DNA of 64,000 nucleotides, from assembly GCA_037447655.1 (NCBI GenBank), contig JBBHKE010002555.1, forward strand, positions 122,001 to 186,000, in the 5' to 3' direction. Shown piece by piece: positions 1 to 64,000 of the stretch (position 1 is its first letter; each line of letters starts with the position of its first letter). A model generated the notes under the pieces. That model did not search any database and was not told where the DNA came from. It saw only the letters and a list, made by a program, of their open reading frames with translations. The translations under genes were made by a program, and so were the position numbers. The DNA is from Zygnema cylindricum (taxonomy: Eukaryota > Streptophyta > Zygnematophyceae > Zygnematales > Zygnemataceae).

Positions 1-1450
1 CCTTCTGTGAATTCTGCGCATTCTATGGGAAGTCTACCTGTCTAGTTTTATTAGCAACCATTTGGGAAACTCTGGAGCCTATATCTTTTAGATCCCTTGG
101 TGGTTTTGGTTCTAATTTTGGGAGGATACAGTGTCTAGAATATAATGCATACTTATGCAGTTTGAACTGTTTTTATTTATCGTGGAGTAATCTGTGCTGT
201 CTGAAACATAGCTTTTTTTGAGGTAGTCTGTGGGTGTTTCCGTGAGTATCCATGGCTGATATAGGCTATGGACAACAAAAAGTGTCTTTTTGGTCAAATA
301 TAAATTTCTGTTGTTTTTCTATGTGAATTATTTCTTTGCTTTGCTGCCTATTATAGATAACTCTTGTAAAGAATACGTAGAAAACAAGAGAGCCTAGTTG
401 GTACCTCGCGGCTTAGTATTTTTGTCCAAAAGAAATTTTAAAAAATTAACTAAAAATATAAATTTTGTTTTATAAAAAGAAAAAAAAAACATTTTGTTTC
501 TTATTATATTCAATTTCTCTCTTTTCATTCTAGTTTTATATCTTGCTGTCACCCTGTTTCCTTGCTGCAAAACTAAATCCATATTTTGTGATTGATCTAG
601 GGTTAACAATCAGATTTAGGGTTAATCTGCAGGTTAGGGTTTTTTTTGCAGATTTAGGGTTTTAGATTTAGGGTCTTATTCTTGAGATCTTGCCCTTCTA
701 GTTTTTTGCGTTAGGTTTCTTGACTGCAAATCCAGTGTCCTAGCAGATTTGAGATTTAGCTTTATATTCTTTGTAACTAATGTTGCTTGTTTCCCATTTC
801 TTTCTTTGGATTTTACGTGCGTATCTATCCGCCATCTTTTTCTCTTTTGTGTTTTTTCTTAAAAGGAATATAGACATTATTTTTATATATAAAAAAAAAT
901 CCATCTTTCCATTTTCACTTTGTTGTCACCTATTTAAATTTTGTTTTATCTTTCCCCATGTCCAAATTCCATTTACCTTCCATTATAATTTCTTTCTTTT
1001 ATTTTTAAACGACAAAAAAAATAAAAAATCATATATATTGAAATAACTTAAAATCCCTTTCATTTACAATTTTTGTTGTTTTTTGTTTCAACTTCGGCCT
1101 GATTTACCTGTCAGTTTCAGTTTTACTTTTCAATTTGGGTTTTGGAAAAAAAAATTATAAGAAATTACATATCTAAAATTTATACATTTGAAAAAAAAAA
1201 TACTTTTGCTTGTTTTTTTCAATTATTTCTTTAGGTGTTTTCCTCCTACCTTATTTCTATTTTATTTCTTCGCTGCAGATATATGTCTTTATATTTTGTC
1301 AAATTAGGGTTTTTCTGCAGAAATTAGGGATTTTTGCAGAAATTAGGGTTTTTCAGCAGAAATAAGGGTTTTTCTGCCAGTTTTAGGGTTTCCGGCTGAA
1401 TTAGGGTGGCTGAAAACTTAAGGTTCGCCGGAAACCTAGGGTTTGGGTAG
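1..1450. repeat. AT-rich non-coding region with telo-box-like repeats
   Basis: No convincing gene is seen. Two patches carry plant-telomere-like words. Around 600-690 there are several TTTAGGG or TTAGGGTT words. Around 1303-1440 a degenerate unit of about 20 bp (GCAGAAATTAGGGTTTTTCT) is repeated roughly four times, followed by looser TTAGGGTTT or CTAGGGTTT copies. The arrangement is too degenerate for a real telomere; it could be an interstitial telomeric relic or telo-box promoter motifs. The rest is T- and A-rich homopolymer runs without long reading frames. Confidence 0.5.
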
Positions 1451-1869
1451 CCCTTTCCCCGAATCCTAACTGATTTCAAAATTGATTTTCCTTTTCTATT
1501 TTTTATTCCCCTATTTTTCTTTTCCGTTCCCCTAATGTTTGGACATTCGGAGGCGCGGGCCCGTGCGGTGCGGAGGACATTAGGAGGAAACTCTTTTGGA
1601 GGATATTTTTTGAGTGGATTGTGGAGCGGGTTGCATTCTTACTAGCTCTGCAAAACCCGTCTTGATTCAAACAAGTGCGGTTCACCTTTAGTGCTCAATA
1701 GAGTATTAAAGGTGTTTGTAAGTATCCCTATGCCTTGCGGGTGCAAGAGCCTTTCGTAATAGTTAGGGCACTCATTTAAGGGATCGGTGTGGATTGTGCC
1801 CTAAACTGCAATCCTATCCTTTTATCAGTTAGTATACTTCTGGACATATCTCTTAAAGTTTTATTTACT

Positions 1870-3950
1870 CTTTTTCCTACTCCATTTTAATTTGAATAAT
1901 AACGAACCGTTTTCTTATAATAGATTCCTTCTTCTTTGAGAAATTTTTCAAATTCCCTTGAGGTGTATTCTTTCCCATTATCACTTTTTATCTCTTTTAT
2001 TGAGGTTTGATATAATTTTTCACTCCATATTTTGTATTCGTTGAAACATCTTAGTACCTGTGACTTATGTCTAAGAAATTATACCTTAGTGTATCTAGAC
2101 CAATGAAATTATACCTTAGTGTATCTAGACCAATCATCTGTAAAGGTTAGCATCCATTTTTCCCCCCATGTGAAGCATACCTAGCTGGTCCCCAAACATC
2201 AGTGTGAACTAGATCTAATATTTTTTCTCTTCTAAATGTGGATGCCTTTGGGAATGGGAGTTTATGAATCTTCCCTTGGGCACATCCACTACAATCATAT
2301 GAGATCTCATCATCTCCAAACTCAATTCCATCCACTATTACTTTTTTATCATTTTTTTTAATCTATCTAGATGCACATGACCCAACCTTTTTTGCGAAAG
2401 CATCAAATCATTTTCAGACGAGTAGAGAACACTCTTTTCATAGCAAAGTACAACTCTGAACATTCTTTGACTACCTTTTTCAGCTATGAAATAAACCTCA
2501 TTATCAAAGCTAACTTTGAAGATTCCTATCTTAGTTCCTGTTTCGAACTTTTTTTCATCTAGAACAGCTATAAAAACTAGATTTTTCCTAAGCAATGGAA
2601 TATAAAGAACAATTAAGAGTGTTACAATTGTAGCCGTTCCATCAACTAAAAGTTTTAAATCAACCGATCCAACAAGACTTGTGGTTTTTACTCTACCATC
2701 TCCGTACTCTATCTCAACTGTTGGAGTTTCCCTCTATTTAGTAAACCACCTCTTATCCTTGCACATATGCATTGAGGCTCCCGAGTCTATAATCCACCCA
2801 TTTTCATGTGGATCCCTCTTACCTCCAAAAGCACACTTCTGTCTCCTTGGAATGTTGAAATGCTTCTCAGTGGTTTTCCGATTAAAGACAAACTCCTCAA
2901 GCTCCTCTTCTGGTTTGGTTAATTTATCTTGTTCTTCGTCATGAACCTGATTCAAAAAATCCTTTTTCTTTCCTCCATCTCTTGAGGAACCTTGTCAATC
3001 TTTTAGCTAAAGATCTCCAAGTTTGACATAATTTGCCATATAATGTCTCGGTTTCTTGTAGAGGTGACATAGTCCACCCCGAGGAGCTCGTTTCCCTTGT
3101 TGATCAAATCTGCCACCTCCTTGTCCTCTTCCTCCAAAGTTTCCATAGGGATCCTTTCCCTTTTCCTCATCACGCTTCCGCTAATCAGATCTGCAGCCAA
3201 TGCTTGAACACTTAGACTTCCTCACCTAAGTTCTATGGTACTCTCTTTCACTTAAATCATCCCCACTATATCATCCCATTTCGAATTGCTATCACCTAGA
3301 TCCTACAACCGATTAATGATATTCACATACTTTTCAGGTAGTTTCGTTATCAATGTAGTTACTCTTTGTCTCTCAGACCATGAGTTACCTATGCTCTCTA
3401 TTTCTCCAAATAATGCTCCTACGTTATTACAATAATTATTCATACTTCCTCTCTTGTAAGTATAAGTTAAAATCTTATTTTCAGCCAGTTTGTTGCTACT
3501 GCAATGACCACCTGTTATATTTGTTTAGAAGAGATACCCAAATATGAGAGAAAGATCAAACATGCATAAAGGAAATGGCAATACCCTTCACTACACTTTT
3601 GAGTATTAAGTGCTTAGCAACCTTTTCCTTATAGTTTCAATTTTCATATTCTGATCGGTCAGTCTGACTCCTTGTCACCATTGTTGGTGGTGATGCTGCC
3701 GATATCGTCCTTGACAATGGAGTCCCACGAGAAGCAACTTCTCTTTTTTCTCCTTCCATTATTATTTCCTCTCGTTCCTCGTCATTGTTCGTGATAATGG
3801 TTGATGTTCGGGTAGCTGTTGTGACGGATGTGGTGATGGAGGTGCCAAAAAAACGTGTTTCTCCAAACCTATGTGAAGGTGGGCATCGAATTTGTCCGAA
3901 CACTATGCCCCATAGGTGTTTTTCAAAAAGTTCACCATCCATCATCATTT
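1870..3950 (-). pseudogene. Decayed Ty1/copia gag-pro-integrase fragment (family B, copy 1)
   Basis: Minus-strand pieces appear in the order expected for copia. A gag N-terminal part lies at 3637-3948 (KHLWGIVFGQIRCPP). More gag lies at about 3003-3560. A protease core lies near 2734-2955 (WIIDSGASMHMC, with the DSGA active-site motif). The gag-pre-integrase zinc region lies at 2147-2595 (QKRLGHVHLDRLKKM, then CSGCAQGKIHKLPFP and HTDVWGP). Integrase core remnants lie near 1880-2060 (IKSDNGKEYTSREFEKFL). Stops and frame changes break every domain, and RT and RNase H are absent. Similarity to the gag at 59.1-60.2 kb and to 44.6 kb shows one family. Not functional. Confidence 0.85.
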
Positions 3951-3959
3951 TCCAATAAA

Positions 3960-4690
3960 GAAAGTATTATCCATTAAATATGGGCACCCTAGAGGGTTGG
4001 CCCATAACCTAAAATTATGTGGTTTCCATTGACCCACAGAATTAGCAGCCTATGTATAGCCTCTAGGATAATATTTGCCCCTTCTACTTTCCCTCTGAAT
4101 AAGTGCCGCCCGCGCACACAAATATTTTAACCACCTTCACCTCTATGAGGAAAAGACTCCCTTGAGTTAAACGCAAAAAAATCAATAAATTTGCTCCGCT
4201 GAGCTGTAAGTTATGGCTGGCCAAAGATGGCCTATAAATACAAAAGGTCACCTTAAGAGATTTGTTCAAACATGCTAAGTTCCTAAACTCCTATTCACAG
4301 CTGCCTACTTTTGTACCCTAGACCAATCAAAAGAGTGTATAGTATAAGAAGGTAGAGTGGCTGATTGTAATTATTGTACGGCTATTGTACAACATAGCCT
4401 TTAGTTAACACTTCTTAGCTTGGGAGCCATCGTTCCTCCTCCCAACTTTTCCGGAGTCTAGTGATGTGGCGCCACGTGGCACAGTGTGCTGCAATATATG
4501 AAAGCCACCAAAAGGTTACTCGGGTTTGGCAGTGGCGACGACATTTGTGAGATCATATATTTTACACTGTAAGATTTCGCGTGCGCGAGCGCCGTTGTCT
4601 ATATGTGTCGTTTTGTCAATTTTCTTTGTTTTAGTGAAAGGGACGTTGCGTAAATCTTTAATTAGATGTCAAACCACATACGTGTATCAT
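3960..4690 (-). mobile_element. Copia-B leader and LTR-like segment, copy 1
   Basis: This stretch resembles 60.2-60.96 kb over most of its length. Shared blocks are the word CTGAATAAGTGCC (about 4094), the phrase AAGTTATGGCTGG (about 4207), AGTATAAGAAGGTA (about 4340), GGGAGCCATCGTTCCTCCTCC (about 4421), and a GCCACGTGGCAC block (about 4471). It lies directly 5' of the gag remnant in minus orientation, so it should hold the untranslated leader and 5' LTR. I cannot fix the exact LTR ends or a primer-binding site. Confidence 0.65.
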
Positions 4691-4693
4691 TTT

Positions 4694-4766
4694 GTTGACG
4701 CGTTAATAGATAAGGCGTATGATTATATCGGATTATGCAGACTTAGGTTCAAATCCGGTCAAGGGG
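4694..4766 (+). repeat. tRNA-Arg-like (pol III box) sequence, copy 1
   Basis: The stretch contains TTAATAGATAAGGCGT, close to the D-arm/A-box of eukaryotic tRNA-Arg (TAATGGATAAGGCGTC as I recall it). A TATATCGGATTATG anticodon-arm-like segment follows, then GGTTCAAATCCGGTC, a good B-box/T-arm match. It is too degenerate to be a working tRNA, and the acceptor ends do not pair obviously. A related copy sits at 60963-61036 in the same relation to the copia-B leader, so it is either a tRNA-derived SINE head or part of that repeat. Confidence 0.55.
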
Positions 4767-5239
4767 AACATTTTGGACATCTATCAGTCTATTCTACCTG
4801 TTTGTTTTTGACAATGGGGGCAACCATGATGACTCTCTCTCTGTCTTCTTTGTAGAGTTTAAATTAAGAAGTGAATATTAAATACTTCTTTTCAACATAT
4901 ACCTTAAGGTGTTTGGATAAAGCTCTTCTTGTTTTATAGATCTAGCCCTTCAGTCTTGCCCCATTCTGAGCACGGTAGTGGTTTTGGTACTTCGGCTTCG
5001 TGCTAGATCTGACCACCAAGTTTTGCAAGTGACTTATTGTGTTTTCTTGTCTTGTGTGGTTTTGTTTGGCATCTTGCGCACCTTAGATAGGTCGTGTTGA
5101 ACTCCAATAGTCATAGTGGAATGTATTCTCATTGTTTATGCCCACAGATTGGGATAACCTACGTTATCAATTATGATATACTCGCCGCGGGACAGTTTTC
5201 TGTCCACGGCTGTTAGATCTTCAATCGATTGGTCATCTT

Positions 5240-5490
5240 AAGAGTGGTGTCCAAAAAGTGGTTTGTGATAATCAAGGAGCCATTGCCATTTTTGCGAATC
5301 CTAAACACCACTTTAATGCGAAACATATAGACATTAGACTTAGCTTCGTTTAGGAGAAGGTAGAAGACAAAGTAATCAATTTAGAGTAAAGACCAAATCG
5401 TGAAATGGTAGCAAAATATGATGAAAAAACTTGTGCCTTCCCCTAAGCTAATTTTATCCAAAGAGAAGTGTGGTCTTAAATTGAAGTGTG
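5240..5490 (+). pseudogene. Copia RNase H C-terminal remnant
   Basis: Plus-strand translation reads like the end of a copia pol: a CDNQGAIAIFANPKHHFNAK-like stretch (the RNase H aspartate plus the HFxxKHID motif), then EKV, then a decayed version of the LPxxEMVAD tail. In-frame stops interrupt it and no upstream RT is present. It compares with 41010-41220 of copia-A and 42438-42707 of the inverted fragment. Confidence 0.75.
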
Positions 5491-5582
5491 ACTAGAAAAT
5501 AAAAAGAATGTAGAAAATAAAGGTTGTTTTAGTATTTTTTAGGTTTTTACTTTTAAAGATAAAATGCAAAAAATAAGTAAAG

Positions 5583-5775
5583 GCAGCTTGCCTCCAACTC
5601 CTCTCTTCAACTCCCACACTTGTCGCAATCACTAAATGTTAGAGAGGGAGCTAGAGCCATGGTTGCTTATGCTGTCCAGAGAGAGACAAGTAGTAGTTTG
5701 GTAAGTTTACCAAAAAGGAACTTGACGAACCCAGGATTTGATCCTCATACCTGCCGTTAACTTTATCTTATTAGA
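5583..5775 (-). repeat. SINE-like repeat with tRNA-like head, copy 1
   Basis: Read on the minus strand the segment starts with a tRNA-like head containing AAAGTTAACGG and a B-box-like AGGATCAAATCCTGGG. It continues into a body containing AGCCATGGCTCTAGCTCCC and GGAGGCAAGCTGCC. Related copies occur at 61125-61335 (+) and, more diverged, at 43655-43870 (-). About 200 bp with an internal pol III promoter fits a short interspersed element. Confidence 0.55.
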
Positions 5776-5889
5776 CTACGATCAATGATGAGGTTTATAA
5801 GGTTTGATAAGTATTTTAAGAGGTACACGTAGACAAATTCATTTAACGGTACGAATAGATTTTTAGTACATAGAAACAGTTCTAGTATA

Positions 5890-6930
5890 GTATAGTTTAC
5901 TATACTTCGCGAAAAGATACCGCGCATTTGTTTTGACGGCGGAAAAATAACGCGCATTTATTTTCAACGGTTAAAATTGAAAGTCGGTTTGATCAAACAG
6001 CTATAATAGGTGTCGAGATCACAAAATAGGCGTTTTAGCGATTTTCGGTGACCGCCACGTGAACTGACACGTGGCACACCCTCATTGGCTTGTACCATCT
6101 CTGGAGAATGTGGGAACAAATTTGGATATCGTAAGTATCATATTTTTGGCCATGCCGTACGAAGGCCGTACAAAAAGTAATCCAACACCTTCTCATGCCG
6201 TAAGACGTCAGCAGGTATTGTGATTAAATCATTTACTAATTGAAGTTTCGGTGACATGACAGGTACATACCCGAGGGTACAACTAGAGATTCCTACGGGA
6301 CAAAGGTCGAAATATATTCTCGTACGGAACTACAGGAACACAAAGTGAAATCAGCGTGGAACTGGACCACGGTACGACATCAGACGTCAGGAATTCAAAC
6401 GGCCACAAACTTGACAGGTGTCTGGAGTCATCAACCCTTGGAGGTTCATGCATCATTTTTGCTTAGCTTAAGGAGGGTTTTTATCCTCGAGGTGTAGATG
6501 TAAGGCAGTCCGAGGCGGCCACGCAGCGGTCGTCTCTTGAAACTGGCAGCGTTTTAACATAGAACCCTGCCTGCTCAAAGACATGTAGGAATTAGTGTAA
6601 CCATACAGATTAGTGAAAGCATAGGATAAATGCCATTTGGCGAGATAGTAACTTTTGAAAATTAAGTTTGGGAATCCAACATTGGAAGGTTGTCGTTTTT
6701 TGGCATGCTTTTTCTCGGGATTTTGTCGAACCTTGTGATCTTAGGGTTTTCACCTAAATATTTAGTGACAGGCTAGTTTTTGAGTTAGGTTTTTTCCTTT
6801 TTCAGACCCATAGTTTCATGCTAGTAATTGTCTCTGAGCTTCTCCTTCTCTTTGTACTAAGACCTTACCTAATCTACCGGCGCAAGCCAACCTGCAAGGT
6901 TTCCCTCCAGAGCATCTTCTACTTGTTGTG
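5890..6930 (+). mobile_element. LTR-like segment, family C, copy 1
   Basis: The segment shares blocks with 8.57-9.42 kb. The clearest is TTGGAGGTTCATGCAT followed by an AGGGTTTTTATCC block and GTAGATGTAAGG (about 6438-6512), matched at 9269-9335. It also has GCCGTACGAAGGCCGTACAA (about 6157) and CTCGTACGG, the same CGTAC-rich style as the 8.7-9.1 kb array. The 43.97-44.28 kb stretch has similar words. I read it as an LTR or 5' region of a degenerate element, with ends undefined. Confidence 0.5.
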
Positions 6931-6932
6931 AT

Positions 6933-7115
6933 TTGTGGATTGTGTCTGTAGACTTGGTGTTTTCTTACTGTCTGGACGTTGACCGTACAGGCTGGTACTC
7001 ACCTTGCCTGGCTTTGGAGGAATACCAATTATCTCAGCTCTTTCATCCGGCTAAGGAAGGGTTTTTACCAGCTGATTGGACTCCTGTAGGGAATATTGAT
7101 GACTTCAGGGCCTAG
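6933..7115 (+). other. Short ORF-like stretch after family-C LTR
   Basis: A 60-codon open frame follows the LTR-like segment and ends with LPADWTPVGNIDDFRA. Its position suggests the start of a gag or leader peptide, but I do not recognise a domain. It could equally be chance. Confidence 0.25.
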
Positions 7116-8570
7116 TGGCTACTGTCTCAAATATTCCCGTACTTAATTTGTATTCTTTCTAATTTTCTTTATTCATAGTGTCAATTGTTTTCTTTCTGTC
7201 TAGTTTATTTTCATTTATTTCATTTCTAATTTTCTTTATTCTTAATGCCTTCTGTCTAGTTTGTTTTGAATTTGTGGACATTAAAAAAATAAAGTATAAT
7301 ATTTTTGTTATGCTTTGATTCCATTTTATTTGTCGCCTACTTTGTTTTTAAGTTGCTGAATTTCAGATTGTTGACTGTTCGGTATCGTTTTCTCTTCTTT
7401 CTTCCTACCGGATTAACTCACTCAGAAAACCTAGAAAACTTAAAAACTCAAAAAAAAAAACCTAAGAAAAATATATATAAATATTAGGTTGCATGAATCA
7501 TCACGAAAATTATCATTGCTTTAAGACAATAATCTATAATGAAAAAAAAACTAACCAGACTAACCATGGTGATATAAACCCTGGTGATACAGAATAGATT
7601 GAATCGTGGAGGTGGTGTTTGTTTGCGTGGATTGATATACTGCTTCCGTGGATGATTAGTAGATCTGGTAGTGGGCATTTGAACATTGGCATTGGGTAGG
7701 GTTTGGCATCTAGTCGCATCCGAATAGAGCGAATGTCGGGTAACATGCCAACAGACTAGAATAATTTCCAGTTTTTGGCTGGTACAACTAGAAGCTCAAG
7801 TCTTTTTCGTGGATCGGCTAGGGATCCCATTCCTTTCGGCTTCCCTCCTTTCCAATCCCCTGATCATACTGTTCACTCTCACCTTAAGGGTTCACCCGGT
7901 ACTAGATCTGGTATTACCACTATCCATTAATCAATCTCATCTATCTCTTCGTTCTCCCTCCACAGCTGGGGGGAAGACTCAAACATTGACTCCCTTGATA
8001 TTCGAGATCTAAATCTACCGCGTTCTGTTTTTCCGTTGAGCGAAACTATACACACTAACTCCATTTCCTTTTGAGTGGACATGGCCTTGTCCATGGACAC
8101 TAAAAGAGGTAAAAATCAGTTTTGTTTTTCAAGTCTCAAAAACACTATATTTTGTCCCACATTCGCATGCTTTTTGATACCGAGATGCGTGACCTCGCAT
8201 TCCGCTTTCAAGACCGTTATAACTTGCGCGTCGCTTTTTTGTTACTTGGGCGATACCTCAAAGGATTTGCCCTATCTTTGTGTACACGGAAATATGCGGC
8301 AATCTGTGCCATAACACATATGGCACCTGCATACCCTGGGTCTCTAGCTATAGCTGGCAGCCCAAAAGTTCTTTTCCATGCCAAAAGTTCTTTTCCAAGC
8401 CGCGATACCCCCAGTTTATGACTTTGCAAGTTAGAAAATTTCTCCTGAAATACCTAAATTCATTAATTCGCAGTCGTAGCTAGGGCAGCAATTCCTGCTC
8501 GAGCAACTATGCTGGTTCCGTTACGTGATCCGGTATTGGCCGTTTTTAGTTTATTATAGGAAACTACAGA
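7116..8570. other. Intervening sequence without recognisable gene
   Basis: Mostly T-rich or mixed sequence with short chance frames on both strands. I see no domain, RNA gene or clear repeat. Around 8345-8400 there is a small local duplication (CCAAAAGTTCTTTTCCA, twice). Confidence 0.5.
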
Positions 8571-8671
8571 ATTGTCATGCCGCATCTCGTCGGCCATTTT
8601 AGTTGTTTATATTTAGGTGTTAGGAAGGGCAACCGCTACACTAATTTGTATTTGGGTATTATTTGGGTTTC

Positions 8672-9125
8672 GCAGGACCGTACGACGTGTACCATACGAC
8701 CTACATTCTCCGTGATTTCCGGGATGGCGATTTGGATCGTACCCGCGGTCCTACCGTACGACGTATATTTTCCGCGATTTCCGCCGACGACGGATTTGAT
8801 TATTTCGCGTCGACCGTACGACTTACGTCGACCGGAATTCCCGCGGCCACAAATTGGACCGTACTTGCGGTCCTGCCGTACTTATTTATTTTTTTCCGGA
8901 TTTCTCGCCGACGACACATTTTCGAATTGCGTCGAGACAAACAAACTTACCGTACTATATATATTTTGCGCGATTCTCGCCGACGGTAGCTTCGATCATT
9001 TCATGTCGACCGTACGACTTATATTTTCCGGAATTCGCGCGACGACAAAGTGGACCGTATCTGCGGTCCTACCGTACCTACTTTCATTTCCCGGAATAAT
9101 GGCCGACGACAATTTGTAAACATTT
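8672..9125 (+). repeat. CCGTACG-rich tandem array with ~60-bp units
   Basis: Seven units of about 60 bp each begin with (A)CCGTAC(GAC). Two unit types alternate. Type A continues TATATTTTCCGCGATTTC, then CGCCGACGAC and a GTCG end. Type B continues CGGAATTC, then a CGCG block and a TGGACCGTA-TGCGGTCCT end. The pairing gives a higher-order unit of about 120 bp, with one extra A unit near 8965. The array lies inside the LTR-like segment ahead of the zinc-knuckle gag at 9425. LTR enhancer repeats are one reading. Confidence 0.75.
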
Positions 9126-9239
9126 CGCGCAAGGGAGCATCTCGACCGTCGACGCAAAGTTTACGATTCTCGTAATATCTCATCTTGACCATTGACGCGT
9201 GTGACAAACAAAGATACTGTCAGTTCTGACGAAGCTACG

Positions 9240-9424
9240 CTATTGGACTATTTTAAGTCGTGAACCATTTGGAGGTTCACGCATTCACATGTAGATAGGA
9301 AGGGTTTTAATCCGTAGGTTATAGATTCTGTAACGTAGGGCTCAACGGTTCATTCAAAGCCACTTAACGGAGGCATATGGTCTAAAAATTACTTTCGAGC
9401 AGGCTGCCGAATATGGTGTAAGGT
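9240..9424 (+). mobile_element. Family-C LTR end/leader, copy 2
   Basis: It shares TTTGGAGGTTCACGCATTC and AGGAAGGGTTTTAATCC with 6438-6512. It leads directly into the gag-like frame at 9425. Exact LTR borders and primer site are not visible to me. Confidence 0.45.
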
Positions 9425-9793
9425 ATGAAATGCAAACCAGTTGGTGGGACGCTCATGAGAGACCTAAGCCTTCTCCTAGGGAACCTTCCAAATCCAAATC
9501 CGAACCCGAATCCTAACCCATGCACATGGCCAATTCCCAGACCCCCAAGGGCTTCGACCATGGGATCACTTTCAACGACACCTAGGGTGCATATCTGTTT
9601 CCTGTGTGGTTGGAGTGGTCACGACTTGCGTAGCTGTCTAGATAAGACAACCACAACCACGTGCACTCAGTGCAATCAAATAGGCCATTATTTACATCGT
9701 TATTACATTAAAAATCATGATTTCTGTTATCAAAATCAAATCAAAAATGGCGGTATACTTGCTCGCTGGGCAAAATTGGTCACTCCACCTTAA
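9425..9793 (+). pseudogene. Gag nucleocapsid remnant with two zinc knuckles (family C)
   Basis: A 122-codon frame carries a short N-P repeat (NPNPNPNPNP) and two CCHC-type knuckles. The first, CFLCGWSGHDLRSC, fits C-x2-C-x4-H-x4-C. The second, CTQCNQIGHYLHRYY, has lost its last cysteine. Nucleocapsid knuckles bind element RNA in LTR retrotransposons. The frame stops soon after, but related coding sequence (KAEMQATVVAMMKEQFAALM) continues in another frame near 9840-9940, so the gene is broken. Confidence 0.7.
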
Positions 9794-10249
9794 GGGGTAG
9801 AGAAAGACACCCCTCCCAAAATCAGTAGGAGTGACCGAGAGAAAGCCGAGATGCAAGCTACCGTGGTGGCCATGATGAAGGAGCAATTTGCCGCGCTTAT
9901 GGCGCAGGTCAAACCGCAATTAATTGGAATGGCCTGAACCGTGGTCCATATGCCCTCTTTTGCCAGATGATCGCTCCGAGTGTCAACCGTTCAAAAGCCG
10001 ACAACTCTTTTCAAGGGGACTCCCGATCATAATCGCGAGTCAAAATTTATTTACACCAGTAACCCATTATCATTTGCTAAAGAACCCCGCTTACCTATTT
10101 TAGAAACTGCCTGAAGCATCACCGTTGAAGAATTACCAATTCTCGAGAGAAGTATACAAGACACTTATAAGGTCAAAGAACGTTTATCAATCCTCTCCTT
10201 CACGTTTCCTAAGTCGGATAGCAATGAAACAACTATAGATCGGACCCCT

Positions 10250-10714
10250 TTGGCAGTTGCGTTACAAACTCTCCTAAACCATCGTAATGCTCTCTCTTTT
10301 CGAGCTATTACTCTTGAAGAGCGTTCTAGCCTCACTCCTCACATCAGTTTCCAAGATAACAAATCAGGTGTGTTCTCAGTTAATGGGGTTGCCCCGACAT
10401 TTCCTCTCATGGACACAAGCGCGAAGCCAATTATCCTCAGGTCTGGTTTTTCCATCAAAATAGGTCTTACTGCAGATAAACTACAACCCACCACCACGTG
10501 TCTGTTGACTTCCGCAAGTACCACAAAACCAGTCCTTCGTATGACAAAAGAACCAACTTGTTTGACTTCCGCAAGTACCACAGAAACAATTTGTTTTCAA
10601 TTTCAGTGCCACTGTGCAACCGATCTTGCAAAAATATACGCTCACGCCTTGGTCACCAAGTGTAACGATTTCTCCATCCCTCCACAATCATGTGCCAAAT
10701 CCAGGCGCTTCTAG
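10250..10714 (+). pseudogene. Retroelement aspartic protease remnant (family C)
   Basis: The frame contains PTFPLMDTSAKPIILRSGF followed by IKIGL. This resembles the retroelement protease active-site block (DTGA, then a hydrophobic stretch and IGL), with the glycine of DTG changed to serine. A short internal repeat (LTSASTT, twice) follows. No RT is found downstream. Probably inactive and part of the same element as the 9425 gag. Confidence 0.55.
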
Positions 10715-10959
10715 AGAGGACCTTGGAGAAGATACGACAAAAACGCAAATGGAGCCGTACGGTCAGTCCCTCTATGGACGGCCACGTGGCATCCGCTGAA
10801 TGGAGGGTAGGAACTATCACAAAGCCACCCGGGCTGCCCGAAAAAAAAAAGTCGAAAAAGGGGGAATTGGCGGCGAGCTAAGCTCGGATTTCGCGGGAAT
10901 TTCTTTTCGGTCAGATTACGAAAAAAAACTGGGCAGATGACGACAAAAAATGGGGAGAA

Positions 10960-11215
10960 AAAAGGGAAGAAGAAAATGGAGAAAAAGGGGAAAAATTCAA
11001 AAATTCAGGAATTTTTGGAGAAAAAAATCGACAAATACCTGGAGAAAAAAGCGGAGAAGTATCCGGGGAAATAACAGGAGAGAAATTCGGAGAAAGAATC
11101 GGAGAAAGAATCGGGAAAAAAATCGGGGAAAGGTTTGGAGAAATACTCAGGGAAAGATGTGGGGAAAGATGTGGGGAAAAATTCGGAGAAAAATTCGGAG
11201 AAAAATTCGGAGACG
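10960..11215. repeat. 12-bp GA-rich minisatellite
   Basis: Plus strand: about twenty degenerate copies of a 12-bp unit of the type GGAGAAAAATTC, GGAAAGATGTGG or GGAGAAAGAATC. The last three copies (AAAAATTCGGAG, near 11176-11211) are almost exact. On the minus strand it would encode an S-P-x-F/L-type repeat, but I see no gene context for that. Confidence 0.85.
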
Positions 11216-11399
11216 AAGAAGAAGGGTCCAACAAGGGAGATAACCCAACTAAAGAAAAAAGGGCTAAACGGGTATTTTCTCTTTTGGACGTTTGTGCCGC
11301 TCCTTCGGGTCGAGCCTGGTTGCAACAAAGTTTGACAAATTCCGAAAGTTTCTCGGAACCTTCACGACAACCTTCGTGCTCCAGCGCCGCTCCCGGCCT

Positions 11400-11480
11400 C
11401 TTTTCCAAACTCGCCCTTCACCGTACGAACTTTCCAATCCGTACAAACCGTACGGAAACGGTCGTCCGTACACCCACGAA
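11400..11480 (+). repeat. Cluster of CCGTAC/GTACGG words
   Basis: Several CCGTAC, TCCGTACAA and GTACGG words lie within 80 bp (about 11421-11470), like those in the 8.7-9.1 kb array and in LTR-like stretches at 6.16 and 44.2 kb. Possibly LTR material. Confidence 0.4.
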
Positions 11481-11875
11481 AGAGGCTTTCAAGAGGTCCC
11501 TCGGCGACACACTATTTGGGGTTTCGCATTCTTGGCAGTCGATGGTCCTCCGGGAAAACCCTAAAAGTTTTAAAAATAATAGTCGGAATTATTAATATCG
11601 ATCTTAATGACAATGAGAAGGGTAATAATAACATTATTGATTATAGCAATAAGAATAATAGGAAGAATGATAATAGTCACATTCAAATTCACATGGTAAA
11701 TAATAATTAAGAGTGCTCTAGTATAAAGTCTACGTATTAGGTGTTATGTATAGATAGTCATTGCTGTTCTCTTTTAAACACAACCAATATTTGGTGGTAA
11801 CATGTTTTCCCGAGGCCGTTCGAGCATGTTGTCCCTAGGTGGTTCGAGCATACAAATAGAGTAACTATCTTTTGT

Positions 11876-13420
11876 GTGACCCGTTGTCGTTGCAGCTCCA
11901 ATTTTTGTCTATTTTTTTGGCCTTTTACGACATCACCAAACACAAATGCAACAATTGAAGACTTATATGCCTTTCACCCTACCACCTGTTTGGATTTTTC
12001 CTCTTATTTTGATCACATGAAACTTTTTGAACCCTTAGATCATGACTACGATACCTTTGTTAAAGTTTTGGTCAATTCGCCTCATCTTTCGGACGAAGTA
12101 TCTTTGAGTTGTTACATGAGATTTGCTTAATCTTTTTCGTCCAAGAAGTCCATCACAATATTTTTATTTGTTGTTTAAAGTGGTTTATCTGCTTGGGGAC
12201 ATGTGCTACCTAGTCAAGTACCACTTTTGGCAGCACATTTGGTACTAGTATGTTTCGGTGACACCTGAAAACTTATCAGTGATGTTTGTCCCGTTGTTCG
12301 GGGAAAATTCTTGTATCGTCTTATAGTTAGATCAATTTTTTCATAACTTAAATGTGTTTTTCATAAAAAAATCCTCATTTCAGTTCGTTGTCGTGACACA
12401 AAAAGGCTGTGAGGCGGTCGTCCACAGTTTACGTATGACTTTTGGATTGCAACCGGTTTGTGTGGTTCTCTAAGTCGACATTGTCAATGTTTTCAACGTC
12501 GTTACTCATAATGCTTTTTTTCGCGATATTCGACACACCTCTCTCTCATCAGTACTTTTCACTGTAAGACTAGCTCCAGCTTTATCAAATGAGGGGACGA
12601 AGTGGCTACCGCTTTTCCAAGTTTTTCATTCTCTTGGTGATTGGTGACACAGATATCATTAGGCCGCCATGTCATGTCTTCTTATCTTTCTCCATTCTTT
12701 TGAGAAATTTTTTAAAATAAGTCTTTCTACCAAATTCATTAAATGTGTTGCTTAGTGCCCTATTGGCCTACCATCATACTGCCCTCTCCTTTTGAGATTC
12801 CCTGTTACCACTCCTCAACTCCTCAAAAAGGTTAAGGGTTTTATGTTCCTCTATTAGAGCCCTCTATTTTGTTTGCTAGTTTCTTAAAGATAACCCGCTT
12901 GATGACCTTTCCTATTTTAAGGACCTGCTAAAACTTTTAGATGCACGAGTGACATTTGCCATCCTAACTCGTTGTCTTGCACATCGCCTTTTGTACTTGT
13001 AACACATTTTAACACGGAGCTTGTCTTTTGTTTTCTTTGTTTCACATTTTTTATACCTCTTTGGAATTATACATTACGTCGTTGACCATGGTATATATTG
13101 ACCTTACGGAACGACTCCTCGCTTGTCGACAACCTACTTTACCAGTCTATTTTGGGGGTCTTTGTTTGCCCCATACATCCACCATAGCGCCAAACGCTTA
13201 CTTAAACAGTTCGACTCGGGTGACGTCCATCATTTCTTCGATGTTTTTTGTGGACGACACCCATATATTACTTCATAAGGTATTCAAAAAATTAGCTTAT
13301 TGCCACACCAATTTTTGCCTCACTCCGCTTGTCTTCCCTTCAGTTTTCTTGTGCAATTTGATTACGTCTCAGTCTACCGCACACATCACTTTCAAGAAAG
13401 CCTTCTAACATTTTTGGTCA
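11876..13420 (+). pseudogene. Highly decayed LINE reverse transcriptase (third copy)
   Basis: Scattered plus-strand matches follow the same order as the LINE copies at 26-29.8 and 55.9-58.2 kb. TIEDLYAFHP and VLVNSPHLSDEVS (about 11958-12110) match TIEVLRALHP and ALSSSPHLSAG. KGCEAVVHSLR and VDIVNVFNVV (about 12400-12510) match the GGCEAVVHGIR and VDISNAFNTV block of the RT. FGGLCLPHTSTIAPNAYLNS (about 13155-13215) matches GGLGLLSTACVAHAAYLGS. Stops and frame changes are frequent. Dead copy, older than the other two. Confidence 0.7.
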
Positions 13421-15180
13421 ATTTATAAACGAGCAAAGCCTCCATTTGCTCCGTTTCTCACACAACAGGGATCATAAAACAACACACGATCTGGTTTGGA
13501 TGCAACCGTTGCAATGTGTATCGAAGCAAGATGAAAAGTCAAATGCGAGGTGTCGAATATACCCCGCTACGCTCGCAATTTTTGGTTGTATGTGGGTTGC
13601 ACTTGGATCTTGTGTTTTTGCAGTAAGCATAAAAAACATTGAGTGACGTAGTTCTCGAAGATCATACGGACTCCCATGTTTCCTCACACGCATCATTACA
13701 TGTTTGTGTTGTGGCTCGGGATGCAACTTCCTCCAAATAATGTGACTACGCGCACCAAGACCCAACTGACACATTTATCCCATTTACTTTAGATATTTTT
13801 GAGACCTTGGACTCCTCCTTTGACAACTTCTTATATAATTGTGCTCGACGGTATTTTGAAGTTAGCAGACTTAGAGCCCTTTCCCAACTCTCATGTCATC
13901 TTTGTACAACCGCAGTATTTCTGTCGCCTTTCTAAGCTCCGAAGCTTCGACCGTCATTAGAGCGTCATAGGAGCAAAATGGTGAATGATGTTCGTGGACT
14001 GGGAGACTTACGTCCTTGCCACCCGACCCCTATAGATGATTATATTAATAATTTTGACCTTGAGCGTGCATTTGTTTTAAGTTGTTGTGCATAAGGCCCA
14101 TTTTCTCTTTTGAAAACAATGTATAGTGTAGTTTTTTAGTGCTTGTATAGTTGGGTATTTTCTTTTCTCTGTGGTTTTTTAGCTTTCAAATATTAGGCTT
14201 TTACTGTTGCTTAGCTTTTATAGTGGTTTTAGTCCTTTTACAGTGTTTCATGTCTTACCTTTAATGATAGTCACCAATGCGACAGTGCATTTATGTTTTG
14301 TGCTTACATGGTAAGCATCGCTTTTCCAATAATAAAATCTCCTTTCTTTTTAGGTAATCTTGGCCAAGGATTTTTTTTTTTTGTAACTCGTTGTAGAATA
14401 AAAGGCATTGACACATTGAAGGGTTATAAGCATTCAAACGTTTTTGAACACGTGCGAGGGATAAAATATGCAAATAAACGAGTGAAAATGTTTTTCAGGT
14501 TTTAACTATTGACATTGAACATTATGTCTTCGAGGAAAAGTATTATGTACAACTCGACGTTATTTTAGTGTCATGAATGTCAGCTATGTCAGCCAATGGG
14601 AAGCGGTTACGACCACTCCTTGTCATGATGGCACAATTCAAAAACTGATCCAATGGAACCCTATTTCCCGTTCCTTTAGCGGAAAAAACTGTCGTAGAAT
14701 TGTTCTTATAAAAATGACATTCGCTCGGCTCAGTTTTCAAACTGCAGAATCGTGACATGGAGTGGTCGTGAACACTGACAATTTGCTTTGTTGTTGGTAA
14801 TTGTTACACTATAAACGGTTTCACCCGTTTTTTTCTAGATTTTATCCCTCGCACCCGTTAGTAAACTTGATGCTACAACGTTTTCAAATTTTATCCCTTG
14901 CACTTGCAAGTTGTTAAGCGAAATCTCTTCAATACCATTTCTTCTACTTCATAGATTTCGACACTTTGTCTCATTGGTCCAAATCTGTTGACCATAATTC
15001 CATTGGTCAGTGAAACTTTATTACAGCGTCACCTGTTTTTCAACCACTGCATTCATTGTGTTTTGATCTGGAGCGAAGTCAGTTTTAAATTTTACCCTGA
15101 AAACTGAATAATGGAACGCCAGTTCATGACACCACTGACCTGATGGAACATCACCCTACCTTGCAAACAAGAGGGGAACA
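13420..15180. other. No gene recognised
   Basis: Possibly the decayed LINE tail up to about 14.1 kb. Afterwards mixed AT-rich sequence with only short chance frames. Nothing else supported. Confidence 0.4.
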
Positions 15181-15182
15181 AT

Positions 15183-15300
15183 GATCGTCGATTTTACGAT
15201 CGTCGATTTTATCATCATCAATCATATGGTCGACAATTTTATGGTCCTCAATTTTATTGTTGTCGATTTTATGACCGTGGGTCGGTGATTGTTGATTTAT
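15183..15300. repeat. Degenerate ~15-bp repeat (GATCGTCGATTTTAT)
   Basis: Several copies of a GATCGTCGATTTTAC/T unit, with drift to GGTCGACAATTTTAT and TTGTCGATTTTATGACC. The first two copies are nearly exact. Confidence 0.7.
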
Positions 15301-15439
15301 AATCCTCGACTGTTGATTATCCGGTTTTTTACCGTCGATACTCTACAGTACTGAACCGGCGACAGAGCGAAGTTTGATTACTGGTTGTCGTTTTGCGATC
15401 GTCAATATTCGTGGTCGCGACCTGAACCGTCAATTTGTG

Positions 15440-16470
15440 ATGGTTGGTTGTAAATACTAAATACTGTTTGAACTTCCCACACCACAATTGTAGAACCAAT
15501 CTGGCAACAATCTCCCTTTCTCTCTGGTGTTGGTCTCCTCCCTCACTTTCCCATTTTCCCTTCCTCCATTTCCATCTCCCTCTTTCTTGGTTAGTGCCAT
15601 CCGTTGAACCTGTAATCTGGTTCTGCATCTTTTTTCATTATTTTTGCTTGGAGGTTTGTAAATTTAGATATGAGTTAACTCGGAACATCTTTTCTGAATC
15701 AATGTTATATATTACCGAAAACGTGTCTCAGCAGAGGATGCACAGTGGTAAACTTGCCGACAAAAGAATTTGAAATTTTGTGCCTGACATAAGAAAATTT
15801 CTGCCACAGGAAGCTGATTGGACAATTAATGTATAATCACTACACCGTGTATTGCTATTAGTAGCGATACCCGGTGTACTAAGCTGAAACTGAACATAAG
15901 AAAATGTTGCCAAAAGAAACTCCTTAAAGAAAATTCACTTCCTTTTAAAAAATCAAACCTTATGTTACCAATAATCATGCAACAGTGTCATACAGCTTTC
16001 TAACATCGCCGTACCTACCAAATTATGCTTCACGAATTTAGGGCTTTAGGGTTTAAAGAAGAGTCAAGCCATCACTCCTTCTCGAGCCGAGGGTTCCCGT
16101 CTCTTTCCGAAAAAAAAAAAAAACAACAAAACACAAAAACCCAACAACAACATTTTGCAACATTATAACATTTTGTTTTTTCTTTAGAACTAACGCGACT
16201 AAAAGGATATTTAATATGACTAAAAAAAACAAATAGCAAAAAAACAAACACCAAATCTAGCACCACACACCTGTACGATTTTGTCTCTTTTGTTCAAAAC
16301 TCGAGCATCATCATTACCATGATCATTACAAAGGAAAAAAAAAAGAACTGACATGAAAATGATGGCATGTGAACTTCTATCTTGCATAGGAAACTTGAGT
16401 ACATAACAGATTAGAAAGAAACAAAAGAAAAAATACCTTCAAAACTACAATATACAAAAAAAAATAAAAA
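15440..16470. other. No gene recognised
   Basis: Mixed AT-rich sequence. The right part lies downstream of the final exon of the minus-strand host gene and may contain its 3' UTR. No clear poly(A) signal was assigned. Confidence 0.4.
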
Positions 16471-16476
16471 ATTATA

Positions 16477-16890
16477 CTACGGCTTTAAAGTGAACCCTTC
16501 TCTTCCCCGTTTAGTACCTCCGCGAAAACTCAACAATTCCTTCAGCGCATTTTCCACATCCCTCGCCCCCATAGCCCCACCCCAAGATCTACTTCTAAGA
16601 GGATCCTCCCTCTCCCCTTCCCTCCCCTCCCCATCTTCCCTATCACTTACCTCAAAATCTTCGGAGCCAATCGGCCTTCCCTTTACCCCAATTGACGCAC
16701 CTACATTATTCAATCTCATACTCGGAGTTCCCGTAAAAAAGGAAGGGAAGTCTTTATTAGATACCTGGTTGCGATTTCTCCATAATAAAGCTCCAGGACT
16801 CTTGGAAAAAAGAATACCACCAAGTCGTAAAACCGAGGGATTCAATTTTCGGGGATGTATAACAGGATCGGGATCTCTTACAATTTCCTC
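16477..16890 (-). CDS. Final exon of unidentified host gene
   Basis: It opens after a CAG at 16891-16893 with EEIVRDPDPVIHPRKLNPSV, then LRLGGILFSKSPGALLWRNR, an acidic EDFEVSDREDGEGREGERED patch, and VENALKELLSFRGG near the end. The stop codon is at 16477-16479. The frame is compatible with the 19441-19684 exon. The opposite strand is also open here for 174 codons, but the splice agreement favours minus. Confidence 0.5.
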   Translation of the reverse strand, partial: EEIVRDPDPVIHPRKLNPSVLRLGGILFSKSPGALLWRNRNQVSNKDFPSFFTGTPSMRLNNVGASIGVKGRPIGSEDFEVSDREDGEGREGEREDPLRSRSWGGAMGARDVENALKELLSFRGGTKRGREGFTLKP

Positions 16891-19800
16891 CTGCGATTTC
16901 CTCCATTACAGTGGTAAAAAAAATAATTCATTCATTTTTTTTTTCATTCATTCATTCATTCATTCACTTCATTTGAGAGAACAAAGTTGCTATTCGACTA
17001 TATACTTAATTTAGGAAAACAACTTTTTTTTTACTTCCTGACTAGAAAACAAGTTTTACTTTCCTTCGACATACTTGATTTAGGAAAACAAATTTACTTC
17101 CCAGCCATATACTTGATTTAGAAAAACGAGTTTTTGATTTAGAGAAATAAGTTTACTTTCCGCCTGTATACTGCCCATTGAATCACAAAAAGGATGGAAA
17201 AAGAGAAAGAAATACATACCAAAGTGTGCATATAATTCAAAAATAAATATGGATAATTACCCATCCAAAAACCTCCTTAGCTTAAAGGTACAAAGACTAT
17301 ATACACTATATAAACACACCTCTTCTATTCAAGTCTGAAAACTTTGTATATCAAGTTCAGTCTCCTTATGACATTTTCCGATTAAACAGAGAATTAAAAT
17401 AGATTAAAAACGAAGATAGAAGTTTTGAGTCAGATAGACATAAGCATTTGGTGCTTTTTTTTCATCATTTTTATTCAACACTACATTATTAAAGCTTTCC
17501 CAAGATCATCTCCAACATAGACGTAAAGATATGCACATACTTATCTTACATAGTTATTTCTTCAAAAACTTTTAGGTTTTTTTGAGGCCTTTTTTAGACC
17601 ATTTTAGGGTTCGTTAGGGATTTTTGGGAGGTGAAGACTCGCCATCAATCATTCAGCAGAAAAATGAAATATGTATTTATACGTTGAAATCAAACCTAGA
17701 AATAGAAATTCATCGATAAATGTGTCTTTGCTTAAGCAACACTTTCATCACTCCCACTGGTCGCCTTGCAATCATTGCCTCGGTAAAATGACATCCTCTC
17801 ACATTTTTTAACCAAAGAAAATTCCCCTCCTCTTCACCCCCTCTCCCTCCTCCTCCCACCACCTCCTCTCCTCCCTCCTCCTCTCACCCCCTCCTTTACC
17901 CCCCCTTCCTCTTCCCCCCCGCGCCTCCCACCTCCTCTCCCCCTCCACTTCCTTTCCCTCTTTTCCCTCCTCTCCCTCGTCTCCCTCCTCTCCCTCCTCT
18001 CCCTCTCCCTCCTCTCCATCCTCTCCCTCCTTTCCCTCCTCTCTCTCACCTGATTGGTCTTCAAAATGCTCCGATGATCTAAAATTTGTCCATCCTCCTC
18101 CAAACTCTCCTGAAGTATGGGAGTTTCAGTTATCGCTGGGTCAACAGTAGGAGGGAGGCTCTGCGATTTTCCTTACAACCCCACTTCAAAAAAATATCTC
18201 TCTCTCTCTCTTAAAGAGAAACGTACGAGAAACCTATACCTAAGAGAGAGGCGTAGACAATTTTGGGCTTTTGGGGAAAGAGTGGTGAGAAGAGATAGGA
18301 CCGCAATATGTTCGTTTTCGGGAGGAGTGGTAAGGAGAGGTGGGATTGCAATTTTTTTTAAAGTTGCGGTGTTTTTGAATAAAGGTATATATATGGGCTT
18401 TCCCGAAATAAATAATTAATAATCCCCGTCCTTATATCTATCATCGCTATTAACATTACTGACACTAATCCAGTTTTGGGATTTGTTGGCCGAAAGTCAA
18501 AAATAGCGTTGATAGATAACATTTATTTAACAAAACAGACAGCATATTTCGTCACATCAACCAATCGTAAATTATTATTAGCAATTCTAATTTCCGCAAT
18601 AATATTTTCTTTTTTACTTTTCTAACGTGACAACCTTCATGAATTTTCAGCAAAAACCAGGGTCTGCCCTTCTTTTCACACAGAAAAAAATCCTATTAGT
18701 TATGACTTTTCCAATAAATCCTGTAAAGTCCTTTCCTTTCCTCACTATTTAAGACCCACTTTTTTCCAAAAAAGACGGACTAGATAGGATCCATTGCGAA
18801 GGAAGAGAGAGGAGGAGAGGAGGGAGAGGAGGAGAGGAGGGAGAGGAGGAGGAAGAAGAGAGGGAAGAAGAAGGAGAAGAGGAAGGAGAAAAAAGCTTTG
18901 CAATGTCCATCAAACATACATGCTAATTCTCACTTCATTTCATAATGGGTAACTGATAGCCTTTGATTGCTATTGAATTTTTGTCATTTAAAAGACTCAT
19001 AGGAGAGGAAAAAGCTCACAACAAGCGAGTTAAAAAAAAGAAAAGAACTCACAGGAGAAGTAAAAACATAACTCATAGCAGAGAGACCCGCACAGGAGAG
19101 AGCAAAAAAAAGACTTAAAAGGAGAGGAGAGATAAAAACATGACTCATAACAAAGATGAAACACGGGAGAGGTAAACAAAGCCTCCCAGAGGACATTAAA
19201 AGAACCCACATATGTCTGTATGTTTTAAACGACAATCATAATCGCAAAACATTTTCTTTTTTGGTGGAGAGAACTGATGACTTAAAAATAGAATCAGAAA
19301 ATTAAAGTTGGACGGCGAATACGTTAGAAACACATTGACTAGCATTTATTATGCCTCGTTTGATATCATGTTTTAATCCATTCTTGTTACTACAACGTGA
19401 AATAAGTTATGATAAAAGGTACAAGAAAAACCAAACTCACAGAAGAGATTTTAGAAGGGAACAAAAAAGTGTCGTCTGTGGGGTTCAGTGACTCCGAGGC
19501 CATGACTTGTGGTCCTCCCGGACTTTGAGAAGCTGTCTTTGCGAGTAAAGTTTTCTTCTTTTCCCTCCTTAGTTTGTCCAATTCTTTCTTTGTGATGTCT
19601 CTCCCGTATCTTCGAATTCGTTGTTCTCTTCGACGACGACCCTCACAAACGACACATCCACAATCTTCACGGTGTCTCGTGGTTCTGAAAAAGGAAAAGC
19701 GAGGAGTAGTGCTTAAAAACTGATAAACATTAAAAGATAATATAAAAATGTAGGAATATAAAGAGATATGTAAATATAGATATATCATATAAGTAAATAT

Positions 19801-22035
19801 ACATATATAGAAGCAATAGGAAGGTTGCAAACCACACATACAGAATCCTTTTCTTCTTCTTCTTTGTATGATATATACACTTAAAATTCCAATACGCTTC
19901 GGAGTGCACAACCAGGAGCTGAAATGTATAAAAAGTAAAGAAAATAAGAACTTGAGATATCTAATACAACGTCATTCATTTCAATAAAAATGATGATGTC
20001 ACAACCATAATCTTCACTTCCAGGAGAATTTGTGTTAATCAGTAGCTTAAAAAATTTAGGATATTGCAAAAAAATCTTCATTTAAGAAAAAATAATTAAA
20101 AGCAGTTAAGCTATTAGGAATGCACCCACTTTGCAATCCACAAAAAATCATATGAGATGAAGTTGTGAAGGTTTAATCCTCGATAATGTGACCGAGCTCG
20201 AAAAAAAAAAAAAAACAACAACAACAACACAAAACGAACAAAGGAGAAAAAAATGAAAAATCCAAAAAAAATAAAAAATAAGGACCAGTATTTAACACAT
20301 ATCATAAGCACAACTCCCTTCAGTTGTGTAAAATCAAGTGAAGATAGAAAATTATTAGGTCAATAGTTTGTTCTCTAGACTGACTTCCCTCTTAAATTCC
20401 TAGCATGTTCCCTCGATTAACCTTTCTCTCTAAGGATTTTGAAAGATTTTGGCGGCGGTTGTACTTTCCTACTTCCAAAAAGCCTTTAGGAAAACAAACA
20501 GGAGATTCTTAAGGTAAACAAAAACCCTTACCCATGTGTGCGACTAATTTTTTGTGACGCGGGTTTTGTGGCACTTTCTGTTTTCCATCCAACACATGAA
20601 TTCCCAAAAAAAAATCCCTTGGAAAGTCAACAACCAGACTGTTGTTTGGTTTAAGTTAAATTTTTATTGCATACACAATCATCATCAGATTCAGTTAAGG
20701 CCAGAAAACACATCTTTTTTCTTTTTTTCCAATGTCGGTCTTAGAAAACCTCAACGGAACGTTTCCATAGAGAAAAATGTTCACCACCATTAGTGTGGTC
20801 AACAATCCATGAACTCGGTTCATATATTGGTTTTTCTAAAGTGAATTAAGTGAATCTGTTTAGCGCAAAAAATGCTTTTAGTGTGGAATCTGAATTTGAG
20901 ACAATAGATGTTGATGAGAAATGAAAGCCTGATTGCATAACACACCCTATTTATAGTGAACAGTATAAATCGTTTTCTTTCAAACCTTCCAAGAGTAATG
21001 GCACTTAAATTGATTCAACTTCTATGTAAGTATGGGCAATTCAAAGCATATACTTCTCTGAAATTTTCTTTAAGAGTTGGGCTTTCTCTGTTAAACGATA
21101 ATATTGGGTCTATTTAGTTATGGACATTTCCAATGATCTGTGTACTAAAAACTTCGAACAAACTTATCTTGCTTGACGTTTTCTTCATAGAGTAAAGAGT
21201 CACAATTGTGCTCATTAATTGAAAGTCTGAACTCTATGTGAGCTCTTTTGTTTTCTTTACTCTATTGTAAGCTCTATTTTATTTTTTTTGTTTTTGTAAG
21301 CTATACATTGATGCAAAATTCCTACGAAAACTGCATGTTTCCCTCAAAGAGTGCTTCATTTTTCTTAGGAAAGTTCTAATATCCTTCGAAATGCCAATGC
21401 TTACCACCAATGTTTTTCCTCCGTCTCTTCCTTCCGGGTCTTCCTTGTACATTCGGTTCCCCAGGATCTTGTAAACTTGTCTCCAATGTCTCCAAAGTAA
21501 CAGCTTCCTCGTCTCCCATCACTCGCTGGCCCATTAACTTTTCGCTCTCCTTGAGTATTTCTTCTTTGCTTGCTTCTTCCTCTCCTTTCACCCCTTCAGC
21601 TTCCTCATTTTCTTCTTCATCTTCCTCCTCCTCTTCGTTTTCCAAGCCTTGCCCCTCTTTTCGCTCATTGTCCCTCCCCTCGTCCAAAACATTTCCCTTC
21701 TCATACTCGTCATCATCGTCCAGTTCCTCAGCTTTATCATCTTCCTCAGCCTCCTGCTCCTCCACCTCGTCTCCCTCGTCCTCCTCTCCCACCTCTCCCT
21801 CTTCTTTCTCCACCTCTCCCTCTTCTAGATCTTCTTCTCCCTCTTCATTTGCCCCCTCCGGCTCAATATCAAGTAACCCTCTCCTCCTTTTCCATAAAAT
21901 CCTTGCCTCCACGTCCTTCTTCTCCTCCTGTTCCCTTGTTGCTCCGCCACGATTCGTCTTTTGCTGATTCAGAATATCTCTATGATTCTCCTGATCTCTA
22001 TTAATCTTAAAAGCCCTCCGAACAAACACAGCCAT
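16477..22035 (-). CDS. Unidentified multi-exon nuclear-type host gene
   Basis: Three good exons share the minus strand. Exon 1 (about 22035-21405) starts at an ATG in a good context (ACCCATGGC) and encodes a basic start, then a very acidic Glu/Asp-rich stretch and a basic GRPGRKRRRKN end; it closes at a GTAAGC donor. A middle exon (19684-19441) has a TTTTTCAG acceptor and a GTGAGT donor, and encodes HREDCGCVVCEGRRRREQ, a Cx1Cx2C-plus-arginine patch. The final exon (16890-16477) follows a CGCAG acceptor and ends at a stop after EGFTLKP. Middle and final exons join in phase 0; exon 1 and the middle exon do not match in phase, so at least one exon between them is missing from this model. Acidic and basic patches suggest a chromatin or nuclear protein. 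Function not recognised. Confidence 0.55.
17820..18050. repeat. Polypyrimidine (CTCCCTCCT) tract
   Basis: About 230 bp of almost pure C/T on the plus strand with CTCCCTCCT and CTCCCTCTT words. It lies in the intron before the final exon of the host gene. Confidence 0.85.
18795..18895. repeat. Polypurine (GAGGAGGGA) tract
   Basis: About 100 bp of G/A-rich repeats (GGAGAGGAGGGAGAGGA). Complementary in composition to the tract at 17820-18050, so the two could pair across about 750 bp. Confidence 0.85.
19441..19684 (-). CDS. Internal exon, CxCxxC with Arg/Lys-rich helix
   Basis: Acceptor TTTTCCTTTTTCAG and donor GTGAGT flank an exon encoding TTRHREDCGCVVCEGRRRRE, then a lysine/arginine-rich helix (ITKKELDKLRREKKK), then a Ser/Pro-rich tail ending in FPSKISS. 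The H-x3-C-x-C-x2-C arrangement followed by arginines recalls short motifs in some plant chromatin proteins, but I cannot name the family. Confidence 0.55.
19690..21400. other. Intronic region, exons possible but not resolved
   Basis: The phase mismatch between the flanking exons predicts a small exon here. Candidates near 19.88-19.92 and 19.99-20.04 kb have an AG acceptor but no convincing donor. The rest is AT-rich with homopolymer runs. Confidence 0.35.
21405..22035 (-). CDS. First exon, acidic Glu/Asp-rich region
   Basis: About 210 codons from the ATG at 22035. The N-terminus (MAVFVRRAFKINRDQ) is basic. It is followed by a long Glu/Asp-rich run that codes for a likely disordered or coiled region, and by a basic RPGRKRRRKN tail that could be a nuclear localisation signal. 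It ends at a GTAAGC donor (21404). Opposite-strand Ser/Pro-rich frames are shadows of the GAA/GAG repeats. Confidence 0.6.
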
Positions 22036-22785
22036 GGGTCTGTCTTTGCAAAACCTCACGTTTGAAACAAAAACACGAGATATTATTTGAACCAGACAGG
22101 TTTTATTACCTCTTAACAATCCTCCCAATAGAAACGACGCAAACCGCGTGAACGTTTGTCTTGGCCACCACCCATAGTGGGACAATTTACACTCTTAACC
22201 GGCAGTAAAGTCAAAAACAGTTCTGGTTTTCTGTGGATCCCGCCTTGTTTCGAGAAAAGTGTGTATGCCTTGCTGCACACAATCAAATGTCACACTGGTC
22301 AGTTGCTAAAATTTAAATTATTTTCTCAGATTTAGGTGCATTCGAGGTTGAGAAATAGAGAATCGGAAGAATGTATAAAAAGGAATGAACCAAAACCAAC
22401 TCCAAACCCTTGACGTTTTTGATATAGATAAGTGTATGAAATTGGGCTTTATCTCAACAACACTAAAACCAAAAGAGAGGAGTTAGCAGGTCCATCGAAT
22501 CAGTTACCTTCCATCATGCTTTTCATTTAAAACAATAAAAAGAGGTCAAAGGACATGAAGTTGCGACAAAAAGGAAATATTTCACAAAAACACATCACAG
22601 CAACTCTTCGTTAGGACAAATTTTCCTTGCGTATGTAGATAGTAACTACAGCACTCATCGTTACTAGAGTTAAGAACACTAAATCAGTTGCTACTTTTTG
22701 GCTGAAAATCATAATAAGTGTTAACAACAAACTCTGCCACGTTTCCCAACTCTAAATTCCTGTTACACATTCTAACTTTATTTTC

Positions 22786-23139
22786 TTATTGCATTTCCTG
22801 TTTTACATTCATTCTGTTGCAATACATGCCAAATTTTATTTTTTTCCTTTTCTTTTTCTGGTTTTTCTGGTCAGTTATTGCAACAATTTTTTTAAGAAGT
22901 GTAACATCACAACAAAGCATTCACAATGTACAAATAGGCTTCCTACTTTCCACAGCCATGGAAAATACCTTTCCTAGGTGGCCAATTTCACAAGCAATAA
23001 TCCTCCAATAACAGTTATGGCTATTGACAACTTCTGCCAGAACTTAGAATTTCTGATTTTCTGCAACTTGAGTAGAACCTAAGAATTTGAAATTTTGAAG
23101 CAAAATTCTGATACACATTTCACATTGTGGGCCACGTCA
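22786..23139. repeat. Direct duplication, left copy
   Basis: About 354 bp, highly similar to 24420-24772 with scattered substitutions. Shared landmarks are TTTCCTGTTTTACATTCATT, CCTTTCCTAGGTGGCCAATT and TTCTGATACACATTTCACAT. No frame is conserved that I recognise. Could be a transposon copy or a segmental duplication. Confidence 0.9.
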
Positions 23140-24419
23140 ATTTACAAGCATTTTTTAATGAAATTGACATAAATAGATTCACTCTATCAAGTATTTGGCC
23201 AAGAAAACGAGGGACAACAATTTTCTTGGGTTTGCTGAACAGAATTTATTTTGATCAATAAAACAAGCAGTGGTAATTGGATATAAAATCGAACAAAGGC
23301 CACTTACACAGAAAATGCATCCACTTAAGAAAAGACCTTGAACATTTGTTTGGAGTGACAAAAAAAAGGACTTATAGCATAATAAAAATCAAAATTTAAT
23401 CTGTTGTAATTTGCATTCCATAGTACTGTAAAAAAAACCGAGAGAATCAAATGGATCACATACAAGTGAGTCAAATTTACCATCCACATCAAAGAAGACT
23501 TCCTTTGTCTTTTTTGTTCAAGAAACTAAAAAAAAGGGTGACTACGTAGTAATTATTGACGGTTTTGACTTTTCCAAATTATTTATAACTTTGAACGACG
23601 AAATTAAAGGGTTGGTGTTAGCCAATATTAATATTGGGGTATAGTATAATGGAGCACTAACATCACTTGAGATACATGTAATTATTAGGGCTACATAGAT
23701 TTTTTTTTCAAGCTACTTTGCACTCTAAAAATCGGATACATTATATCCTAACATCTTTGTAAGGCACTGGACCGTAATTTTTAATTTCTAAACATAGATT
23801 TAGTTGATGCAGTACACACAAATCACATGCATATATTTACACAAAATTATACAATTATGGTACACAATTTCTAGCAAACGTGTGGCATAAACCTAAAACT
23901 TAACATTCAATGGAATAGAATTGAGATTATTCTTTCAGGATGAAATTTTGGTTCCCACACCAAAATCTCTCCACAAATTGCATAATTTACTGAAAATCAA
24001 GTTTAAAGAGTTTTATTAAGAAATTTCGGTCAGAGCCGCATGTCCACTTCCAGCTTTTTAGACCATATACCTTAGTTAATTTTAAAAAAATACCAAATTT
24101 TATTCTGAAAAAGTGCGACGTAAACCATCTAAGAATAACCTCCTTAGCCTCCTCTTTCAAATACAACAAAAGTTTGACAATCTTTTGATTTATTTACAAA
24201 AATTTTGACAAAAGGATTGACAAAAGATTGACTAAGTTGGAGGCCTTAACATGTAACAACTTATTCACTGCTATACATTTTGTTTACATGTTTTTTTTTT
24301 TTTTTTCCTCCTCTTTTTTTGTTTCAATGTTTGTTTGTTTGGTAGTACATTATTTGTTTTTATTTGGTTGTTTTGTTTTATTTGTTTTTTTTCGCTTGTT
24401 TTTTCTGCTGTTATTTGCT
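23140..24419. other. Spacer between duplicated segments
   Basis: AT-rich. Short frames at 23179-23361 and 23987-24169 (minus) have donor-like GTAAGT or GTATATG words nearby, but no recognisable protein. Nothing firmly supported. Confidence 0.4.
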
Positions 24420-24772
24420 TATTGGATTTCCTGTTTTACATTCATTCTGTTGCAATACATGACAGTTTTTATTTTTTTCCTTTTCTTTTTCTGGTTTTTC
24501 TGGTCAGTTATTGCAACAATTTTTTTAAGAAGTGTAACATCTGAACGAGGCATTCATAATGTACAAATAGCCTTCCTACTTTCCACAGCCATGGAAAATA
24601 CCTTTCCTAGGTGGCCAATTTCAAAAGCAATAATTCTCCAAAAACAGTTATGGCTATTGAAAACTTCTGCCAGAACTTAGAATTTCTGATTTTCTGCACC
24701 TTGAGTAAAACTTAAGAATTTGGAATTTTGAAGCAAAATTCTGATACACATTTCACATTGTACGCCACGTCA
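24420..24772. repeat. Direct duplication, right copy
   Basis: Second copy of the segment at 22786-23139, in the same orientation, about 1.6 kb away. Confidence 0.9.
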
Positions 24773-24889
24773 CTCCAAACATGTTGTTGCAGAATTAATC
24801 GTCCCAGTGACGTTTGGTCACATAAGTACCCGTCGCAACCAGTGAAATTCGTCGCAGCACAGCAGCCAATAAAATTTGGCGATGGCTAA

Positions 24890-25621
24890 AACTTGTCGCA
24901 CTGGCCACAATTCGTCCGCAAGCGCGGTTTGTCGTCGGACGATAATCCTTCACCGCCTCCGAATCGGTATGATTCCTGGGCAGAGGTAGCAAACGGTTAA
25001 CCGAAACCGTAACCGACCGATAACCGACCGCCCGCGTCGAATCCGGAACGGATTCGGTTGCCAAATTTGGGGGGTCGGGCGGATTCGGGCGGGTGATTCA
25101 CGAAAAAAACAAAATCGGTTACGGTCGGGTAAGCAAAAAACGGGAAAAATTGAAGGTTTTGTACTGTCAATACTATCCAACATCATTGTACTTTGTACTC
25201 TTGGTATCGTGGAAGGTATAAGGGAGATGTACCACTAATTTTGTACTTATTCGGGTACAGGTGGGTACAAGTAATCGAGAAAAATCGAGATTCGGTTAAC
25301 TTCTTTTTTCGTAAACACGTTCAGGTAACAGTTAACAACTTTGGAGCATGACATAACCCGGTCGGGCATCAAGTACTCAGATTTTGAAAAAAAAAAGCGG
25401 TCGGTTTCGGTTATTTTAAATTTTGACTTTTGCTACCTTTGTTCCTGGGCTTCTGGCAGATTCAATATTTCAAATGACGTGTTCTCTATCGCACCATAAA
25501 TCACGATATTGCAATTGGCGTGCCCATGAAGGGCTGCAGGCTTTGCACCGATTTCCTTCGCAGTTGATTTTGACTTCAAATGTGTGAAATCTATTGGAAA
25601 CCCTAAATGCAGTGTCCCCAT
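24890..25621 (-). pseudogene. ORF-like stretch interrupted by a hAT MITE
   Basis: Minus strand from an ATG at 25621 encodes MGTLHLGFPIDFTHLKSKST and continues to ILNLPEAQE, where the MITE (24981-25441) cuts in. On the far side the same frame, counting one target-site copy, stays open to a stop near 24890 and includes a CGQC pair. I do not recognise the product. It could be a host exon or coding debris of another transposon. Confidence 0.4.
24981..25441. mobile_element. hAT-type MITE with perfect 8-bp target duplication
   Basis: 461 bp. The left end is CAGAGGTAGCAAACGG and the right end, reverse complemented, is CAAAGGTAGCAAAAG, an imperfect terminal inverted repeat of hAT style. Both ends are flanked by TTCCTGGG (24973-24980 and 25442-25449), an exact 8-bp target duplication as expected for hAT transposases. 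Subterminal AACCGAAACCG and TAACCGACCG words cluster at both ends. There is no transposase, so it is non-autonomous and would need a source element elsewhere. Confidence 0.9.
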
Positions 25622-26236
25622 ACTACACCTTTAAAACACCATATAGCACGCCTATAATGGGCTAAATTATACATTCAAAATTCGAACCTGACACATGTAC
25701 CGTTTCCAATTGTGTTTATTTCTATATTTCTATTCCATAATTCGCAATGGGTAAACCATCCGGGCACAACGCATGATTGAACATTTGACCACAAAAGTTC
25801 TAAACGACCATCAAAGGCCAAAGGTGACCAACAATCACTAAAATATTATAGCTTAAGGTACCTTAAACAAAGTTACTACAAAAAATGGGGCCCATGACTG
25901 TTACCCTTTGCTAATGATCACAACCACATAAATCATCCATGTGGATTGCTTAGTGTGGCATGAGATTCCAAAGTCCTCCACCATCATTGGTCATATGTGT
26001 TTTTTCGAATATGAGCCCAGACTTGAGCTCTTTAAAGTAAACCCAAGATAAATTAAAAAGCACGATGGTAAACCATCTGAGTCCGGGGGTACAAAAGGGG
26101 TGGAATGGCCGAAACTGAAAAACTACTAGCAGGGGAATAAGATAACAGCACAACAAAAACAAAAAGAAAACAACAACAAAGAAAATAAAAGCACCCAAAC
26201 TCAAAATGAAGAGCACGACAATTAACAAAGCGAGAA

Positions 26237-27025
26237 CTACAACCCCAACCCAATTAAATAACTACGAAAAGCAACCCCGTAAGTCCCCCCACCACAGGGG
26301 AGCAAGTTGAGGGAGTTCCGGAACCCGGCGAAAATGCATAGTCGCAACAGCCGATTGGAGGAGAATAGAAACTTGCACTCGTTATAAAGCCACAGATAAG
26401 CGTTGACGATAAAAAGAAGTAAGGATCGAAGGAGGAGGGCTCCATGGTCGACTGAAGAAGGAGGGCTCCCTGGTCCTCGGCGCTCGAAAGCACGTGGAGC
26501 GCAAGTGCGGAGAAACTCGTCCATTACAACACCCAGACAACCAAAGATCTCGACCGCCATCGAAATAAAGTCACCCATAGGGTCCCGGTGGGCATAATCA
26601 CGCTCCTTCACCTTAGCCACATCACGAGCCGCTACCCCAACATGTCGAGCCGCCTGACCGACAACTGTAGCTGAAGTAGGGTTCACCAAAACAATATCAC
26701 CGAAGATGCAACGGGCACCATCAAGCAGAACAACATCGATCCGACGCTTGGGAATAATATGAGAAACTTCCCGATGCACATAAAAGACCCCCTCTGAAGC
26801 GATAGTCGCAATAGCATCGTGAATAGTGTCGTGCGCCTGAATCAAATCTCCCCCACGGGACCAACGAAGCAAATGGACACCATCGACCCCCAAACGCGAC
26901 CACATGCGCAAAGAAGAGAGCCAAGTAAAGGGGGATGGGGGAGGCCAAGGCGAAACCGAAGGGCGGTGGTGAACTGAGCCGCTGAGAATCGGAGAGTGGA
27001 CAAAATCGGCGTAGCAAAAAGCCAA
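26237..27025 (-). pseudogene. LINE copy 1: C-terminal restriction-like endonuclease
   Basis: This part encodes PKRRIDVVLLDGARCIFGDI and VLVNPTSATVVGQAARHVGV, followed by KVKERDYAHRDP and AVEIFGCLGVVMDEFLRTCA. The spaced acidic residues (IDVV, then GDIVLVNP), followed by a lysine/tyrosine block, fit the PD-(D/E)xK-like endonuclease that nicks target DNA in REL-type LINEs. The upstream frame at 26842-27594 carries the linker with GGLGLLSTACVAHAAYLGSW. The frames overlap, so an indel separates them. Confidence 0.7.
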
Positions 27026-27873
27026 GACCCAGAACCAGGTCCGCCATAAGAGAGAACACGGGCACGCGAAGATTTAGAGGGAAAAGCCTGGAGAAGGTCG
27101 GATTTAATGGCGGCGACAACCCGATCAGAAATCGATTCCTGGACACGCTCAACAGATTTTGTAACAAGGGTGGAGAAAATTGGCACATCCACTAGGGTAT
27201 GGGGAGGAAGAGAACGTGACGCGTCCAATAGAGATCCTTGGAAGGCGAACACACCGTTTGAAACCAGGGGGATAACAGTAGCTAGAACGGGGGTGTCCCC
27301 AGCCAATAAACGGGAAACAAGAGTGGAGGCAATAAGACACCAACTTCCCAAATATGCAGCGTGAGCAACACAAGCAGTGGATAGTAGACCCAACCCCCCC
27401 AGTATAGATAGGGAGGGATGCCTGAATGGGGCCGATGGCCCAGACTCGCGATCAAATGCCCCTAGACCTAACAGAGTGTGGAGGACTTCCATGAGGCAAT
27501 CGTCAAAAGCCGAGAGAGAGGAGATAAATGTCGGAGTGGGAGGGGAAGTACGAGTAAGATAAGAAGGGCGGTGGGGAAAACACCTAGTTAACATAGCAAA
27601 AGCAACTTAGGGATCGGGAAGGCTAGGAAGATCGTCCACCTGGGCTAGATCTATCTGTAAAGCATCATGAAGGAATTGGGTCACGAAAGTATCCGAACCA
27701 AGGGGGCAACCAATCACTCAAATGCCATCAGAGGGAGAAGGGGTTTGATAACCAAGAGGTGGAGTAAACGAAAGTGGAATATCCTGAGGAGACTAAATAA
27801 CACATTTTGACGGTTGGACTGAAAGGTTGAGTTCGGCTAAATGTTCCTTGAAAAAATCATATGCCAACACGAC

Positions 27874-28275
27874 TTATTCTCTGGGGCCAATAATGTGCGT
27901 ATCATCTGCGACCGTAGGGAAAAGGTAAGAAGGGAAGGCGGTTGCGAAGGCACGAAGGGCCCAGTAATTGGCGAGGGCGAACAAAGGTCTGCCGAGAGGG
28001 TCGCCTTGGCGAGTGCTAGTAGCAAAGGAGAGGGGAATGAGATCACCATCGGCCGAGAAGGAAAGGCTGCTTGTCAAAGAATATAAAGCCCTCACAAAGG
28101 GGAATAATTGGACAATCGAAGATGGAGCCGCCATAAGCTCCGAAAAAATCACATTCCGATCCACCGTATTAAAGGCATTGGAAATGTCGACCTGAAGGAC
28201 CAACCAATCCGGATGTACATCCAACAAAGCCCGAATCCCGTGGACCACGGCCTCACAACCCCCTCTCGTGGCCAC
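27874..28275 (-). pseudogene. LINE copy 1: reverse transcriptase core
   Basis: It contains GGCEAVVHGIRALLDVH, LQVDISNAFNTVDRN (RT motif with the first catalytic Asp), STRQGDPLG, and TVADDTHIIG, the active-site box with two aspartates. The part upstream, GGIRPIAVGEVLYRLVA, lies in the 28321-29322 frame, so a frameshift has split the domain. The reverse transcriptase copies the element RNA at the nicked target. Confidence 0.85.
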
Positions 28276-28320
28276 ACCAAACTGATGAGGAGAAAAATAA
28301 TCATGAAAAGCTGGTTGGAG

Positions 28321-29322
28321 CTAGAGACATATCGCATGAGCCACCAATCTATATAAAACCTCTCCCACGGCGATAGGGCGGATCCCACCATTAGGTTTGG
28401 CGGCTGCCACAAGGCGGGACGCCGTGAGAAGATCACAAATCCGAGGGGGAACATCCCCACTAGCAATAAGGGAACATACTCGAAAAAACACATCGAACCC
28501 CCGGGCACCCGATTCAGGGGGCAAAACGTCGCGAAACAAATCATACACTGTGCCCGAGGGGCCCCCCGCTGAAAGGTGAGGAGAAGAGCTAAGAGCCTTA
28601 ATGAAAACCTCCCGATCCAAAGTAAAACTCTTAGAAGGCTCAAAGGCGTGGATGGAAGGGGGTAAAGGGGAAGGGGCGGGGGGGTGGAGAGCTCGAAGGA
28701 CCTCAATAGTGGAAGAAGATCTAGGGGCAAGGGTGAATAGATGTAGGGCCCGAACCGCTTGAGAAAGCTCACCAACACGGCCTAAGTGAATTGCTCGACG
28801 ATAAGAGGCCAGGACATCTGATGGCCTAGGTGGCCGACGTGGTATGAAAGATGTGCTTGATACCCGATCCTCATGCTCGGCGTGGAGGGCCTTCCAGTCA
28901 CCACGAAGGAATCGGCGACAACGGGCCATAGTATCTCTAGCCCTACTGCCCCCTCCACGACTTGGAAGGACTAGCACCCAGAGAGAGAACATAAGAAGAA
29001 GGTGCCAAGGAGCAATGTCCGCCAGGTTTGAAGAAATGTGGGACAAGGGTAGGTGGAGGGCATCTTGTACTATTGTCCTAACGACCATAGGTATACGGGT
29101 GTACAATCGCGGGCGGGGAGCTCCCAAATCGTAAGCCCCCAAAACATCTAACTCACGAACGAAATTCCAATCCTCATCCGTGGGGCCGGAGGGGAGTGTG
29201 ATCGACGACGATTGAGGAGAGGTGATAGACAAAGGACCACCTGGGGTTATACAATGTCGATAACTTCGTGTGTGAAAGGAAATACCGGCCACAACACAAA
29301 AAGGTTGTGACACCCAGGACAT
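28321..29322 (-). pseudogene. LINE copy 1: N-terminal part
   Basis: This frame starts just inside a zinc-finger region that is frameshifted by one base relative to copy 2 (47 versus 48 bases between shared landmarks). Ahead of it, the start used in copy 2 (ATG at 57822) has a TGA at the third codon here (29397-29399 is the ATG). The middle is Pro/Arg-rich. The frame ends after GEVLYRLVAHAI with a frame change compared with copy 2. Confidence 0.75.
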
Positions 29323-29841
29323 TCCAAACGCCTAGAAGATTTACGAGGTTTGGGTGGTGGTGGGAGAGGGAGAAGGGAATAAGAAGGGCTTCAGGACATG
29401 GTCAATAAGTCAAAGAAGCCATAGGAATTGGGAGGGTGAGAGGAAAAGAAAACGTGGGAGAGGAAAAGGAACCATGTGGGATGGATGGGAAAATTGGTAG
29501 TGGGCCAGAATATAACATAAAGTTTGATGCCGGAAAAAAAAGGGGGGGGGAGAGGGGGGAGGAGAGGGGGGGGGGGGGGGGGGGAAGAGGGGGAAGGAGA
29601 GGGTTCAAGTATCGGTTCTCAATTGTAAGGGGTATAGGGGAGGGGGGGGGGGGGGAGGAGAGGGTAAATAAATGTTTGTTTGTTTGTTTGTTTTTTTGTT
29701 TTGTATTTATTTGTTTTTTTTTTATTTTTTTATTTTTATTATTATTATTATTTTTTATTTTTTTTTCGAGTGATTGTGTACGTGTGTGTGTGTGCGCACG
29801 TTTTGTGCGTATGATTTTTGGAACTCACTATTTGGGGGCTC

Positions 29842-30830
29842 GATTAGTGAACACTTGAGCAATAACATGAATGTGCAACACTGCATGCGAATAGACATAA
29901 TTCAATTTAAGGTCCACGAAGATTCCAACATCGGGGTCAATTCCACATTGTGATGTAAAACCAGGTCCATTAGAGAGCCAAGGGAACCGTTGCTCTAAGG
30001 ACGTAGTAGGGAGTGTATGTGACACTTCACGTTTGACTGTGTAATCTACTTCCTTTCCCATAGATCAAATACAAAGGACATGTACATCGAATGTATCCAC
30101 TATTTTTTAAGTTAATCTAAACAGAACTGTTTCAGCTTTTTTCCCACTAGCAGATTGCTTATGAGACGCTGAACAAATGGGCATCCTTTCAAATACAAAA
30201 AGTGATTAAAAAGATGTAAAAAATGCCGTAACAATCTCCAAGTTCAGAACATGATGTCCATCGAAACTAATCGGTAGCTTTTGTTACCAGAAACCCACAA
30301 ATTACCAAGGAATATGTTTGAGATGTATTGGATGTTCAAAAACCTTCAGTAAAACAAAATCAGAGCAACCACAGCTCCACTACTTTTCCTGTAGTCTAGA
30401 GTTTCCGGTGGTAATCTGTGCATTTGATTTTACTCACTGTCCGGTCTAGAAAAACAACGTTACACGTTAACATCAATGGTTCTGAATAGATAAACAGACA
30501 GTACAAGCTAAAGGTACAAATGTACAGATGTGTCTCGACACTGTTTCTTTACGACCTACACTAAATCAGTTTCCTTAATAATTTAGAATACCACAGGTTT
30601 GAAAAACAGAAATAAAAAAGGTATCCCAAAAAAAGTTTCACACACAAGCATTTCGCCCAAGATTAGCACCGAGGACCGAATCACGGAGGAATGCGTATGA
30701 CAGGGAAACATGGAAATCTGGAAAACTAGGTAACCACGAAACTTCAAATCCCCCTAAACCATCTTCTGTTCTGGTTCGACATCTGAAAGCTCTAAAAGGT
30801 CTCTAACCCTAAAGTTTTGGTTTCCACGCG
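29842..30830. other. Region between LINE and SET gene
   Basis: Mixed sequence containing the presumed 3' UTR and downstream region of the minus-strand SET gene. No other gene recognised. Confidence 0.4.
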
Positions 30831-30831
30831 A

Positions 30832-31008
30832 CTACACGGCTTTAGTATTTCGCCTCAAATTACTTCCCGGATTTCCCTCTGCTGCTGTCTCCCACCAAGG
30901 TGGAGCCTGATCCAGAGTATAGCCGTAATCGTAAAAAAGTTCATCTCCAGCTGCTATCTTTTCCTTAGAAAAAATTCCCACTCGATGATCTCCAGCCACC
31001 TTTGTGAC
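30832..31008 (-). CDS. E(z)-like: SET gene, last exon
   Basis: Acceptor TTTTTTCAG ends at 31009. The exon encodes [39 protein letters not shown], then a short tail ending in NTKAV and a stop at 30832-30834. It holds the second half of SET and the post-SET tail typical of plant E(z). Confidence 0.9.
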   Translation of the reverse strand, partial: VTKVAGDHRVGIFSKEKIAAGDELFYDYGYTLDQAPPWWETAAEGNPGSNLRRNTKAV

Positions 31009-34000
31009 CTGAAAAAACCTCACAACAACACCACTGTAGAGTACTCAGTCTTCAGTATTCATATTCAGTATTCAGTAATCAATACTCGACCTCCATAATA
31101 ACATTTGGTACTCAATATTCTATATATCTCTGAAACACCATCTTCCGTATTCACTAATCGGAATTAGATATTAGGTGTTAGGGACTCGGTATTAGCTGTT
31201 CGGTATTGCTTTTTGGATTGTCCACCCCCCTCAGACTCAGACCCAGTTTAATGATTCATTTCAATTCGTCAAAAATTGAACTTACAGTCACTGACATTCA
31301 CAGATTGGAACTCGCGCAAAGAATGTTTTTTAAAAAGGAACAGTGTGAACATCACAAGGAACATAACATTTTCAGTAACATTTTCATAAGTAACATTTTC
31401 AGTCAGTTGAACTAATAAGTACCATTTCAGCATTTTGTGCACTTCTGAGCACCACTATTATTGAACTCATTAGAGTAAGCTATATTGTAACTGAAGACGA
31501 GGTTCTGTGCGCATTCAGTGGATTAAATGTGGACGCAAAATAAAAGTACCTGAATTGGGGGAGAAAGCGTAGACTAATTTCATGGAAAATGTATGCTCGA
31601 CGCTGGTTCATACGTTATGATAAGCAAGCATTTGGAGGATCGCTTCGGAAAAGCGAACTGGATCTGACGCGTTGACTAACGTGCGTCGTGATATCCTTCG
31701 GGGAGTATCACATGGATTATTTCCGACAGTACAAACGAACGAGTTGAACGAAAGTACAGGACCGTGCAATAAGGTACACAGCGGATCGCTTCGACAAAGC
31801 GATCCGATATAAAAGATTATTTTTGGCTGCCGGCAGCATGGACTTTAGTTATGTGGCACGAGGACATTTGGCAAGTGGTCCACGTGGCCTACTCGCGACA
31901 ACGGTTACACTGTACGACGTAGTGAACCAGAAAATTTGGCAGGAATGTAGGTGTACCCAGAATAGAGCGAGTCATTAGATGACCTGTACATATTTATTCA
32001 GGTGGGCAAAAAATAGTACAAGGAGTCCGAATGATATAATCTAAGTGACAGATGGGCCGTTCGATGACCAGTAATGTAACGGATGTACCAACCCCTAGTT
32101 GTACTTACAAACAGATTAGGAAAGATTTAGAGTAATATAAGGGATCTACCTGGCTAATTTGACTTTTAGTGGATGTACAGTCAATATAGGGTGTCAATTA
32201 GACCTATTAGTAACATGCGCATTTGGCATTTTGTTAGTTGTAGGCGGCTCACAACTGTATACATTCATACGAGCCTTGTAAAACAATATAGCTCAAGGGA
32301 AGTAGGGACCGAAGATGTAGGTTTTACAGTTACCGTGAGGGCGAGGGCTTTGAATAAGAGACATGGTCTTTTTAGTAGCTTGTCATTTGGGATAATATAT
32401 GTGGGCATTTGGGAAACCTTTTGTGTTTGTGTTGTTAAGTACTTTTGTGTACGTGGTTGCTCGTATGAGCTTTGTCGATGTATTGTTGACGTAATATATG
32501 TGTGTTGCGAGGAAGTTATTATGCTCATCGGTGATGTAATAGTTTTGGATGTTTCCGCGGTCTTAGTAGGCCAAAGGAACAACAAGTTGGACTCCTATTA
32601 TTTTCAGTCCAAACAATATGGCATTCAGTATTCAGTATTCAGGATTGGATATTCAGTATTCAATATTCAGTCTCAGTATTCTATATTCAATCATAGTGCA
32701 GATGGAGCTTGTATTTTAAACAAATGTATCTCCATTGGCAGTAAAAAATGGAGAGAGTTGATATTTTTACGATCGTGCCTAATAGTTAGTCCACACAAAA
32801 TTAGCCCAAACTTTATCCAGGAATGGGGGGTTCTACAAACTCGGACCTTTTCTTGAACAGATTCAGCAAAGTACACTACCATGTAAAATATGAATGGACC
32901 CAGCCTATAAACAGTGTGGACCACGGTACAACAATCCTAGTGAACTGTGTAACTTTTACCTAGATAGCAACTCAAGCAAAAGGAACCCTCAAATGGAAAA
33001 AAGGCATAAATGGAAGGTACTTTTGAAAATGAATGAGCGATAAGAAGGCGACAGAGAGACGACAAAAAAGCGAGAGAGAGGATAAGAAGGTGATAGCGAG
33101 AGGATGAGAACGAGAGAGCGACAGGATAAGAAGGGGAGAGCCAGGGAGGCCTTCTCATAACCGTTACATTTCCATTTCAGAATTTGCGCTCAAAATTCAG
33201 TTACCAGAACATGTAAAAAAATGACTTAACAAAGGGAAAGCAAAGCTCACCTTTGCATAACAGTTTGGAGTTGGGGAATGATTCGCAAATTTCAACTTGT
33301 TTCCTCTACGACAAGCATCAAGGACATACTGTGCATTTGGGATAATAATCCCACTCCCCCCACCCCTCGAGCCAAGTTAATTGTTGCCAGTATGCCGCTT
33401 TACTCAATTTTATTTTTCTTAGTCTATCTGAGATATAATTGTGGAGACAGTTTGAGATGAAATTATGGAGACAACACTGGCGCTGAAATCATGGAAACAG
33501 TTTTGAAGCTTAAAATTATGGAGATAGCAATTGACGGTCAAATTATAGAGATAGTATAGAAGACAAAACTACGGAGACAAAGTTCAAGAAGATTAAATTA
33601 TAAAGATAGTCGTGAAGGCAAAATATTACGGAGACAGTATTGAAGCTCAAACTACGCAAACAGAATTGAAGCTTTAAAGCATGAAGACAATTGAAAAGAT
33701 TAATTTAAGAAGACAATTGAAGTGAAAACTGTAATGTGGGGACAGTATTTGACATAAAATAATGGAAACAGTATAGAAGATCAAGCTATCAAGACAGAAT
33801 TTGCGCTGAAACTATGGAGACAGTATTGACCATTAAAACTATGGAGTTAGTATCCAAACTAAAATTATGGAGACAATATTGAAGATAAACTTATAGAGAC
33901 AGAAGGAGACAGTGGTCAACAGACTAACCTGATCATCAAGATCAAAAAGAAAGGAAGAGTTAACGCGATCATAAATCTTTCCTCGTCTATCTGCCTCTTG

Positions 34001-35367
34001 ATGAGATATCAACTCTCCCGTATACTCCCCTATGTATTCATTCTTAGCAACCGAGGACTGAAAAAATCAAATTCAACAGAAAAGGCTTCGTTGAATTGTA
34101 CGAAGTTTGGGAACCCAAAGTTGTTATATATCATAATGATTTGAGTTCACAACACACAAAAACTAACAACATGTTTATTTCATCATAAAGAAATTCTATG
34201 TCGAAAGGTTCACACAAAAACTTATCTTGTACACTCACATTAATGTATGTAAACAAACAATCAATGGAAACCTCGTTCCACCATATTAAACCACAGTTCT
34301 AGACAATTCATGTTCCAATCCATTCCACTCCATTCCATTCTTTACCCATTTGCATAAGAAATCAACTTTGTTAGACAATTCCTAAAAAATACAAAACAAC
34401 AAAACCTCTTAGTCTCAAAAAAATTGAGAGGATTCAGATAAATGTCACAACAAGGATATAGTAACAATAGACCTTTAAAACCCCCAAAAAACTCTCTATT
34501 ATCACTAGTAGTGCTAACGAGACTAACTCGCTTAATTTTCCACTTTTCTACATTCAGACTTGCCATCAGCACATGAACCGTTCAAAATATTTTTTTTGGA
34601 TACCAAAAATAGTACAAACCGTAGTGAAATTATGTGTTATTAGAAAATTGGGGCGTGTGGATTTCAAAAAAAACTGGAATACATGGATGTTTAAATAATC
34701 GGGATGTGTGGCCAATTTAAAAAATAGGCTATATGAGTAGTTTAAAAACCAGTATAAAAAAGGGCCACGGAAATGTTTAAAAAAATAGGGCAACATTGGT
34801 ATTTACAAAACAGACTATTTGAATGTTCAACAATCAAGATATGATGAAATTTGCAGTGCACAAACCTCGTCCAATTTTTTCATAGTATTTACATGTAAGG
34901 GACGTCCAAAAAGTATAACCCAGATTATTAGGGTGAAGATGTAGTTTATCAGTTTGATACGCTGAAAATATTAATTTGCCAGGAACCCTTGTTTTTTTAA
35001 TTCAGAATAAAAGCAGGAATTTTAGCTAGTAAAGCTGGAAATTTTAGTTGGCTGCGAATCTGTTTTTTTTTCCATCGGGAAGAAAGATCACAATTTTAGT
35101 TTGTTAATATCTTAAAAACATCACATTTGAAGAGAAAAAAAAAATGTCCACTTCACATTAAAACACTTCATTTGCTTACCTTTACAAAAGCTCCCCAACC
35201 TTGGATATCCGATTGTCCCAAAAGAATCTGTTTTCCACCACCCATGACATGAGGGAAAGCAATTGAGTCGCAACATTCTGTTTTTTTTTGAGCAACCAAA
35301 CCATCAGAATAACTTTTTCCCTGGACCAAATGTTTAAAAACCACACCTATACATTTAAAGGCCAATA
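30832..35367 (-). CDS. E(z)-like: Enhancer-of-zeste type histone H3K27 methyltransferase, C-terminal exons
   Basis: Four minus-strand exons build a SET domain of the Polycomb PRC2 E(z) family (plant relatives CLF/SWN/MEA). Exons: 35367-35180 (start uncertain), 34057-33929, 33328-33251, 31008-30832. They encode [16 protein letters not shown], then [20 protein letters not shown], then [15 protein letters not shown], then [20 protein letters not shown] and LFYDYGY. The NHS-PNC and ELFYDY motifs are the SAM-binding and catalytic signatures. Donors and acceptors are all GT/AG and phases agree. The CXC, SANT and other upstream parts are not seen before the copia-A LTR at 35918, so the 5' part is either far upstream across retrotransposon-filled introns or lost. 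Confidence 0.9.
31040..32700. repeat. ATTCAGT-rich patches and hairpin sequence in last intron of SET gene
   Basis: Degenerate TATTCAGTATTCAG runs at about 31045-31085 and 32620-32695 bracket a different-looking 1.5-kb block that contains a perfect hairpin (GGATCGCTT-cgaca-AAGCGATCC, 31783-31805) and a related half copy near 31637. The block may be an inserted element; the open frame at 32173-32856 has no recognisable domain. Confidence 0.5.
33251..33328 (-). CDS. E(z)-like: SET gene, internal exon
   Basis: 26 codons from [14 protein letters not shown] to [11 protein letters not shown]. The acceptor is CACAG and the donor is GTGAGC. It contains the NHS/PNC SAM-pocket motif. Confidence 0.9.
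33430..33912. repeat. Intronic ~29-bp minisatellite
   Basis: About sixteen degenerate copies of a unit like AATTATGGAGACAGTATTGA followed by AGCTTAAA, in the plus-strand reading. It fills most of the intron between two SET exons (33328 and 33929). Confidence 0.85.
33929..34057 (-). CDS. E(z)-like: SET gene, internal exon
   Basis: Exactly 43 codons, from [18 protein letters not shown] to [11 protein letters not shown]. The acceptor is TCAG at 34058-34061 and the donor is GTTAGT from 33928. It carries the GEYTGE(L)I core of SET. Confidence 0.92.
34060..35175. other. SET gene intron
   Basis: AT-rich intron sequence with runs of A and T. No gene recognised. Confidence 0.5.
35180..35367 (-). CDS. 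E(z)-like: SET gene, first recognised exon
   Basis: The right end is a clear GTAAGC donor (35179). It encodes [15 protein letters not shown], then [18 protein letters not shown], which aligns with the start of plant E(z) SET domains (a Cys/Asn pair, a loop, then RVLLGxSDVxGWGAF). The acceptor is taken as CTTTTAG before 35367, but an acceptor nearer the recognised residues is possible, so the left part may be intron. Confidence 0.75.
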
Positions 35368-35817
35368 CTAAAAGACAAGAAACATTTCACGATCAAAAAC
35401 TATGTCAAATTAATACTCTCACTGAGGCTTGGTCCACGCCAGTTTATGTGTGCAAAAAAGGACAGTAGTCCTTTAGCTTCCTGTTTCTACTTCACTAATC
35501 ACTTATGTGGTACTGGGCAAAACCTTTTTCGAGAAATATACAAGATCTATTTCTTGAGGATCGCCATAAACAACGTATTGGACTGATATATCTTTATTGG
35601 GCATATCAAACAATACTGATCGATTATTAAAAAGACGGAAAGCACCATTTATCACACTTGCACTAAAAAAAAATCGAAAAGAAGATTTTTTTTTCATAAA
35701 GCAGATTACTGATTTTTCATCCGGAAAGGATTTTGACTGCCCAAAACAAATTTAAAGCTAATAGCGACAAACAATCACTTTTTGGCAAAAAAAACTTAAT
35801 AGAATTTGTAATGAAAA

Positions 35818-35910
35818 CACACAGACACACACACACACACGGCACGAACACACACACAAACGCCTGCCCGCGCGAGAGCACGCACGCGGACGGGTGTGCG
35901 TGAATGTGTG
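35818..35910. repeat. CA microsatellite
   Basis: ACACACAGACACACACACAC and similar runs, followed by CG-rich CGCGCGAGAGCACGCACG sequence just ahead of the copia-A LTR. Confidence 0.85.
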
Positions 35911-35917
35911 CGGACTG

Positions 35918-37000
35918 TTGAAAATTGGAAATCTTTATTTCATAGGGCAGTGAGAGGAGACTAAAATAACTTAGAATATTTTCTAAGTAGTCTGCTGTAG
36001 TACTTACCTTATTTAGTGTTACACTTACCTTATTTAGTGTTACAGTAGCAAAAGTACAATAGAGTGTATTGTACTTTTACAAAAGTACAATAGAGTGTAT
36101 TGTACTTTTACAGGGACGCGCGTCGGCAAGAGAAACGTATGCAAGTTTTACGGAGTGGCGCCGACAATCAGTTACACGCGTCACGCAGGAGACGATTGGA
36201 TTCACCGGATCAAACGAACGGAATCTGAACCGGTTATTTCGGAATATATGGTACGGTTCGACGTTATGATCATTGATTGAATTCGTGCCAACGGACGCGA
36301 TTCACCTGTACCACAAGCGTGATTCACGTGGGACCACAAGTGACGAAGCACTCAGGTGCTTCATACTACACTACCACAGTCGGCTGGACTTTACCACAAG
36401 CGTGATTCACGTGGGACCACAAGTGACGAAGCACGCAGGTGCTTCATACTACACTGCCACAGTCGGCTGGACTTTAGCGACCACCGCTGACTAAGCACCT
36501 GAAACATTTATTGTACGGTTCGCTATCTAAAAATATTTGAAGAACATTGTTTTGTAGTTTAGTGTAATAAAAAAATAGTGTTTCAGTAATTAGGTTTTAA
36601 AAAAATAATAATTAGGTTTTTGGAGGTACTCACGGTACAGTAAAGTACAGGCTGGATACTTTGTCATAAGTCATGATAGTTTTGTGGTACGGTTACTTGA
36701 ATTAGTGTGACCAGAAGATACTCACTGTGAGTATATAGTTTAGGTCTTAGCCAATTTTGTAGTATCCAGTTTTGGGAATATGATTTTATAAGGGCAGTTT
36801 TTGGGAAACTTCCAGACATCATATCTTATGGTTTACTGGGTCATTTGGGCTGCAATTTTGGGAATTGGCAGTTACTGTGTTGTGTGTTGTGTATCACTGC
36901 GGCAAATTTGAGGCATTTTGGCCTTTTGAGTCATATTTTGTGTCGGATTTTGAGGCATTTGGCCTTAATCATATTTTGTGTCGGATCAAAGTTGGTTGTT
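35918..37000 (+). mobile_element. Copia-A 5' LTR and leader
   Basis: It begins TGTTGAAAATTGGAAATC and is matched by 41264-42240, beginning TGTTGAAAATTAGAAATC. Inside are a duplicated palindrome AAAAGTACAAT-agagtgt-ATTGTACTTTT (36050-36078 and 36081-36109) and an 83-bp tandem duplication (36309-36391, 36392-36474). Similarity between the two copies runs on past the gag ATG, so I cannot set the LTR end from the repeat alone; no clear primer-binding site is seen. Confidence 0.8.
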
Positions 37001-37014
37001 GAGTGTTGTTTCTA

Positions 37015-37925
37015 ATGTCTACTTCCACTACTACTGCTGGTTCTTCTCTTGCAACGGTGGTTGAAGAACAACAGGCTATGGGCCTTTCGTCAGGAATTCC
37101 TATCTTCAATGGCCAAAAGTATGCGTACTGGGCGGCGATGGTTGAATCTTCATTTGAAACTGCTCACTTATTAGGGGTCTTGGATGGCTCCCTTGATGAA
37201 ACAGATCAAAGTTGGGCGAAAAAGAATTCAATGGCAAGGAACAATCTAATTCTTTGTATTTCAGAAAATTTGGTCATGTCTCGACTGAAAATAAAGAAGG
37301 CGAGGGAGATTTGGACATCACTGAAATCTGCTTTTGAGAAAGCGCACGTCCATGAGGAGCTCATGGTGGCTGGAAAAATTTGGGGGCACAAGTACTCGGG
37401 GGGAACTATGGTCAAGTATTGTGACAACTTTCGTGCACTTATTCATGCACACTATTGTGATGAGGGGTCATTTCCTGAGTTGCAGCTTTGCTTATTAGAG
37501 GTCTTCCTAGTAGCATGAAAGGTGTGTCTGCTCAGTTAAAGAGTCATGATAAAGCTAGTTGGTCATTTCAATTAGCATATAATCTTATATTGGAGGAAGA
37601 GTCTAATACCAAACTCCTTGAAAGAGAAGGAAAGGTTGAAGCTTTTGCCACAGACTTTGACAAAAGAAATCAGTTTAATCAGAATAGGAATCAGTTTAAC
37701 CAGAATCAGAATCAGTTTAATCAGTTTAATCAGAGCACAAATAGACAATCTTCTACTAGTTGTTTCTATTGTTTTGAGAAGGGTCACGGATACAGGTACT
37801 GTCCTAAGCTGAAAAAGGCTAATGAGACATGTTTAAACAGGCCAGGTTGGCAGCAAAGCCAATATCACAGAGGCTTTTCTGTAAATCTTACCCGTGGAAA
37901 TGCTATTTTTTCAGCTTCAAACTGA
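37015..37925 (+). pseudogene. Copia-A gag (frameshifted)
   Basis: It starts at ATG 37015 (MSTSTTTAGSSL). A UBN2-like copia gag body follows (GIPIFNGQKYAYWAAMVESS, KKAREIWTSLKSAF). The frame shifts near 37490-37518. The second part has an Asn/Gln-rich run (NQFNQNRNQFNQ) and a CCHC zinc knuckle, CFYCFEKGHGYRYC. Gag would form the particle and bind element RNA. One frameshift makes this copy defective. Confidence 0.9.
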
Positions 37926-38054
37926 TGCAACTGATCTATTTTCAGCTTCAAACTGATGCAACTGATACACATGCAACAGATGCAGATGAGTCTCTGAGCT
38001 AGAGCAAGAGGAGGAGTTATTTGCTATGGCGGCAGTCATGGAGGGTCCCAAGGA

Positions 38055-38294
38055 TGCAGGATGAATCATGGACACGGGAGCATCGTCCACATGTGCTGGA
38101 ACAAGGCGGCTTTTACAAATCTGCAGCAAACACCTCCAAAGAGTATCTACTATGCTTGGGGCATGAGTGTTCAAACCTCAGCTCGCGGTGATGTATCTTT
38201 GATGGTAGATGTGGGAGGAAAGTCGGTAGAGAGAACTCTTCACAATGTTTTGTATGTTCCAGACTTTAAAAAGATTTTTTCTCTACATCTTTAG
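38055..38294 (+). pseudogene. Copia-A protease remnant
   Basis: The active-site block IMDTGASSTC (about 38065-38100) is in one frame, while the following part MCWNKAAFTNLQQTP to LHNVLYVPDFKKIFSL is in another, so a frameshift lies within the active-site region. A stop sits just before the DTG. Inactive. Confidence 0.75.
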
Positions 38295-38392
38295 TGGAGA
38301 ACCAAGGCTTTGAAGTCATTCTGAAATGAGGTAGAAAGGTTGTTAGCAAGAAAGGAAAAGTAGCGGTAACAGGAACTAGAGATGCTAGCAAA

Positions 38393-39187
38393 ATGTACCG
38401 GATGGACATGGCTGAATATAAGGAAAATTATGTTCTCTACTCCAGTGTCCAATCTGATAATGAGTTGTGGCATAAAAGATTAGGACACATGAATTATAAT
38501 AGTCTAAAGAAAATGGTGAATTCGGGAAAAGTTAATGGAGTTTCTCTCACCTCTCATCCTATAAAATCATGTGATGGTTGTTCACTTGGCAAGATCCACA
38601 AATTGCAATTTCCACAAGAAACAAACCACAGATCGGAAAGAGTTTTGCAGCTAATACATTCTAATGTTCTTGGTCCTTCACAAGTGGCTTTGGCTGGAGG
38701 CGTCCACTATATGGTCACATTTACAGATGACTACTCGAGGTACACCAAAGTTTACTTCATGCAGCATAAAAGTGAAGTGTTTACTCACTTCAAACACTAC
38801 AAGGCGTGGGCGGAAAAGCTTCATGGAGTTCCGATCTTGGCGCTGAGATCGGAAAATGGGGGAGAATACACATCAAAGAAATTCGAAGAATTTCTCTTTC
38901 ATGAAGGTATCAGTCACAATCTTACAGTTCCATATACACCGGAACAAAATGGTGTTTATGAAAGACTAAATAGGACAGTGAAAGAGAGTGCTCGGTCCAT
39001 GCATACAGATAAAGGGTTAGATTTGACATTTTGGGTTGAAGCACTTAACTGGGCTGTTTATATTAATAACAGAATTGCTTCTAGATCTGTTAGCACTACA
39101 CCTTATGAGCTTTGGACAGGAGAAAAACCTGATGTTAGTCACTTTAAGATCTTTGATAGCAAGTGCTTTATTCTAGACACTTCATAG
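38393..39187 (+). pseudogene. Copia-A gag-pre-integrase and integrase
   Basis: The H-H-C-C zinc part is visible (LWHKRLGHMNYNSLKKM, then CDGCSLGKIH). The catalytic core follows: LIHSNVLGPS, RSENGGEYTSKKFEEF, PYTPEQNGVYERLNRT. The first acidic position, Asp in active copia integrases, is Asn, and the second Asp is Glu; the final Glu is kept. The frame stops at 39187 after DSKCFILDTS. Integrase inserts the cDNA; with these substitutions it is probably inactive. Confidence 0.9.
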
Positions 39188-39727
39188 GATAGATGGAAAC
39201 TGGAGGCTAAGGGCTTACTTGGGATTTTCATGGGGTATGATGATAATGCAAAAGGATATAGAGTTTTTGTATTTGAGAAATAGAAATATCCAGATTAAAG
39301 ATGAACAGGATTTGGTTGACTTATTTAAAGTGCCAGATCAACAGGAAAAAGGAAAAACAGGAATATGTTATTTTTCACCATACACAGCGAGTCTACTTTC
39401 CACCGGCAAGTGGGACACCTGTTCCTTCAGTTCCTCTGGTGCGTTCGCAAGATGCTTCACCACAAATTACAACTCAGACTGAAGGAACTGCTACACAGTC
39501 AGTACCAGCTCAAGTTACTGTACAAACAAAGCTGAAAAATCAGAGGTTGTCGACGATTTCACCCTCAGAATTTCCGGGGGGAAAGAGATCTAGCAGCCAC
39601 CTGCAAGCAAACTCTCACTTTGCTCTCTCACTTTGCTTTTTTTGCAGCTACAGAGGAGCCTCTAATAATTCAAGAGGCCTTCTCATCACCTGAGAGAAAT
39701 CAGTAGATCGGGGCGGCAAACGATGAA

Positions 39728-40540
39728 ATGAAGTCTATTATGGAAGCGCAGACATGGGAGCTGGTGGATCTTCCTCCAGGCAGAAAAGCCATCGGCAGCA
39801 AATGGGTATTCAAGGTGAAGCTGAACCCGGACAACACCATTGAAAGGTATAAAGCCAGACTAGTGGCCAAAGGGTACAATCAGAAAGAAAGTATTGACTT
39901 TGAAGAAACCTTCTCTCCAGTTGTCAGATTTCTCACTGTCATAATTTTGCTAAGTTTAGCGGCTATAGAGAATATGGAAATACATCAAATGGATGTTAAA
40001 ACAACCTTCTTGCATAGAGAGTTAGAAGAAACCATTTATATGAAGCAACCTGAAATATATGTAGAAAAAGGAAAGGAAGAATTAGTGTGTAAGTTGATGA
40101 AATCTATGTATTAGCTAAAACAAGCCCCGCGTCAATGGGATTTGAAGTTAAATCAGTTTTTGACTGGGCTAGGTTTTAAGAGAATTAGCTCAGATCATTC
40201 TGCATATGTCTTACAAGGGGAGGATGGGATACTAAACATTGCTGTATATGTGGATGAATTATTATTAATAAGTAAGTCACTGGATGAAATTAACCGCATT
40301 AAAGCGGCTTTAAGGTCTAAGTTTGAGATGAAAGACCTCGGTGAGGCCAAGTATATTTTAGGTATATAGGTAGAAAGAGACAAAAACAAAAGATTGATTA
40401 TGTTGACTCAAAAAGAAGCAATAGGTAACATGCTGGGAAAATTTGAAATGAAAGATGTAAAGGGATCTGTAACTCCCATGGAATTCAAGCAAAAATTGGA
40501 AGGAATTGATTCAGACTCAGCATAATGGTTTGTAAGAGTT
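39728..40540 (+). pseudogene. Copia-A reverse transcriptase, broken
   Basis: Segments 39728-40114, 40142-40369 and beyond carry WVFKVKLNPDNTIERYKARL, VAKGYNQKESIDFEETFSPV, HQMDVKTTFLHRELEE, and the catalytic box AVYVDELLLISKSLDE, where active copia RT has YVDD. Stops fall at 40112-40114, 40367-40369 and about 40523. Inactive. Confidence 0.9.
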
Positions 40541-40689
40541 TAGAGATAAGGGAGGAAGAGTTTATGGCTTCAAAGCCATATAGAGAGGTAGTTGAAAGTC
40601 TTATATATTTTATGAATTATACGAGACCCGACATTGTAGCAGCTGTGGGAGTCTTGAGTAGAAGTCTGCAGAATCCTAAACAGACAGAC

Positions 40690-41230
40690 TGAGAATGGCA
40701 AAAAGGGTGTTGAGGTATCTTGCATGTTCTCGAAATCTTAAGCTTGTACTCGGAGGAGAGGTGAAAATACAGACGTGGAGCGATGCTACCTATGGAGACA
40801 TGCCAAGCCGGGAATCTACAACCGGCTTTGTTCTGAAGATTGGAGATGGAACTTGCTGCTGGAGTAGCAAATTACAAAAGGTTACAGCTCAATCCACAAT
40901 GGAGTCAGAATATATGGCAGCAGCTTCCGCCCCCAAGGAGCTCTTATGGGTCAAATCCATTTTACAGGAACTTGGATATATGCAAACAGGTCCTCACGCT
41001 ATTTGATGTGACAACCAGGCAGCCATTGCAATTGCCTCTAACCCCAGCCATCACTTTAAGAGCAAACACATGGATGTTAGACTTCACTTTGTCAAAGAAA
41101 AAGTACTTGCAAAAGTCATTAAATTGTGTTATTTACCGAACGAGAAGATGGTGGCGGACATGTTAACAAAAGCCCTTCGTGCTCCTAAGTTACAGTTTTG
41201 CAGAGAGGCTATTGGACTAAGTGAGTAACT
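40690..41230 (+). pseudogene. Copia-A RNase H
   Basis: AKRVLRYLACSRNLKLVLGG, WSDATYGDMPSRESTTGF, LQKVTAQSTMESEYMAAASA, then after a stop at about 41005 the rest in the same reading (CDNQAAIAIASNPSHHFKSK, EKMVADMLTKAL). The ends agree with the copia RNase H domain, which degrades the RNA strand during cDNA synthesis. Confidence 0.85.
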
Positions 41231-41263
41231 GAGTCTAAAGATTTAGGGGAAGATTTAGGGGAG

Positions 41264-42310
41264 TGTTGAAAATTAGAAATCTTTATTTCAGTAGATAGGG
41301 TTGTGAGAGGACACTAGAATAACTTAGAATATTTTCTAAGTAGTCTGTTGTAGTACTTACCTTATTTAGTATTACAGTAGCAAAAGTACAATAGAGTGTA
41401 TTGTACTTTTACAGGGACGCGCGTCGCAAGAGAAACGTATGCAAGTTTTACGGAGTGGCGCCGACAATCAGTTACACGCGTCACGCAGGAGACGATTGGA
41501 TTCACCGGATCAAACGAACGGAATCTGAACCGGTTATTTCGGAAATATATGGTACGGTTCGACGTTATGATCATTGATTGAATTCGTGCCAACGGACGCG
41601 ATTCACCTGGGACCACAACCGTGATTCACTTGGGACCACAAGCGTGATTCACGTGGGACCACAAGTGACTAAGCACTCAGGTGCTTCGTACTACAATGCC
41701 ACAGTCAGCTGGACTTTAGCAACCACCGCTGACTAAGCACCTGAAATATTTATTGTAAGGTTCGCTATTTGAAAATATTTGAAGAACATTGTTTTGTAGT
41801 TTAGTGTAATAAAAAAATAGTGTTTCAGTAATTAGGCTTTTGGAAAATAATAATTAGGTTTTTGGAGGTACTCACGGTACAGTAAAGTACAGGCTGGATA
41901 CTTTGTCATAAGTCAAGATAGTTTTGTAGTACAGTTACCCGAATTAGTGTGACCAGAAGAAACTCATTGTGAGTATATAGTTTAGGTCTTAGCCAATTTA
42001 GGACTTAGCCAATTTTGTAGTATCCAGTTTTGGGAATATGATTTTCTAAGGGTTGTTTTTGGGAAACATCCAGACATCATATCTTATGGTTTACTGGGTC
42101 ATTTGGGCTGCAATTTTGGTAATTGTAAGTTTACTGTGTTGTGTATCACTGTGACAAATTTGAGGCATATTGGCCTTTTGAGTCATATTTTGTGTTGGAT
42201 CAAAGTTGGCTGTTGAGTAGGTGTTTTGATAGTTTCAACTGTTTTAATGTCTACTTCCACCACTACTGGTGGTTCTCCTCCTGCAACGGTGTTTGTAGAA
42301 CAACACTAGA
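41264..42310 (+). mobile_element. Second copia-A LTR plus start of gag
   Basis: It matches 35918-37075, including the gag ATG region (ATGTCTACTTCCACCACTAC at 42247) and the following residues, but ends soon after at about 42305. The 83-bp unit is present once, with a small 27-bp duplication instead. Similarity past the gag start means this is more than a 3' LTR: it looks like the beginning of a second tandem element. Confidence 0.8.
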
Positions 42311-42424
42311 TAGTAAAGGTATACTAATTCTAAAACATATTCTGAAATTGTTTCCAAGTCCTGTATTTTTCTCTCACAGATTATAGAGATCAAAAAAGCT
42401 TTTATAAATTAACACTCCTCTAAA

Positions 42425-43640
42425 GCTTTAGACTCTCTTAACCCCTCAACCCACATACATCTTTGCAAAATTGTAACTTAGGAGCAGGTAGAGCTTTTGT
42501 CAACATGTCAACCACCATTTTCTCATCCGGTAAATTACAAAGTTTCAGAATTTTAGCAAAGACCTTTTCTCGAACAAAATGTAGTACGATATCTATATGC
42601 TTGCTTTTAAAATGATGTGCAGTATTAGATGCAAAGGCAATGGCAGCGTAATTGTCACACCATAGTGTTTGCGCACCAATTTGCATGAAGCCAAGTTTTT
42701 GAAGCATATATTTAACCTATAATGATTCCTTGATGGCTAAGCATGCAACTATGTATTCTGCCTCCATTGTTGACTGGGCAGTGATCTTCTGAAACTTGCT
42801 GCTCTTGCAGCACATTCCGTTTTCGACTTGTAAAACATATCTTGTTGTTGATTGCCTGGGCATCCCACCATAGATGATATCATCCCACGTTTGAAGTTTT
42901 ACTTCGTCCCCTCCTAGAGTTAGCTTAAACTCTCTCGTACGTGCCAAGGACTCGTTTTGCTGCCTCCCAATATGATTTTCTTGGATTTTGAAGACTCCTG
43001 CTTACAGCCTCTAGTGGTGCCGCAATATTCGGACATGTGCAATTCATAAAATATATTAGACTCTTAACGATCTGTCTATAGGGAATCTTTTCCCTAAATT
43101 CTGACTCCCCTATTTCTAGACTCTCTCTCTTAATAATACGTGAGTCTATTTGTGCTCTCTCTAATTTTTTTCTGAATTCCATAGGAGTGGCTTCTCCCAT
43201 CACATCCTTATTGTCAATTGTTTTTAGCATATTCTCTATAGCCACTTTCTGTGTAAGTCTAATAATCCTTTACTTCTATATCTTTCTACTTCTATACCAA
43301 CAATATAATTTGCCTCACCTAAATCTTTCATTTCAAATCTAGATTTTAGGGCTGTTTTGATTTTGTTAACCCCCTCAATTGTTTTTGAAAAAATCAACAA
43401 GTCATCAACATATACAACAAGAAAAATTGTTCAATCATCTCCTTCCATAACATAAACTGAGTGATCAGAGCTTATCTTAGTGGAACTAACACTAGTTAGG
43501 TACTCATATAATTTTAGATTCCATTGCCTCGGGGCCCGCTTGAGCCCGTAGAATGATTTCAAAAAGTTTGCACACTAGAATTTGCTGAAATCACTTGATT
43601 TATGGAGTATTTTCTAGGTCTAAATAGCATAGTAGAAAAA
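42425..43640 (-). pseudogene. Inverted copia RT/RNase H fragment
   Basis: Minus strand. At about 43330-43420 the RT box YVDDLLIFSKT is intact, followed by FEMKDLGEANYIVG. 42925-43245 carries the connection region, 42717-42947 and 42438-42707 the RNase H (QKITAQSTMEAEYIV, HHFKSKHIDIVLHFV, EKMVVDMLTKALPAPKLQF). Stops break the frame. Opposite in orientation to the neighbouring copia-A. Confidence 0.85.
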
Positions 43641-43654
43641 AAAAAACGCAAACA

Positions 43655-43870
43655 GTTTGCCTCCACCTCTTTCTTTTATCCACCGTACTTATTGTAGTCA
43701 TTGAAGGAGAGAGACTGTAGTGGAGCTATGGCTGCCTCAGCTCCATAGACAAGATTATAAAGTGACATAAGTCTCTCTTAACAAAAGGTTGAGTTTGGCA
43801 GGACTGGTACCTCTGACTGGCAGAGCGAGGCGTAGCCGTTAGCTCTAACTGGTCTGGCGTAAGAGTTCGT
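43655..43870 (-). repeat. SINE-like repeat, copy 2 (diverged)
   Basis: Minus strand: GAGCTAACGG and AGAGGTACCAG in the head, then AGCCATAGCTCCACTACAGT and GGAGGCAAACTG in the body, like 5583-5775 and 61125-61335. The B-box is poorly kept. Confidence 0.45.
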
Positions 43871-43969
43871 TACAATATATAGGGTGTGATATTTACTTCA
43901 ACTATATTATGATCTTTTAACCGATTAACAGAATTACGAATGAAGGGACATAGAACTAGTTAATTTTTA

Positions 43970-44282
43970 GTGCGAACATTATCCCGCACGAATCAAATGA
44001 ATCGGACATTTGTTTCAACGACTAACATTTAATGTCGATGTTCGATCCAACGGCACATATCGCCGCAAAGATCTCGGAATGGTCACTTTGGCTTTTTTGG
44101 ACGTGGCATGACCTGGGGCCACGTAGAGAGATAATATTTGGTCTCGATAATTCCGAAGAACATCAGGATGAGTAAAATGTGGACACTCGTCCACTCAATG
44201 GCCTGTCGTACACATGCCGTACAAAAAAGACGTCAGCCGTAGTACCTTTCTGTATTTTACAGTGATTTGATTGGGTCGTATT
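43970..44282. other. LTR-like spacer
   Basis: It shares ACGTGGC and GCCGTAC words with the family-C LTR-like stretches (for example GCCGTACAAAAAAGACGTC near 44217). No gene. Confidence 0.35.
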
Positions 44283-44929
44283 GTAGTTGTAGTAGATAGG
44301 GATTGTGAGAGGGAGATAGGACTTAGCATTTTTTAGTAGTCAGTCACCTCTCCCTTTGAGAGTTTGTATAAATTGGCATGTTTGCCACCTCATAACTTAT
44401 CGGGTGGTTGGCCGTTTTTATTGATTCTTTTTGCTACAGACTTAAAGGAGTCCAGACTACACAAGGGTGCAGTCAGATTATCATTTTGTCTACTTGGGCA
44501 GTAGTGGTTGTGGATAAAAGTGGGTAAGCTAAAAACTACTTAGAGGCTTCCATAATTATGTAGTCCAATGGAGGACACAAAATTGCATGTTATGGGCCCA
44601 CCCTCTAGGGTGCCCATCTTCAATAGATTTGGGTTCATCTATTGGGAAGCCACGATGACAGGGGCTTTGTGCGAAATACGATACTAGGGTATTATCAGTG
44701 GACAAGTGAAACGTACCTTAGGGAACTCCACCAGGGTTTGGTGGAATAAGGTTTTTCTACAACAGCATCTGCTGCTGCAGAGGAGACAGATGATGAGGAC
44801 AACAGTGTTTCCAAAAAAATGAAAGAGAAAGAGACACCTATTACTCCTATTGCTCTTATTACCACGACACCCGGAGCGGCGACCGTGAAGACTGCGGAGA
44901 TGTCGAGCGTGCCAGGGAACCGGGAGGTT
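44283..44929 (+). pseudogene. Copia-B LTR/leader and gag start (copy 2)
   Basis: GATTCTTTTTGCTACAGACT (about 44421) matches the leader of the 60-kb copy. Then ATGGGCCCACCCTCTAGGGT (about 44594) encodes MGPPSRVPIFNRFGFIYWEA, matching MGPPSRVPMFNGTNFTYWEF at 60.1 kb. A Glu/Asp- and Thr-rich stretch continues to about 44929, where the gypsy element begins in the other orientation. Fragment only. Confidence 0.75.
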
Positions 44930-45089
44930 CAGGTAAGATGTCCAAGGAGGTGTGCATGAGAAACCTGCAATCCACCCCAATGCTGATGCTTTCCCGGATC
45001 TGTGACAATGCCCATCTCTGTTCCTTTCCCCCCCAGGGATATGCATAGATAGTAAGGAGGAATGGAGTGGAAAAGAAAAAGTACCCTAT

Positions 45090-45120
45090 ACCCCCCCAGA
45101 TTTCCCCCCCCCCCTCTTAG
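45090..45120 (-). other. Polypurine-tract candidate of the gypsy element
   Basis: On the minus strand CTAAGAGGGGGGGGGGGGAA followed by ATCTGGGGGGG lies just after the pol stop. A polypurine tract primes plus-strand DNA just ahead of the 3' LTR. A diverged counterpart (GAAGGAGAGGGGGGAGGGGA) occurs at 63749-63768. What follows it here does not look like the LTR start, so the assignment is tentative. Confidence 0.4.
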
Positions 45121-45148
45121 TCCCACGTGACTAAGAGGATTAGACAGA

Positions 45149-48100
45149 TTAGCCGCCAAACTCGCAGTCCCCACAGAACCACTGATTTGCGGGTTGAGAG
45201 CGGGGCTCCCAATTCAGAGGTAGGCAGCAGTCATGCCACCCCTGGTGACAGTGGTCACACACCAACAGGAGGTCAGGTACGGAGGACACAGGGCAGGCAG
45301 AGGAACAGGCTGGAGGATCTGCAAAGTAAGTGAGGTGGAAAGTGGGTTCATCCTCCAACCCTCGTAGATGGCAAGGAGCCACATTGATCTGATTTTCTTT
45401 AATTTTGCGGCCATCCTTCCCTTCCAAGGTAAGAACCCCTTTGTTTGATACCTCCACAACTTTCAGAATCACCCGTCCGGCCGAAATGTCCAAAGTATCC
45501 TTCTTCTGTTGCATGCGATACACAAAATCCCCGGGCACGAATCGCCGTTGTCGTGGGACATAATTGCCGCTCCGTCGTTGGGAATACCAGAGTTGATCTC
45601 TGTGCTGAGCAGCCTGTAAATTGCCCATGGCCAGAGGTATTTCCCGCTGAAATACCTTGGCCCTGTCGGCAATCAATTTCTCTACCGTCCCCCGGTTGTC
45701 CATCTCCGGAAGCACAACCGCCTGAGCCGACGCAGCCCCTGGTAGGATGGGATGTCTACCGAAGAGAATGAAGTAAGGGCTATAGGAGTGGAGAGATGCC
45801 TGCCTGCTGAACCTGTACCCCATGGCAATCCAAGGTACCCGTGTGTCCCATTCCCCCAAATCCTCTTCTACCGCATATTTCCGTAGTGACCGCTTCACTG
45901 TCTGTACGCACCTCTCGGCCAATCCGTCGGCTTGGGGGTGGTCTCGGCTGGTCAACCTGTGGTCAATGAGGCACTTCTCCAGAAGGTTAGAAAATTCTCC
46001 GGCAAACTCTGACCCCTGATCCGTCAGAACTTCGGCCGGTGCTCCAAATTGAGACAACACTCTCTGCAAGAATGCGTCCGCGATAGCTTTGGACTCCTTT
46101 CGGGGAAGAACCACCAATTCAATCCATTTGGAGAAGTGTTCAATCATGACCAGAACAAAACGGTTCCCCCTCCGGCTAGTGGGAAGTGGTCCTAGCAGAT
46201 CAAGTGACCACCTGTAAAACATCCCCCGGATGGGGAGGGAGTGAAGCTCAGTCCCACCCTTTTTGTCAAAAGCTGCTTTTACCCGGTCACAGGAAGGGCA
46301 CGTCTGCACCACACGATTGACCTGGGCCCGTAACCCATGCCACCAATACGACCCTGTGACTAGCGAGGTGGTTCGTTTCTGTCCGAAGTGCCCGCATTGC
46401 TGGTGAAGCCGAACAATGAGCGTTTCCCGATTTGCCGGAGGAGGAACCACTTTCCTCGTCCCATCGGCCCATTTCCGGAGAAGGATGCCTCGGTCCCATT
46501 CATAAGCCGCCATTCGGTTCTGAACACGGGACAATTTACTCCCGGCAAGGTGGGGTAGAGGAGAGCCATTTTGGATAGATTGGAGGGAATCGTTGTCATT
46601 CCATATATCCTTCCGACCGGCTCCAATGGGGGCCTGCCCCTCTACATCTGCAGCAAAAGTTGACAGTTCTCCTTCGGCCCGAGGCAGCCAAATAAAAGCA
46701 GAGGAAGCCCGGATAAGTCCCAGACTGAGCTCAGGGTCCTCGTCGTGCCGCGCCCCAGTAGAGTCTCTGGTGGAAGGGTCCGGATTCCTGCTGAGTCCGT
46801 CGGCATTCCCATGAATCTCCCCGGCTCTATGGATGATGCTGAAATCATATTCCTGCAAGATGAGAACCCATCTGGCCAGCTTTCCAGTCAACTTACTGTT
46901 CTCCATGATCCATTTGAGGGGCTGGTGATCCGTAATAAGGGTGAAGTGTACTCCATAGAGGTAAGGCCGGAAGTGCTGGATGGCCCAAACCGCGGCGAGT
47001 AATTCCCCATGGTAACTGCTGTAATTCCCCTCGGCTCTGTTATTACTCCGGCTTGCGTAGGCCACTACGTACTCAGCCCCTGCATCGTCCAATTGAGCCA
47101 AAACTGCTCCCAATCCGAACCTGCTCCAATCTGTATAAAGGAGAAAAGGCCGCTGGTGATCGGGCATCCGGAGCACAGGATGCTGTTTGAGGGAATCCTT
47201 CAGGAATTGGAACGCTATCTGCTGTTCTTCCTTCCACTGCCACTCCTGGTCCTTTCGCAACAATTGGTTCAATGGCTGAGCGTGGCTACTGAATTCAGGA
47301 ATAAACCGCCGGTAATAGTTGGCAAGGCCCAGGAAAGTACGAAGAGCAGAAATGTCCTGCGGGGGTGGAAGGGCGTCTAGGGCAGCCACCTTCACCATGT
47401 GGGGACCCACTGTCCCGGGAGTCACCTCATGACCCAGATAAATAATTTTCTGCACCCCAAAGATGCCCTTCCCCGGGTGACACTTCAAGCCCGCTGCTTG
47501 GAGTGCCCGGAGAACGATCTGTATGTGCTCCAAGTGTTCTTCGAATGTCTTGGAGAAAATAATAACATCGTCGATATAACACCGTGCGAAATCAATTCCC
47601 TGGAGAGCATCGTCCATGGCCCGTTGGAATTTGGCAGGTGCATTCTTGAGGCCAAATGGCATGTACAACCATTCATATAGTGTGGATCCGGCCCAAAAAG
47701 CATTCCTCTCTCGGTGTTTCGGCTCCATTGCAATCTGGTGGAATCCATTTTTCATATCCAAAGTAGAGTAAATGGTGGCCCTAGCAAGAGCGTCGAAAAT
47801 CTCTTCCGGGGTAGGCATAGGATAACGGTCGGAGACCGTCGCCGCGTTGAGCATCCGATAGTCCCCACACATTCGGAAATCTACAGTTTTTCCGGAGGAG
47901 TCTTTCTTTGGCGGGAGCACGGTTGGTGAGGCAAACCCATGTAGTCCTGTACTCACCTGAACCAGACCAGCTTCCACCAAAGTCTGCATCTTTGAAGTGA
48001 TGAACTCCTTCTCCTTGAAACTGAAAGGGTACTGTTTCTGCCAAACAGTAGCCGTCTCGTTAATCAGGTCAATCCAAAAAGGAGTTCCCTTATAGATCCC

Positions 48101-48163
48101 TACATCTGTGTCAGACCAGGCGAACACTTGCCAGTTCTCTTCTAACAGCTTGGAGAGCCGGGC
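45149..48163 (-). CDS. pol: Gypsy pol: RT-RNase H-integrase with C-terminal PHD-like finger
   Basis: Open from about 48163 (after a TAG) to 45149; no ATG near the start, so it is probably made by frameshift from the methyltransferase frame. Numbering from 48127. RT: LDMKNGFHQI at 123-132 and YIDD at 184-187. RNase H: D333 (YTDWS), E375, D400, D443. Integrase: zinc part H575/H580/C610/C613, then D643 (SLDLLGP), D703 (TDQGSEF) and E738 (DGLAERC), a normal DD35E spacing. The last 50 residues hold CDHCHQGWHDCC and WFCGDC, typical of the second half of a PHD finger, with an upstream C-x3-C. All catalytic residues are kept. The protein would copy and insert the element; the finger might bind histone tails (inference). 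Confidence 0.93.
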   Translation of the reverse strand, partial: ARLSKLLEENWQVFAWSDTDVGIYKGTPFWIDLINETATVWQKQYPFSFKEKEFITSKMQTLVEAGLVQVSTGLHGFASPTVLPPKKDSSGKTVDFRMCGDYRMLNAATVSDRYPMPTPEEIFDALARATIYSTLDMKNGFHQIAMEPKHRERNAFWAGSTLYEWLYMPFGLKNAPAKFQRAMDDALQGIDFARCYIDDVIIFSKTFEEHLEHIQIVLRALQAAGLKCHPGKGIFGVQKIIYLGHEVTPGTVGPHMVKVAALDALPPPQDISALRTFLGLANYYRRFIPEFSSHAQPLNQLLRKDQEWQWKEEQQIAFQFLKDSLKQHPVLRMPDHQRPFLLYTDWSRFGLGAVLAQLDDAGAEYVVAYASRSNNRAEGNYSSYHGELLAAVWAIQHFRPYLYGVHFTLITDHQPLKWIMENSKLTGKLARWVLILQEYDFSIIHRAGEIHGNADGLSRNPDPSTRDSTGARHDEDPELSLGLIRASSAFIWLPRAEGELSTFAADVEGQAPIGAGRKDIWNDNDSLQSIQNGSPLPHLAGSKLSRVQNRMAAYEWDRGILLRKWADGTRKVVPPPANRETLIVRLHQQCGHFGQKRTTSLVTGSYWWHGLRAQVNRVVQTCPSCDRVKAAFDKKGGTELHSLPIRGMFYRWSLDLLGPLPTSRRGNRFVLVMIEHFSKWIELVVLPRKESKAIADAFLQRVLSQFGAPAEVLTDQGSEFAGEFSNLLEKCLIDHRLTSRDHPQADGLAERCVQTVKRSLRKYAVEEDLGEWDTRVPWIAMGYRFSRQASLHSYSPYFILFGRHPILPGAASAQAVVLPEMDNRGTVEKLIADRAKVFQREIPLAMGNLQAAQHRDQLWYSQRRSGNYVPRQRRFVPGDFVYRMQQKKDTLDISAGRVILKVVEVSNKGVLTLEGKDGRKIKENQINVAPCHLRGLEDEPTFHLTYFADPPACSSACPVSSVPDLLLVCDHCHQGWHDCCLPLNWEPRSQPANQWFCGDCEFGG
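48111..48163 (-). promoter_or_regulatory. Overlap and possible +1 frameshift zone between methyltransferase and pol
   Basis: The methyltransferase frame ends with CTG GTC TGA (48113-48111). The pol frame is +1 to it and is open from 48163, giving an overlap of about 51 nt. Pol has no initiating ATG near its start. Programmed +1 shifting, possibly at the terminal GTC-TGA, is a reasonable model but is inferred only. Confidence 0.45.
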
Positions 48164-49715
48164 CTAGCTGTGGGTCTAGCTGTTCCCCTAAAGTCCAGTC
48201 CATCTTCCCGGGTTCCACTGCCGCCAATGCTTCCGGTGGTCTCCCCAAGAGAGAGATGTCGAAGTTCAGCTCTACCAGTGGGTCTGTCCTTTGTTCGGCT
48301 GTTAAAACGCTGCTGCTGACAACTTCCTCTAAGCTGTCCTGTTCTGAGACTCCGTTCCCCCCCACTAAGGAAACTCCTATGTCCAGTGTGCCATTGCTCC
48401 CCCCCACTGAGGGAGTTCCTGGGAATTTGGTGAATGTGAATTTTTCCCTCCTTGTCTCTCTCCCCCCCTCAAGCTTTAGAGTTGCTTGCATGGCCAACAA
48501 CTGTGGAGCTTGAAGGTATGTTGTCCGTGATTGTGGAGACTGAAGGCTTGAGAATGCAAGAGAATGTTGCAGCACCCAGGAAATTGCATTTAAATCCATA
48601 CTTTGTCCGATTAAACTGCACCTTTTTGAGGCCGATACCCCTGGCGCAGCTGTGGTTCCCTGTGGAAATCCCATTGCTTGTTCCCGTTCTGCAATATTCG
48701 GCGCTGTCCACGTGGTGGTGGTACTGTCAAAGATCATTCCTGGTGCGCCTTTCCGGTAAGCGTGGCTGTTAGGAAAAGATACCAGAGTTGGTAGGGCCCT
48801 CCGTGGATATCCGGGCTTATTACAACAGAAGAAGGGTGCTTTGTCGGCTGTGGTCACCGGTGTGGCCATTCGCCCCGGTCCGAGGATCTGTTGGACTGTG
48901 ATGTTGGGATCCGGAACCTGTTGTCTCAACAGCTGTTGGAGGATTGGAAGAGGAACCAAGTTGGTCCAATATGCCCGAACTCTGTGGGCTCTGGATCCTA
49001 TCTGAGCTGCATCAAAAACTATTGGAGTTCCTAGAACCTTGGTCACTTGGTTCCAGCTGTTGACTACCTGTTTTCTCTTATCATCTGTGGGGTGAACGTT
49101 CTCCAAGACGTACCCCACTGGTGTGTCCTGGCGTTCCTGTAACCCTGTTATTAGTCTGGTCATTTGAAAGAAAGTTCTGCTACGGACGTCTTGGTGTCCT
49201 CGGCCCTGTCCTGCTAACGAATACCCCTGGCATGGCCATCCCGCGACCACCAGGTCTACCCTTCCGAGCTTTTCCAAATGGGAATCCGTGATATTGTCCA
49301 CATTCTGGGGAAGCGTGCGATGAGAGTTAGACATGGCGGACACCGGGAGTTGCTGTGGGTAAAGTTGGTGCAGCTGTTGCAGGCGGTACTCACTGACTGC
49401 ACGGGCGTCCGGGTCAATCTCGACTGCCGAGTAAGTTTCTACTTGGTATCCAGCTTTCAGGACGGCTTCCAGATCGGAACTAATGCCAGAAAATAGGGAT
49501 AGAATCCTAAGTCCTGAAAGCGGGATTTGTAGTGACACCACTTGTCGATTGAAGTCTTTCCCTTTGTTAGGAATTGTTGGAAGTTCCGACCGGGGGACTT
49601 TTGCTGCTCCGGGTGATATTGCAGCCAAGCTCCTGTCCACTTCCCGCCGAAGTGTGGCCATCTGTACCAATCGGTTCTGATACTCCCTTTCCCACCGCTT
49701 GGAAATAGGGAATTG
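48111..49715 (-). CDS. C5-cytosine DNA methyltransferase inside gypsy element
   Basis: In frame with the protease ORF, following its UAG. The first ATG is at 49661. Numbering from 49670: motif I ILSLFSG (57-62), acidic SAM-binding E84 (SAVEID), motif IV GWPCQGYS with catalytic Cys147, motif VI LENV (189-192), motif VIII SRAHRVRAYW (226-235), MGFP (333-336) at the end of the target-recognition region, motif X CSLIGQSMD (351-359). All signature residues for SAM binding, nucleophilic attack and base flipping are present. The layout RSRTFFQM/AHRVRAYW recalls DNMT3/DRM-type enzymes, but the PCQ (not PCN) box is like other families, so placement is open. A ~130-residue tail follows before the stop at 48111. 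Neighbours are the protease upstream and RT downstream. The reaction adds methyl to cytosine C5 in DNA. Confidence 0.95.
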   Translation of the reverse strand, partial: QFPISKRWEREYQNRLVQMATLRREVDRSLAAISPGAAKVPRSELPTIPNKGKDFNRQVVSLQIPLSGLRILSLFSGISSDLEAVLKAGYQVETYSAVEIDPDARAVSEYRLQQLHQLYPQQLPVSAMSNSHRTLPQNVDNITDSHLEKLGRVDLVVAGWPCQGYSLAGQGRGHQDVRSRTFFQMTRLITGLQERQDTPVGYVLENVHPTDDKRKQVVNSWNQVTKVLGTPIVFDAAQIGSRAHRVRAYWTNLVPLPILQQLLRQQVPDPNITVQQILGPGRMATPVTTADKAPFFCCNKPGYPRRALPTLVSFPNSHAYRKGAPGMIFDSTTTTWTAPNIAEREQAMGFPQGTTAAPGVSASKRCSLIGQSMDLNAISWVLQHSLAFSSLQSPQSRTTYLQAPQLLAMQATLKLEGGRETRREKFTFTKFPGTPSVGGSNGTLDIGVSLVGGNGVSEQDSLEEVVSSSVLTAEQRTDPLVELNFDISLLGRPPEALAAVEPGKMDWTLGEQLDPQLGPALQAVRRELASVRLV

Positions 49716-49725
49716 CTAGATAGAA
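49700..49725 (-). promoter_or_regulatory. Candidate leaky UAG between protease and methyltransferase frames
   Basis: The protease frame stops at TAG 49718-49716, followed by CAA TTC. The same frame then stays open through the methyltransferase. The classical readthrough signal is UAG-CAR-YYA; here UAG-CAA-UUC matches all but the last base. This would give a protease-methyltransferase fusion at low frequency. Alternatively translation restarts at ATG 49661. Confidence 0.5.
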
Positions 49726-51464
49726 TCAGCGATATCGTTAGAGTAATTGAACAGCTCCGAGGGGGTTGAGGCAGAGTAGACGGGATAGCATCCAGACACC
49801 GGAACAGTCGTTTTTCCCCGGTTCCACAAATCCAAGGGGACCACCACTTTTGTGCCTTCCGGATCCTCAGGGTCTGAGACTGTAACTTGTTCCTTCCATA
49901 AGCTCAACTCCATGTTCAACCTTGTCCACGTAGCCATACCCAGCAAAATTTCAAATTGCTTACCTTCCACCACTAGGAAGGGAAGCCGAATCTGCACGTG
50001 CTGGCCTGCGTCGTCAGCAAATTCGATTTCCATGGCTTTTATGATCCCATATACTGGTTGGCTGCCACTGCTGACTGTGCTCAAGCATATGTCACTTGGA
50101 CTGATTTTTGGCCGGAGTTCCTCGGGCATTTGTTGTAGCGCTGATGTAGTTATTAAGTTTGGAAGAGCTCCGGTATCCACCACTGCATCCTGGTACCCGC
50201 CGTATCCATTAAGTTTAAAATTTCCCGTCCTGTTGAGAATAAGAGCCACCGAAAGGGTCTTATAATCCCTATCTGCCATAGAAGTTTTTGGTTCTGCCGA
50301 CATGAAGACTGTCTTGGGCGGTTCTGCCAACGCGGCCCTTTCCCTCCTAGTGTGAATCTCTTCCCCTAATGCCTGAATGAGGGTTTCTTCGGGCAGATTG
50401 TGGGAGGAAGCCAGCGTTTTGACATGCGTCAAGGCGTAGGGCATCAAGTGTCGTACTAGCATAACTGCCGGTTTGGAGGAAGGAGGGAGAGCTTTGGGCG
50501 ATGAAATGGGTGAGTCCTCGTCTTCCGATTTCTCCTGTTCCCCCCCCCCTGCTTCCTCACTCTCTACGTCAGAATTCCCCGTAGGAGGTGTAACTGGCGG
50601 ATCTGTGGACGGTCTCTCCGCCATGTATCTGTCGAACCACTCCTGATCTGTTTCAGTGGTTGAAGTATTTCCTTTCGGCTGTGTCTTCTTGTAATCTTCA
50701 AAACCGGGAGGAAGTTTCTTCGGAGCCGGAGGAGGCGGGTTAGTTGGCTTCAGTCCCAGTCCAATGTTACTGTTTAGAAGGACTGCTCGCGGGGTAAAGG
50801 ATAAGGGGCCGGTGGCTTTGCCACTGTGGTCTTTTTGTTCTATCGGTTGTTTGTCTTTTCTTTGGGATGACGTTGTAGAGTGCAGTTGCCTGCGACTGTC
50901 CCCTACACCAACGTTCCATGCTTCGGACAGAAATGTCCTAGCATGTTGAGCCTTTGGAGGCTCCATATCCCAACCCATCAGGTCATCGTCATCTCCACCC
51001 AACGTGGTCTGCTGCTCCAGCTCCGCTAGCTTTTGTAGCAGTTCTTGTTTTTGTTTCTGCAGTTTCAGAGCCGGCGTAAGAGGTTGAGGAGTGCGGGCAG
51101 AGGATCTTAGTCGGAGAGCGGCCAGTTCTGTTGCCAAAGCGGCCAACTGAGTGCTCTGTTGCTGAATGATATGTTCCGGTGTTAGTGTGCTGGGGCTCGG
51201 TTCATTTGGAGATCGTCCCCAGTGATACAAAAGTTGCAGCGGCAGAGGATTAACGCCAGTTTCCCCTTTTCCTGTAAACAAAGCATATTGCATCATCTCC
51301 TTCAGAACCCCATTTTTTCGAAAGCATTGCCCTTCTTTGTGGCCCATGAACCCATAAGCTTCACATTTTGACCCTTCAGTAGTATACTCCCCCCTTAGCT
51401 CATTAGAGATTTGAGCGTCATCGAATTTCGGAAGTCGGATTTGTCTCAACTGGGATTGAGACAT
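49716..51464 (-). CDS. Gypsy protease ORF with zinc-knuckle-like start
   Basis: 582 codons from an ATG at 51464, immediately after a TAA in the same frame (51467-51465). Near the start CEAYGFMGHKEGQC (34-47) fits a CCHC knuckle with the second Cys replaced by Tyr. A Leu/Gln-rich probable coiled coil covers about 98-152. The middle is Pro- and Ser-rich with an acidic patch (about 300-318). The aspartic protease core is AVVDTGALPNLIT (DTG 430-432) with the partner hydrophobic-Gly loop FEILLGMAT (504-512). The protease would process the polyprotein. In phase with the downstream methyltransferase, across one UAG. Confidence 0.85.
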   Translation of the reverse strand: MSQSQLRQIRLPKFDDAQISNELRGEYTTEGSKCEAYGFMGHKEGQCFRKNGVLKEMMQYALFTGKGETGVNPLPLQLLYHWGRSPNEPSPSTLTPEHIIQQQSTQLAALATELAALRLRSSARTPQPLTPALKLQKQKQELLQKLAELEQQTTLGGDDDDLMGWDMEPPKAQHARTFLSEAWNVGVGDSRRQLHSTTSSQRKDKQPIEQKDHSGKATGPLSFTPRAVLLNSNIGLGLKPTNPPPPAPKKLPPGFEDYKKTQPKGNTSTTETDQEWFDRYMAERPSTDPPVTPPTGNSDVESEEAGGGEQEKSEDEDSPISSPKALPPSSKPAVMLVRHLMPYALTHVKTLASSHNLPEETLIQALGEEIHTRRERAALAEPPKTVFMSAEPKTSMADRDYKTLSVALILNRTGNFKLNGYGGYQDAVVDTGALPNLITTSALQQMPEELRPKISPSDICLSTVSSGSQPVYGIIKAMEIEFADDAGQHVQIRLPFLVVEGKQFEILLGMATWTRLNMELSLWKEQVTVSDPEDPEGTKVVVPLDLWNRGKTTVPVSGCYPVYSASTPSELFNYSNDIADSI

Positions 51465-51700
51465 TTAAGCGGTTTTAGAGCGTGGAGTAGGTTTATAGGT
51501 TTCCTTAGTGACCGGGGTTCGGTCTCCTCCTCCGCTTCCTTGCTTGCGTTCTTGCTGTTTCCTTGTTCTTTCCGCACGCTCCTTCTCAAACTCCTTCTGC
51601 TTGATTGCGATTTCTGGTTTGAGCTTTTGGGGGCACCTCTTCTATCCGTGACCGGGCAGGTTACAGTTCAGGCAGTCGTAAAGAAAATTTTTTTCATCTC
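51465..51700 (-). pseudogene. Gag nucleocapsid tail with in-frame UAG inside its zinc knuckle
   Basis: The Gag frame ends at 51668. In the next frame (-1 to Gag, the same frame as the protease ORF) the sequence encodes a knuckle C-x2-C-x4-H-x4-C (51674-51633), but a TAG (51644-51642) occupies one of the x positions after the His. The frame continues with a Lys/Glu/Arg-rich stretch (KQKEFEKERAERTRKQQERK) to a TAA at 51467. The overlap with Gag lies at a run AAAAAAATTTTC, a place where an indel or slippage could occur. Confidence 0.65.
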
Positions 51701-54619
51701 CCCCCATTGCAGGTTCTGGTCGGGCATCCGCTTCTTGTTTCCCCTTAAGCTTCCGCAAAGCTTGTAGTTCTCTCTGTTCGTCGTGGCTGAGCGATGTTTC
51801 CCCGGCAAAACCTGAAAGTTGGCTCTGGATTTCTCGGTAACAGCCTTTTCTCGTGCCTCGCTATTAACTAAATGATCATACAATTTCATAGCAGCCAATG
51901 AAATTTCTTGAGCTGTGGGATTCCGATCGTGTATAGCTTGACTGGCACTCCAATTGTCCAAAGCTGCCTGTCCCGTTAGCTCGAAGGAATTTCGAACAGC
52001 GACATAATATTTGGTGGCCATAGCCGGTGTATCGATGGTGGACAGTTTGGTCTTCTGGCAGAGGCTGGAGAGGCGGTTGAACAGCGTCTGGGGAGTTTCA
52101 TTCTTCAAACAGCGGAAGTCTGTGAACTCCTTGATGGCAGTTTCGTTCCTTTCTGTGTAAAGGAGTCTCCAAGCGTCCAGGAGTGTGGTACAGGGATTAG
52201 GATTGGCAACCATCCGGGTGGCCGCTTCGGCTGCTTGTACCGCCTGTAGGTGGTTGACATAGGCCCTGCCTTGGGCCTGAAGTTTCATATCCATGGTGAA
52301 AGTGGGGGTGAGAGGAGCTGCGGCTGCGGCAGCCAGGTCGGCTGCTGCCTGAAGAGCCTCGGCGTCCAGAGCCGGATCCGATATTTTGATACTAGGGGCC
52401 ATCAACAAAGGTTGACGCTCCTTATAATCGGCCAAAGCTCCTCCGGCTAGATAATTTACCATCATCGGAAACAGGGTTGTTTCAAAATCTGCTGGGATGG
52501 CTCCTCCCCTGTATTTGTTAATTTCGGACTGCGTGAAGGATTTCCACAGCAGTTCAAAATCAGAGAAAGCAATTCCCGAGTTGTCCCCGGTGAAGATCCG
52601 GACGTCTCCCATTCTCTTTTCTTCTTCGGTAAGATTGGTGAACCTGGGTGACGCTTGTCCGGTCGGGCTGACAAACTGAGCCGGTGAGATTGCCCCAGGA
52701 TCTGCTACCTCGAGATCCGAACCGGTCCCTCCTCCAATAGGAAGGGCGGTTGTATCAGCAGTGGTCCCCCCCCCCACTGAGGAAGGTCCTGCTCTTGAAA
52801 AAGTTGTATAGTCGTCTGCTCCTCTATATCCAGGAAAGGCGCGTGCTTGCCGGAGAACTTCCTCTTCCGATGGTATGTGAAGACGAGGTCTAGGTCCCTG
52901 GGGAATGGATGACGGTGGAGAAGGTGAAGACTGGAAACTTGGAGGAGGAGGGGACTGTTTCCTGAAAGGAGTCTGCTTCCTAGATCGCCTCTGGGAATCC
53001 TCAGGAGGAGGAGTTCCGGAACTAGAGGATGGCGACCGTCTGTGAGGAGGCGAGTAGACGTCGGGTTTGGGGGATAGGCGAAGTGGACCTGGTGACCCAC
53101 GGACTGCTCCCGCGGGGAAGATGGATTGTGAGGGGGAAGAGGCGTGAGGTGGTGATGGAGGAGGAGTGGTAAGTCCGAGGGAAATGTGTAGTCTCCGGTC
53201 GGGTTGTAGCTGCACCACGGCCTCCACGGTAGAAGATCCCTCGACCGAGACAAATGTAGGGAGATCTGTAGCCGAGGCTACCGGATCACTCGGCAAATCT
53301 GCACCCAACCCCTTTTTGTTAGGCCCTGTTGTTTCCTCCCCTTCCCGTTGAAGAGGAGATTCTGGTCTAGGTTCTGGTGAAGTCCGGGGATCTCGCGTGA
53401 CAGGAGGAGTTGCCTGATCCAGCGGTTGTACTTCCGTCGCAGGACCTGTTCTACGAGGAGGTGCTACCTGTCCACTAAGGATTCCCCCAGATCTCCGTCT
53501 AGCCTCCCGTATCAGGATCAGCTCCTGTTCCAATGCTCTCTTCCTTTCCTCTTCAAGGGCATCCCAATCTATTGCGACGGGTCCGGCCCCCGCCGTAGCC
53601 TTATCCTGCGATCGCAGAATCTCAACCAATTTCTGGGTGCTGCTCACCACACCCGAGAGATCCGCAATCCCCAAACCGGGTACCTCGGGGTCCGTAGGCC
53701 TTGAACGCCATAGTCCTTCGGATGGTCGGACAACTGGTGCTGAAGGAGACATAGAACTTGGGGAGATAGAGGCAGAAGGAAAGAACGGCTCTTCTTTGAC
53801 TAGGGGAGCAAATCGACCTTTGCTGTCCCGATGGTTGAACCGGAAATTTCTCTTAGGCTCAGGTAACTTCCGCTTGCTACTCCCTTCCCTGGTCCGGCCC
53901 CGAGAAGTTGCTCTGCCCCTAGAAGGTCTGCTGGTTGCAGTTTCCTGAGATATGGTGGGCTGTTGTCGTGAAGTAGGCGGCCTCTCCGGGTGCTCTCGGG
54001 CTGAGATGGGAGAGCCACTCTCGGACGAGCTACTCAGGATCTCAACTACTCCTCCCACTGGGCGTATAATCCGAGCTCGGTCACTTCTGGCAACCCGCTG
54101 CACCAGCTCCTTCTTAACCTTCAACTCATGGATATTGTGAAGGGCTAGAATCTCCTTACGACCAGGTCGGTTAGGATCTGACAAGAGTTCAGGATCCATG
54201 TATGTCTCCACTATCGGAACTTTGGATCTGGTATAACGTACCACCTCGGGAGGGTGGCCTGGGACCGCTTCCTTATGAGCCAAACCCTTCCTACGGGATT
54301 GGGGAGCAAAAGTCTGTCTCTCTACCTTCTCCGTAGCCCTAGCCCTGGCGGCCTCGGACAACGTCGGAAAGTTTTCAGGGGAAAAGACCGGAGGAGGTGG
54401 AGGAGAGGGTTGTCTCTCGGGCTGCCTCGGAGAAGTCTCAACTACAACGGGCTCGGGCATCATTCCCTTAAGAAACTGCTCAATGTTCAAAGCTGAGGTG
54501 AAAGGGACTGCTTCCTCAGACACCTGTGACCCTTCCTCTTGTGCTACCGCTTCTTGTCTCGCCTGTTCTTCCGGACGAACACCGGAAGGATCCCTATCCT
54601 GGGCTTCCCCTCCGCCCAT
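51668..54619 (-). CDS. gag: Gypsy Gag polyprotein
   Basis: 983 codons from ATG 54619. The N-terminal two thirds are Ser/Pro/Arg/Glu-rich and low in complexity, probably disordered, with basic patches (SRGRTREGSSKRKLPEPKRN). The C-terminal third has the retrotransposon Gag-type helical part: VRIFTGDNSGIAFSDFELLW, LLDAWRLLYTERNETAIKEF and NETPQTLFNRLSSLC. It would form particles around element RNA. It is long for a gypsy Gag. It ends 5' of the knuckle, which is in another frame, so either a frameshift fuses them or this copy has a small indel. Confidence 0.85.
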   Translation of the reverse strand: MGGGEAQDRDPSGVRPEEQARQEAVAQEEGSQVSEEAVPFTSALNIEQFLKGMMPEPVVVETSPRQPERQPSPPPPPVFSPENFPTLSEAARARATEKVERQTFAPQSRRKGLAHKEAVPGHPPEVVRYTRSKVPIVETYMDPELLSDPNRPGRKEILALHNIHELKVKKELVQRVARSDRARIIRPVGGVVEILSSSSESGSPISAREHPERPPTSRQQPTISQETATSRPSRGRATSRGRTREGSSKRKLPEPKRNFRFNHRDSKGRFAPLVKEEPFFPSASISPSSMSPSAPVVRPSEGLWRSRPTDPEVPGLGIADLSGVVSSTQKLVEILRSQDKATAGAGPVAIDWDALEEERKRALEQELILIREARRRSGGILSGQVAPPRRTGPATEVQPLDQATPPVTRDPRTSPEPRPESPLQREGEETTGPNKKGLGADLPSDPVASATDLPTFVSVEGSSTVEAVVQLQPDRRLHISLGLTTPPPSPPHASSPSQSIFPAGAVRGSPGPLRLSPKPDVYSPPHRRSPSSSSGTPPPEDSQRRSRKQTPFRKQSPPPPSFQSSPSPPSSIPQGPRPRLHIPSEEEVLRQARAFPGYRGADDYTTFSRAGPSSVGGGTTADTTALPIGGGTGSDLEVADPGAISPAQFVSPTGQASPRFTNLTEEEKRMGDVRIFTGDNSGIAFSDFELLWKSFTQSEINKYRGGAIPADFETTLFPMMVNYLAGGALADYKERQPLLMAPSIKISDPALDAEALQAAADLAAAAAAPLTPTFTMDMKLQAQGRAYVNHLQAVQAAEAATRMVANPNPCTTLLDAWRLLYTERNETAIKEFTDFRCLKNETPQTLFNRLSSLCQKTKLSTIDTPAMATKYYVAVRNSFELTGQAALDNWSASQAIHDRNPTAQEISLAAMKLYDHLVNSEAREKAVTEKSRANFQVLPGKHRSATTNRENYKLCGSLRGNKKRMPDQNLQWGEMKKIFFTTA

Positions 54620-54639
54620 GACTTACAAAAGCAGATAAG

Positions 54640-54780
54640 CTAGATCTCTCTGATAAAGTCCACCACCCTAAGCAGCTATCCTCTTAAACAAAGGGGACAG
54701 GTGTTGCTTTTCAGTACTGTGCTACTCCGCTGGGAACCCACTAAATGCAACACTCCCAGCTACTCTCCAAAGAATAGGAA
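54640..54780 (-). other. Gypsy leader between LTR and Gag
   Basis: Untranslated leader upstream of the Gag ATG. No convincing primer-binding site could be named. Confidence 0.4.
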
Positions 54781-55906
54781 GGGAAGGAGAGTTGTCCGAT
54801 CCGTTTCGCAAAACCTCAGGACAAACCCCAAGATAACCACAAGAGGGTGCAAATAAATCCCACGCAGAAATATAGAAATAACAAATATCGGCTTTTCAGA
54901 TTAAACAATATCACCTTGCCCCAGAGAATGGAATTAAAGATAGAAATAAATGGTAATGGTGAAGCGAATTCACATACCCCGGAGTGCAACGAGAACCAAA
55001 CTCAGCAGAAGAAAAACCTCTCCCAATGGCCCCGAAGACAGGTATAAGTCTCCCTCACCCCTCCCGGTTCCACCGCAAGGATCCGACAAGACTCTTCTTA
55101 GTTTCAAACAGCGAAAGTCCAAACCGCCCAAAGAGAAGATAGTGCCAACTACCCACCCGTTCTACGGTCTCCACAAAAGACAATCCAAAACAAAGATGGC
55201 AATAGAGTCAACGACACAATGCAAACGTTCTCCAACAGAAAGATTGATTTAATTCTCTGGGGGTTTTCTCAGGAGACAGTACTGAAAAGCAACCTGTCTC
55301 CTTCGGCCCCAAGTGCCTTATACAACCAGAGTTTGTCCTACTGCAAGTGTCAAAGTCAAAGCAATGTGACAAGCCAATCAGCGGCCAGCAATTGTTATCG
55401 TACGGACATAAGACAAAACAGACTGTACTACACTCAGGGATAAAAGTTAGACGACTGGTTCCGGCTGGATTAGCGGCCGGGGGTCCTCCTATAATACACA
55501 AAAATGGAAACAAAGTTCTGAATCGACGTGAAACCGCCTAACTTTGACCCAAAGTCATTAATGCTTTGCCCGGCTGTTGGGCCGGAACTAACATCCTACT
55601 GACAGCTAACAGTAAGATCTACGGGATAATCCCAAAGGTTACGTGTCGTTCTCGAATGTATCCCTCTACTAGAGCTACATAGAACACACAATATAAGGGA
55701 GCAGACACTGTGCACCGGACTAACTCCGTTGTTCGGCCTCCGTTTAAGGTGAACTAAATTGCGTAGTGCTCCAGAGTGAAAATATAAAGATCTGATCCGG
55801 CTAGTTGTCCTCTTCCTTCTCCGTACGCTAGAGTCCGTACAAAGTGGAATGAGGCCCCGGAACTCCTGGGGGTACAACTGTGCCGAAGATGCACACGAGC
55901 TTGACA
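54780..55906 (-). repeat. Gypsy 5' LTR
   Basis: Starts TGTCAAGC at 55906. It is related to 62568-63650 on the plus strand, with shared blocks GGAGGCCG-AC-ACGGAGTTA, GTATAAGGCACTTGGGGCCG and AAGGTGATATTGTT. About 1.1 kb; the 3' border is approximate. Confidence 0.75.
55310..55330 (-). promoter_or_regulatory. LTR core promoter (TATA-like)
   Basis: TGTATAAGGCACTTGGGG on the minus strand (TATAAGG at 55322-55316) is kept in the second LTR (63075-63081). The conserved block suggests the TATA box of the LTR and start of the R region. Confidence 0.55.
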
Positions 55907-55915
55907 GGACGTCCA

Positions 55916-56698
55916 TCAAACGATCGTCAAACGCCGAGAGAGAGGAGAGAAATGTCGAGGTGGGAGGGGAAGTACGAGTGAGGTAAGAAGGCGGTGTGGA
56001 AAACACTTGGTTAACATATCAAAAGCAACTTGGGGATCGGGAAGGTTTGGAAGGTCGTCCACTTGGGCTAGATCTGTCTGTAAAGCATCATGAAGGAATT
56101 GGGTCACGAAAGTATGTGAACCAAGGGGGCAACCAAGCACACGAATGCCATCAGAGGGAGAAGGGGTTTGAAAACCAGGAGGGGTAGTAAACGAAAGTGG
56201 AATATCCTGAGGAGACCAAATAACACACTTCGACGGCTGAACTGAAAGGTTGAGTTCCGCTAAACGTTCCCTAAAAAAATCATATGCCAACACGACTTGT
56301 TCTCTCGGCCCAATAATGTGCGTATCATCTGCGACCGAAGGAAAAAGGCAAGAAGGGAAGGCGGCTGCGGAGGCACGAAGGGCCCGGTAATGGGTAAGGG
56401 CGAACAAAGGTCCGCCGAGAGGGTCACCTTGGCGAGTGCCAGTAGCAGAGGAGAGAGGGATAATATCACCATCGGCCGAGAAGGAAAGGCTGCTTGTCAA
56501 AGAATAGAAAGCCCTCACAAAGGGGAACAATTGGACAATCGGAGATGGAGCCGCCATAAGCTCTGAAAAAATCACGTTTCGATCCACCGTATTAAATGCA
56601 TTGGAAACGTCGACTTGAAGGACCAACCAATCCGGATGTACATCCAACAAAGCCCGAATCCCATGGACCACGGCCTCACAACCCCCTCTCGAGGCCAC
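55916..56698 (-). pseudogene. LINE copy 2: reverse transcriptase core
   Basis: GGCEAVVHGIRALLDVH, LVLQVDVSNAFNTVDRN, GTRQGDPLGGPLFAL, SVADDTHIIGPREQV and LSVQPSKCVIWSPQ. All main RT motifs are present in one frame here. The block GGIRPIAVGEVLYRLVARAI is in the adjacent frame (56572-56913), so an indel separates them. Confidence 0.85.
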
Positions 56699-56885
56699 TC
56701 TAAACTGATGAGGAGAGAAATAATCATGGAAAGCCGGTTGGAGCTGGAGACAATCGCACGAGCCACCAATCTATATAAAACCTCTCCCACGGCAATAGGG
56801 CGGATCCCACCATTAGGTTTGGCGATTGCCACAAGGCGGGACGCCGTGAGAAGATCACAAATCCGAGTGGGAACATCCCCACTAG

Positions 56886-57822
56886 CTATAAGGGAACATA
56901 CTCGAAAAAACACATCGAACCCCCGGGCACCCTATTCAGGGGGCAAAACATCGCGAAACAACTCATATACTGTGCCCGAAGGGCCCCCCGCTGAAAGGTG
57001 AGGAGAAGAGCTAAGAACCTTAATGAAAACCTCCCGATCCAAAGTAAAACTCTCAGAAGGCTCAAAGGTGTTGATGGAAAGGGGTAAAGGGGAAGGGGCA
57101 GGGGGGTGGAGAGCTCGAAGGACCTCAATAGTGGAAGAAGATCAGGGGGCAGGGGTGAATGGTTGTAGGGCCCGAACCGCTCGAGAAAGCTCACCAAATC
57201 GGCCTAAGTGAATTGCTCGACGATAAGAGGCCGAGACATCCGATGGCTTAGGTGGCCGACGTGGTATGAAAGAGGTGCTTAATACCTGATCCTCATGCTC
57301 GGCGTGGAGGGACTTCCAGTCACCCCGAAGGAATCGGCGAAAACGCGCCATAGTTTCTCTAGCCCCACTGCCCCCTCCACGACTTGGAAGGACTAGCACC
57401 CAGAGAGAGAACATAAGAAGTAGGTGCCAAGGAGCAATGTCCGCCGGGTTTGAAGAAATGTGGGACAAGGGGAGGTGGAGGGCATCTTGTAGTATTGTCA
57501 TGACAGCCACAGGAATACGGGTGTACAATCGCGGGCGGGGGGCTCCCAAATCATAAGCTCCCAAAACTTCTAACTCATGTACGAAATTCCAACCCTCATC
57601 TGTGGGGCCGGACGAGAGTGTGGTCGACAATGATTGAGGAGAGGTGATAGACAAAGGACCACCCAGGGTTATACAATGTCGACAACTCCGTGTATGAAGG
57701 GAAATGCCGGCCCCAGCGGCAAAAAGGTTGTGACACCCAGGACATTCCAAACGCCTCGAAGGTTTACGAGGTTTGGGTGGAGGTGGGGGAGGGAGAAGGG
57801 AATAAGAAGGGCTTCCCGACAT
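56886..57822 (-). pseudogene. LINE copy 2: N-terminal zinc-finger region
   Basis: Starts at ATG 57822 (MSGSPSYSLLPPPPPP). A C-x2-C-x12-H-x4-C finger follows (LECPGCHNLFAAGAGISLHT then RSCRHC), probably for RNA or DNA binding. The main frame ends at about 57142 and continues in another frame to 56886, so it is frameshifted. Confidence 0.8.
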
Positions 57823-57954
57823 GGTTAATAAGTCAAAGACGACATGGGTATTGGGAGGGTGAGAGGAAGAGAAAGCGTGGGAGAGGAAAATGAACCATGT
57901 GGGATGGATGGGGAAATTGGTAGGAACCAGAATGTAACATAAAGTTTGATGTCG

Positions 57955-58165
57955 GAAAAGAAAGTGGCGGGGGGAGTGGGGAGGGGGGGAGGGGGGGGGG
58001 GGGAGTGTGGGAAGGAGAGGGTTTAAGAATCGGTTTTGGGTGTGTAAGTGGTATAGGTGAGGGGGTGGGGGGGGGGGGGGGAGGGGGGGGGGGGTAGGGG
58101 GGAGAGGGTAAAGAAATGTTTGTTTGTTTTTTTTTTTTTTATATATTAATACTTTTTGTTTTTTT
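57955..58165. repeat. Poly-G/poly-T tracts in LINE 5' UTR
   Basis: Long G runs followed by T runs on the plus strand (C and A on the sense strand), shared with 29540-29770 of copy 1. Confidence 0.85.
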
Positions 58166-58273
58166 TTTTTTTCGAGTGATTGTGTATGTGTTTTTGTGTG
58201 CATGTTTGTGCGTATGATTTTTGGAACTAACTATTTTGGGGGGTGGAGAATCAAGCGATTCACGGATAGATCA

Positions 58274-58316
58274 GGGGAGCTAGTGATGACTTTGGGGGAG
58301 CTAGTGATGACATAGG
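58274..58316. repeat. Short tandem duplication GGGGAGCTAGTGATGAC
   Basis: GGGGAGCTAGTGATGACTTTG followed by the near copy GGGGGAGCTAGTGATGACAT. Confidence 0.8.
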
Positions 58317-58371
58317 GGGGTCACACCTGTGGTTTCGCCAATGTGCGTGCTGTTGACAGCGGCCGCAGGCT

Positions 58372-58606
58372 AGATCCGGAGGTACATGGTTACCGGGAGG
58401 ATGTTCTGTCGCGTATGTCGCGTAATGTAGGAGGAAAAGACAAAAATGTAGGAGGAAAAGACAAAATAGGCCAGATCCGGAGGTACATGTTTACCGGGAG
58501 GATGTTCTGTCGCATAATGTAGGAGGAAAAGACGAAAATGTAGGAGGAAAAGACAAAATAGGCCAGATCTGGAGGTACATGGTTACCGGGAGGATGTTCT
58601 GTCGGA
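58372..58606. repeat. Tandem repeat of ~92-101 bp
   Basis: Units start at 58372, 58473 and 58565 with AGATCCGGAGGTACATGGTT. Each has TTACCGGGAGGATGTTCTGT, then a doubled ATGTAGGAGGAAAAGACAAA block. The third unit is partial. Confidence 0.9.
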
Positions 58607-59119
58607 AAGCGGGTCCGCCGGATCCGCGCTAAAATACAAAGTAAGTTCGCTAAGTTAGAAGTACATGGGGACATACCCTTAGACGCTAATAGCGATTCGC
58701 GGTGTTGTAGCCGTTCAAGACCTCTCACGTGTGAAGCGGCCGTCGCCCAATGACAACCTCATGGCCACGAGATGGTACAAAGGTCGTAATTATCTTTATT
58801 ACGAAAATTCCTAAGGAATTCATATCAGGGTACAAAAGGGAACTGAAAAAAAAAATACATTTAAAGACCACGAGAGTCGAGAGAAGATAGGCAAATGCAT
58901 TAAAAATTGTCGTAAAAATTAGTTATGTTTACAAAAATGATGGTGAAACTGATAGGAATTGAACTGGAGTACGCATAAAAAACCATATCGATACGTGGAT
59001 CCGACATTAACGCAATGCGCAAAGCCAAGCCGCATCGATACACCGATATATCGGCAAGCGAGGAGCATCGAAATGGAGCCCTAAGCAGAGGTCGAAAAGG
59101 TCAAAATTTAAGATACTCA

Positions 59120-60194
59120 ATTTTAGATGCCCGAAACCGACAAATTTATTTTTTCAAAATCTGACACTCCTCCATATAGTGACCCGGTTCTCTACAAAAG
59201 AAGCAAACACCCTTTTTCAAAGCTCCCCTTTCTTTTCCTCTCCCTCTCTTTCCACCAAAGTTCCGATAAGGTTTACCTTCGTCTTTCTTCCTCTCATCAC
59301 GCTTCCGCTCGTCACCGCCGTTCCTCTCATCACGCTTCCGCCAATCACCACCAGCTGTAAATGCATTCACCCTGTCACTTCCCCTACGAAGCTCCAAAGT
59401 GCTTTCCCTCACAAGAATTATCCCCATGGTAAAGCTCCAAGTCCATGAGGAGCCATCCATTGCCTGCATACGATAAATGATGTTTCCGTACTCATTTGGG
59501 AGTTTCATGAGTAGTGTATTAATCTTTCTCTCCTCAGACTCAACAGATCCCGCACTAGCAAGCTCAACATATAACGCAGCAATATCATTGCAAAACTGTA
59601 TCATGCTACCGCCTTTATAAACATAGGCCCCTTTTTCCTGTTTTACTAACTGCTGCCTCTGAATAGTCTCACTCTTATAAATTTGACTTAGTGTTTCCCA
59701 GATTTCGGAAGACTTGGTTAGACTTAAAAGAGTGATAGCTATGGACTTAGACACATATCTTAGTATAAGATGTTTTGCTATAGTGTTTTTATACTCCCAA
59801 ATTTAACAATCATTTTCTTCAGTTTTACTTATAACTCCTCGAAGTGGAGCTGTAGCGGAGAGCTTAGCTCCCCTCACCATAAATGTCCCTTTATCCTTCT
59901 CCCCTTTTCCCCCTTCCATGACAATATTTTCCCTTCACCTTCCGTTGAATCCGAAATACGGTTGGTTTTCTGGGAAGCCCGAGATGATTCTCCGTAGTGA
60001 GTTCCTCCAAAGCCCGGTGGCGGACACCTCACTTGTCCCGAAACAATTCCCCATAAGTGCTTTTTGAAAAGCAATCGCTCCCTTGTGAACTCCCAATAAG
60101 TGAAGTTTGTTCCATTGAACATAGGCACCCTAGATGGTGGGCCCATAACTTGAAATTCTATGGGCTCCATTGCCCACAGAATTCGCAGATCCAA
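59120..60194 (-). pseudogene. Copia-B gag (copy 3)
   Basis: 59874-60194 encodes the N-terminus (IEFQVMGPPSRVPMFNGTNF, KKHLWGIVSGQVRCPP). 59146-59754 encodes the helical gag body (LTKSSEIWETLSQIYKSETI, LVKQEKGAYVYKGGSMIQFC) and a CCHC knuckle CFFCREPGHYMEEC (about 59170-59215). A frame break lies around 59755-59873. It ends just after the knuckle, with no protease or pol, so it is a truncated copy. Confidence 0.85.
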
Positions 60195-60199
60195 AAGAA

Positions 60200-60962
60200 A
60201 CTAATCTAGATAGTGCCGACTCCAAGTTGATATAAACCCATATGAATGATCCCTTGACAATTAGAACCCAAATACACCTTCACCCCTGTGAAGAGAAGAC
60301 CTTCTGTGTGCTCATTTCCACCACAGAATGCAAAGCTTGAATATGTGTTTTGGACAATATTCCCCACTTTGACTTTTCCACTGAATAAGTGCCACCCTGG
60401 CACGCAAAGACTCTGACCGACTACAACCCTGTGTAGCTTGGACTCCCCTGAGTCCGCAGCAAAAAGAATCACTGAATTTGCTCACCCGAGAATTAAGTTA
60501 TGGCTGGTTAAAGATGACCTTTATAGTTACAAGCTGTCTTAGAGACAGGTACCTAAATATCACTAAGTCTTGGTCTGCCTACTCACGACTACCTACTACT
60601 AAACCGTAGTCCAATAAGAACACTATATAGTACAAGAAGGTACAATTGGAGATGTACTTATTGTACGACCATTATACGACATGGTCTACAAAGTGACACC
60701 TGTCAAATCGGGAGCCATGGTTCCTCCTCCCATCTTCTCCGGTATCAAATAATGTGACGCCACGTGGCACCGCGTGATGCTATCTCCGAGTGCCGCAAAA
60801 ATCTCACTTCGCGTGGCGGCTACAATGCCGGCTGTTTGATCAAAACATATTTTACACGGTTCAGATTCGCGTAGATGCATGAATTGTTCCTCTTCGTTAG
60901 TCCGGTGTTAATAAGCTGTCACGTTAATATTTATTTATCTTTGAAACCCGTCACGTGTATCG
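60200..60962 (-). mobile_element. Copia-B leader and LTR-like segment, copy 3
   Basis: Collinear with 3960-4690 (see shared words there), followed like that copy by a tRNA-like sequence. Confidence 0.65.
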
Positions 60963-61036
60963 TGTCGTTAATGCCTTATTGGATAAGGCATACCACAATA
61001 TATATTTCCATAGACCCTGATTCAAATCTGGTCTTG
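60963..61036 (+). repeat. tRNA-Arg-like sequence, copy 2
   Basis: TTATTGGATAAGGCAT resembles an A-box/D-arm, and GATTCAAATCTGGTC a B-box. Same position relative to the copia-B leader as 4694-4766. Confidence 0.5.
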
Positions 61037-61124
61037 AGCAGCTTTTGGTTATTTGTTAGTTGTTTAGAGTTCTCTACTTGTACCTTTATAAATAGCTATT
61101 GTACCCTACATGCCATTGTTGACT

Positions 61125-61335
61125 CTAAGCTATAGGCTAAAGTTAACGGATTAAGAATGGTAGGTACCAGGATCAAATCCTGATTTTGGCAGTCCTCTTT
61201 TGGTACAAACTACGAATCAACCTATCCTCTTTCGATAGCCATGGCTCTAGCTCTCTCTCTGGTCTTTAGTGACTGCAACAAGTATGGGGACCGGAGAGAG
61301 TTGAGCAAAAAGCAGGCTTCCTTTGCTAACTTACT
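61125..61335 (+). repeat. SINE-like repeat, copy 3
   Basis: Head TAAAGTTAACGGATTAAG, B-box-like AGGATCAAATCCTGAT, body AGCCATGGCTCTAGCTCTCT. The best-kept of the three copies in the window. Confidence 0.55.
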
Positions 61336-61392
61336 CTATTTAGTTTTCCAATACAAACCTAGAAAATACATAAATTTCAACATGATGCCCTA

Positions 61393-62560
61393 CCCCCTCC
61401 TCAGGACGTCTTTGCACTCTGCACATTTTTAGGCATAGCTAACTATTATCGGAGATTCATCCCTGAATTTAGCAGCCACACTCAGCCTCTGAACCACTTG
61501 TTACGGAAAGACCAGGAGTGGCAGTGGACGGAGGAGCAACAGATTGCCTTCCAGTTCCTCAAGGATTCCCTGAAGCAACACCCAGTGCTCTGAATGCCTG
61601 ATCACTAAAGACCCTTCCTCCTTTACACTGATTGGAGCCGGTTTGGATTGGGAGCTGTTTTAGCCCAACAAGATGATGCTGTTGCCGAATATGTGGTAGC
61701 TTACTCCAGTAGGAGTAATAACCGAGCGGAGGGGTATTATAGCAGCTATCATGGGGAATTACTAGCGGGGGTATGGGCCATCCAACACTTAGACCATACC
61801 TATACGGAGTCCATTTAACTCTGATCATGGATCACCAACCTCTCAAGTGGATTATAGAGAACAGCAAGCTCACTGGCAAGCTCGCCTGGTGGGTGTTAAT
61901 ACTGCAGGAATATGACTTCGACATAATCCACCGGGCTGGAGAGATTCATGGGAATGCCGACGGACTTAGCAGAAATCCTGACCCGTCCACTAGAGATTCC
62001 ACTGGGGCCCGCCATGATGAGGATCCTGAAATCAGTTTGGGACTCATTCGAGCTTCCTCTGCCTTTATTTGGCTTCCTCAATCTGGGGGGGAAATGTCAA
62101 CTTTCTTTGAAGACGTGGAGGCGCAGGCGCCAATAGGGGCCGGACGGAAAGATATTTGGAACGATCCCGATGCACTCCAATCTGTCCAACAAGGTTTCCC
62201 TCTTCCGCATTTGTCAGGAGTGAAGTTATCTCGGGTGCAAACACAAATGGCGGCATACGAGTGGGAAAGATGCATCTTTATCCGGAAGTGGGCAGATGGG
62301 AGGAGGAAAGTGGTTCCTCCCCCGGCCGACAGGGAGACTCTTATTTTTAACCTTCACCAGCAGTGTGGCCATTTTGGGCAAAAACGGACCACCTCCTTGG
62401 TCGCAGGATCGTACTGGTGGCACAGGTTGCGGACCCAAGTCAACCGGATTGTGCAGACGTGTTCTTCCTGTGACCGAGTCAAAGCAGCTTTCGACAAAAA
62501 GGGAGGTGCTCAGCTTCATTCCCTTCCCATCAAGGATCAAAGAAGGCCTTTTTCCTCTGT
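61393..62560 (+). pseudogene. Second gypsy copy: RNase H-integrase fragment
   Basis: It starts inside the RT-RNase H connection (FLGIANYYRRFIPEFSS). RNase H follows (LYTDWSRFGLGAVLAQQ, MDHQPLKWIIENSKLTGKLA, EIHGNADGLSRNPD) with stops near 61590 and 61606 and a frame change near 61790. The integrase zinc part is intact (LHQQCGHFGQKRTTSLV, then CSSCDRVKAAF), and it ends shortly before the catalytic core at about 62540. Closely related to pol at 45149-48163, but no methyltransferase part is present because the copy is truncated upstream. Confidence 0.9.
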
Positions 62561-62567
62561 ACGGTAA

Positions 62568-63660
62568 TTAAAGTACGCGGAAAGGAGCGCACTCAGCCGG
62601 GCCAGATTCTTCTATTCTCTTAATTGAACAAAACGCACTTTATTTCGCGCCTAACGGAGGCCGGACGACGGAGTTACTCCGTTCCAAAGATTACCATCAT
62701 GTTTCATGTGACCAAATGCCAACTGTCCGATTGGGGGCTACATTGTGGAACACCACGTAAGTTTTGGGATAGTCTTGTAGAATTTGCTGTTGGCTGTTAG
62801 TAGGAGGCTAGTTGAGGTCTGCCAGCCGGGTAGAGCATTTATTAATGAGAGTCAAAGTTAGGCGTTTCACGTCAATTTATAACTTTGTTGCTCAGGATTG
62901 TACCATAGAAAAACACGTGGCTTCTAATCTATCCGGAGATAGTCGCCTAACTTTTTGCCTTGAGTGTAGTACAACCTATTTTGTCTTATGTCTTGAAGAT
63001 AACAATTCCTGGCCGGTGATTGGATCCTAGTATTGCTTTGACTTTGGTACTATCGGTAGGACAAACTTTGCTTGTATAAGGCACTTGGGGCCGAGGGAGA
63101 CAGGTTGTTGTTTCAGTACTGTCTCTTGAGAAAAACCCTAGAAATTCCAGCAAACTTTCTTGTTGAGAAATTTAGTTTGGCATGTGATTTTGACCCTATT
63201 GCCATCTTGGTTTGCATCCTTCCTTTGTGGAAATCGTAGTCCAGTTGGGTGGTTGGCATCGTCTTTCCTGTTTTGGGCGATTTGGGGACTGGTGTTTGTT
63301 AGAAACCAAGAAGGGTCTTGCCGGTTCCGAGTCGCGGAAATCGAGGAGTTAAGGAGGCCTTACCTGTTCCGGGGTTTTCAGGGGGAGATTTCGTCTCCTC
63401 TTGGTTGTCCACGTTACGTTTTGGGGGTAGGTTGAGCTCGATTGCTATTATTCCACATTCTAACTTTATCCTCTATTTTTCTAAGGGCAAGGTGATATTG
63501 TTAATTCTGAGACAACATTTTTTTATATTTCTATCCTTTCATTTTTCTGAGTGGAAGCATCTGGGTTCTCTCTTTGGTATTCCTTTTTGAGGCTTTGGTT
63601 AGGTTTCTTCCGGGGTCAATTACCAAAATCTTTTGTACCAGAATAGTGGATTTTGAGAGG
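62568..63660 (+). repeat. Gypsy LTR, second copy
   Basis: Related over about 1.1 kb to 54780-55906 (reverse orientation): GGAGGCCGGACGACGGAGTT, TGTATAAGGCACTTGGGGCC and AAGGTGATATTGTTAATTCT. Its TATA-like word is at 63075-63081. It joins the integrase fragment directly, with no polypurine tract between, so the upstream junction is abnormal. Confidence 0.75.
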
Positions 63661-63719
63661 ATTTTTGTTAGGTTCCAACAGATTGTCACAAAATAAAGGA
63701 CCCGGCTCCACCTCTAAGG

Positions 63720-64000
63720 ATCCCCTCCTTTCCCCCGGCCAAGAGCGGGAAGGAGAGGGGGGAGGGGATATCTTTTCGCCCTCCCCAAGCACTTATCCCC
63801 ACCTTTGCATGCATGCTCACAGGAAAAGGCGGGAAGCATTGGGAACAGGCATGGTTGTGGGGAGCATTCGCATTCTGGGGAAGGTTGATTGCAGTACTCC
63901 AATGCCAATTACCCTGCAGTGGGCCCTCCTCTGATGTTTGCAGGCACGCTCGACAGGTTATACTCATAAAGAAGGAATAGACTATGAAAAACCTTTGCAC
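63720..64000 (+). mobile_element. Gypsy 3'-region-like sequence
   Basis: AGGGGGGAGGGGATATCT (about 63756), a GGGAAGCATTGGGAACAGG block and GGGGAAGGTTGATTGCAG (about 63877) parallel the sequence after the pol stop in the main element (45120 to about 44930, minus). It runs off the window. Following an LTR without gag or pol, it could be an internally deleted derivative. Confidence 0.45.

Follow-up and report, generated by a model that had tools for sequence, protein, structure and literature searches.

An In-Frame UAG Precedes a DNMT3-Like Methyltransferase in a Ty3/Gypsy Element of Zygnema cylindricum with Split Repeats

The window analyzed here, 64,000 nucleotides from the streptophyte Zygnema cylindricum (GCA_037447655.1, contig JBBHKE010002555.1, positions 122,001 to 186,000), contains what its domains identify as a partly decayed Ty3/Gypsy copy, in which a C5-cytosine DNA methyltransferase (DNMT) lies between the protease and the reverse transcriptase (RT). 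We consider it probable that this element is akin in kind to KnitGypsy-Dnmt3, that readthrough of a UAG gives rise to a Gag-protease-DNMT-RT-integrase polyprotein, that the DNMT is packaged with RT and likely methylates the cDNA or the fresh insertion, and that the element is self-primed and cut at GACA-nn-TGTC. The puzzle of a genomic parasite that carries a silencing enzyme can now be put to the test.

DNMT-bearing Gypsy elements are already known from one alga, Klebsormidium nitens, whose KnitGypsy-Dnmt3 has been described (de Mendoza 2018, PMC5890265), and the charophyte and dinoflagellate precedent named in the original prediction is genuine. Going by the published description, KnitGypsy-Dnmt3 and the window family share a DNMT3-related domain in Gypsy Pol, DIRS-like repeats in the order A-CDS-B-A-B, and purifying selection. 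The two differ in host, and the window family has a UAG with RNA-level constraint, a PHD-like finger, and a self-complementary primer site, differences that are drawn from the main text of PMC5890265 (where the words readthrough, PHD, Marchantia, and split are absent) and may in fact be shared. The dinoflagellate SymbioDIRS-Dnmt3 and SymbioLINE-Dnmt (PMC5890265) likewise place a DNMT on a retrotransposon, but they are a tyrosine recombinase element and a LINE, whereas the window element has a DDE integrase. What the present sequences appear to add is the stop-codon logic of expression, a wider distribution including liverwort proteins, a shifting position of the DNMT, and split repeats with a likely self-primer. 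A search mainly of the open-access literature turned up no paper that describes readthrough for DNMT-bearing elements or places such elements in liverworts; DNMT3 inside streptophyte retrotransposons is mentioned, with reference to de Mendoza, in a 2025 paper (PMC12344493), and a 2019 opinion article speaks of transposon methylases as absent from land plants such as tracheophytes (PMC6338049).

The Element and Its Copies

The element runs on the minus strand from 55906 to 44901, in the order repeat A, Gag, protease, DNMT, RT, RNase H, integrase, PHD-like finger, repeat B:

54718..55906, minus strand: 5' repeat A, 1189 bp, starting with TGTCAAGC and ending with GTAGCACA; 91.2% to the repeat A of copy L019 over 1191 aligned columns
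55276..55301, minus strand: putative RNA start and self-primer stretch within A, shortly past a TATAA box, with an 18-nt exact complement to the end of A (proposed mechanism)
54703..54719, minus strand: putative primer-binding site at the end of A, which can pair with the stretch within A
51668..54622, minus strand: Gag frame, 984 aa in the window copy, with a frame change near its end
49716..51464, minus strand: second zinc-knuckle-like stretch and aspartyl protease, continuous with Gag in other copies; PF13650 below cut-off
49716..49718, minus strand: conserved in-frame UAG that separates protease from DNMT, with CAAUUC after it; TAG in 47 of 50 copies
49635..49715, minus strand: two blocks past the stop, at codons 1-9 and at codons 22-27, under RNA-level constraint, with codon identity of 0.94 and 0.85 versus 0.54 in the DNMT core; predicted to pair
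48111..49715, minus strand: DNMT frame, catalytic core at about 48531-49520; PF00145, with DNMT3A as best solved match
45149..48163, minus strand: RT, RNase H, integrase (H2C2, rve), and C-terminal PHD-like finger (about 45164-45295; 18.6 bits, Pfam cut-off 24)
45104..45117, minus strand: polypurine tract as read in the sequence; the same tract directly precedes B1 in L017, L020, and L022
44901..45103, minus strand: repeat B1, from AAATCTGG to GCTCGACA, where the window copy ends without A2-B2

The original prediction of a complete C5-cytosine methyltransferase at 48111-49715 is borne out: the frame is open over 534 codons, matches PF00145 (E 3.6e-13, 50.1 bits vs. a cut-off of 22), and, read by eye, contains LFSG, GWPCQ, LENV, SRAHRVRAYW, and GQSMDLN, which we take to be motifs I, IV, VI, VIII, and X, as well as an AMGFP block. 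The order protease, DNMT, RT on one strand, also predicted, is found, with the amendments that protease and DNMT share one frame, split by a single TAG at 49716-49718, and that the protease-like ORF matches PF13650 at 19.7 bits, under the cut-off of 24.3. Downstream, RVT_1, RT_RNaseH, Integrase_H2C2, and rve all score above their Pfam cut-offs, so that the Ty3/Gypsy order of protease, RT, RNase H, and DDE integrase is present on one strand with the DNMT inserted before RT. The Pfam search returned an rve integrase instead of the tyrosine recombinase that characterizes DIRS elements, and no match for the Gag frame. The PHD-like finger scores 18.4-20.9 bits across the window family, again under the cut-off, and 27.0-39.3 bits in the relatives P0023, P0029, and P0036; at a guess, it may read histones and thereby aim integration. 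LINE-like sequence adjoins the 5' repeat A of the window copy.

The window copy carries several lesions. The break between its DNMT and RT frames (overlap 48111-48163) is absent from two other copies, in which frames of 1520 and 1525 aa run open from DNMT through RT, and expression of RT by frameshifting was rejected because these two are open through the joint. Gag has a stop inside a zinc knuckle besides the frame change. The TAA at the Gag/protease joint occurs in the window copy and in none of 25 other copies examined; the joint is open in all 25, with a lysine codon at that place, which rules out stop-reinitiation at TAAATG between Gag and protease.

The host has a gene for a RuBisCO small subunit of streptophyte type, and among the best 120 of its 1479 hits are one protein at 80%, Closterium at 73% as the nearest named alga, and angiosperms at up to 74%; looking for rbcL in the assembly gave no lead. 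In the whole genome sequence (352,776,454 bases, or 353 Mb, in 2689 contigs), the DNMT frame has at least 83 matches of 61 to 100% identity, the window copy included; this is a lower bound because 81 of 2158 candidates were scored, and two copies matched as two pieces each. Recurrence of the ORF in other copies was the test that the original prediction had set against an artefact. The DNMT thus sits in an element with at least 83 matches spread across many contigs, which excludes both a chimera and a host exon.

Split Repeats, Priming, and Integration

The two LTRs of identical type that mark the ends of Ty3/Gypsy elements were not found; the repeats are split. Repeat A measures 1188 bp in L019, and the similarity between its two copies is 97.1% in L019/L020 and 93.2% in L017/L018. 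At the 3' end, L017, L020, and L022 read polypurine tract, B1, 2 nt, A2, B2, and flank, with B1 and B2 95.8-97.1% alike, and the joints GGGGGGGG/AAATCTGG, GACA-nn-TGTC, and GTAGCACA/AAATCTGG recur in 3 of 3 copies with A2-B2. Five copies (L010, L012, L023, L026, and the window's) stop after B1 at GACA. The repeat forms are A-CDS-B-A-B in the former three and A-CDS-B in these five. That A alone is a normal LTR was ruled out, as B2 follows A2 in all 3 copies in which the far end of A2 was read.

Within A, a TATAA box is followed by a stretch complementary to the end of A; the exact complement spans 15-24 nt in 5 of 7 copies and 8 nt in the other two, compared with at most 12 in 500 shuffles of the window site. 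When mismatches are allowed, pairing is found at that place in 9 of 9 copies scanned, weakly in L025, where the register breaks past about 11 nt. The element therefore likely carries a self-primer, its own folded-back RNA priming reverse transcription. Self-priming has been reported for Tf1/Sushi and Tcn1 elements, which also have a primer site complementary to their own RNA (PMC6317226); unlike them, the window element has split repeats and a PHD-like finger.

Standard reverse transcription of such a template would yield B-A-CDS-B-A, and circles of this product, cut by the integrase within the repeat at the GACA-nn-TGTC joint, would give exactly the two forms seen. The joint GTAGCACA/AAATCTGG resembles a two-LTR-circle junction. 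Retroviral-type integrases use linear cDNA ends as a rule, to which integration from circles would be an exception. There is, in our estimation, an even chance that the split repeats are instead an oddity of template switching or tandem insertion, with no circles cut at the B/A joint. Short target-site duplications, in keeping with such an oddity, flank only 2 of the 6 copies with both ends read (L019/20, aaaaa; L023/24, cagg), being absent at L009/10, L011/12, L017/18, and the window copy; moreover, cutting a two-LTR circle at the other joint would be expected to give A-B-A-CDS-B equally, and no 5' A end read follows B, internal A2 excepted. An oddity accounts less readily for identical joints in all three A2-B2 copies, for five others ending exactly at GACA, and for the same repeat order published for KnitGypsy-Dnmt3 (PMC5890265).

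A DNMT3-Like Enzyme under Selection

The original prediction saw a mixed DNMT3/DRM layout and called the ancestry unclear. A phmmer search with the window frame ranked DNMT3A first (55.1 bits), followed by HhaI (25.0) and DRM2 (23.4), and a profile built from 27 related sequences gave 102.9 bits for DNMT3A, up to 91.2 for DNMT3B, 43.7-54.3 for DRM, 39.1 for HhaI, and 34.6 for DNMT2; the 58 distinct sequences listed at E <= 0.1 include neither a DNMT1 nor a CMT chain. DNMT3 is the best sequence match among solved methyltransferases. The motifs run from I to X along the frame in the ordinary order, without the rearrangement typical of DRM. A DRM or mixed ancestry was rejected on profile scores and motif order, and by score the enzyme is DNMT3-like, not DRM-like. 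The peculiarity of the PCQ box stands, as in the alignment it differs from the PCN of DNMT3A. In the careful tree described below, the single DNMT3A row, the others from outside being phage or bacterial, sits on a long branch and its place is unsure.

Pairwise dN/dS was computed for 31 copies (DNMT) and 21 copies (RT), the pairs being non-independent. The DNMT core has medians of 0.19 (63 pairs, dS 0.4-0.8) and 0.08 (81 pairs, dS above 0.8, saturated); the corresponding RT medians are 0.15 (32 pairs) and 0.05 (97 pairs, saturated). The closest pairs give 0.49 for both DNMT (57 pairs) and RT (20 pairs), as expected for dead copies. These ratios indicate that purifying selection acts on the DNMT.

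As for its role, a small share of ribosomes would decode the UAG, giving the Gag-protease-DNMT-RT-integrase polyprotein; because of this readthrough into one polyprotein, the DNMT would be made in step with RT and enter the particle alongside it. Its placement on the Pol side suggests that it travels with RT and could act on nascent cDNA. In the particle it would meet new cDNA, and its most likely job would be to methylate this cDNA or the fresh insertion, perhaps making it less visible or less harmful to the host. Methylation of cDNA was earlier proposed for DIRS-type elements in the Discussion of PMC5890265, which also reports that DIRS-like DNMTs methylate CG in yeast. For the window DNMT, we infer that the element's own cDNA is what it methylates. 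A sizeable minority of the probability goes to roles other than cDNA methylation: the DNMT may methylate RNA, damp the element's own transposition for the host's sake, silence rivals, or be a mere nucleic-acid-binding part of Pol. De Mendoza et al. consider RNA methylation and slower transposition, among other roles, and in their assay the KnitGypsy DNMT gave no detectable methylation in yeast, a result that they call inconclusive (PMC5890265). Against such roles, the core motifs are kept with a dN/dS near that of RT, and the Pol-side placement couples the enzyme to RT.

A Conserved UAG between Protease and DNMT

We read the conserved UAG as a site of programmed readthrough, which puts the DNMT at the start of Pol as its first domain. 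Among 31 full-length stretches (the window copy plus 10 plus 20), L040 was dropped as beginning too late; in the remaining 30, the codon before QFPISKRW is TAG in 29 and TAA in 1, and in 20 further short stretches it is TAG in 18, TAA in 1, and TTG in 1. TAG is found at the site in 47 of 50 copies and CAATTC directly past it likewise in 47 of 50; the 50 are not independent cases because some, such as L061/L063 and L059/L064, are near-identical over the printed stretch. The copy with TTG (L052) has an upstream sequence unlike the others. The set of 20 short stretches has 19 stops at the site and at most 2 at any other codon from -35 to +44. No conserved ATG was found for the downstream frame (ORF2) in 11 copies: the first Met is at codon 19 in five, and six have none within 60 codons.

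Past the stop, codon choice is strikingly uniform. Among 8 diverged copies, same-amino-acid comparisons show the identical codon in 184 of 196 cases (94%) at codons 1-9, in 97 of 177 at codons 10-21, and in 131 of 155 at codons 22-27; the baseline is 161/281 immediately ahead of the stop and 3511/6504 (54%) across the DNMT core, where none of 321 nine-codon windows is at 0.94, the highest being 0.85. This pattern is firm evidence of constraint at the RNA level. The fold is a prediction and offered as a suggestion: RNAalifold places 13 base pairs between the two conserved blocks, 99.0% of 208 cells being able to pair against 40-69% with the partner slid, with no pair changed on both sides and column shuffles doing no worse. 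An alternative fold with two hairpins pairs in 98.1% of 160 cells, has one position changed on both sides (3 of 16 rows), and is equaled by 9 of 500 shuffles. Folds of 5 single copies were not significant (z from -1.1 to 0.6), and an Rfam search gave no lead.

A leaky UAG within one frame is known from TMV, whose type I readthrough in plants is described as depending on the context CAR-YYA, and the rice Gypsy element RIRE2 is cited as a readthrough candidate (PMC2754532). The window family differs in that its CAA-UUC lacks the last A of this context and in that its putative readthrough product starts with the DNMT. It is improbable, and still worth weighing, that ORF2 is instead translated from spliced RNA, the AG of the conserved TAG being a 3' splice site and the stop only ending unspliced Gag-protease. 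An AG followed by a conserved stretch, and an ORF2 without a conserved ATG, would suit a splice acceptor, but the bases before TAG are variable and not pyrimidine-rich, the conservation over 27 nt past the stop and the block at codons 22-27 exceed the needs of a splice site, all aligned copies stay in frame across the stop, and the relative L070 has the published readthrough context. That the stop is ordinary decay, or that the host decodes UAG as an amino acid, is scarcely credible, since most copies do have other stops and frame changes but the clustering of stops at this one codon, its conservation in 47 of 50 copies, and the codon constraint behind it rule out decay, and the 1520- and 1525-aa downstream frames stay open under the standard code without any UAG.

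Relatives and the Shifting Position of the DNMT

A search with the window DNMT as single sequence found 5 proteins, and a profile search 81, P0001 included; named sources among the 81 are Marchantia polymorpha (P0022, P0026), Calypogeia fissa (P0009), and Closterium sp. NIES-53 (P0031, P0061), which extends DNMT-bearing elements to liverwort proteins. From 22 proteins read together with Pfam labels, three arrangements emerge: the DNMT directly before RT; a protease-like stretch, the DNMT, and the protein end; and RNase H or nothing, the DNMT, and integrase, in some with a PHD. A careful tree was built on 51 rows, counting three additions, out of 112 that were collected; sequences shorter than 270 aa were excluded, as were the majority of the phage sequences and 15 proteins that were for the most part near-identical. 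There the window family forms one group (100/100) and the RNase H-DNMT-integrase clade another (99/99), and the other two arrangement labels are not single groups; in a quick tree of 66 rows, the protease-DNMT label is a single group.

L070 is a 4972-base locus in which Gag-protease-DNMT (1093 aa) is followed by TAG-CAA-TCA, the only stop of the frame, and then by RT in the same frame. Its UAG-CAA-UCA fits the CAR-YYA context (in the form CAA-UYA; PMC2754532), on the other side of the DNMT, which is why the leaky stop seems conserved in kind, with the DNMT carried on either side of it. Far more of the enzyme would be produced by an element that has it on the Gag side. The contig of L070 is filed under an uncultured Synechococcales cyanobacterium and is probably a eukaryotic contaminant.

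A broader scenario joins these observations, and we offer it tentatively as rather unlikely in its entirety: a streptophyte Gypsy lineage would package the DNMT with RT through readthrough, mark its own cDNA, and integrate, instead of from linear cDNA ends, by cutting the internal GACA-nn-TGTC joint of one- and two-LTR circles to give A-CDS-B and A-CDS-B-A-B, GTAGCACA/AAATCTGG being the fossil of a two-LTR circle. Because the DNMT is carried on either side of the stop or, in another clade, behind RNase H, its dose relative to RT would then have been changed by evolution.

A first viral scan with one protein gave no lead. A phage or bacterial source of the DNMT was considered and rejected: the 55 pattern-found loci besides L070 are 27-46% alike, in each case across a portion of the domain, and in the careful tree the 10 that were retained, on which it was rooted, form a group of their own. 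Within the Zygnema genome, a Pfam search (123 of 782 candidates scored) pointed to further DNMT places, among them L126, where an open frame 2395 aa long includes a DNMT that is different yet belongs to the same broad group.

Sequence context of the DNMT-bearing element

The window holds the following features around the DNMT-bearing Ty3/Gypsy retrotransposon (55906 to 44901, minus strand):

27482-29795 and 55906-58201: LINE-like element with RVT_1, two copies
36000-42100 and 59146-60200: fragments of gag and integrase of Copia type, flanking the DNMT element on both sides
44417-44657: copia-like stretch, just past the 3' end of the DNMT element
about 45104-45135, minus strand: inverted repeat CCTCTTAGTC...GACTAAGAGG, directly 5' of the polypurine tract
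61384-63534, plus strand (opposite to the DNMT element): fragment of a related Gypsy element

The inverted repeat is common to the window copy and to three other copies of the family in the same genome (L017, L020, and L022). The plus-strand Gypsy fragment shares 78% identity with the window element in its integrase part and about 70% in its repeat region. The end of the LINE-like copy at 55906-58201 is the exact start of repeat A, the 5' repeat of the DNMT element.

Other DNMT loci and database records

The same genome encodes another retro-type DNMT (L126, G000:C1344:90300-91500), which is markedly unlike that of the window, contains a GWECQ box, and sits within a 2395-aa frame open throughout, without a stop. 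A further DNMT-carrying Gypsy element (L070, CADCWO010000201.1) was deposited within a cyanobacterial metagenome-assembled genome, where it probably represents contamination. Two RuBisCO small subunits of plant type matched by the host rbcS search (P0122 and P0195) have entries in the protein collection that name Salmonella and Yersinia pestis as their sources; these records are presumably mislabelled.
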